Below are positions 1-33,737 of a stretch of 33,737 nt of DNA, piece after piece. A program made the translations under genes and the position numbers. The stretch's first letter is position 1. Each line of letters begins with the position of its first letter. The notes below the pieces were generated by a model. That model saw nothing but the letters and a program-made list of their open reading frames with translations, ran no database searches and was not told the origin of the DNA. The DNA comes from Trichocoleus desertorum ATA4-8-CV12 (GTDB taxonomy: Bacteria; Cyanobacteriota; Cyanobacteriia; FACHB-46), in assembly GCA_019358975.1 (NCBI GenBank), contig JAHHIL010000057.1, positions 1-33,737 of the forward strand. The letters run 5' to 3'.

Positions 1-62
1 CGCTCGGTGATCTGCTTGACCGCTTCGATCTTGAATTCTTCTGGATATGGCTGCTTTGTCAT
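1..62 (-). CDS. IS3-family transposase OrfA, N-terminal fragment
   Basis: The minus-strand frame begins with ATG at 62 and reads MTKQPYPEEFKIEAVKQITE before leaving the window. The (R/K)xYPEEFKxEAVKxV/I start is characteristic of the helix-turn-helix OrfA of IS3-family elements. A textbook Shine-Dalgarno (AGGAGGTG) lies just upstream of the ATG. In this family OrfA binds the terminal repeats and is fused to the DDE catalytic OrfB by programmed frameshifting. Only 20 residues are visible, so the IS subgroup cannot be given. Confidence 0.8.
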   Translation of the reverse strand, partial: MTKQPYPEEFKIEAVKQITE

Positions 63-125
63 GGCACCTCCTATTGGGCCTCAGGTTTGAGGCTCGAAGG
101 TGTCTAGTTCAGCCGGGGCGATTCA
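1..125 (-). mobile_element. Left end of an IS3-family insertion sequence (cut by window edge)
   Basis: On the minus strand the element starts at 125 with TGAATCGCCCCGG and continues to about 99 (ending CTAGACACC). This matches the usual IS3-family terminal inverted repeat, which begins TGAACCGCCCCGG. A transposase OrfA reading frame starts 37 bases inside. The other end and the target duplication lie outside the window, so intactness cannot be judged. The outer edge abuts the truncated H-NS-like gene at 126. Confidence 0.8.
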
Positions 126-250
126 AAGAACAGAAAAAGAAGGTTGCAGCGAAGTACTACGACCCTTCTTCAGGGGCTACTTGGTCTGGTCGTGGGAAAC
201 CACCAAAGTGGATCGACGGAAAAGAACGCGATTCGTTTCTCATCCGTTGA
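126..250 (+). pseudogene. H-NS family DNA-binding protein, C-terminal remnant
   Basis: Immediately beyond the IS end the plus strand encodes about 40 residues ending at 250. They include KVAAKYYDP, then GATWSGRGKPPKWIDGK, and a final DSFLIR. This is the C-terminal DNA-binding domain of H-NS-like nucleoid proteins, whose AT-hook-like core is TWxGxGxxPxW. The N-terminal oligomerisation domain is missing, and codons upstream of 126 belong to the IS. The simplest reading is that IS insertion removed or displaced the 5' part of the gene. A frame open from 47 gives an artificial 67-residue fusion that should not be called as a gene. H-NS proteins silence AT-rich DNA, so losing a copy next to an accessory region could matter. 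Confidence 0.75.
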
Positions 251-490
251 TTGCCCAGCCATTCAAGTAGCCGAAGCGGTTGGTCATCTCTCGTCGTGGT
301 TCTCATAGTTGCCCAGCTCTCGTTCGTTGTGAATACGTAACGTGACGCACAGCGAGCTTGGATCGCTAACCCAACGATTACTGGCTCGTCAGAATGGGAT
401 CGAAAATTGAGCCCAAGAGACAGATTCGGAAACCAGTGGGCTATTGAGTTCAGCTTATAAATTGTCGGAGGGCAGGGGACCTCACTGCTA
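251..490. other. Intergenic stretch without a convincing gene
   Basis: No start-bearing frame with recognisable similarity was found. On the minus strand one frame is free of stops from about 505 down to about 166, but it has no plausible start and overlaps the H-NS remnant. It may be chance or a decayed gene. The stretch ends at a large dyad (491-538). Confidence 0.5.
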
Positions 491-538
491 ACACGCGCAA
501 GTTACCTACCATGCGCACGGTAGGTAAGCGGCGCGTGT
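491..538. promoter_or_regulatory. 48-bp near-perfect dyad upstream of the ParS/MbcA-like gene
   Basis: The outer arms are ACACGCGC (491-498) and GCGCGTGT (531-538). The inner arms are TTACCTACC (502-510) and GGTAGGTAA (519-527). The centre, ATGCGCAC, is itself nearly palindromic. Comparing the two 24-base halves gives 20 matches. No T-run follows, so it does not look like an intrinsic terminator. A second, weaker dyad built on CTTCCGAAG and CTTCGAAG follows at 541-568. It could be an operator for the gene at 604 or a recombinase/attachment site. The symmetry is certain; the role is not. Confidence 0.5.
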
Positions 539-603
539 CGCTTCCGAAGTTGGACATTTGCTTCGAAGGTTGCGATCGTCGGCGTAGAGGCCCAAAATGA
601 GAT

Positions 604-834
604 ATGACACACATCGACGAGCGCCTGCAAGTGCTGACAGCCTTGGTGCAGCGGATCGTTATTGAGTCTGGCAATCCAAAAGAATTCGACGCAAGCGCCT
701 GGCTGCAAGAGTGGCTGGCTGCGCCACTCCCAGCGTTCGGATGCCGCAGCCCGAGTGAAGTGCTGCAGGAGCCAGGAGGGCTTGCGTTGGTGCAATCGAC
801 ATTGCTGCAAATCCAGAAAGCTAGCTTCGCCTAG
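604..834 (+). CDS. MbcA/ParS/Xre-type antitoxin-like protein (toxin-binding domain)
   Basis: This 76-residue protein has the layout of the MbcA/ParS/Xre toxin-binding domain (formerly DUF2384). An N-terminal helix (MTHIDERLQVLTALVQRIV) leads to WLQEWLAAPLPAFG, then a SPSEVLQEPGG segment and a final helix LALVQSTLLQIQ. The family consensus is WL..P.paLgg..P...l.t..G...V...L. In complete systems such proteins neutralise a RES-domain NAD+-degrading toxin encoded next door. No RES gene is visible downstream, where the next 350 bases are non-coding, so this copy is an orphan or serves another role. It has no separate DNA-binding domain, as expected for short ParS-like forms. The ribosome-binding site is weak. 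A 48-bp dyad lies about 65 bases upstream. Confidence 0.6.
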   Translation: MTHIDERLQVLTALVQRIVIESGNPKEFDASAWLQEWLAAPLPAFGCRSPSEVLQEPGGLALVQSTLLQIQKASFA

Positions 835-1188
835 ATTTTTATAGATAGCGCCACTTCGATCACTACCACCCGCGACTAAGGTCTCCGCCGGGAGCTGCAT
901 TGCTTCTTGGCTTAAATCGGTCACATCTCCACCAGTACTTCAATCTTCGCGAGCGGCTTGGGGTAAGGATAGTTTTCTGCCTCCTCTCCTTCCGCCTGTA
1001 CGAAAGAGCGATAACGGGTAGTACAGCTGTCACTTAAAGCTAAGTGGCGCTCATTGCTTTGGGCATCTGAGTCAGCATCTACGGAGCGAACGCGAAAATG
1101 TGTTTACGGCGGCCGAGATGGTACGAGATGCCGCTGTATGCCACCCCGAGCACCAAATCGACAGCCCAACCTCGTAAGATTCCGCACC
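835..1188. other. Intergenic region with a start-less open frame on the minus strand
   Basis: No complete gene is supported. On the minus strand a frame is open from about 1106 to a TGA at 921-923. It encodes a protein-like tail (for example FVQAEGEEAENYPYPKPLA, ending VLVEM) but has no ATG/GTG/TTG start with a ribosome-binding site and is preceded directly by a stop. It may be the decayed 3' end of a gene or chance. The plus frame that runs into the 1189 gene looks non-protein-like before 1189. Confidence 0.3.
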
Positions 1189-1461
1189 ATGAGCACCAAA
1201 CCCACCTGGACTCAGGAAGCCCTCGAACAAACGCTTTGGGCCAAGGAGTTCAAGAAGGAAGCGCCGGTCAGTTATCCCACTGCCATCCGCTATGCCTTGG
1301 AAGACAGGCTGGAGGTGATCATCCATCACACCACTGAGACAGGCGAGCCGCAATGGGTCATCCGAGTGCTGGACGATCCTTCGTTCTGGATGGATGCTGT
1401 ACCCACCAAAGCTGCAGCGGTGCAACTCAGCCGTGAGATGGGTTGGAAGGTCGTTCGGTAG
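1189..1461 (+). CDS. Small hypothetical protein (90 aa)
   Basis: The protein begins MSTKPTWTQEALEQTLWAKE and ends LSREMGWKVVR. It is soluble with mixed charge, and no signal peptide or membrane segment is seen. I do not recognise a named family. The open frame extends upstream to 1054, but residues before 1189 are rich in Arg, Cys and Pro and do not look like protein, so the ATG at 1189 is preferred. No strong Shine-Dalgarno is visible. It converges on HU across a shared hairpin terminator at 1520-1551, which suggests an ordinary stand-alone gene. Confidence 0.55.
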   Translation: MSTKPTWTQEALEQTLWAKEFKKEAPVSYPTAIRYALEDRLEVIIHHTTETGEPQWVIRVLDDPSFWMDAVPTKAAAVQLSREMGWKVVR

Positions 1462-1517
1462 CTGCTTGGATCAAACCGGGCAAATCGGTCTATACCCCGG
1501 TCAGGAAGCGCAAAGAA

Positions 1518-1556
1518 CAAAACCGCCAGAGGCCTGAGCCCATGGCGGTTTGTTTC
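1518..1556. terminator. Bidirectional intrinsic terminator between convergent genes
   Basis: AAACCGCCA (1520-1528) pairs perfectly with TGGCGGTTT (1543-1551) around a 14-base loop. The stem has A-rich bases before it and TGTTT after it, so transcripts from either side would end in a U-rich tract. It sits between the convergent hypothetical gene and HU. Confidence 0.75.
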
Positions 1557-1579
1557 GGTGGTGACCGAGAAAGTCTGAC

Positions 1580-1891
1580 TTACTTCCCAGCCTTGTCCGC
1601 CTTGCGCTTCGCAGCTTTGGGATCCACAACGGCCTTGAACTTCGCACCCGCCACAAACTTCGGCACCGTGCTCGCCGGGATCTTCAGTGCTGCACCGGTC
1701 GATGGATTCTTGCCTGTGCGTGCTGCACGCTTGGCGGACTTGAAGGTCCCAAAGCCCACCAGTTGCACGGCGTCGCCCTTCTTGACGGCCGTCTGGATGG
1801 TGTCGATCAGCGTTTCCAGCACTGCATTGGCTGCTGTCTTGGACAGATCATTCTTGGAAGCTAGGATTTCAACGAGTTCAGCGCGGTTCAT
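1580..1891 (-). CDS. HU-family DNA-binding protein
   Basis: This 103-residue protein is a clear HU/IHF-family nucleoid protein. It starts MNRAELVEILASKNDLSKT, has the dimerisation helices to about residue 40, the GDAVQLVGFGTF core strand at 39-50, and the DNA-embracing arm with GKNPSTGAALKIPAS at about 61-75. A short basic Lys/Ala tail (DPKAAKRKADKAGK) extends it beyond the usual ~90 residues, as in many Burkholderiales. HU dimers bend and compact DNA and assist replication and transcription. It is monocistronic, and an AT-rich TTATAAAT stretch about 33-40 bases upstream of the ATG is a plausible -10 element. Whether it is the main chromosomal HU or an extra copy cannot be told here. Confidence 0.93.
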   Translation of the reverse strand: MNRAELVEILASKNDLSKTAANAVLETLIDTIQTAVKKGDAVQLVGFGTFKSAKRAARTGKNPSTGAALKIPASTVPKFVAGAKFKAVVDPKAAKRKADKAGK

Positions 1892-1961
1892 GGATGCTCA
1901 CGTGTAGAGGTTGGAAAGGACGGATTTATAACCCCGCCGCTGACGCCACCCTTGCTGCGAC

Positions 1962-2810
1962 TCAATGCTGCAGTGCACTTCTTGGCAAAAACTCCACTCC
2001 TGTGCGCTTCACCAGCTCCTGGTAGCTGATAGGCCGACCCACCGTCTCCCCCTCACGGTTCTCCTGCCAATGCGCCCAGGCCTTGTTGGTCGTGGCGTCA
2101 TACACCAGCTTGTACAGGTAGGTCGGTACCTTCACCCCATTCGCCCCGATGCGTGGTCCCGCATCCGTGAACACCGGCCCGGTAATCACAAACACATCCC
2201 CCTTGGCCCGCTTCACGTAGTGCCGCGTGTCCTGCTCGATCTTGTTCCAGGCACCCCCGTTGTGCTGGGCAATCTGGGGAACCATGTTCGCCAGACTGAA
2301 GCTCTGGGCCATGGCCGTTGGCGTCGGCATATCTCCTGCAGGGGCCATGTGCCCCCGGGAGTAGCCTGAATGCTTGTAGTCCTCCAGCTCGGCCCGCTCA
2401 CCACTGGGCAGGCGTGCATCTGCAAAGAAGCGCTTGGCCCGTTTCTCGTCCGCATCCTCGATGAGCCTGCGGTTCAGGCGCTGAGCCACAAACACCGGTG
2501 TCTTGGTCGTCCCGGAGTGGAGCACCGCAAAGGCCTCATAGCAAAGCTCCCGCAACTGTGGCCGGGGCGTGATGGCCGGTGGTGTGCCATTCGCAAAGAA
2601 CTGCGGGCACCGCGCAAAGGAGGTCGGCTCGGGTGTGAGCAGCGCCGCACTGTCGAACTGCGGAGAACGTGCCGAGGAAAGATTCGGGAGAGCAACGCCG
2701 GCAAGAGACAGGGCCAGCACAGCCGCCAGGCGCGCACGGCCTGGCCAAAAGAACAGACGATTCACAGAAGGAGCATTCGGGTGGAGCAAAACGGAGCCCG
2801 ATTGGAGCAC
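1962..2810 (-). CDS. Secreted DNA/RNA non-specific endonuclease
   Basis: This is a 282-residue member of the beta-beta-alpha-metal (Serratia nuclease/NucA) family, which cleaves single- and double-stranded DNA and RNA. The catalytic motif is SRGHMAPAGD at about 151-160, with His154 as the expected general base. Downstream, HNGGAWNKIEQ at 183-193 supplies the Asn, Trp and Glu typical of the metal site. The family usually has DRGH; here SRGH replaces it, a tolerated variant as far as I know. The N-terminus (residues about 25-48) is hydrophobic after basic residues and ends near SSARS, consistent with a signal peptide and an exported nuclease. The start is GTG at 2810 with AAGGAG close upstream. 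The gene lies 70 bases upstream of HU on the same strand; joint transcription is possible. Confidence 0.88.
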   Translation of the reverse strand: MLQSGSVLLHPNAPSVNRLFFWPGRARLAAVLALSLAGVALPNLSSARSPQFDSAALLTPEPTSFARCPQFFANGTPPAITPRPQLRELCYEAFAVLHSGTTKTPVFVAQRLNRRLIEDADEKRAKRFFADARLPSGERAELEDYKHSGYSRGHMAPAGDMPTPTAMAQSFSLANMVPQIAQHNGGAWNKIEQDTRHYVKRAKGDVFVITGPVFTDAGPRIGANGVKVPTYLYKLVYDATTNKAWAHWQENREGETVGRPISYQELVKRTGVEFLPRSALQH

Positions 2811-3228
2811 CGTTCTCCTTCACCCCTCGGCCCGAATGCTCGGATCCCGCAGGGTTTTACAGCTGCTTGCAGAGATAAGAGGCTCCAACAAAAAGGGATT
2901 GCATCCGCCTCGACTCATAAGATGCGTGGACGTTGCTCTGCGATGCCGGTCGGCACTGCTGAGCCCTTTTACTCTGCGTCAAAGTGAGATTGTGAAACGC
3001 TGACCGTGCAGTGTCTGCGGAGCGGCTTATCTATACCGCGCAGGCCACATGGTTCGTCACGGGGCGGGTCTTCAGCCAAGGCGAAGGCGGTTGGAGCGCC
3101 AGCGGTTGGACTTCACCGCCCTCAAGGCAAAGCTTGTCACGGCCTTGAGTTTGAACACTTTTTAGTCATTTTTGATGAAAGCCTCGAAGTCCGTTCAGCT
3201 TGTGGAGAGAGTTAGCAAACGGAGCGAG
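2811..3228. other. Intergenic region, no gene supported
   Basis: About 420 bases with only short open frames of Arg/Ser/Pro-rich composition, and none with a convincing start and ribosome-binding site. It would hold the promoter of the endonuclease gene (reading left) and the 3' end of the SnoaL-like gene. I see no strong hairpin followed by a T-run. Confidence 0.4.
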
Positions 3229-3906
3229 TCACTTCTCCGCATGACCATGGGACCGTCTCTGCATCGCACCGCCGACCCAATGCACCAAAGACTTCGGAAT
3301 ACACAGGGCCTGCTTTAGTGGACGCCACAGTTCTTCCAACCTGAAGGTAGGACGCGCAAGAGTCGCCAGACGATCCAGTTTGTAAACGGGATCAGAAGGC
3401 CCTCGTCGTCCTTGAAAGACCTTGTGGGGGTTGGTATCCGGCACCAAGCGCTGAAGGTCAGCGGTATCGATCCATCTCTCAGCGTCGTGCACTGTGACCC
3501 TGCGCCGAATTTTCCATGCTCCGTCGCGTCGCTCGAACTCATCGAGATAGCGACCTTGGTGCCACATGTCGGTCATCTTTCCGAATCGCTTCAGCCGGTG
3601 AATTACAGACCACTGCGTCTCAACGTAAGCGCAATCACCATCTAAGCGTATGTTTGGATTGGACAGTGAATGAATACTGAGTTCTAGCTGCGCCAGAATC
3701 GGAAGGACGTACTCAACGAAATCCCACGCCCGTCCCACAAAGAAGCCATGGTCGTCCGTTGCATCTTCGTGATAACACGCCTTCATCAAGGCCATATCAC
3801 CCCTGTCGACAGCCCTGCAATAGTCGTAGAGAACTCCTCGAATGGACTCCCGGTCTATCAGTGAACTCAGCTGCGTGGCCATTCCCAATAGCAATTCGTT
3901 AGACAT
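3229..3906 (-). CDS. SnoaL-like (NTF2-fold) protein
   Basis: This 225-residue protein has an N-terminal SnoaL-like/NTF2-fold domain. Its hallmark is SLIDRESIRGVLYDYCRAVDRGD followed closely by CYHEDATDDHG, at about residues 14-55. IHSLSNPNIRLDGDCAYVET supplies the conserved His of related dehydratases and LinA-type enzymes, in which an Asp-His pair is catalytic. The C-terminal ~70 residues go beyond the usual ~150-residue fold. Members act as isomerases, dehydratases or small hydrolases, or assist ring-hydroxylating enzymes; the substrate cannot be given. ATG at 3906 is chosen over GTG at 3912 because GAGGTG sits at the right distance. It lies 17 bases after the cupin gene, so the two are probably one operon. 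Confidence 0.72.
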   Translation of the reverse strand: MSNELLLGMATQLSSLIDRESIRGVLYDYCRAVDRGDMALMKACYHEDATDDHGFFVGRAWDFVEYVLPILAQLELSIHSLSNPNIRLDGDCAYVETQWSVIHRLKRFGKMTDMWHQGRYLDEFERRDGAWKIRRRVTVHDAERWIDTADLQRLVPDTNPHKVFQGRRGPSDPVYKLDRLATLARPTFRLEELWRPLKQALCIPKSLVHWVGGAMQRRSHGHAEK

Positions 3907-3923
3907 GAGCACCTCAACGCCAG

Positions 3924-4307
3924 TCAGTTCGAAAGGCTTACGTTAGAAGTCACTGTACGCCGGGGGGCTGCTGTCTCCGCATTCCCCGTGTTTGGCGTGC
4001 CTGCGGGTTCGATCAACAGCAGATGTGCTTCTTCCTCCGCCCGGGGGCGATGCTCTAAACCCTTTGGGACAATGAAAAGCTCACCTGGGCCAAGCGTGAC
4101 AGGACCTTCTCTGAGATCTATCACTATCCGGCCTTTCAGCACGAGAAAAAAGTCATCAGTGTCCTTATGCGAATGCCATACGAACTCGCCTTTTACTTTC
4201 ACGACCATAATGTCGTGGCCGTTGAACTGAGTGACGACGTGAGGATGCCAATAGCTGTCAAAGGCGTCCAGCGCGCCAGCAAGGTTTATCGATTTAAATG
4301 CGTTCAT
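3924..4307 (-). CDS. Small single-domain cupin protein
   Basis: A 127-residue protein with one cupin beta-barrel. The first cupin motif is GEFVWHSHKDTDDFFLVLKG at about 41-60, with His46, His48 and nearby Asp/Glu-type ligands. The second is GPGELFIVPKGLEHRPRA at about 72-90, with the last His as ligand. Such short cupins bind a metal and serve as isomerases, dioxygenases or sensors; the sequence alone does not decide. A GGAG ribosome-binding site precedes the ATG at 4307. It is followed at 17 bases by the SnoaL-like gene. The Tat-exported hydrolase on the same strand is 458 bases upstream, so a separate promoter is likely. The last ~20 residues are low-complexity (Thr, Ala, Asn, Ser). Confidence 0.8.
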   Translation of the reverse strand: MNAFKSINLAGALDAFDSYWHPHVVTQFNGHDIMVVKVKGEFVWHSHKDTDDFFLVLKGRIVIDLREGPVTLGPGELFIVPKGLEHRPRAEEEAHLLLIEPAGTPNTGNAETAAPRRTVTSNVSLSN

Positions 4308-4765
4308 ATGGTTACTCCGGTCAGTTTTCAGACTCAGTGACTATTTGGCGTTGCACTGGTTTCGGCATCATGTCTCTTGGTCTGCATTTCGATTGCAGCT
4401 GAAATGGATCGCCTTGCTTTTTAAGCATCCGCTTTGCAAGCCGCATCCTTGGCGCTTATGTTCGACACGAATTCGGAGGCCGAAAGACGCACGCACAAAC
4501 GCGAGTTTCCGACCGAGATCGTGGACGTGATCCAAAAATGAAACAAATCCAAAATGGCGATTAGCGGTTCTTCGGCATGCAGGCAGACATCGGCGTAGAC
4601 GTTGATTCAGGCCCCGCGCACCTTGTTCGGGGAACCTGATCGATTTCTCCCTACCAGCACAGCTCAAAGCTGTAATACGCAGGCCTTACTCAGCGGTCAT
4701 GGCATTGCACCGCGGAGGTACGAGGTGTCTGTCTGTACCTCCGCTGCAGAGCCGCTTATTCGAGA
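4308..4765. other. Intergenic region upstream of the cupin gene
   Basis: About 460 bases without a supported gene. A minus-strand frame (4368-4667) is open but Arg/Cys/Ser-rich and unlike protein. The region should hold the cupin promoter and the end of the upstream hydrolase transcript; no clear terminator hairpin with a T-run was found. Confidence 0.4.
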
Positions 4766-5707
4766 CTATTTACCGGCACCCAAAATGCTCAGAATCGCCG
4801 GTCCGAACTCAGCGCTACGAACAGCGTAGCCAGTATGGGCGCCAGGGATCTCCACGAACGTGGCGCCAATTTTTTTGGCGAGGTTCTCACTCAAGGAGTG
4901 CAGGGGAAATCCGCGCGAGGCCGTGCCGGCGGCCATCACGATGCGAGCTGCATTGGCCTTCAGCTTGGCGTGATCAAAGTCGACGGCTGTGTACTCACGG
5001 AGCTCGTGCTCCATCCAGTATTCAATGGCGGCTCGGGACTGAGGGTTGTTCGGGTCGCGCATGCGTTTAAAGTGCTCAACGGTTTCAGGCGGCATGCTAG
5101 TGTTGAACAGGTCGAACGCCGGAGCGATGCCCGATTTTTTGTAGATCGCGTATGTGTCGTACATCAACTGGAGGAGTTGCTTGCCTTCAGCAAACGACGG
5201 CATTTCTTTTGTGGCGGGGGGCTCGAAAGCGATGACCTTGTTAATCGAACCGGGCCCCTGGGTCAGCGCCTGCAATGCAACAATCGCGCCCGAACTTGGA
5301 CCGAAAACGGCAGCCGGTGCACCTGCAACACGCTTGATCAGCTGGAGCGCATCATCTGCGTCCGTTTGCAGACGACGCGAATAGTCCTGTTCACCGACAA
5401 GCTGGCTGCGTGCAAAGCCTCTTCGATCGAACGTGATGACGGTGAAATGTTCGCCGAGGATCTGCATGATCGGCCCCATGATGTGTGCCGTTCCGTTGCC
5501 GCCTGGGATTAGCAGGAGAGGCGATCCGCTTCCTACAGTTTCATAGTAGAGACGGGCACCCGGTACCTCCAGCACACCATTGCGCACAGGCTTGGGTGCG
5601 GCTGCTGTGTTGGCGAAAGCATTGGTGTGCAAGGCCCCGGCAGCTCCGAGTACGAGCGCCGCGTTGGCAGAATGAACAAGAACTGATCGTCGATTCAGTT
5701 GGGTCAT
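4766..5707 (-). CDS. Tat-exported alpha/beta hydrolase
   Basis: This 313-residue alpha/beta-hydrolase begins with a twin-arginine signal (NRRSVLVHS, residues 5-13) and a hydrophobic stretch to about 31 ending NAFANTAAA, so export folded through Tat is likely. The oxyanion segment is LLLIPGGNGTA at about 64-74, the nucleophile elbow is GPSSG with Ser138, and the catalytic His is in PGAHTGY (His291). Where related hydrolases read G-x-D-S-R-G, this one reads GTASRG at 261-266, so the usual acid is not at that place and another residue may supply it. A GGAGA ribosome-binding site precedes the ATG. The gene is divergent from a TetR regulator, with two matching palindromes between them, so TetR control is likely. 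Substrate unknown; ester or lactone hydrolysis is the family norm. Confidence 0.8.
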   Translation of the reverse strand: MTQLNRRSVLVHSANAALVLGAAGALHTNAFANTAAAPKPVRNGVLEVPGARLYYETVGSGSPLLLIPGGNGTAHIMGPIMQILGEHFTVITFDRRGFARSQLVGEQDYSRRLQTDADDALQLIKRVAGAPAAVFGPSSGAIVALQALTQGPGSINKVIAFEPPATKEMPSFAEGKQLLQLMYDTYAIYKKSGIAPAFDLFNTSMPPETVEHFKRMRDPNNPQSRAAIEYWMEHELREYTAVDFDHAKLKANAARIVMAAGTASRGFPLHSLSENLAKKIGATFVEIPGAHTGYAVRSAEFGPAILSILGAGK

Positions 5708-5780
5708 TATGAAATCTCCATGGTGGGTTGTTGAGACGTGTAGCGATCACAGGCTCTGGCGGCGTTGAGCGCCACCCCGA

Positions 5781-5798
5781 TGTCAACGATCGTAGACA
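5781..5798. promoter_or_regulatory. Candidate TetR operator, site 1
   Basis: TGTCAACGATCGTAGACA is an 18-bp palindrome with one mismatched pair. Its TGTCAAC half-site is shared with the second palindrome at 5822-5841; the two centres lie 42 bp apart, about four helical turns. It lies between the hydrolase gene and the TetR gene. Confidence 0.6.
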
Positions 5799-5821
5799 AA
5801 TTGTGCTCCCGGCACGTTTGT

Positions 5822-5841
5822 TTGTCAACGCCTGTTGACAA
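5822..5841. promoter_or_regulatory. Candidate TetR operator, site 2 (perfect palindrome)
   Basis: TTGTCAAC (5822-5829) and GTTGACAA (5834-5841) are perfect inverted arms around GCCT. Each arm contains a consensus-like -35 hexamer (TTGACA), one reading toward the hydrolase and one toward the regulator, so bound repressor could block both promoters. No ideal -10 was found at standard spacing. Confidence 0.65.
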
Positions 5842-6008
5842 TGTATTGCTATGATCCGTACTCGCCCTCACAAAGGCCATCAAAGTGCGGGTTAGAACGA
5901 GCCCAAAATCCTGACGGCGTATCGTCTCGAACCTTGGTCATGACCTTGGCGGACGTGAAGGCGCCACAACGAAGGCTTCCCCTCGTTGATGCATCTGGTA
6001 TCCATGAA

Positions 6009-6581
6009 ATGACAAACCCACTACCTAGAAACGCTGAGCGAAGCCGTGCAGCTATCGCAACGGCGGCCCGCGCTCTGTTTGCCGAACGTGGCTACGAGTT
6101 GACAACCGTCCGTGACATTGCCGCTCGTGCCCAATTGGATCCTGCTCTGGTGATGCGTTACTTTGGGAACAAGGAGGGTTTGTTTGCTGAGGTAATCGAT
6201 CTGGACCTGAAGCTACCTGACCTGCGCGAGTCAGACTCTTCCAAAGCGGGGAAGTTGCTCGTTCAACATTTTTTAGATATCTGGGAAGGGGAGCAGGGAA
6301 TAGGGGGGCTTCCGATTCTTTTACGCTCCGCATCTTCCAACGAGCGGGCGGCTCAAAAGTTACGAGAGACCTTTGCGACGCAGGTGGCTCCAGTGCTCCT
6401 GCAGGTTGGCGCCAAAGACAACGCCGTCGCGCGTGTAGGCTTGATCACGTCTCAAATGCTCGGCTTGGCCCTATGCCGCTATGTCTTGAAACTGCCTCCC
6501 GTGGTGACGCTACCTAAAGACGTGATCATTGAGGAGGTCGGCGCCACTGTTCAGCGCTATCTGAGCGAGGCGCTTCAATAG
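6009..6581 (+). CDS. TetR-family transcriptional regulator
   Basis: The 190-residue form starting at 6009 is a normal-length TetR regulator. It starts MTNPLPRNAERSRAAIATAA and has the N-terminal helix-turn-helix ALFAERGYELTTVRDIA, then LDPALVMRYFGNKEGLFAEV, at about 19-62. A C-terminal ligand-binding/dimer domain follows (about 80-190). The frame is open back to 5835, but those 58 extra residues do not resemble a TetR N-terminus, and the extension would start inside the palindrome at 5822-5841, so 6009 is preferred. No strong ribosome-binding site is seen. It probably represses itself and the divergent Tat hydrolase. The ligand is unknown. Confidence 0.85.
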   Translation: MTNPLPRNAERSRAAIATAARALFAERGYELTTVRDIAARAQLDPALVMRYFGNKEGLFAEVIDLDLKLPDLRESDSSKAGKLLVQHFLDIWEGEQGIGGLPILLRSASSNERAAQKLRETFATQVAPVLLQVGAKDNAVARVGLITSQMLGLALCRYVLKLPPVVTLPKDVIIEEVGATVQRYLSEALQ

Positions 6582-6692
6582 TCAGTCAGATCTAGATGGC
6601 AATTGGAGGAGCCTTTCCAACCGCGCCCTTTACCAGTCATCAGCGAGGGCTTCTTCAGAAATCCTTTGCCTTGAGAGCGAGGCGCACCTGAA

Positions 6693-7637
6693 TTACCTGG
6701 CGGTTTGATGAAAGCCCTTCGGTCCATGGGCGAAGACATCTTGCATGGCTCTAGGTAGAAGATCTCGTAGCCAGCGCGATGCTTGGTCATCATGGTATCG
6801 CTCGTGCCAAAAATGTTCGATTAGTAACTTTGGCAGTCGTATTGGAGTTGGGTAAATCTTCACATCCGCAATGGGGAGCATGAGCTCAGCCAACGGCCGA
6901 GGGATTGTGGCGACCATATCGCTAGCAGCGATGATTGCAGGAAGTGCTAAGAAATGGGGTACACGGGCGCCTACGTTGTCTAGTAGGCCCATACGTTGAA
7001 GTGCGGCCTCAACCGCATGATGGCCTGTACCTTGCGCTTGTGCTACTGCGTGTCGTTCCCGAACGAAGTCATCCCGAGAAAGTTTCGTCTTGATCCGTGG
7101 GTGTGAAGCGCTAGCGATTGTGACGTACTCACTTGCGAAAAGTGCTCCATGTAGCAAGCTCGCTCGAAGAGCGGGGCTGAAGCCAATGGCGGCATCTGCG
7201 GCCCCGTCGCGTAGAGCGGAAACGATGCTTTCGGTTGGCAGTTGTATGGCTCGAAAAGCGATGCCTGGAGCCGTAGTGAGGCAATGCGAAACAATGCGCG
7301 GCAAGATGATGGCCTCGGCAATGTCTGTCATCACAAGGGTGAATTCACGCCGACTCACCCCTTGATCAAAGCTGCCCTTGACGTCGAGCCCTTGCTCAAG
7401 AATGGCCAGAGCTTGGCCAATTCGACGTGCAATCTCCTCCCCCAAAGGGGTTGGCATCACGCCGCCCGGGCATCGGACAAAGATGCGATCACCGTAGTGT
7501 TGGCGCAAATCGCGCAGCGCATGGCTAACGGTCGGTTGCGAAACACCTAGTGCCTCAGCTGCGCGTGAAACGTTGCGCTGCTCCCAAACGGCCTTGAAGA
7601 CACGGAGCTTGTTTAAGTCGATCACTTGATTATTCAC
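6693..7637 (-). CDS. LysR-family regulator of the divergent catabolic operon
   Basis: A LysR-type regulator of about 314 residues. The winged helix-turn-helix lies near the start: LNKLRVFKAVWEQRNVSRAAEALGVSQPTVSHALRDLR, about residues 7-44. The effector-binding domain follows (about 95-300). No ATG is available before the DNA-binding domain: GTG at 7637 or GTG at 7625 must serve. The longer is reported, with neither having a clear ribosome-binding site. The upstream extension to 7799 overlaps the divergent gene and is unlikely. It is divergent from the dienelactone-hydrolase-like operon, the classical LysR arrangement, and a TATTCA-N5-TGAATA dyad sits in the shared region. It probably activates the operon with an aromatic intermediate as inducer. 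Confidence 0.85.
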   Translation of the reverse strand: MNNQVIDLNKLRVFKAVWEQRNVSRAAEALGVSQPTVSHALRDLRQHYGDRIFVRCPGGVMPTPLGEEIARRIGQALAILEQGLDVKGSFDQGVSRREFTLVMTDIAEAIILPRIVSHCLTTAPGIAFRAIQLPTESIVSALRDGAADAAIGFSPALRASLLHGALFASEYVTIASASHPRIKTKLSRDDFVRERHAVAQAQGTGHHAVEAALQRMGLLDNVGARVPHFLALPAIIAASDMVATIPRPLAELMLPIADVKIYPTPIRLPKLLIEHFWHERYHDDQASRWLRDLLPRAMQDVFAHGPKGFHQTAR

Positions 7638-7647
7638 GAAATGAATA
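7631..7647. promoter_or_regulatory. Candidate LysR binding site
   Basis: TATTCA (7631-7636) and TGAATA (7642-7647) flank CGAAA. The core ATTC-N7-GAAT has the T-N11-A form typical of LysR sites. It overlaps the likely start of the LysR gene, as expected for an autorepression site. A weak promoter toward the operon may be TTGTGC (7669-7674), 17 bases, GATACT (7692-7697). Confidence 0.45.
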
Positions 7648-7737
7648 TTACAGAATAAGTCATCGAAGTTGTGCTTGCTTGATCGAATTTGGATACTTTC
7701 CCCACGGCGCAGAGATAGCGTCAGCAAGGAGAGACCC

Positions 7738-8553
7738 ATGAAGCAGGACATCGGATCGTCGTTCGAGAGACAAGCACTGAAGGACGCAGCAGGCGACACA
7801 TTTCATGTGAGTGTGCTGCGGCGTACAGAGGGTTGGAGTGAGCATGCGGTGGTACTGCTTCCCGCAATTGCCGGAGTGAATCCCTACATTGAAGAGGTTG
7901 CGTTGCAGCTGTCGAACGAGGGGTATGACGTTGTTGTCATGGACTACTTCAGTCGTGTAGGTACCCCTCCAGATCTTTCCACGCATGAAAAAATTGGGGA
8001 GGCAGTTCAGGCCCTCGACGACCGGAGGGTTCTCCAAGAGGTCGACGTTGTTATTGGCTGGCTGGCCATGGCAGGGATCGACCGAAGCCATGTTGGGGTG
8101 CTGGGCTTCTGTATTGGCGGCACATATGCAGTGCTGTCTTGCGAATCAAGCAATACACCTGGGTGTGCTGTTGCGTACTACGGCCAACTGGCCTATTCAA
8201 AGAAAACGACACAGAAGCCACGCGACCCAGTGGACGCGGCGGAGCATTTGCGCGCTCCTGTGCTCGGGCACTTCGGAACCAAGGATCGGCTGATCGGTGC
8301 ACCAGAGATCAACGACTTTAGTGAGCGGTTGTGGGCCACCGGACTGGCGCATGAGGTGCACACCTATGCAGGCGCTCCACACGCTTTTGACGAATGGTTC
8401 CGGCCGATGGTGTTCCGTCCTGTCGCCTCCGCTGAGGCGTGGGAGCGGACACGAATCTTCCTTGACTGGCATCTGCGGCAACGTACCGTGCGTCGCGCTC
8501 TTTCTTACCTTTCTTCCTCAACCCTGGAGACAAACCATGTCCAAAAATCCTGA
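7738..8553 (+). CDS. Dienelactone hydrolase family protein
   Basis: This 271-residue protein has the dienelactone-hydrolase fold. The nucleophile is Cys125 in GVLGFCIGGTYAV, with Asp183 in FGTKDRL and His215 in GAPHAF completing the Cys-Asp-His triad. Classical enzymes (236 residues or so) have a Glu in a QEIFGVN-type segment that activates the Cys; here the aligned segment reads PAIAGVN at about 42-48, so that Glu is missing. Residues beyond about 250 form an unusual tail that overlaps the next gene by 17 bases. An AAGGAG site precedes ATG 7738, which is therefore preferred over the upstream frame opening. As first gene of the LysR-controlled operon it probably hydrolyses a lactone or related ring-cleavage product in the cytoplasm. 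Confidence 0.85.
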   Translation: MKQDIGSSFERQALKDAAGDTFHVSVLRRTEGWSEHAVVLLPAIAGVNPYIEEVALQLSNEGYDVVVMDYFSRVGTPPDLSTHEKIGEAVQALDDRRVLQEVDVVIGWLAMAGIDRSHVGVLGFCIGGTYAVLSCESSNTPGCAVAYYGQLAYSKKTTQKPRDPVDAAEHLRAPVLGHFGTKDRLIGAPEINDFSERLWATGLAHEVHTYAGAPHAFDEWFRPMVFRPVASAEAWERTRIFLDWHLRQRTVRRALSYLSSSTLETNHVQKS

Positions 8554-9115
8554 TCCTGTAATCGCACCTTCGCCAGTTGAAAGTGTCGTTGACCGTACCG
8601 AGTGGGCCCGGTTTATGACCGATGACGAGTACTACCCTTTCCTCGTCAAGAAGAACCTGCGCCCGGCCATTTGGCGCTGGGACGATCTTAAGCCTCGACT
8701 GGACGAAGTACTGAAAGATCCGCTGCGGCGAGCTGATCGACGCTTCATCGCTTTGGTCAATGACGATACCGGCGAGGCAGGGGGTGTATTCCCGTCAATC
8801 TTCCTGGGCATACAGACGTTCGCACCTGGCGAGCACATTGTTGCTCACCGCCACAACTCCTATGCGCTTTATCACATCGTGCAAGGTGAAGGCTATTCAA
8901 TCCTTGATGGTCAGCGTTTCGATTGGAAGCAGGGTGACACCTTCGCCTGTCCACCGATGGCTAGCCACGAGCACATCAATTCGGGCACGGTGCCCGCCAT
9001 CCAGTACGTAATTCAGGATATGCCAGCACGCGCGATGGACCGGAACCTGATCTGGGAAGAGCCGATTGGGCGCGTATTTCACATGGTTGAAGGTAAAGCA
9101 CCTCACCAAGACTGA
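8537..9115 (+). CDS. Single-cupin gentisate/salicylate 1,2-dioxygenase-like protein
   Basis: This 192-residue protein resembles the N-terminal half of gentisate 1,2-dioxygenase. It has the family-like AIWRWDDLKPRLDE (about 44-57), then PSIFLGIQTFAPGEHIVAHRHNSYALYHIVQGEG. Metal ligands are likely His104 and His106 (AHRHN) and a His in SHEH (144-146), as in the 3-His iron site of ring-cleaving cupins. Gentisate dioxygenases normally have about 350 residues and two cupins, so this is a one-cupin relative, not a truncated copy: it has its own GGAG site and a clean end. It is expected to open the ring of a gentisate- or salicylate-like acid with O2 and Fe(II). Position between a lactone hydrolase and an aromatic transporter supports a catabolic role, but the substrate is inferred. 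Confidence 0.72.
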   Translation: MSKNPDPVIAPSPVESVVDRTEWARFMTDDEYYPFLVKKNLRPAIWRWDDLKPRLDEVLKDPLRRADRRFIALVNDDTGEAGGVFPSIFLGIQTFAPGEHIVAHRHNSYALYHIVQGEGYSILDGQRFDWKQGDTFACPPMASHEHINSGTVPAIQYVIQDMPARAMDRNLIWEEPIGRVFHMVEGKAPHQD

Positions 9116-9159
9116 GCAACATAGCTCAGCCATTCGTAGAACTTAGACAGGAGACACCC

Positions 9160-10536
9160 ATGGCCGCCACATCAATGACATGCTCTGCCGCTATCGATGA
9201 GGCGCCATTCAGTGGTGCACAGAAGCGAATAGTCTTTCTATGCGCGCTGGTTGCAATGCTGGATGGCTTTGACACACAAGCCATTGCGTTCGTTGCCCCC
9301 GTGGTCGCGAGCCAATGGGGTATTCAAGTCGCTGCATTTGGCGCAGTTTTCGGTGCTGGACTTGCTGGCTTGATGGTTGGCGCGCTGGTTTTTGGGCCTC
9401 TTGCAGATCGCTATGGGCGAAGGCGAATCACTATCATCACAACGGCTCTGTTTGGGCTGCTCACGTTGCTAACTGCATGGGCAGACTCGATTGGAATGCT
9501 GCTCGCACTTCGCTTTCTTACGGGGCTTGGTTTGGGAGGTGCGATGCCTAACATCATTGCGCTGACGGCTGAGTACGCGCCAGCACGCTCACGAGCAACT
9601 ATGGTGAGCCTGATGTTCTGCGGATTTCCTCTGGGCGCTGTACTTGGCGGATTAGTTGCCTCTCGAATGATTCCAGTTCTAGGCTGGGAGTCTACTTTTC
9701 TGCTGGGTGGGGTCCTGCCATTGCTGCTGGTGCCTGTGCTTTACATCTGGCTGCCTGAGTCTGTTCGGTTCTTGACCATGCGTGGTGTCCATGAACAAAA
9801 ATTGCGCAGTTTGATGTCGAGCATTGTTGGTGAAGCGCGTGCGAAAGCCATCATTTTCGAAAAACAGAGCTCCGTCGCAGCGGCCCCTTCGGACACGGTC
9901 AAAGGACTCTTTGGTAAAGGGCGTACATGGCGAACACTGCTCTTGTGGGTCGTGTTTTTCATGAACCTTCTTTTGCTTTACTTTCTGGTCAACTGGCTCC
10001 CCTCGCTTTTGCGTCAGTCTGGAGTTGCGCTTGACAAAGCGATCATCTCAACAGCTCTCCTGAACTTGGGCGGAATAGTCGGAGCACTGTGTTTTGCGAG
10101 ACTGATTGACAGGTTCGGCCCCTACAAAGTGTTGCCTACTGCATACCTTGCAGCAGCGATTGCCACGATGGTGGTTGGTCAAACGACGGGCATGGGTTTC
10201 GGGGCGCTAATGAGCATGGTGTTTGTTGTCGGGTTTAGCGTGATCGGAGCACAAATAAGTATCAACGCTCTCGCGGCGAACAGCTACCCCGTAGAGATCC
10301 GTTCGACTGGTGTTGGCTGGGCGCTCGGTGTGGGACGAGCTGGCTCGGTTGTAGGCCCGATAGTAGGTGGTCTTCTTGTAGCTACTGGGCTACAACTTGG
10401 TTTGCTGTTTCTAATCGCTGCTATACCAGCTCTCCTAGCAGCTGTTGCAGTGATCGCGCTAGCTGCCCAGCGGGGGGATCAGGGAGTTTCGAACACCCGC
10501 GCATCGGGCAATTTAGTTGAGGGGCAGGCGCGATGA
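9160..10536 (+). CDS. MFS transporter, aromatic acid:H+ symporter (AAHS) type
   Basis: A 458-residue, 12-helix major facilitator protein. The AAHS signature LDGFDTQAIAFVAP lies in the first helix (about 34-47). The loop 2-3 motif GPLADRYGRRR follows at about 79-89, and PESVRFL ends the first half near 201. The family (PcaK, MhbT, BenK) imports benzoate-type acids such as 4-hydroxybenzoate, 3-hydroxybenzoate or gentisate across the inner membrane with protons. GGAGAC precedes the ATG. It follows the dioxygenase-like gene by 44 bases and overlaps the next gene by four (ATGA), so it is in the same operon. It probably imports the substrate of this pathway. Confidence 0.9.
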   Translation: MAATSMTCSAAIDEAPFSGAQKRIVFLCALVAMLDGFDTQAIAFVAPVVASQWGIQVAAFGAVFGAGLAGLMVGALVFGPLADRYGRRRITIITTALFGLLTLLTAWADSIGMLLALRFLTGLGLGGAMPNIIALTAEYAPARSRATMVSLMFCGFPLGAVLGGLVASRMIPVLGWESTFLLGGVLPLLLVPVLYIWLPESVRFLTMRGVHEQKLRSLMSSIVGEARAKAIIFEKQSSVAAAPSDTVKGLFGKGRTWRTLLLWVVFFMNLLLLYFLVNWLPSLLRQSGVALDKAIISTALLNLGGIVGALCFARLIDRFGPYKVLPTAYLAAAIATMVVGQTTGMGFGALMSMVFVVGFSVIGAQISINALAANSYPVEIRSTGVGWALGVGRAGSVVGPIVGGLLVATGLQLGLLFLIAAIPALLAAVAVIALAAQRGDQGVSNTRASGNLVEGQAR

Positions 10537-11303
10537 GGGACTACATATTTCCTGCGCCAGCATTGCGCTGCCTGCATGTGTTTCAGGAGCCGCGACTCCT
10601 TCCTGTTCGCCGCGTTTATTGCGTTGGACGCAACTACGCTGCCCACGCTAGAGAAATGGGGTTCTCCGACCGAGATCCACCGTTCTTCTTTTGCAAGCCT
10701 GGCGACGCTGTACTAGCAGCTCATCACGATGTTGAGATGGCCGTGGCATATCCCAGCCGCACTAGTGACTATCAGCATGAGGTCGAGTTGGTTGTCGTGA
10801 TTGGCCGTTGTGGGACCAACATCCCTGCGGATACTGCTCTAGATCATGTGTGGGGTTACGCAGTAGGGCTGGACATGACACGTCGGGACGTCCAGATGGA
10901 GATGCGACGTCAGGGACGGCCTTGGGAAACCGGCAAATCCTTCGATGATTCAGCCATCGTGGGAGAAGTGATTCCGGTCTCCAGAGGGGGGCACGTTACT
11001 GAAGGGGCGATTAGCGTCAAAGTTGAAGATCAACTGCGTCAGAGTAGCGATGTCTCTCTGCTCATGTGGCCGGTAAATGAAATCATTGCCCACCTTTCGT
11101 CGTGGTTCCGACTTGAGCCCGGAGACTTGATTTTTACCGGAACGCCCGAGGGAGTAGGACCTGTAGTGGCGGGCCAAACCATGGTCGCTTCGATAGACGG
11201 ATTGCCGACAGTTCGCGTAAGAGTGGCGTCGGATTCGGAGAAATCGAAGGATTGTGGGGGGCAACCTCCGATTCCCGTCGCAAGCAGCGATGTCAGAGAG
11301 TAA
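10533..11303 (+). CDS. Fumarylpyruvate hydrolase (FAH family), first copy
   Basis: This 256-residue FAH-family protein shows the NagK-type pattern RVYCVGRNYAAHAREMG (about 27-43). Metal ligands are in HEVELVVVIG (Glu83, Glu85) and GLDMTRRD (Asp114), followed by GRPWETGKSFD and [11 protein letters not shown]. The family splits fumarylpyruvate to fumarate and pyruvate in the gentisate pathway; some act on maleylpyruvate. The start ATG overlaps the transporter stop (ATGA). The C-terminus carries about 25 extra residues (ending PVASSDVRE), which overlap the convergent PadR gene by 11 bases. A second homologue is encoded at 25095. It is the last gene of the LysR operon. Confidence 0.85.
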   Translation: MRDYIFPAPALRCLHVFQEPRLLPVRRVYCVGRNYAAHAREMGFSDRDPPFFFCKPGDAVLAAHHDVEMAVAYPSRTSDYQHEVELVVVIGRCGTNIPADTALDHVWGYAVGLDMTRRDVQMEMRRQGRPWETGKSFDDSAIVGEVIPVSRGGHVTEGAISVKVEDQLRQSSDVSLLMWPVNEIIAHLSSWFRLEPGDLIFTGTPEGVGPVVAGQTMVASIDGLPTVRVRVASDSEKSKDCGGQPPIPVASSDVRE

Positions 11304-11853
11304 GGGCATCTTCAGTTCGTTGCGTCATCAGTAGCTTGAGCCAACGTAAGGTCTGACGATGATGCGAAGCACCGAGATCTAACAACCGGATGCGGAATTC
11401 ATCAGCCTGGCGTTCAATCATCTCCTCCCGGATCAAGCGATAGTCGTTCAGCTTAGCTTGAGTACGTGCTACGTGTTCGGCTAACTTGGCGCGCCGCTCA
11501 CTTTCGGTCAGCTGACTGAAAAACTGCACTTTTGCAAGAAGGGGGTGGCCAAGAAAAAAGTCATAAGTAGCCTCGTCAGCCTCGTCCTCCGAGGACCTGA
11601 GCCATTGTGCGAACAGCTCCCGACCAGAGGCGGTTACGTTGTAGACGCGACGAGATTTACCCCCTGGACTGATTTCGTCTTTACCGCTGATGAGTCCCTC
11701 CTTGGCCAGCTTGGACAGCAACGGATAGAGGATGCCGTCATTCACCAGCTCGCCTGGCGGAAGGCGCGGTCCCATGACCTTCTTCAAGGCATATGCATGC
11801 ATTGGGTTCTCCATCAGCAGGCCGATCACCACTTCTCGCATCTTGGTCGTCAT
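11293..11853 (-). CDS. PadR-family transcriptional regulator
   Basis: A 186-residue PadR-type regulator. The winged helix domain is MREVVIGLLMENPMHAYALKKVMG and GILYPLLSKLAKEGLI (about 5-57), with the wing at GGKSRRVYNVTASGRELFAQWL. The C-terminal helical dimerisation domain (Vir_act_alpha_C type, about 95-175) is Arg/Glu-rich. PadR proteins are mostly repressors relieved by phenolic acids or other small molecules. It is divergent from a hotdog thioesterase across 60 bases that hold a perfect 19-bp palindrome, so autoregulation and control of the thioesterase are likely. Its 3' end overlaps the end of the fumarylpyruvate hydrolase gene. No strong ribosome-binding site is visible. Confidence 0.88.
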   Translation of the reverse strand: MTTKMREVVIGLLMENPMHAYALKKVMGPRLPPGELVNDGILYPLLSKLAKEGLISGKDEISPGGKSRRVYNVTASGRELFAQWLRSSEDEADEATYDFFLGHPLLAKVQFFSQLTESERRAKLAEHVARTQAKLNDYRLIREEMIERQADEFRIRLLDLGASHHRQTLRWLKLLMTQRTEDALTL

Positions 11854-11875
11854 GAACTTAACTTTTAATCAAAAA

Positions 11876-11894
11876 ATACCTAGAATCTAGGTAT
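11876..11894. promoter_or_regulatory. Candidate PadR operator
   Basis: ATACCTAGAATCTAGGTAT is a perfect inverted repeat (9-bp arms, one central base) between the PadR and thioesterase genes. TATAGA (11892-11897) at its right edge could be a -10 element toward the thioesterase. Symmetry and position fit a PadR dimer site. Confidence 0.65.
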
Positions 11895-11913
11895 AGAACA
11901 TCAAGGAGATCCT

Positions 11914-12357
11914 ATGAGCTTGAACACCTATCGTGGCACTGTATACCCATGGCATTGCGACCATGTTGGCCACATGAACGTGATGTGGTACGTCGGGAAG
12001 TTTGACGAAGCTACCTGGCAATTGTTTCGTGTGCTAGGTCTGACGCCAGGCTACCTTAGAGACACCAAACGTGGGATGGCGGCAGTAGACCAGCACATTT
12101 CATACATACGGGAAGTGCATGCCGGGACCACAGTGAGTGTTACGTCTCGGCTGCTGGAGGTGAAGGAGCGAAGCGTACGTTTTGAGCACGAGATGTTTGA
12201 CGATGAAACTGGTGAAGTCGTTGCTCGAACAACACTCAAGGGGGTGCACCTCGACAAGGTCAGCAGAAAGTCGTGTGCCTTTGACGATGCAATAGTCCAT
12301 GGAGCCAAAAGTCTGCTGTCTGGCGGAGTGGATGGCGCGGCCAGCCAAAACGCCTGA
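11914..12357 (+). CDS. Acyl-CoA thioesterase of the 4HBT/hotdog family
   Basis: A 147-residue single hotdog-fold protein. The motif VYPWHCDHVGHMNVMWYVGKF lies at about 10-30; Asp in CDHVGHMN is the expected catalytic residue of the 4-hydroxybenzoyl-CoA thioesterase/YbgC type. The following MAAVDQHISYIREVHAGTT and ERSVRFEHEMFDD also fit. Such enzymes release acids from CoA thioesters, often aromatic or short-chain. A strong AAGGAG site precedes the ATG. It is probably repressed by the divergent PadR protein, so an aromatic acyl-CoA is a reasonable guess. The sensor kinase gene follows after 26 bases, so read-through into the two-component genes is possible. Confidence 0.85.
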   Translation: MSLNTYRGTVYPWHCDHVGHMNVMWYVGKFDEATWQLFRVLGLTPGYLRDTKRGMAAVDQHISYIREVHAGTTVSVTSRLLEVKERSVRFEHEMFDDETGEVVARTTLKGVHLDKVSRKSCAFDDAIVHGAKSLLSGGVDGAASQNA

Positions 12358-12383
12358 GCACTTAGCAACGTGGGTGGTTGTAT

Positions 12384-14960
12384 ATGGACTCCTCCTACGC
12401 TCCACAAAGCGGGTTCCAGCGAAGAGTTTCTCGCCGAGCCGGATGGGTTGGGGGGGCGTTTATTGCAGCCGTTGCTCTGCAAGCTGCCTATGACGTCTTC
12501 CGCGGGTACGCGTATGTGATCAACGATATCCAGCGTGACCTTCAGGCTCAAGCGAGCATCATTGCAGAGCAGACTGCACGCGGGATTCAAGCTGTCGACA
12601 TCGTTCTTGGCAACCTCGCTGATCGGATTAGCAACGAACCAGAGCTCTTGCAGGACAGGGACAAACTTGGTGAGCTTCTAACGCACCAGGCCGAAGGACT
12701 GGTTCAAACAGAAGGACTTGTAGTGGTCGACGCAAGGGGCGGCCCCCTTGCCACGTCATCCGAACTTCGCGAGTTACCGCCTGGCGAAATTATCTCAAAT
12801 CAATCAGTTTTTCAGAGTTTAAAACTATCAGCGGTACCCAAACTTTGGGTTGGTAATGTAACTAGGGGCTCAATAAATAGTGCAATGACCTTTGCTATGG
12901 GGCGGCGCATTAGTGCGCTGACAAACGATTTTGCTGGCGTTGTCTCGGCACATGGCAAGGTGGAGTATTTTCAGCGATTCTATCGAGACTCCTTCCAAGA
13001 TAAACCGATCAGAATTTCGCTAATGCACCGTGATGGCTGGTTGCTTGCAAGGCACCCTCCAGCAAATGAAATGCTGGGGCACCGTCTCGAAGTATTGGCG
13101 ACGCTGTTACCCACAGAAAGCACTATTACAAGCACAGTAGCGCGGCTGCCAAGTCCCGTTGACGGCGCTGATCACTTTGTCGCACTTCAAGTGGTACCGG
13201 AGTACCCCTTGGTTATCGCCGTATCTTTGGAAGCATCAACCGCTTTGTCGGACTGGCGTGACCATGCTTGGACAACGCTATTCAGGACAGGTATTCTTTG
13301 TGCCTTAGCGGCGATGCTTCTTTGGATGGTATCGAGGCAAATAAATGCCCTTCAGACTGCCAGAAATTCACTCCAAGTATCTGATGAGCGATATGCAATC
13401 GCAATGGAGGGGTCGCGAGGGGGGCATTGGGTATACGACACCAAGAGCGACATCTTATACAGCTCGGAAGCAGTTAATAAGCTCTTTGGTTTAAATGCTC
13501 AAGCGCGTTCCATGCCTAGACTCGCTTACTACGCTTTGCTGCCTATTCATCCAGATGATCGTAAAAATTTGATAGAAAACAGCAATGCTGTTATTAAAGG
13601 CGAAGCAGATAGATTAGAGCAAGAGTACCGTATCGAGCTTTCAGATGGAGAGCATTGGATTCTTACGCGTGCACAACGTTTTCAGTCGTCGGAAGCAGGG
13701 GGCATCCAGGTAGCTGGTGTCAGTGTTGACATAACCGAACGCAAGCAGTTAGAGGCGGAACGTGAACGCTTGAGCGAAGAACTTAGGCGGGCTCAGCGCA
13801 TGGAGGCGATTGGTACTCTGGCAGGCGGTATTGCACATGACTTTAATAACATACTGGCCAGCATTCTAGGACACGGCGAACTGGCCCGCCGGCGGCTCGA
13901 TCAGACTTCTCCTGAGTACAGACATATAGATACGTGTATTCGTGCGGGTCAGCGTGCGAAATCTTTGGTGGAGCGGATACTCGTTTTCGCGCGTGGCGGT
14001 GTCAGTGAAAAGAGCATTGTTGACGTTGAAGCAGCAATTCACGAAGTGCTTGAATCACTTGAGCACCGAATAAGCTCAATAATATCTTTGGAAGTCAGCT
14101 TACAGAGCGACGGTTTTTCGGTACTTTGCGATCCAATTCAACTCCACCAAGTAATTCTCAATCTCTGCAGCAATGCCCTTCAAGCGATTGAAGAAAAGGG
14201 TAGATTGGCCGTAAGACTGAGACATGAAAACTTCAGTCAAGAAATTCACACCTTGACTGGAACTGTAGTGCCGGGCGACTACCTGTGTCTAGAGGTTTTA
14301 GACAATGGTATTGGGATGGACAAGTCCGTTCAGGAGCGAATTTTCGACCCATTTTTTTCCACACGCGGTACCGGATTAGGCACAGGACTAGGACTGTCGT
14401 TAGTGCATGGAATAGTGACTGACATGGGGGGAGGCATTCAAGTCGAAAGTGAAGTGGGAATTGGAAGTCGATTTATCGTCATATTGCCTGCCATAAAGAT
14501 CTGCGCGACTGTAATGGAACCTTCTGAAGAACGAGATAGATTGAATTGCCACGGCGAAGGCCAAGTAGTACTAGTAGTAGATGATGAAGCATCATTGGTT
14601 TCCCTGATGGAAGAGGAGCTCGCGATATATGGTTTCGAGCCTATGGGTTGCACCCAACCGAACGAAGCACTAAATCTATTACGTGAAAATCCGATGCGAT
14701 TTGATCTCGTAATAACAGATGAATCAATGCCTCAGATGCGTGGGGCAGAACTTACACGACATGCCAGGAGTATTCGGGAAAACATTCCAATAATACTGGT
14801 GAGTGGCTTTTTAACCCCGAAAATTGTCCAGGAGGCAAAAGTTTGCGGTGTCAACTTAGTCCTCGAAAAGCCACTTTCAGTTGGCCAGCTAGGTCGAGCT
14901 GTTTTTCAAGTTATTACAAGCACTCCAGCAACAGGTAAATATTTGGAGAAGCTAACATGA
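12384..14960 (+). CDS. Hybrid sensor histidine kinase (Cache-PAS-HisKA-HATPase-REC)
   Basis: A membrane sensor of 858 residues from the ATG at 12384 (a TTG six bases upstream is in frame). TM1 at about 20-38 and TM2 at about 298-316 flank a ~255-residue periplasmic region of Cache-like layout. A PAS domain follows (about 332-453), ending GVSVDITERKQLEAE. The HisKA box is GTLAGGIAHDFNNILA with His485. The ATPase has NLCSNA (N box), DNGIGM (G1) and GTGLGTGLGLS (G2). A C-terminal receiver carries Asp779 (LVITDESMP) and Lys829 (LEKPLS). Histidine-kinase types with this GGIAHDFNN box typically sense small extracellular molecules. It overlaps the response regulator by four bases. The AT content is higher than in the upstream catabolic genes. 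Confidence 0.9.
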   Translation: MDSSYAPQSGFQRRVSRRAGWVGGAFIAAVALQAAYDVFRGYAYVINDIQRDLQAQASIIAEQTARGIQAVDIVLGNLADRISNEPELLQDRDKLGELLTHQAEGLVQTEGLVVVDARGGPLATSSELRELPPGEIISNQSVFQSLKLSAVPKLWVGNVTRGSINSAMTFAMGRRISALTNDFAGVVSAHGKVEYFQRFYRDSFQDKPIRISLMHRDGWLLARHPPANEMLGHRLEVLATLLPTESTITSTVARLPSPVDGADHFVALQVVPEYPLVIAVSLEASTALSDWRDHAWTTLFRTGILCALAAMLLWMVSRQINALQTARNSLQVSDERYAIAMEGSRGGHWVYDTKSDILYSSEAVNKLFGLNAQARSMPRLAYYALLPIHPDDRKNLIENSNAVIKGEADRLEQEYRIELSDGEHWILTRAQRFQSSEAGGIQVAGVSVDITERKQLEAERERLSEELRRAQRMEAIGTLAGGIAHDFNNILASILGHGELARRRLDQTSPEYRHIDTCIRAGQRAKSLVERILVFARGGVSEKSIVDVEAAIHEVLESLEHRISSIISLEVSLQSDGFSVLCDPIQLHQVILNLCSNALQAIEEKGRLAVRLRHENFSQEIHTLTGTVVPGDYLCLEVLDNGIGMDKSVQERIFDPFFSTRGTGLGTGLGLSLVHGIVTDMGGGIQVESEVGIGSRFIVILPAIKICATVMEPSEERDRLNCHGEGQVVLVVDDEASLVSLMEEELAIYGFEPMGCTQPNEALNLLRENPMRFDLVITDESMPQMRGAELTRHARSIRENIPIILVSGFLTPKIVQEAKVCGVNLVLEKPLSVGQLGRAVFQVITSTPATGKYLEKLT

Positions 14961-15703
14961 CAATTATTAGTATCACTGGCGTTGTTCCTCATGTCGTCGC
15001 GGTTGATGATGACCCAGACATTCGCGATTTGCTACGGGGCTACCTTGAAGACAATGAAATTCGAGTGTCAACGCTAGCGACAGGTGCTGGGCTATCGGAC
15101 GTTCTTGATCGCGACACCATAGATCTTGTAGTGCTTGACGTTCGCTTACCTGGTGAAAACGGAATGCAAATTGCCCGCCGACTGAGAGAAAAATCACCAA
15201 CCCTTCCAATACTTATGCTGACAGGTCGTGCTGACGAAGCAGATAGAGTTATGGGCTTAGAGCTTGGAGCGGACGACTACATTACTAAACCATTTTCTAG
15301 CAGAGAACTTCTCGCGCGCATCCGGGCACTTTTACGAAGATCTCACGCGCAAACTAGAGTGCCAGATGCCATTGGTCGTGTACGTGCTTATCGCTTTGGT
15401 CAATGGGAATTGAATGTAGGTTTGCGTCGGCTTTCTAGCCCACAAGGTGAGCCGATTGGCCTGACCAATGGCGAGTTTAGCCTTCTCACTGCATTCCTAA
15501 GTGCTCCTCAAAGAACACTTACAAGAAGTCAATTGCTTGAACTAACTCGATTGCATGACGCAGAAGTTTACGATCGATCAATAGATATACAGATCCTTCG
15601 ACTTCGGAGAAAAATTGAGCGCGATGCTACAAGACCAGAGTTCATCGTTACACATCGTGGATCCGGATATGCCTTCGAAGCCCCAGTAGATGTGGTCCGT
15701 TAA
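14957..15703 (+). CDS. OmpR/PhoB-type response regulator
   Basis: A 248-residue regulator. The receiver domain has acidic DDD at 17-19, phosphoacceptor Asp61 in LVVLDVRLPGENG, and Lys111 in DDYITKPF. The C-terminal winged helix domain (about 140-245) has NGEFSLLTAFL, RTLTRSQLLEL, the DNA-recognition helix YDRSIDIQILRLRRKIE and the terminal VTHRGSGYAF. It starts with the ATGA overlap of the kinase stop, so the two are translated together. The hybrid kinase also carries its own receiver, so transfer may be relayed or the kinase HisKA may phosphorylate this protein directly; no Hpt domain is encoded nearby. The likely target is the downstream RND efflux operon, 726 bases away. Confidence 0.93.
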   Translation: MTIISITGVVPHVVAVDDDPDIRDLLRGYLEDNEIRVSTLATGAGLSDVLDRDTIDLVVLDVRLPGENGMQIARRLREKSPTLPILMLTGRADEADRVMGLELGADDYITKPFSSRELLARIRALLRRSHAQTRVPDAIGRVRAYRFGQWELNVGLRRLSSPQGEPIGLTNGEFSLLTAFLSAPQRTLTRSQLLELTRLHDAEVYDRSIDIQILRLRRKIERDATRPEFIVTHRGSGYAFEAPVDVVR

Positions 15704-16311
15704 CTCGCTTGCACCATTTGCAAACAGTTTCGTTGAAGCGTTGCTATTTTTACTAGCATGCTTCGGCCTCACAAACCCAGCACAGAAGTTTTGACACCTC
15801 TGGGTGAACAAATGTGCATGTACCAATGCAGCTAGAGCACGTCTAGTCCTGTTCCACTATTCAATTTCTTAAACGACCTGTAAGGCTGATTTTAGAAACG
15901 CCTGTCAGCCGGAAGTAGAGAAGAACTCAACACAAGTTGGCGAGTATATCGACAATGCTTCGCTAACCCTGCTCTTTAAGACTTGGAATTGCATGAGCGA
16001 GAGTGCTATGTCTTTTGCACTTGAATATCTCATGCTGTCAAAAAATCCATTGTCTTTTTGCATTCTCTCGTCAATCTGAAAATCGCAATCCCGTAGTCAT
16101 TGGCACACAAGCGGCCAAGAGTGAACTATCGCCGCTCTCCGCTGGATTGCAAACGAGGGGGCATTTGCTTGGTTTATCAAGAATTTTCCGGGAGACGTGT
16201 TTTGTCTTCGAACTGCTTCAAATGAAACCAGGTAGTGCAGACTGAGAAATCTAATTGAAACCCTTTGGCCGCTTAATCGACCATAGTGGGATCGAGGAGC
16301 AATGGCGATGA

Positions 16312-16350
16312 GTTGATACTTCAGGGAAGCAGCTGGGGGTTGATACGTCA
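16312..16350. promoter_or_regulatory. Direct repeats, possible response-regulator sites
   Basis: GTTGATAC occurs at 16312-16319 and 16339-16346, each followed by one base and TCA. Spacing is 27 bp. Tandem repeats upstream of the target gene are typical for OmpR-type regulators, though the usual spacing is 10-11 bp, so this is only a candidate. Confidence 0.35.
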
Positions 16351-16403
16351 AGACTGATCTGAAATTCTAAAGCATCGCCCTTCGCCCACCAAATTTCAGT
16401 CTT
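16350..16403. promoter_or_regulatory. Imperfect inverted repeat upstream of the RND operon
   Basis: AAGACT (16350-16355) and GAAATT (16361-16366) pair with AATTTC (16392-16397) and AGTCTT (16398-16403), with a GATCT bulge on the left side and a 25-base loop. It ends 27 bases before the first gene, so it could be in a leader RNA or be a binding site. Confidence 0.3.
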
Positions 16404-16429
16404 TCAAAACTTAATATACCACTAGTTAT

Positions 16430-17863
16430 ATGGACAAGTGCATATCCATATTGGCCAAGGCTTTGATTTCAGCGTCAATGCTACTCGCGATATCCGGGTG
16501 TGCAAGCAGCACACTGAACAGTACAGGGAGTTTGCAGTCAAGTGGCGCTACCGACAATTCATACTCGTACCCAGATCATCTGAATTATTGGTGGAGAAGC
16601 TGGGGCGATCAAAGACTTAATGACCTCATTCAAAAGGCCTGGAGTAATAATAGCGATGTACGAGTTGCAGTCGCTCGACTTAAGGAAGTACACGCTCGGA
16701 GAGCTGAGGTAGATGCAGCTAAGTATCCTTCTCTGGCACTTCTTGCGCGTAGTGCCCGGGAGGAGAAATCAGATGCAGTTCAATCTTCTCATAAGCTAAA
16801 TCTTGTTGCCTCTTACGAAGTTGACTTTTGGGGGCGTATTGCGACCCAACGATCTTCATCTGAATACGATTCACAAGCACAGTCCTGGGCATTAGCATTA
16901 GTTCAATGGTCACTGGCAGCACAGATGGCAGAGACATACACGGATTTAATTGCTATCAACTCGAAAATCGCTTCTGCAGGCGAGGCGAGAGGCACAATTT
17001 ATAAATCGGTAAAACTAATTAATTTGGGATTCAATTTTGGGACGCACTCGATTTTGGACTTGGAGCGAGCCAAAGCTGATCTTGCGGCCGCAGATTCAGT
17101 GATGGAATCATTACGGCGCCTTAGATTGGCCCTGCATACCAGGATGGCTTTGATCTCTGGTGAAAGTGCGGAAAAAATAGAGTCATATTTTCCTGATGCC
17201 AATGAATCCGATTTGACCAAATTGTTGTCTCTGTCATTGCCTGCAGGCTCACTTGAGCAAGCCATTAGAAATCGGCCTGATGTTCAAGAAGCTTTATTCC
17301 TTCTGGCAAGTCGTGATGCCGCATGGGTTGCGACAAGCCAAGCACGTTGGCCTCAGATAACTCTTACTGGCGATATTAGAGGTGATTCAAATCGGATCTC
17401 CAAAATATTCTCTTCAGGTAATATTTTGTGGTCGATAGCACAGGGATTAGCTATTAATTTGCTTGATGGCGGTGCCGCAAATGCTCGCACTGATCAAGCA
17501 CATTCGCGTGCAGAGGCAGCACGTGCGCGGTATGAGCATGCGATCGCGCGCGCACTTCTGGAAATCCGAGAGGCTTATACGGCCACCGAGATCAATCAAT
17601 CGCTTTTAGAGGCACAACAACGGAGGGCCGTTGCAATGGATATGTCGGTTTCCATGGCAAGAGTGGGATACGAGGCTGGAACACTAGCGCTAATTGATTT
17701 TCTTGACGTGCAGCGACAGGCACTAATAGCGCGCATGAGTTTGGCAGATAGTCAGAGAGACCAAATTCTTGGCAAAGTTGCTGCCCTCAAGGCACTTGGT
17801 ACGGGACATAGTGGAGCAGGGCGTGTACTGACGCAGGGTGCCCATAGACATGGAGAATATTAA
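16430..17863 (+). CDS. RND efflux outer-membrane lipoprotein (OprM/NodT family)
   Basis: A 477-residue outer-membrane factor of the TolC-like channel family. It begins with a lipoprotein signal (MDKCISILAKALISASML, then LAISGC with Cys24 as lipidation site). Two outer-membrane efflux repeats follow, at about 55-240 and 265-455. The first is marked by WWRSWGDQRLNDLIQKAWSNN and SYEVDFWGR; the second by AIRNRPDVQEALFLLASRDAAW and AINLLDGGAA. The trimer forms the outer-membrane and periplasmic duct of the pump encoded by the next two genes. No clear ribosome-binding site precedes ATG 16430; an ATG at 16478 would cut into the signal and is less likely. The stop overlaps the start of the fusion protein (TAATG). 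Confidence 0.92.
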   Translation: MDKCISILAKALISASMLLAISGCASSTLNSTGSLQSSGATDNSYSYPDHLNYWWRSWGDQRLNDLIQKAWSNNSDVRVAVARLKEVHARRAEVDAAKYPSLALLARSAREEKSDAVQSSHKLNLVASYEVDFWGRIATQRSSSEYDSQAQSWALALVQWSLAAQMAETYTDLIAINSKIASAGEARGTIYKSVKLINLGFNFGTHSILDLERAKADLAAADSVMESLRRLRLALHTRMALISGESAEKIESYFPDANESDLTKLLSLSLPAGSLEQAIRNRPDVQEALFLLASRDAAWVATSQARWPQITLTGDIRGDSNRISKIFSSGNILWSIAQGLAINLLDGGAANARTDQAHSRAEAARARYEHAIARALLEIREAYTATEINQSLLEAQQRRAVAMDMSVSMARVGYEAGTLALIDFLDVQRQALIARMSLADSQRDQILGKVAALKALGTGHSGAGRVLTQGAHRHGEY

Positions 17864-19029
17864 TGAATAACCGTTGGAATGTTAATGAAATATCTAAATC
17901 CAAATTGTCAGGAAGAGCCCGCAGAATACTTGCTTGGGGTGTTGTGGCATCTATTCTCGTCCTGGGATTTTTATTAATTCCGATTCTCAAAAGCGCAGCC
18001 ATTGACAAGTCAAATTCAACGGTGGAAATATCCATAGATAAAGCGATGGCAGTCGAAATTGTCAGTCCGATATCGCGCGAGATAACGCGTCAGTTGACTG
18101 TTGCTGGGGGATTTGCTGCACGGGATGAGATCGTAGTGGGCTCGGATGCACCAGTTCGATGGAATCGTGTTCTGGTTGATATTGGAAGTTCTGTGGAAGA
18201 GGGTCAATTACTTGCACAGGGAGACGATAGTGTTCTGGTTGCTCAATTGGCTCAACAAGAAGCCTTATTGGTTCAAGCCGAAGCTCGCTTTAAATTAGCT
18301 CGTGAAAATCTGGGTCGCGCGCAGCAGGTGCAGGCGGCAGGTATTTACAGCGTTGAAGCCCTCGATGCCAAACAAAACGACGCGGCAGTCGCGGCGGCCC
18401 AGGTAAGCGCCATTCGAGCGCAAATACGTGAGGTTACCGCTCGCATAGCGCAGACACGTGTGTTTTCACCGGTAAAAGGTTTAGTGACACATCGAGCAGC
18501 CTCTGTGGGGGCTGTAACACCACCTGGTGGAGAGTTGTTCAGAATAATAAAAAATAGCCAAGTCGAATGGCAGGCAGAAGTACCTGAAAAAGAACTTCAG
18601 CAAATCCGTGAAGGTTCACTCGCTTCTGTAGATCTAGGCAGAGGTCTGAAAATTGAGGGGCGAGTTCGTGCGGTTGCACCGTCGGTGGCGAAGTCGACGC
18701 GCCGTGGCATTGTGTATGTGTCACTTCCGGTGCACCGCGATGTGCGATCTGGTGGCCATGCTACTGGATCTATAGAAATTGGTCGAGCCAGAGTATTGGT
18801 CTTGCCAATTCGCGTAGTTCAGTACCGCGATGGCATACCTTTCGTCTATACGGTTAATGAGCGGAATATTGCTGAAACTCGCACACTGTCGCTTGGAGTG
18901 CAAGATGGGGAACATGTGGAGGTGACGGGCATTGGGCAAGAAGCCCGCGTGGTATCCACTGGTGCTGGATTTGTAAAGGCTGGCGAACGACTCCATGTTA
19001 GCGCATTGACTCGGGGAGCTTCGCAATGA
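17863..19029 (+). CDS. RND efflux periplasmic adaptor (HlyD/MFP family)
   Basis: A 388-residue membrane fusion protein. One N-terminal membrane segment (about 25-44, ILAWGVVASILVLGFLLIPI) anchors it. The barrel-sandwich half WNRVLVDIGSSVEEGQLLAQGDD (about 105-127) leads to a coiled-coil hairpin of about 60 residues rich in Ala/Gln/Arg, then the second half RVFSPVKGLVTHRAASVGAVTPPGG. A beta-barrel and C-terminal domain follow. It lacks the lipobox found in AcrA. It links pump and outer-membrane channel. Overlaps of one base with the upstream gene and four with the downstream gene show tight translational coupling. Confidence 0.9.
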   Translation: MNNRWNVNEISKSKLSGRARRILAWGVVASILVLGFLLIPILKSAAIDKSNSTVEISIDKAMAVEIVSPISREITRQLTVAGGFAARDEIVVGSDAPVRWNRVLVDIGSSVEEGQLLAQGDDSVLVAQLAQQEALLVQAEARFKLARENLGRAQQVQAAGIYSVEALDAKQNDAAVAAAQVSAIRAQIREVTARIAQTRVFSPVKGLVTHRAASVGAVTPPGGELFRIIKNSQVEWQAEVPEKELQQIREGSLASVDLGRGLKIEGRVRAVAPSVAKSTRRGIVYVSLPVHRDVRSGGHATGSIEIGRARVLVLPIRVVQYRDGIPFVYTVNERNIAETRTLSLGVQDGEHVEVTGIGQEARVVSTGAGFVKAGERLHVSALTRGASQ

Positions 19030-22000
19030 TCCAGGATATTTCAGCACGTGCCATCCGTAAACCAATACCTCCGATAATTCTCTTTATCCTGCTGACGTTT
19101 GCCGGGCTACTGGGCTTTCAACGACTGGGAATTAATCAATTTCCGGATGTGGACATCCCATTCGTTTCAGTGAGCGTTGCTCAACCAGGGGCTGCACCCG
19201 CAGAGTTGGAGACACAGGTAACTAGGCAGGTGGAAAATGCTTTAGCAACAGTGGGTGATGTCTCACATATCTTGTCCACAGTGACAGATGGTGTCTCCAC
19301 AAGTCTAGTTGAGTTTCAATTTGGGAAAGATTTGGATCGTGCAGTCAATGACATACGCGATGCACTGGTCCGAATTCGAAGTGAGCTGCCGGGTGACATT
19401 GAAGAACCGGTTATCACGCGAAGCACTACATCGGGTGGGCCGATGCAGACCTTCGTCGTGAAAGACCACAGTAGAACATTATCTCCTCAAGAGCTGTCGT
19501 GGTTTGTGGACAACAAAGTCGCGCGCGCTTTGCTTTCGGTGCCGGGCGTTGGGCAAATTCGGCGCATAGGTGGCGTGGACCGCGAAGTACGAATTCGGCT
19601 CGATCCCGAACGACTTAACGCTCTTGGCGTAACAGCTGCAGAGATAAGCAGACAACTCGCCGCGAGTTCCATCAACCTGCCTGGCGGGCAAAGCGAGTTA
19701 TCCAGCGGTACGCAGAGCGTGCGAGCGCTGGGTGGCGCCGAAAGCGTGGAGGCCTTGCGCGGATGGTCTTTAGGGTTGCGGGACGCTCGATCAGTAAGAC
19801 TGACAGAAGTTGCAACTATTGAAGACGGCTCTGCAGAGCCGCGTCAAGACGCATTTGTCAATGGGGAACGAGTCGTGGCATTCCAAGTGCTGCGTGCTGT
19901 TGGTGCTTCCTCGGTCGATGTTGCCGCCTCTATCGAGCGAAAAGTAAAGGAACTGAACGCTGCAAATCCAAATATTTCGATCGAACTTTTCAATGCACCA
20001 GTGTCCTTTACTGTGGAGTCGTATTTTGCCTCTGTGGAGGCTTTAATTCTGGGTGCATTATTGGCAGTCATTGTGGTTTGGTGGTTTCTTCGGGACTGGC
20101 GCGCCACATTAATTGCAGCTGTGGCGATGCCCCTGTCGGTCATCCCAACCTTCTTTTTTATGCAGTGGCTGGGATTTTCACTCAATCTCATTACGCTACT
20201 CGGACTATCTTTAGTAGTCGGAATATTAGTTGATGACGCTATCGTCGAAATTGAGAACATTGTCCGGCACATTCGCATGGGGAAGAGCCCTTTGCAGGCG
20301 GCTATCGATGCCGCTGATGAAATTGGCTTGGCTGTAGTGGCAACTACGCTAGCGATCGTTGCTGTCTTCATTCCAGTTAGCTTCATGTCAGGCGTGCCTG
20401 GACAGTTCTTTAGGCAGTTTGGAATCTCGGTAGCAATCGCAGTGATGATTTCCCTGTTAGTCGCTCGGTTGTTAACGCCGGTAATGGGAGCATATCTTCT
20501 AAAAGGCGCTGTTGCTCACCATGAACCAGCGAAGCTGACGGTGAAATATCTCGAATTAGTAAGGTGGGGGCTAGGCCGCAGGAGACTCGCAATATTGTCT
20601 GGGGTAGTGCTTTTCTTAGCGTCGATTTCTCTTGCCCCGTTGCTTTCAAAAACCTTCATTCCGGCTAGTGATCGCTCGATGAGCACAATCAACTTTGAGC
20701 TACCTCCTGGCGCCAGCTTAGCGGAAACTGTTGTGGTCGCAGAGCATGCCCGTGCCGTGCTCGCAAGTCAGCCTGAAGTTGATCGCATTCTCACCACGGT
20801 TGGCAACGGAGCTCAGCTTGACTCAGTCGGCACTAGTGGAAGTGCAGAAGTGCGAGTTGGCACATTAACTGTGTCGCTCGTTGCTCCGTCTAAACGCTCC
20901 GTAACACAGCGCGAGTTTGAAAAGAGAGTTCAGCCCGAGCTCAAAAAAATACCAGGATTCCGCTTTCGTTTCGGTAGTGGCGAGGCCGGTGAGATGCTTG
21001 AGTTGATCCTCGTGAGTGACAACCCACGGCAGTTAGAGGCGACAGCTTCAAGCCTTGAGAATGAGATGCGCGGCGTGCCTGGAGTGGGAAACCCTGCAAG
21101 TGAAGCCAGCCTTCGCAGGCCTGAGGTATTGATAAAAATTGATCATGCGCGCGCAGCTGATCTTGGTGTTTCGGTCGCTGATATCGGAACAACACTCCGA
21201 GTTGCGACTATGGGTGACGTCCGGGCGCTGCTGCCTAAGCTTCACCTCGATGAGCGAAGCGTACCTATCAGAACCGAGCTTGCACCTCAGGTACGGACAG
21301 ATATCAACACATTGCGACAGCTTAGAGTTCCCACCTCTGGTGGAACCAGTGTTCCACTAACTTCTATTGCCCAGGTCGAAATGGGAAGTAGTGCTGCCAA
21401 GATTACTCGATTTGATAGGCAGCGCAGTGTAAGCATACGGGCTGATATCGGCGGAGCACCTTTAGGAGCAGTTAATGAAGCTATTGAGAAGCTACCGACT
21501 ATGCGTCAACTTCCCGCTGAAGTAAGCAAGGCGAACTTCGGCGACACAGAGCGCATGAACCAGTTGTTCGCAGATTTTGGTACCGCAATGATTGCCGGCG
21601 TCCTTTTGGTGTACTGCGTTCTCGTATTGCTGTTCCACGATTTCGCCCAACCGCTGACCATTATGGCTGCGTTACCGCTATCTTTCGGCGGTGCCTTGGG
21701 GTTACTCTTGATAACCGGAGAGCCGATGTCACTTCCTGCGACGATTGGAATTCTTATGCTGATGGGTATCGTAACCAAGAACTCAATTCTCTTGGTTGAA
21801 TATGCTTTGGTGGCGATTCGTGGTGGAATGGAGCGCACTCATGCACTTGTAGAGGCGTGTGAAAAACGTGCACAACCCATTATCATGACCACTGTTGCGA
21901 TGGGGGCAGGCATGTTACCTATTGCGCTGAAATTTGGTGCTGATGCTGATTTTCGAGCCCCTATGGCAATTGCTGTTATTGGTGGATTAATTACATCTAC

Positions 22001-22142
22001 AGTGCTATCACTTTTCTACATTCCTGTGGTGTTTTCTCTAGTAGACGATGCGAAAAGGTGGATTACGCATTTTCAGCCCCTTCACAGCCCCTTTCCGATT
22101 CAACGCATTCATTCAGAATTTTACAAACGGGAGGAAAAATGA
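19026..22142 (+). CDS. RND efflux pump (AcrB/HAE1-like permease)
   Basis: A full-length 1038-residue RND transporter. N-terminal TM1 is in IRKPIPPIILFILLTFAGLL, followed by the FPDVDIPFVSV porter start. The proton-relay Asp pair is Asp403/Asp404 in GILVDDAIVEIEN of TM4, and Lys918 is in MGIVTKNSILLVEYA of TM10, matching AcrB Asp407/408 and Lys940. Two large periplasmic loops and twelve helices are of normal size. The subgroup looks like HAE1 pumps of betaproteobacteria (drugs, solvents, aromatics) and not heavy-metal pumps. The C-terminus has a short extra tail (QPLHSPFPIQRIHSEFY). Its stop overlaps the next gene by four bases. Confidence 0.93.
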   Translation: MIQDISARAIRKPIPPIILFILLTFAGLLGFQRLGINQFPDVDIPFVSVSVAQPGAAPAELETQVTRQVENALATVGDVSHILSTVTDGVSTSLVEFQFGKDLDRAVNDIRDALVRIRSELPGDIEEPVITRSTTSGGPMQTFVVKDHSRTLSPQELSWFVDNKVARALLSVPGVGQIRRIGGVDREVRIRLDPERLNALGVTAAEISRQLAASSINLPGGQSELSSGTQSVRALGGAESVEALRGWSLGLRDARSVRLTEVATIEDGSAEPRQDAFVNGERVVAFQVLRAVGASSVDVAASIERKVKELNAANPNISIELFNAPVSFTVESYFASVEALILGALLAVIVVWWFLRDWRATLIAAVAMPLSVIPTFFFMQWLGFSLNLITLLGLSLVVGILVDDAIVEIENIVRHIRMGKSPLQAAIDAADEIGLAVVATTLAIVAVFIPVSFMSGVPGQFFRQFGISVAIAVMISLLVARLLTPVMGAYLLKGAVAHHEPAKLTVKYLELVRWGLGRRRLAILSGVVLFLASISLAPLLSKTFIPASDRSMSTINFELPPGASLAETVVVAEHARAVLASQPEVDRILTTVGNGAQLDSVGTSGSAEVRVGTLTVSLVAPSKRSVTQREFEKRVQPELKKIPGFRFRFGSGEAGEMLELILVSDNPRQLEATASSLENEMRGVPGVGNPASEASLRRPEVLIKIDHARAADLGVSVADIGTTLRVATMGDVRALLPKLHLDERSVPIRTELAPQVRTDINTLRQLRVPTSGGTSVPLTSIAQVEMGSSAAKITRFDRQRSVSIRADIGGAPLGAVNEAIEKLPTMRQLPAEVSKANFGDTERMNQLFADFGTAMIAGVLLVYCVLVLLFHDFAQPLTIMAALPLSFGGALGLLLITGEPMSLPATIGILMLMGIVTKNSILLVEYALVAIRGGMERTHALVEACEKRAQPIIMTTVAMGAGMLPIALKFGADADFRAPMAIAVIGGLITSTVLSLFYIPVVFSLVDDAKRWITHFQPLHSPFPIQRIHSEFYKREEK

Positions 22143-23086
22143 ATTTTGACCGCATACCTTTGCATGATCAATTGAGATTGCCCGATGGTCGTACTCTCTC
22201 CTATGCTATATACGGTACGCCTGGAGGACAGCCTGTCTACTTCTTCCACGGTTTTCCTGGAAGTAGGCTTCATGCCGAATTGGGTCACGAGGATGCGATA
22301 GCTACGGGAGTCTGTCTTGTTGCATTTGACCGCCCCGGATTTGGCAGGTCCAGTTGGGTTGATGCTCCAACTATTGACCACATTATTTCTGATGTTTCCG
22401 TTCTTGCAGATTACCTTGGTCACAGACGATTCGGAGTTCTTGGCGTTTCATGTGGAGGCCCCTATGCGCTGGCCTCTGCACGACTGATGCCGACTCGAGT
22501 CTCTGCGGTTGGTCTTCTTGCGGGAATGGGGCCAATGAACATTCCTTCGCTGCGGAAACATCAAATGCGTGTACTGAAGTTTATGTTCGCTGCGGCCAAA
22601 ACTCTGCCTTTGGCAATTACCCCTCTCCTATTTGCAGATTCCACGATCTTCAGGCGTGACGCAGAGCGTGCTGTAGAGATTCTGAGTAGGGCATTACCCC
22701 CCCCAGACAGAGCGTTGCTGGCGGAGAACGTTAAAGTACGAGAGCGCTTCGCTGCAGGTATGGCAGAAGCTTACAGGCAAGGCATCAGCGGTAGCCTAAG
22801 TGAAGCACGTCGCATATCCAAGCAAGGGACTGCGCAACTCAGAGAAATCTCGTGCCCAGTCCATGTATATCAAGGTGATCTAGATCGTCATGTACCAGTC
22901 GCCATGGGAGAATTTTTAGCATCTCATCTGCCGGGAGGACGGTTTCACCTACGTACAGGTGAGGGACATCTCTCGATAGTTTCTCATTGCATCAGGGAAT
23001 GCTTGAAGCTCTTATCTTCAAACATGAAGTCAGAGATTTCAATTTATGATCTAGTTCCTAAGAGTGTGGAGATAGAAAATGCTTGA
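22139..23086 (+). CDS. Alpha/beta hydrolase attached to the RND operon
   Basis: A 315-residue cytoplasmic alpha/beta-hydrolase without signal peptide. The oxyanion HGFPGSR segment lies at about 37-43, the elbow GVSCGGPYA has Ser104, Asp is in YQGDLDRHVP (Asp247 or Asp249), and His277 is in TGEGHLSIV, so the catalytic triad looks complete. ATG 22139 overlaps the pump stop (ATGA) and follows GGAGG, so it is clearly in the operon; the frame opening at 22058 lies inside the pump gene. Close relatives are annotated only as hydrolases, so ester, lactone or amide substrates are possible. Coupling with an efflux pump suggests it modifies the pump substrate or a related toxic compound. Confidence 0.85.
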   Translation: MNFDRIPLHDQLRLPDGRTLSYAIYGTPGGQPVYFFHGFPGSRLHAELGHEDAIATGVCLVAFDRPGFGRSSWVDAPTIDHIISDVSVLADYLGHRRFGVLGVSCGGPYALASARLMPTRVSAVGLLAGMGPMNIPSLRKHQMRVLKFMFAAAKTLPLAITPLLFADSTIFRRDAERAVEILSRALPPPDRALLAENVKVRERFAAGMAEAYRQGISGSLSEARRISKQGTAQLREISCPVHVYQGDLDRHVPVAMGEFLASHLPGGRFHLRTGEGHLSIVSHCIRECLKLLSSNMKSEISIYDLVPKSVEIENA

Positions 23087-23321
23087 GCTTCGTCCAAGTT
23101 GTGAACGATGTGATGTGAGTCTTGCCCCTGACAGTCAGAACGCTTGGATATGCAGTTTTGAGTGTACTTTCTGTTCCACCTGCGCAAATCATTTATTTAA
23201 TTTTTCCTGCCCTAACTGTGGCGGTGAATTGGTTCCACGGCCTACGCGACGAGGAGAGGCGTTGCAGAATAATCCTGCAGGAACATATCGCATTTATCGG
23301 CCTTCAGCGATACAAAGTTAA
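23079..23321 (+). CDS. DUF1272 small Cys-rich protein
   Basis: An 80-residue protein starting MLELRPSCERCD, with eight cysteines (8, 11, 25, 29, 32, 35, 44, 47) in CxxC-type pairs. The CSFECTFC, CSTC and CPNCGGELV segments are typical of DUF1272, a probable zinc-binding family of unknown function. GGAG lies about 8 bases before the ATG, inside the hydrolase gene, which it overlaps by eight bases. It is the last gene of the RND operon; a strong terminator follows after 29 bases. The final 25 residues are basic and hydrophilic. Confidence 0.85.
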   Translation: MLELRPSCERCDVSLAPDSQNAWICSFECTFCSTCANHLFNFSCPNCGGELVPRPTRRGEALQNNPAGTYRIYRPSAIQS

Positions 23322-23350
23322 CGACTCTCTGAGTCATATAGGCGGAATGT

Positions 23351-23387
23351 AAAAGGGCGAGTGTGCGCTGTGCACTCGCCCTTTTTT
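23351..23387 (+). terminator. Intrinsic terminator of the RND operon
   Basis: AAAAGGGCGAGTG (23351-23363) pairs with CACTCGCCCTTTT (23373-23385), giving a 13-bp perfect stem with a 9-base loop and a T-run of six. It is a strong Rho-independent terminator for the operon ending at 23321. Confidence 0.92.
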
Positions 23388-24020
23388 ATCATTCGCAAAG
23401 TATGCTGTGAAAATAGCGGCTGCTTTGGAAACCTCACCACAGCCAGTTGCGCAATTGTAGAGAGATTTACTGCAAGAAAATATTACATAGAAAAATGGTT
23501 TCGACAGAGTAGTTCTATGCTGCCAATTGTGTTTTGCGTGCTAAATTGAATATTTGGCATGTTTTTCCTTTCCGGGATAAATAAATATAAATTTGAGTGA
23601 AGATTTTTTGCTATTGCGCCGATGGTACTTTGAACGCGACATAGCGTTTACAGAATCGCGTAGACCTATATCAAGCCAGCGCATTGCACGGATTTTCGAG
23701 ATCAATCATTTCTACTCAACATTGCTGAGCCAAAAAATATATTCACGCCTTTTGTGTCATGTTTGCAAACGCTGCTCAGCATCAATTTGATTGAGGATTT
23801 AGTTCAACGAAGCCTAAGACGCAGGGTGGTTTGAATCGAAGTCTAGCGAATCGAGAGAGCTACGACTACGATTGGCCTCACAACCACATTCATGAAATTT
23901 CTGATGTTTCAAAAGAAACATATAGTTGAAACTTTGCAATCTTTTTGAAGCAAGAGGTGGGCATTATTGAACGGACTTAAAAATCCAATAGACTTTTGTT
24001 CTTGGCTATTTTTAATACTG
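23388..24020. other. AT-rich intergenic region after the RND operon
   Basis: About 630 bases with no supported gene. A 65-residue frame from 23593 (TTG start) has no ribosome-binding site and no recognisable motif. Two small palindromes are visible: GAAATTTC (23894-23901) and TGTTTC-AAAA-GAAACA (23905-23920). Together with the next entry they suggest regulatory DNA for the transporter operon. Confidence 0.4.
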
Positions 24021-24067
24021 TAATTTAAATATGATTAAATTAACTGCACGAGCTCGTGTTTAAACAC
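24021..24067. promoter_or_regulatory. Cluster of palindromes upstream of the EamA transporter gene
   Basis: TAATTTAA-N6-TTAAATTA (24021-24042) is an 8-bp perfect inverted repeat. CACGAGCTCGTG (24047-24058) and GTGTTTAAACAC (24056-24067) are perfect 12-bp palindromes sharing GTG. The distance to the start codon (24090) is 22 bases. They are likely operators for a LysR-type or similar regulator; which one is not known. Confidence 0.45.
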
Positions 24068-24089
24068 TCATAAACCAAAGATTATTATA

Positions 24090-24983
24090 ATGACCGTATT
24101 AACGGGGGCAGCGGCTGCACTGCTTGCTTCATTTTTTTGGGCACTAGGCTCCATACTGGCTCAAAATCCAGTGAGACACTTAGGAATTCTGCGGTTTACT
24201 CACGTACAGTTGGTTAGCTCGTTTGCAGTTCTCGCTTGTATTGTGTCATTGTCCGTGGGGTGGGGGAATATAGGATCTAATCATCTCGCAAACATTCTAT
24301 TTGCCAGTGCGATCGGTGTTGTGCTAGGAAATTTTTCATTCGCATATTGCATTAGGGTTCTTGGTCCGAGATTGACTCATCTAATAATGATGACTGCCTC
24401 GCCGATCGCAGTAGTGCTAGATTTTATTGTTTTTAAAAAACTTCCTCTAGTCAGGCAGATTGAAGGAGGTTTGATTATCATGATCGGCATAGCAATCGCC
24501 ATTGCTTATGGAGAGAGTTCAAAAAAAATACATGAACCGCAAAAAAATAAACAGCGAATAATTGGCTTCGGCGTTGGACTTGTTGCCGCTAGTTCTCAGG
24601 TTTGTGGTTTATTAGCGCTAAAGCCGCTTTTGCAAGAGGGAGTAGCTCCCTTGGCTGTGACTGCTGTAAGGACCGGGGGTGGGGCCCTATTGGTTTCTTT
24701 AATATTTGTTCTAATGGCCTCTAAGCTAAAAGATGCATATGATGTAAATCACAAGGTGATTGTTTCTGCAATTACCCCTGGCATCATGGGTTATTGCGTT
24801 GCAGTTTCTTTGCAACTTTACGCTCTCAGAAATCTTGGAGCTGGCGCGGCAATTCTTCTTGGATCAACCGCCCCCATTATGGTAGTGCCGCTGCTATGGA
24901 TTCATAGTAGGCAAAGGCAAGCTGTCGGAGCATGGATTGGCGCGGGAGTAGCTATATCTGGTATCGCATGGGCAATAATTTAG
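24090..24983 (+). CDS. EamA/DMT-family transporter (10 TM)
   Basis: A 297-residue protein with about ten hydrophobic helices in two EamA repeats (about 1-140 and 155-297). The start TGAAAALLASFFWALGS and the repeat-ending IEGGLIIMIGIAIAIAYGE and AVGAWIGAGVAISGIAWAII are typical of drug/metabolite exporters, which also transport amino acids and organic acids. The gene is AT-rich. It lies 111 bases before the second fumarylpyruvate hydrolase, so it may serve the same aromatic pathway as importer or exporter. No clear ribosome-binding site precedes the ATG, and TATAAT overlaps it (24086-24091), which is probably chance because helix 1 begins at this start. Confidence 0.82.
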   Translation: MTVLTGAAAALLASFFWALGSILAQNPVRHLGILRFTHVQLVSSFAVLACIVSLSVGWGNIGSNHLANILFASAIGVVLGNFSFAYCIRVLGPRLTHLIMMTASPIAVVLDFIVFKKLPLVRQIEGGLIIMIGIAIAIAYGESSKKIHEPQKNKQRIIGFGVGLVAASSQVCGLLALKPLLQEGVAPLAVTAVRTGGGALLVSLIFVLMASKLKDAYDVNHKVIVSAITPGIMGYCVAVSLQLYALRNLGAGAAILLGSTAPIMVVPLLWIHSRQRQAVGAWIGAGVAISGIAWAII

Positions 24984-25094
24984 AAATGCAATATTTTTGA
25001 TGTCCCAAGCACGATTGACTATTTGTGTTCAGTTGATTTCAATTTAAGAAGCAAGAAAACGGTAGCGCATTTTGTCTTCTTTTTAGGCATTTAA

Positions 25095-25796
25095 ATGACA
25101 AATTATCTGTGGAATCCTCCGCCTGTCTACTCACTGCCAATTCGAGATGGCGTAGAGCGTATTCCCATTAACAGACTATTTTTCGTTGGCAGAAACTATC
25201 ATGCTCATGCTATCGAAATGGGAAGGCCGGTGGATAAGAATGTGGAGAGGATTTTCTATTTCACAAAATCACCACAAACGCTTGTTGAAAGTGGTGCCAG
25301 TGTTACCTATCCACCAGAAACTAGAAATTTTCACTTCGAGATGGAGCTAGTGGTTGTTATTGGTAAGTCAGGCTTTCGGGTTTCCGTAGAGAGAGCGAAT
25401 GATCTGATCTATGGTTACGCCGCTGGACTTGATATGACTCGCCGCGATCTACAGTTGGATGCGCGTGAAAAAGGGCGCCCATGGGATCTTGGGAAGGATG
25501 TGGAGCAGTCGTCCGTCTGCTCAGAGGTCGTCCCGATGAACGGAGTGGTTATTGACAAGGGTCGGATTGAATTAGCCGTCAATGGAGTAACCAGGCAAAA
25601 ATCAAACATTGATAGACTGATATGGGGCATCCGCGAAATTATTTCTGACCTTTCTCTTTATTACCACCTCCAACCTGGTGATCTGATCTATACCGGTACA
25701 CCTGAAGGTGTTGGGGCAGTGCTGCCCGGTGATGTGATTACCGGCCATGTTGAGGGGGTGGGTGGCGTAGATTTGACTATAAGTGCATTTGAGTAA
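25095..25796 (+). CDS. nagK: Fumarylpyruvate hydrolase (FAH family), second copy
   Basis: A 233-residue FAH-family enzyme, closer in length to canonical NagK than the copy at 10533. It has [18 protein letters not shown] (about 26-43), ligands in [10 protein letters not shown] (Glu82, Glu84) and GLDMTRRD (Asp113), then GRPWDLGKD and [11 protein letters not shown]. In the gentisate pathway it releases fumarate and pyruvate from fumarylpyruvate. It is followed at 8 bases by a NagL-type isomerase, which supports a nagK-nagL pair, the order found in salicylate/gentisate gene clusters. Ribosome-binding site weak. No ring-cleaving dioxygenase lies beside it; the nearest candidate is the single cupin at 8537. 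Confidence 0.87.
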
Positions 25797-25804
25797 TTTT
25801 ACTT

Positions 25805-26446
25805 ATGAAGTTATATAGCTTTTTCCGCAGCAGCACCTCTCATCGCCTGCGAATCGCGTTAAACCTGAAACGTATTCCTGTCGAATACGTTGCGATTGAT
25901 CTGCGGAAAGAAGAGCATTTGGAGGAGCGATTTAAATTAATAAATCCTCAGGCATTGGTTCCGGTGCTAGCATTGGAAAGTAATGAAACATTAATTCAAT
26001 CGCCTTCTATTATCGAGTGGCTGGAAGAAGAGTATCCAGCGCCTCCACTTTTGCCTCAAGATCCAATCATGCGAGCAAAAGTGAGAGCTTTGACTGCTAT
26101 CGTAGGTTGTGATATTCACCCTCTCAATAACCGCCGGATTCTTGAGTATTTGCGTCAACATCTGGGGGCTGACGAAAGTTCTGTGCAAGCTTGGTGTGAA
26201 AAGTGGATCATCCAGGGTTTCGATGCAATAGAATCGCTTCTTGCCGAAGAAGGGACGAGTGGCCCATTCTGCTTTGGCGATACTCTTACACTAGCAGATG
26301 TTTATCTAATTCCACAAATTGAGAGTGCTCGGCGCTTCAAAATAAGTATCGACAGATGGCCATTGATTTCTGCCATCGATCGTTATTGTGCGGAGATTGA
26401 GGAGTTTCGTAGCGCTACGCCAAAAATGCAACCGGATTTTGGGTGA
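25805..26446 (+). CDS. nagL: Maleylpyruvate isomerase (zeta-class GST, NagL type)
   Basis: A 213-residue zeta-class glutathione transferase. The N-terminal thioredoxin domain holds the active-site RSSTSHRLRIALNLK (8-22) and the cis-Pro segment PQALVPVL. IQSPSIIEWLEEEYP follows. The C-terminal helical domain (about 88-210) has GCDIHPLNNRRILEYLRQH, diagnostic of the maleylacetoacetate/maleylpyruvate isomerase group. It converts maleylpyruvate to fumarylpyruvate using glutathione in the cytoplasm. Only 8 bases separate it from the FAH-family gene, so the two enzymes form consecutive steps in one operon. I recall the NagL of Ralstonia sp. U2 as very similar in sequence. Confidence 0.9.
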   Translation: MKLYSFFRSSTSHRLRIALNLKRIPVEYVAIDLRKEEHLEERFKLINPQALVPVLALESNETLIQSPSIIEWLEEEYPAPPLLPQDPIMRAKVRALTAIVGCDIHPLNNRRILEYLRQHLGADESSVQAWCEKWIIQGFDAIESLLAEEGTSGPFCFGDTLTLADVYLIPQIESARRFKISIDRWPLISAIDRYCAEIEEFRSATPKMQPDFG

Positions 26447-27356
26447 ATATGATGTTTTGGATAGATGCTTTTTGAGCAAGGGCTTTTATTCAAAATCACT
26501 TCTACGGAAAATAGATAGCGCAATTCCACATGCCGATGTTCCTAACGCTCGCACTGTCTATGTGAGCTGGCATTAGTATGCACGTGCCTCATATTTCTAA
26601 CCTCTCAACAATCGTCCCACAATCCTTGTGGTTTGATGAGTACGCATATTTCCGCGTATCAAAGTAGGGACTTTGGTCATAGGGGTTGAAGTAGACCTTG
26701 CTGCCCCACTAGCCGCGCTCACTCAAATATTTTGAAGTGCCTCACCGCCCTGCAGTTTGTTGGGGCAGAGTAGTCTTTCGTATATCCGCCTTCCTAGACA
26801 GTAGTTGGGCGCGGCGGATTGAGCACCCCAATGAAAACTTCCCTTCGCCCCACCCAACCATGCTGAGTAGCTGCAATGAGGTCTCCGAGACTTCTCGATT
26901 TCTTCGTATCGCGCAGATTTTTACATCCGTAAATTCCATAGTTTCAATACTATAAACGCCAGTCTCATTGGGGCGTTGGACACAAGCAATGGCCAGGCAA
27001 TTTCGGTCTGATTTTTTTCTAATTTTCTCTTCTCCACCTTGCACTTGTGTGAAGTGCAGATCGTAAAGTAGCGGCATATAAAAGTTGAACCTAAGGCGGA
27101 CTGTTTTTTTACGGCAGCGTACGCCACATGGGGCTGGCGCACGCTGCATGCCTACCGAAGCGTATACCAGATGCCAGTTTAGCTGTGACTTCATAGTGAG
27201 TGTTCTATGAGCAACTCCTCCAAGTCTGCAGAAACAGCGCTGATACATCTGAAACACTACTCTATTGCTTCGGAAATGTATGCGTAATCTCTGTTTAGCC
27301 TAATTGTGGGATGGGAGTCGTTTCGAGTCCCTGCATCATTGGGTATTGACTTGAAG
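26447..27356. other. Long intergenic region with hairpins, no supported gene
   Basis: About 900 bases. A minus-strand frame (26742-27257, 171 residues) is open but has no known motif and Cys/Arg-rich segments, so it is not called. A short plus frame (26578-26667) is likewise unsupported. Two structured spots stand out: CCACAA-TCC-TTGTGG plus a TTTGAT/ATCAAA stem-loop (26617-26663), and GCAGCGT/ACGCTGC with inner GCCA/TGGC (27114-27147). Neither has a T-run after it. Confidence 0.4.
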
Positions 27357-27962
27357 ATGTACATCAGACCGACGATACTGAAAAAAGAACTGCCATTTTT
27401 CCCATCGCTCGCGATGGCAATGTTGGTCATCGCATGGTCCTTACTTATTTTGCATGCTCAGCCGCATAACGCAATCTCCGTGGTTTGTGGGGCACTAGTT
27501 GTGTTATTCCTATGGATCTATGCGCTTCTGCGTAACGCACAGGTGCGCCAAATATTCATTGGGTACATAAGTTTGATGATTTTGCTCATTCTGCAGGTTT
27601 CAGAGCATTGGATACTAAATCAAGCTGAAACTATAGTTTCGCTGTTCCCTTTGTTTTTTGCACCTCCATTTATTTGGTCGGCATCCATGCAGGTTGAAAC
27701 AATTGTGGTGATTTTTTCGGCGCTACTTTTGCATTCATCTGTCATTATTTTTGCATTTCATTCAATTGACAAATGCGATTATTCGGTTGGATGTTCTGTT
27801 TTTGCTATCGGTGGTCTATCTTTTCTCGGTGTAAATTCTGATATCAATTCACTAGGAGAGAAGCAAGCGGTGATAATTTTTATACTCGCCATGTTTCTAG
27901 TGGTTCGTGTCTTTTTTCAGAGAATTTTCTCAATGGATGCAAATATCAGCGAGATTAATTGA
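27357..27962 (+). CDS. Hypothetical multi-pass membrane protein
   Basis: A protein of about 201 residues with five to six hydrophobic helices (approximately residues 15-37, 42-60, 66-85, 97-118, 120-140, 150-190). It begins MYIRPTILKKELPFFPSLAM and ends MDANISEIN. No motif of a known transporter is visible. It resembles the N-terminal membrane sensor of a signalling protein without the output domain, but nothing proves that. The frame opens at GTG 27306; the ATG at 27357 is chosen because the preceding residues look unlike protein. Base composition is AT-rich, as around it. It stands 69 bases before a LysR gene on the same strand. Function unknown. Confidence 0.55.
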   Translation: MYIRPTILKKELPFFPSLAMAMLVIAWSLLILHAQPHNAISVVCGALVVLFLWIYALLRNAQVRQIFIGYISLMILLILQVSEHWILNQAETIVSLFPLFFAPPFIWSASMQVETIVVIFSALLLHSSVIIFAFHSIDKCDYSVGCSVFAIGGLSFLGVNSDINSLGEKQAVIIFILAMFLVVRVFFQRIFSMDANISEIN

Positions 27963-28031
27963 TGGGTGCGCTCAATACCAAATATTGATCACGCTTTCGT
28001 TTGCTCCAGGCTTTGGATGTAGGTGATATTT

Positions 28032-29042
28032 ATGGATCAGCTTAGAGCTATTCGTACGTTCCTAGAAGTTGTAGACCGCGGTGGATTCGCTGGCGCAGCA
28101 AGATCTTTGGAACTTTCACCATCCGTAGTTACGCGATTAGTGTCCGAGCTTGAGCACCATCTCGGCACCCGTCTTCTCAATAGGACCACGCGTAGCGTAG
28201 TCCTCACGAAAGCTGGGCAAGCATATGCAGATGAGACGCGCCAACTGTTGCATGCCCTTTGCGATGCTGATGCAGCAGCCCGGGAATCGACTGCGCTCCC
28301 GCGAGGGCGTTTAAAAATTCAAGTGCCCCCATCATTTGCGGTTCATCAGTTGGCGAAAGTTTTGCCGGAATTCCGAAGTAAATATCCAAAAATTACTCTC
28401 GAGATTCAAGCGATGGGAGCAGTCGATTCAGTTAATGATGGTTGCGATTTGTCAATAATTGTCGCACAGGGAGACAAAATCGACGGAGACTTTGTCGCCA
28501 ACCCTCTCGCCAGAACTGAAATTTTGCTATGTGCATCCCCCCTCTATATTAATAATTCTAAAAAAATCCTTCATCCTCAGGATTTATCCGCTCATGAAGT
28601 ACTTGTGCCGCCTATAGCGGCAATACGTCGAAGCGTCAAATTTATTACTACTGATGCAATCAGCGAGACGAGCGCTGCAGTTTTCTTTCAGCCCAAAGAG
28701 CCCGCAGTTTCGAGTTTGCATCTCGACGCCATGTATGCAACCGCCCTAGCTGGTATGGGCATTGTAGGTCTTCCTTCATTTATGGCGGACGACGCCTTAC
28801 GCAGTGGGGCATTAATCAGAGTTCTCCATAAATGGCATGTGGCTACGCTTTCCGTATGGGTTGGTGTTCCCTCACGGCGTCATCTACCGATCGCAACGAG
28901 AGCATTCCGTGATTTTCTAGTTGAGAAGTTCGGCACTAATCCTAGAGAGGATCCTTGGCTCGCTTTGGGTGGTGAGAATTCTTCCCCCAGCTCTTTATCT
29001 AAAAATTACCAGTCAGTAAAGTTGGCCGTCATACCTTCATAA
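28032..29042 (+). CDS. LysR-family transcriptional regulator
   Basis: A 336-residue LysR regulator. The DNA-binding domain MDQLRAIRTFLEVVDRGG is followed by FAGAARSLELSPSVVTRLVSELEHHLGTRLLNRTTRSVVLT (residues 1-60). The substrate-binding domain starts at LPRGRLKIQVPPSFA (about 90) and contains the CrgA-like arrangement. A low-complexity tail of about 35 residues ends the protein. ATG 28032 has AGGTGA at a good distance; the upstream GTG (28023) overlaps that site. It lies 69 bases after the membrane protein and 82 before the cystathionine-lyase-like gene. Whether it governs the gene downstream, the nagK-nagL operon or both cannot be told. AT-rich. Confidence 0.88.
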   Translation: MDQLRAIRTFLEVVDRGGFAGAARSLELSPSVVTRLVSELEHHLGTRLLNRTTRSVVLTKAGQAYADETRQLLHALCDADAAARESTALPRGRLKIQVPPSFAVHQLAKVLPEFRSKYPKITLEIQAMGAVDSVNDGCDLSIIVAQGDKIDGDFVANPLARTEILLCASPLYINNSKKILHPQDLSAHEVLVPPIAAIRRSVKFITTDAISETSAAVFFQPKEPAVSSLHLDAMYATALAGMGIVGLPSFMADDALRSGALIRVLHKWHVATLSVWVGVPSRRHLPIATRAFRDFLVEKFGTNPREDPWLALGGENSSPSSLSKNYQSVKLAVIPS

Positions 29043-29124
29043 CTGCTATGTAAGAGGGCTCTTATCTGTAAGGCCATATTCGTGAATGATACTTACTCAT
29101 TGATTAATTTTGAATTGCAACATA

Positions 29125-30324
29125 ATGAAATCGGATCATAAATATTCAGGTCAAAGCTTCGACCATGTGGACACGTCACTTGCACATCTCGGTCGCCAGT
29201 CTGCGAAAATGACGAATTCGGTCAACGCTCCGTTAGTGCGAGCTTCAACGACCATTTTCCCCAGTTTGAGTGAGTTCAAAAATTCGTATAGGGGCCTAGT
29301 ATTTGAGTCTCCCCGCTATGGACGTTCTGGTACGCAGACCAATTTCGAACTGCAGCACGCAATGGCGACGCTATGCAATGCGGAAACTTGTATTGCTACC
29401 GGGTCGGGCCTTAGTGCTATTGCCGCTGTATTGGGGGCGCATGCGCGCCTGGGTGGACACATTCTGGTCCAAGAGTCGGCATATGGTCCGACGCAGGCAT
29501 ATTGCAAAAATGTACTCGAACCTTTTGACTGCCAGGTTGAGACATTTGAGTCATCGGAGAGTCTTGAGCAAAAGATTAAACCTCAGACTTCATTGATTTT
29601 TATTGAAGTACCTTCTTCATTAACAATGAGGGTAATTGATGTAGCATCCGTCTGTCGTGTTGCAAGTATTCATGGCATTCCCGTTGCATGTGACTCCACT
29701 TGGGGCACTCCAATTTTTTTCGATGCCCATGCCTTGGGCATTGACATCTCTATTCACGCTGCGACTAAATACATCAATGGCCACTCAGATGTACTTCTAG
29801 GACTTATAACTGGCTCATATGATGCACTTAGATCAACACGAAGCTGGTGCGATACATCTGGGGTTCATGCTGCCCCGGACTCATGCTGGCTTGCCCTAAG
29901 AGGAATGAGAACACTTGCCCTGAGAATGAATAAACATCATAACTCAGCGATACAGGTGGCCACTTGGCTCGAAAAGCATCCTCATATCCGTAAAGTGTTT
30001 TTTCCCGCGCTACCTTCTAATGAAGGACATGCGCTATGGATAAAACAGTTCTCGGGTGCGCCAGGGCCATTTACAGTTGAGCTCCAGCCATGCAGTGAGA
30101 GAGCCTTTGAAACGTTTATGGATTCTTTGCGGTTGTTCGGTATCGGGACTAGCTGGGGGGGATTCGAGAGCTTAGTAATGCCCGCAATCGCTCATAATCT
30201 ACGCGGTCAACACATTCAACCTGATGATGGAAGGCTTGTTCGCTTTCACATCGGACTTGAAGATCCGAATGATCTGTGTGTCGATATTTCCAATGCATTA
30301 AATGCTTTATCGGCTCAGCACTAA
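29125..30324 (+). CDS. Cystathionine beta-lyase-like PLP enzyme
   Basis: A 399-residue trans-sulfuration enzyme of the Cys/Met metabolism PLP family (fold type I). It begins with the family start DTSLAHLGRQ, has SPRYGRSGTQTNFELQ near the cofactor phosphate, Asp190 in ACDSTWG (ring nitrogen) and Lys215 in AATKYINGHSD (Schiff base), and ends RFHIGLEDPNDL. Family members act on cystathionine, methionine or other C-S amino acids; the pattern and absence of a MetB-specific feature favour a cystathionine beta-lyase (homocysteine, pyruvate, ammonia). ATG 29125 is preferred over the in-frame TTG 29110, although no Shine-Dalgarno is visible. Placed next to LysR and aromatic genes, it may serve an unusual sulfur substrate, which is inference. 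Confidence 0.82.
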   Translation: MKSDHKYSGQSFDHVDTSLAHLGRQSAKMTNSVNAPLVRASTTIFPSLSEFKNSYRGLVFESPRYGRSGTQTNFELQHAMATLCNAETCIATGSGLSAIAAVLGAHARLGGHILVQESAYGPTQAYCKNVLEPFDCQVETFESSESLEQKIKPQTSLIFIEVPSSLTMRVIDVASVCRVASIHGIPVACDSTWGTPIFFDAHALGIDISIHAATKYINGHSDVLLGLITGSYDALRSTRSWCDTSGVHAAPDSCWLALRGMRTLALRMNKHHNSAIQVATWLEKHPHIRKVFFPALPSNEGHALWIKQFSGAPGPFTVELQPCSERAFETFMDSLRLFGIGTSWGGFESLVMPAIAHNLRGQHIQPDDGRLVRFHIGLEDPNDLCVDISNALNALSAQH

Positions 30325-30658
30325 TCTGTTATCTGTTTGGCACAAAATGAGTGGGTATAAATCTATATAGATAGTGGTGCTGGTATCAATCTGTGATGTG
30401 GTTGTGGATTTCACTAAATGCGGTGTCTGGCGAAATTTATGCACACAGCTTGCTAGGGGAGGGGAGGCATGCAGTAAGCTTTTGCACACGTTGTGATCTT
30501 TCACAGCGTCTAGCATTGCTTGGTTCGACGATTTGCTGCGCCTCATCCCACAGACATGCGATGATCTGCAATTGCTGTGCCTCGGTTGGTTGTTTCTGTA
30601 TGAACCGTATCCGCCGCGACAAGGAATTGAGTCACGTTTGCGTAGGAACACATCACTA
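30325..30658. other. Intergenic region, no supported gene
   Basis: About 330 bases. A perfect 12-bp palindrome, ATCTATATAGAT, lies at 30361-30372, 37 bases after the lyase gene. A minus-strand frame (30437-30622) has no ribosome-binding site or known motif. The next gene's frame is open from 30533, but its first 42 residues look unlike protein. Confidence 0.4.
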
Positions 30659-31747
30659 ATGACCTCTAAATCTAACTGGAACTCAAGAGACCTCTATATC
30701 GATGTTTTGATCACGAATGCACATCGCCGCTTGGTTACAACGACAGCACTCGATCCCGGCGAGACTAGCACTTCGTTGGTGGTAATTTCGAAGATTCTTC
30801 ACAAGGTCGCGGACCAGATCATTGAGGGCGCCCCCGTCGGAAGCATTGATGTCACTGACGGTTTGGTTGCAAGTTGGCAGGTGGGTGGATCAACAAATGA
30901 CTCTGATGTGATTGGAGGCGGGGATGCGCAGTACTCTCCGGGGAGCTCCATTTCAGTCGCTGGGGATGTCTCTGAGATCGATACTCACCTCTTCCGTGAG
31001 TTGGAGGAATTAGAGATTGCACAGGTAGCCGGCTTTCGCTTACCAAAACCGCAGCCAGTTGCTAGAGCCTCCACAAAGAAGAACGCCCGCCCCATTTATC
31101 GCTATTTCCCGTTCAACCCCGGAACTTTTGGGAGCGCTGGAAGTTGGGAGGCCGCTGTCCGAGCATTGAAAGTCTTCGCTGTTCTTCACGCCGCTCATCG
31201 CGGGCCAGAAGGACTTGAAGTCGAGGACCTCTTGCCGCTGTTCTTCCGCAGTAGCAGCGACCTCATTACATATCGCGAGGGCTGGAAGGCGGGGCGGTTT
31301 TGGAGTGTCAAGGCGTTTTTGAAGGCGGTGCATGAGCGGGAGAAACACACAAATGGGCTCATTAGCGAGCACGTCATGCCACGCAGTCAAACATTGAGAA
31401 GAGCCCTCGCGATGGAGGATATTCAGCAGGCCGTGGAGTTTGTGTGGGACATGAGCTTCGAGTGCGTTGTGACAGCCGATGAGAACAATGAACTCACTAG
31501 ACGTGACAAGAAGCGCCCAAGAGACACCATCTGGGTGTTTGAGAATGGGCCCTGGGAGCGGTACGCTGGGACGAATATTCAAATCCTAGATGTCGAATGC
31601 AATGGGCAAAAATGGCTGTCCGACGAGGATCGTGAGTCTTTACGGAGACTAAAGCTCCTTGCGGAATGGGACGCTTCATTTCTCAAGGACGCTGACCCGG
31701 AGATCCTTGCTCAGTGGAGCAAATACATTCCCGTGGAAAAGAGATAG
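30659..31747 (+). CDS. Uncharacterised protein with an HNH-like C-terminal pattern
   Basis: A 362-residue soluble protein that I do not recognise by name. The N-terminal ~130 residues are mostly helical, with an acidic Gly/Ser-rich loop near 75-105. The centre (150-225) has RYFPFNPGTFGSAGSW and helices. The C-terminal part carries GLISEHVMPRSQTL (Glu237-His238-x-x-Pro241), then FECVVTADENNELTRRD (269-283) and ENGPWERYAGTNIQIL (295-310). This E-H-x-x-P ... VVTxxE ... W-x-R-Y series is like a domain I recall in uncharacterised nuclease-like proteins, but I cannot name a Pfam family. No membrane segment or signal peptide. The ATG at 30659 follows a weak TAGGAAC site. Composition here is closer to the GC-rich flank. 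Stand-alone gene. Confidence 0.55.
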   Translation: MTSKSNWNSRDLYIDVLITNAHRRLVTTTALDPGETSTSLVVISKILHKVADQIIEGAPVGSIDVTDGLVASWQVGGSTNDSDVIGGGDAQYSPGSSISVAGDVSEIDTHLFRELEELEIAQVAGFRLPKPQPVARASTKKNARPIYRYFPFNPGTFGSAGSWEAAVRALKVFAVLHAAHRGPEGLEVEDLLPLFFRSSSDLITYREGWKAGRFWSVKAFLKAVHEREKHTNGLISEHVMPRSQTLRRALAMEDIQQAVEFVWDMSFECVVTADENNELTRRDKKRPRDTIWVFENGPWERYAGTNIQILDVECNGQKWLSDEDRESLRRLKLLAEWDASFLKDADPEILAQWSKYIPVEKR

Positions 31748-32355
31748 ATGGTCGAAAGCTGGCGTTGACTATGGCTATAGGTACAGTGGCGCGTCCAACC
31801 GACGACTACAACCCAACCTGGTCGGTCAGTTCAGCCTACTGGTATCACAGTGCGTCTCTGTGGCCCTTAGAAAATCACCTTCTGCGCATTCGCGCACTCA
31901 CTCCGGTCCCTACCTCGTCAGGCAACTGCAGCCCCTCGTCGATGCGGCTCTGCAGCAGTTGAGCGCCGCTTTTGGCCTTTGCGAATGCCGAGCCTCGGAG
32001 GGCTCCGAACCGCTTTGCGTTATCACGTACTCGATCCGACCACTGCGCTGGTATTCGGACGATCCGCAGCAGTCTGGTTGATCTTGAAATAAGCGAGGGT
32101 GTAGGTGAAGCGGCTTGCGCCCATTTGTAGAGGTTTGCCTCCGTTACTTCAGACCGGTGGCGCCCCAACCCATACCTAGGTAAAGAGGAGGGCGCGCGGC
32201 GAAGGACTTAGTGCAGCGCCCTGGCCCCTGCAGCCAGCCAACGGTCGGATGGGAGCAAGGTCCTATGCTCGGCATAAATCTCTTGGCAGTTTTCCAGTAG
32301 CTTCGGCAGGCGTGTGCGCATACATTGCGCCTGCTAGCAACGTAAGGAGATAAGC
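31748..32355. other. Intergenic region, no convincing gene
   Basis: About 600 bases. A 37-codon minus-strand frame (32208-32321, MRTRLPKLLENCQEIYAEHR at its start) reads protein-like and has a stop directly upstream, so it could be a small protein or a gene remnant; no strong ribosome-binding site supports it. Other frames in the region overlap and are Arg/Ser-rich. It contains the promoter region of the following secreted protein gene, which has AAGGAG at 32342. Confidence 0.35.
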
Positions 32356-33597
32356 ATGAGGGATACCCGAAACAAGAACTTTCGCGGCGCACTTGCGATT
32401 GTCGCAGCAGTCGCTCTGTGCACCACGGCCCAGGCCGAGGACAGTCCGGAAACTGCAGCGCTCAAAACCGAACTTGATCTTGAGAAAACCAAGCTCGAAG
32501 TCGCCAAGACCCGGGCCGATCTATACAAGTCGTTGGTGCCCGAACTATCGGACTATAAGCCGGGCAAGCCCGATGCGCCTCAGGTCCTTGCCACTACCAC
32601 CCGAATTGCCTACCTACAGGCGGATGCTTTGGCCCAGACCGTCGCCAAGGAGGTGCATGCTGCCGCAGGAAAGCTCGCGAAGCCATCAACGCCATCTATC
32701 CTCCTGTTGGACAGCCCAAACTTGGTGAGTTATCTATCCGCCGCCGATTCGGTGATCGAAACCCTGAAGGCGTCAACCTATGCTACGGCGGAAAGCACGA
32801 ACGACCTGTCAAATCTGCTGAACGCTGTCACGAATCCTGCCCGCCATCCGAAGGGCAACATGGGCAATGGCCTCAGGCAAAGGTCTCTTTCTCTTGGCCT
32901 CCTAGCACTGCCGGCCTTGATCGAATCGGGCTTTTCGATCGCATCAGCTATGCGCACCCAGTACGTAATGACGGGGACACGTCACGAGGATACCTCCACC
33001 AAAGTGCTGCAGGCCAAGACCATTGGTGCCCTGGGAGATCTGGGTATCCAGCTGTTTGATGTCGACGCCTACTTGCCTCAAAATAGTACGGAGACAGCAG
33101 CACTCTACAAGGCGGTGCAAGACCAGACATCGTCCTCGGATGCCGCCCGCAAGCTGCTCAAGACAGCGAACAAACTGGCCACTGTCAAGAAAGAGGCAGG
33201 CGAGAAAGACGTGGCCGAACGGATTGAGGAACAAGCCGGGGTACTCTCTGGTGTGCTGGCCCAGGCGGACAAGTACCTTCTGACTATCCGTACGCCCGGC
33301 GACTCGGGGGTTTCTCAAATGACGGCCGCGATCCGGGGTACCTGGCTGCGCAAGCAACTCGCAACTAACCCGCCTCGTCTGAGCCTGGCCAGCATCGTTT
33401 CGTCCACAGACATCGTGGCTGCCGACGGCCTATTTAAAGGGCTTCGGGTTTCAGTCGCAGGCAATACCGTCGTGCACTGGCGGCTCGTTTCATCCGAAGG
33501 CTTGGTACAGACAGGCACAACCCAAGCCTGTTCCGACTTGGCCAGCCACGCGTGCTCGAGGACAGTACTGCGTGCTGACGACGGATTCAAGAAGTAA
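32356..33597 (+). CDS. Secreted hypothetical protein with coiled-coil start
   Basis: A 413-residue protein with a typical Sec signal peptide: basic MRDTRNKNFRG, hydrophobic ALAIVAAVALCTT, and cleavage expected after AQA (about 27). A charged helical segment (LKTELDLEKTKLEVAKTRAD, about 36-55) suggests a short coiled coil. A hydrophobic helix (SLGLLALPALIESGFSIAS, about 176-195) is amphipathic or membrane-touching. Two cysteines near the C-terminus (ACSDLASHAC) may form a disulfide in the periplasm. The rest has Ala/Lys/Thr-rich helices. I do not recognise the family. AAGGAG sits at the correct distance from ATG 32356. No neighbour gives a functional clue. Confidence 0.7.
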   Translation: MRDTRNKNFRGALAIVAAVALCTTAQAEDSPETAALKTELDLEKTKLEVAKTRADLYKSLVPELSDYKPGKPDAPQVLATTTRIAYLQADALAQTVAKEVHAAAGKLAKPSTPSILLLDSPNLVSYLSAADSVIETLKASTYATAESTNDLSNLLNAVTNPARHPKGNMGNGLRQRSLSLGLLALPALIESGFSIASAMRTQYVMTGTRHEDTSTKVLQAKTIGALGDLGIQLFDVDAYLPQNSTETAALYKAVQDQTSSSDAARKLLKTANKLATVKKEAGEKDVAERIEEQAGVLSGVLAQADKYLLTIRTPGDSGVSQMTAAIRGTWLRKQLATNPPRLSLASIVSSTDIVAADGLFKGLRVSVAGNTVVHWRLVSSEGLVQTGTTQACSDLASHACSRTVLRADDGFKK

Positions 33598-33737
33598 AGA
33601 TTCGGCGGCCCGCTTCGCGCACGCACTCAAGGTTTAAGTGCAGTAATCGCCCTTAGCCGATGAGGGCTTGCGGAGCCTACGTTGGTGCGTGGAAGTTAAG
33701 GGAGTAGTGTGCTTTTGACGACTGCTTGAGGCTGATT
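33598..33737. other. Right edge, no gene seen
   Basis: No start-bearing frame is complete here. A short GCCCT/AGGGC hairpin (about 33651-33670) follows the secreted protein gene without a clear T-run. Confidence 0.3.

Follow-up and report, generated by a model that had tools for sequence, protein, structure and literature searches.

A five-gene RND efflux operon with hydrolase and DUF1272 genes on a probable contaminant contig of a cyanobacterial assembly

Layout of the operon and its upstream region

The window, that is, the whole 33,737-nucleotide stretch of DNA that was analysed, corresponds in full to C57, one of the 90 contigs of a 6.06-Mb assembly. Its plus strand carries genes for an outer-membrane factor (OMF), a periplasmic adaptor, an RND permease, an alpha/beta hydrolase and a DUF1272 protein, which are preceded by a two-component system and followed by an intrinsic terminator (Table 1). 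The gene order, the overlaps and the strong closing terminator given in a preliminary description are all borne out on this strand, and its domain guesses for the pump, the hydrolase and DUF1272 match the Pfam results. The overlaps measure one base between OMF and adaptor (TAATG), four between adaptor and permease (ATGA), four again between permease and hydrolase (ATGA), and eight between hydrolase and DUF1272.

Table 1. Features of the window discussed in the text
Feature	Position	Strand	Basis or detail
HU and DNA/RNA non-specific endonuclease genes, outside the operon	1511-2897	-	89.4% identity with plasmids of Acidovorax carolinensis
Hybrid sensor histidine kinase (dCache-like, PAS, HisKA, HATPase, receiver)	12378-14960	+	Pfam matches
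OmpR/VirG-type response regulator	14957-15703	+	Response_reg and Trans_reg_C; 4-base overlap with kinase
Intergenic region, 726 bases, expected promoter site	15704-16429	+	
Outer-membrane factor (OMF), 477 aa	16430-17863	+	OEP domain
Periplasmic adaptor (membrane fusion protein, MFP), 388 aa	17863-19029	+	HlyD_D23/HlyD_3; TIGR01730 above cut-off
RND permease, HAE1-like, full length, 1038 aa	19026-22142	+	ACR_tran, E 1.2e-223
Alpha/beta hydrolase, 315 aa from ATG	22139-23086	+	Abhydrolase_1, E 2.2e-15
DUF1272 protein, 80 aa	23079-23321	+	DUF1272 Pfam match, E 5.9e-28
Intrinsic terminator	23351-23385	+	16 pairs, 3-base loop, T run

GGAG-type ribosome sites are visible by eye before the starts of the adaptor, permease, hydrolase and DUF1272 genes. 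The OMF start has no obvious ribosome site upstream when inspected in the same way. The ATG chosen for the hydrolase, at 22139, has the site GGGAGG. A mechanical call of a longer hydrolase reading frame (342 aa, from a GTG) was set aside because its start falls inside the permease gene. The presence of an overlap at every one of the four junctions suggests that the genes were selected for joint expression rather than being neighbours by chance. As had been proposed, pump, hydrolase and DUF1272 protein appear to be laid out for joint production, with overlapping genes and one terminator, and this arrangement points to a single transcript for all five genes.

The segment from 23340 to 23400, which contains the terminator, has a fold of -32 kcal/mol. 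Its 200 shuffles average -15.1 (z -6.6), and none of them folds as well. A scan of positions 15600-24200 returned 11 terminator-like sites where 8.3 (sd 3.1) are expected, so the ten sites other than the closing terminator mean little. Three of these ten lie inside operon genes on the plus strand and have longer or GC-rich stems.

The region expected to hold the promoter has no sigma-70-like site listed on its plus strand. Response-regulator and kinase-type genes occur within about 1.3 kb of related plasmid pumps in five of 11 loci, which makes control of the C57 pump by the upstream pair reasonable. By this analogy, the upstream response regulator is the probable regulator of the pump.

The pump, the hydrolase and the DUF1272 protein

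Full-length ACR_tran permease, adaptor and OMF make up a complete tripartite set. The OMF scores 192 bits with a NodT-like model, under the cut-off of 210, and carries the lipobox ISGC (by eye). The permease reaches no named NCBIfam permease cut-off. Its best match is RND_permease_2, at 709 bits against a cut-off of 1250. The OqxB model gives 333 bits against a cut-off of 2200, and seven other permease models score higher. Since the permease falls below every named cut-off, no named pump is claimed. BpeF and CeoB, the permeases of two operons compared with this one below, are of the MexF/OqxB type; by the OqxB score the C57 permease is not. The proton relay of AcrB consists of D407, D408 and K940. 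The motifs VDDAIVEIEN and GIVTKNSILL are present in the C57 permease, as seen by eye. The protein is 44.6-50.2% identical to the permeases of 11 plasmid pumps. By prediction, the pump is expected to export hydrophobic or aromatic toxic molecules.

The fourth gene had been taken to encode a cytoplasmic serine hydrolase, and this assignment holds, with no signal peptide seen by eye and the triad Ser104-Asp249-His277 kept. The residues of the GxSxG elbow (G102, S104 and G106) are found in all 11 aligned hydrolases, that of C57 included, and D249 and H277 are each found in ten of the 11, again with C57 among them. No named NCBIfam hydrolase cut-off is reached, the scores being 59.5 bits for PRK14875 (cut-off 307) and 58.6 bits for PcaD (cut-off 255.85). 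Among the Pfam and NCBIfam matches of the hydrolase there is no acyl-homoserine lactonase model. The best entry in a PDB sequence search is 9wlv, named as a pimeloyl-ACP methyl ester carboxylesterase (E 1.1e-36), a match that does not fix the substrate. Taken together as sequence kinship, the protein appears remotely akin to PcaD-type enol-lactonase and to esterases and arylesterases. Scans of viral contigs gave no relatives of hydrolase or permease, and a PADLOC comparison gave no match at E 0.01. Single-sequence structure predictions were not used (mean pLDDT 41.4 for DUF1272 and 36.2 for the hydrolase).

The DUF1272 protein matches PF06906 over its full length, with 97.2 bits against a gathering score of 25.3. 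Eight cysteines are invariant in 18 of 18 aligned DUF1272 sequences, its own included and partial or weak matches left out. They would fit two zinc sites, and zinc binding is probable. The earlier label of a probable zinc protein is strengthened by the invariant cysteines, and for zinc binding itself the word 'probable' is retained. Zinc-ribbon proteins appear in a PDB sequence search at E 0.019 and weaker, which can be read as a hint of zinc binding and no more. Designed beta-trefoils lead that search, with E values down to 7.6e-6, and align through a short Gly/Asn-Cys-Pro-type stretch. These beta-trefoil matches were taken as chance.

Recurrence of the gene order and known relatives

The idea of a conserved RND-hydrolase-DUF1272 order, raised in the preliminary description, is not supported by the neighbourhood survey, in which 29 pump loci from cyanobacteria and 11 from plasmids gave no second case. 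The class survey comprised 388 genomes of the cyanobacterial class, the C57 genome included. Permease matches at E <= 1e-200 occur in 75 of the 388 (at most the best two candidates per genome scored). When 29 of these pump loci other than that of C57, with flanks of up to 1.5 kb, were searched by tblastn at E 1e-4, DUF1272 was found at none of the 29 and a hydrolase relative at one (L041/L089, genome G020). This relative, with 27% identity to the C57 hydrolase, begins 36 bases beyond the end of the permease gene and carries the motifs GGPGGG and GGSWGS, which we take to be of the proline-iminopeptidase type. The locus was rejected as an instance of the same order on account of the missing overlap and these motifs. 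Iterated profiles recovered this single case again when applied to 20 more widely flanked pump loci, of which 18 belong to the 29 and two are second pumps from genomes already represented; some of the 20 are truncated at contig ends.

Hydrolase matches at E <= 1e-30 occur in 19 of the 388 genomes, the C57 genome included (at most the best five candidates per genome scored). At 22 other hydrolase places, flanks of up to 1.5 kb contain neither the permease nor DUF1272, and the same is true of the wider flanks of seven of these places. DUF1272 is found in 14 of the 388 genomes, again including that of C57. Its wider loci in the 13 other genomes hold no relative of the C57 permease or hydrolase. 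The neighbours of DUF1272 genes vary; ten neighbours at seven loci include PhoD, an FAD/BBE oxidoreductase, MATE, GST, a methyltransferase and a glycosyltransferase, and further neighbours are urease, alcohol dehydrogenase and VOC. At one DUF1272 locus (L117), a methyltransferase gene is followed by a gene for an HlyD-type adaptor, which lies 0.9 kb downstream of DUF1272.

The permease matches 1265 plasmid records, all at less than 60% identity. The 11 plasmid pump loci that were read have no annotated DUF1272 in their gene tables, which are incomplete, and tblastn found neither a C57-type hydrolase nor DUF1272 in them. Other hydrolases occur near these pumps. An SGNH hydrolase follows in two loci and a patatin-like gene in two, and an alpha/beta hydrolase lies three genes on in one of the 11; none of them overlaps the pump. 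The hydrolase matches 24 plasmid records, with 28-34% identity among the 20 matches listed. DUF1272 is present in 90 plasmid records, of which seven were opened. Six of the seven are annotated, and in these six loci (five distinct settings) DUF1272 is never beside a pump. One plasmid (L066) has a hydrolase relative about 2.3 kb upstream of its DUF1272 gene, with three genes between. A search of 84,980 named species genomes with exact short peptides, which diverged relatives would escape, gave a single weak match, in Macrococcus.

Esterase-like genes have been described in RND pump operons before. In Burkholderia pseudomallei, llpE, which encodes a putative lipase/carboxyl esterase, is co-transcribed with bpeEF-oprC (PMC5587915), and in B. 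cenocepacia the presence of llpE has been remarked on as peculiar to the ceoAB-opcM operon (PMC1557404, PMC2891726). The arrangements llpE-bpeE-bpeF-oprC and llpE-ceoA-ceoB-opcM resemble C57 in that an esterase-like gene is part of an RND pump unit, on C57 by layout. Compared by gene order and description rather than by LlpE sequence, the systems also differ. In the llpE operons, llpE comes first and the pump genes follow in the order MFP-RND-OMF, whereas C57 has the order OMF-MFP-RND-hydrolase-DUF1272, with the hydrolase gene fourth of five. B. cenocepacia LlpE is called periplasmic and lipase-like, whereas the C57 hydrolase has no signal peptide by eye. The B. pseudomallei operon is controlled by the LysR-type BpeT, whereas a two-component system lies upstream on C57. 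DUF1272, present on C57, goes unmentioned in the passages of these papers that describe the llpE operons.

With llpE, the linkage of an RND pump to an esterase has a precedent, and such wiring alone does not mean shared substrates. The earlier statement that such wiring is unusual must be softened in this respect; what does set C57 apart is its gene order, the two-component link and DUF1272.

The setting of the operon bears on possible substrates. Nearby genes encode an aromatic-acid MFS transporter, a dienelactone-hydrolase-family protein, two FAA hydrolases, a maleylacetoacetate isomerase (maiA) that scores above its cut-off, and a gentisate-dioxygenase-like cupin whose 52-75 bits are far below the model cut-offs. 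With genes of aromatic-acid catabolism on both sides, an aromatic or ester substrate is plausible, and the setting of the operon is perhaps aromatic-acid catabolism. These flanking genes would suit a two-layer detoxification system, in which pump and hydrolase share a toxic ester, lactone or aromatic molecule. The pump would lower its level, the hydrolase would destroy the molecules that enter, and the DUF1272 protein would act as a zinc-dependent helper. Five tightly overlapping genes with one terminator are consistent with such a system, as are the kept triad of the hydrolase and its weak kinship to PcaD enol-lactonase and arylesterases. We nevertheless consider it rather unlikely. Its gene order was not met again in the cyanobacterial and plasmid loci surveyed, and the analogue LlpE is reported, as unpublished data of the authors, to leave efflux unaffected, at any rate where the known antibiotic substrates are concerned (PMC5587915). 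Should pump, hydrolase and DUF1272 protein prove to work jointly, the operon would offer a way into an uncharacterised family of small zinc-type proteins.

Origin of the contig and reading of the operon

The assembly is cyanobacterial, with 11 phycobilisome matches, none of which is on C57. In a control set of 14 genomes, only Synechococcus elongatus has phycobilisome matches. A 16S search found nothing in the assembly and was positive in just nine of the 14 controls, so the identification as cyanobacterial relies on the phycobilisome family.

Composition sets C57 apart from the rest of the assembly. One stretch was sampled from each of the 89 other contigs (at most the first 15 kb of that fetched), and each of these correlates in tetranucleotide usage with the mean of the other 88 at r 0.58-0.87. 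Three 15-kb pieces of the window give r 0.11, 0.31 and 0.36. HIP1 (GCGATCGC) occurs at 40-330 sites per 100 kb in the 89 other contigs, and C57 holds one site where about 54 are expected. An earlier run with 40 contigs agrees with the 89-contig run. Two loci from the cyanobacterial class are also poor in HIP1 (7 and 15 per 100 kb). For two stretches of Acidovorax plasmids, r is 0.42 and 0.33 against the window, and -0.04 and 0.07 against the remainder of the genome; the cyanobacterial locus L089 (GC 62%) correlates with the window at r 0.39. Because L089 correlates too and HIP1-poor cyanobacterial loci exist, composition marks C57 as foreign and does not identify the donor. Composition was rejected as a donor guide, L089 correlating with the window about as well as Acidovorax.

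Individual genes give further indications. The HU protein of C57 is identical to an Acidovorax carolinensis plasmid HU over 85 of 103 residues. The DNA match to these plasmids, at 1511-2897, is limited to 1.4 kb of the window, and positions 23400-33737 have no near match in the plasmid collection. The best plasmid matches of maiA are in Acidovorax (64.5%), Paraburkholderia (62.4%), Azospirillum, Sphingobium, Pseudomonas and Vitreoscilla (62-66%). Neither of the two congeneric genomes has a match for the hydrolase (E 1e-20), the permease (E 1e-200), DUF1272 (E 1e-6), the response regulator (E 1e-40) or the DNA of positions 24090-26446 (E 0.001). The window itself is uneven. Positions 1-12000 and the remainder are mutually unlike in tetranucleotide usage (r 0.22), and GC drops from 52-60% to 43-53% at about 13.5-31.5 kb, then climbs to 57%. 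These two unlike parts and the drop in GC place the operon in a lower-GC island of uncertain donor. Non-axenic cyanobacterial cultures are reported to be frequent, and Proteobacteria to be the commonest contaminants in heavily contaminated assemblies (PMC6059444). Judged from its sequence, C57 is very probably a betaproteobacterial contaminant of the cyanobacterial assembly, and is taken here as Comamonadaceae-type and plasmid-like.

It seems improbable that C57 instead belongs to the cyanobacterium, as a genuine plasmid or a recent island acquired from a betaproteobacterium. Such an origin would agree with the low contamination score of the assembly (0.2%) and with the plasmid-type and IS3-like sequence on C57. 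The contig is also the sole composition outlier of the 90, the other 89 having been sampled by one stretch each, and no second foreign contig was seen. Acquisition by the cyanobacterium is disfavoured by the near absence of HIP1, by tetranucleotide correlations well below those of the other contigs, by the five queries that lack a match in both congeners at the thresholds used, and by the reported frequency of Proteobacteria as contaminants of non-axenic cultures (PMC6059444).

As C57 looks like contamination, the efflux, catabolic and DUF1272 genes that it carries should not be counted among the genes of this cyanobacterium. Since the contig is probably not cyanobacterial, cyanobacterial genomes are also the wrong neighbourhood for an orthology test. 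The survey covered the cyanobacterial class and plasmids, and a betaproteobacterial lineage that keeps the RND-hydrolase-DUF1272 order may exist.

The reading that we favour, and hold to be likely, is an ordinary HAE1-type pump with two locally joined accessory genes on mosaic contaminant DNA. The tripartite RND operon would be switched by the two-component system directly upstream, and the pump would remove toxic molecules that are hydrophobic or aromatic. The hydrolase, predicted to be no component of the pump, would act in the cytoplasm by opening an ester or lactone. It and the DUF1272 protein would be products of independent accessory genes joined downstream by local rearrangement. The segment that carries the operon would be plasmid-like and of Comamonadaceae-type betaproteobacterial origin. 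A betaproteobacterial plasmid-borne cassette in which RND pump, cytoplasmic esterase/lactonase and DUF1272 zinc protein are coupled against a toxic aromatic ester or lactone is very improbable; were it real, DUF1272 would gain a function. For the ordinary pump with joined accessory genes, the biology is a small variant of a known operon kind, and the contamination warning is the more useful result. The observation of the operon stands, its significance is modest, and the origin of the sequence has probably been misassigned.

Among the plasmid pumps, that on pAt of Agrobacterium vitis (L224) shares with C57 the OMF-MFP-RND order, overlaps of 1 base (OMF/MFP) and 4 bases (MFP/RND), and a response regulator and kinase nearby. 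Its permease is 47% identical to that of C57, and its OMF only 24%. Unlike C57, it has no hydrolase or DUF1272 gene joined to the pump; some 0.6 kb downstream there is a patatin-like gene, and the regulator genes are divergent. A Pantoea plasmid pump (L223) has add-ons of its own, in the form of a hypothetical gene that overlaps the permease gene by 17 bases and a GFA-family gene that follows 5 bases on.

Origin of the contig and its left end

The entire contig (1-33,737) appears to be betaproteobacterial DNA inside a cyanobacterial assembly, whose contamination score is just 0.2%. Its first 125 nucleotides share approximately 80-82% identity with Pseudomonas plasmid sequence that is annotated mostly as IS3-family transposase.

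Features of the window outside the pump operon
Feature	Positions	Basis
HU and DNA/RNA non-specific endonuclease block	1511-2897	89% identity to Acidovorax carolinensis plasmids
Aromatic-acid catabolism genes: dienelactone-hydrolase family, gentisate-dioxygenase-like cupin, PcaK-like transporter, FAA hydrolases and maiA	across 7669-11303 and 25095-26446

Neighbors of the pump and its relatives

The tripartite RND pump operon is flanked on either side by genes for aromatic-acid catabolism.

Lipolytic enzymes may recur close to the pump clade that includes the RND permease of the window. Related pumps on two Roseomonas plasmids are followed by SGNH hydrolase and MBOAT genes (L069, 7198-7863; L070, 7205-7867), and patatin-like genes reside downstream of related pumps at plasmid loci L224 (Agrobacterium vitis pAt) and L230. 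On a Pantoea agglomerans plasmid (L223, 3989-7726), two genes come after a related permease gene: a small hypothetical one that overlaps it, and then one of the GFA family. This locus is a further example of small genes joined to such pumps.

DUF1272 in a urease operon

A gene for DUF1272, the family of the last gene in the pump operon, is also found in a urease operon of Sinorhizobium meliloti pSymB (L066, 3686-4572), where it separates the genes for the gamma and beta subunits.
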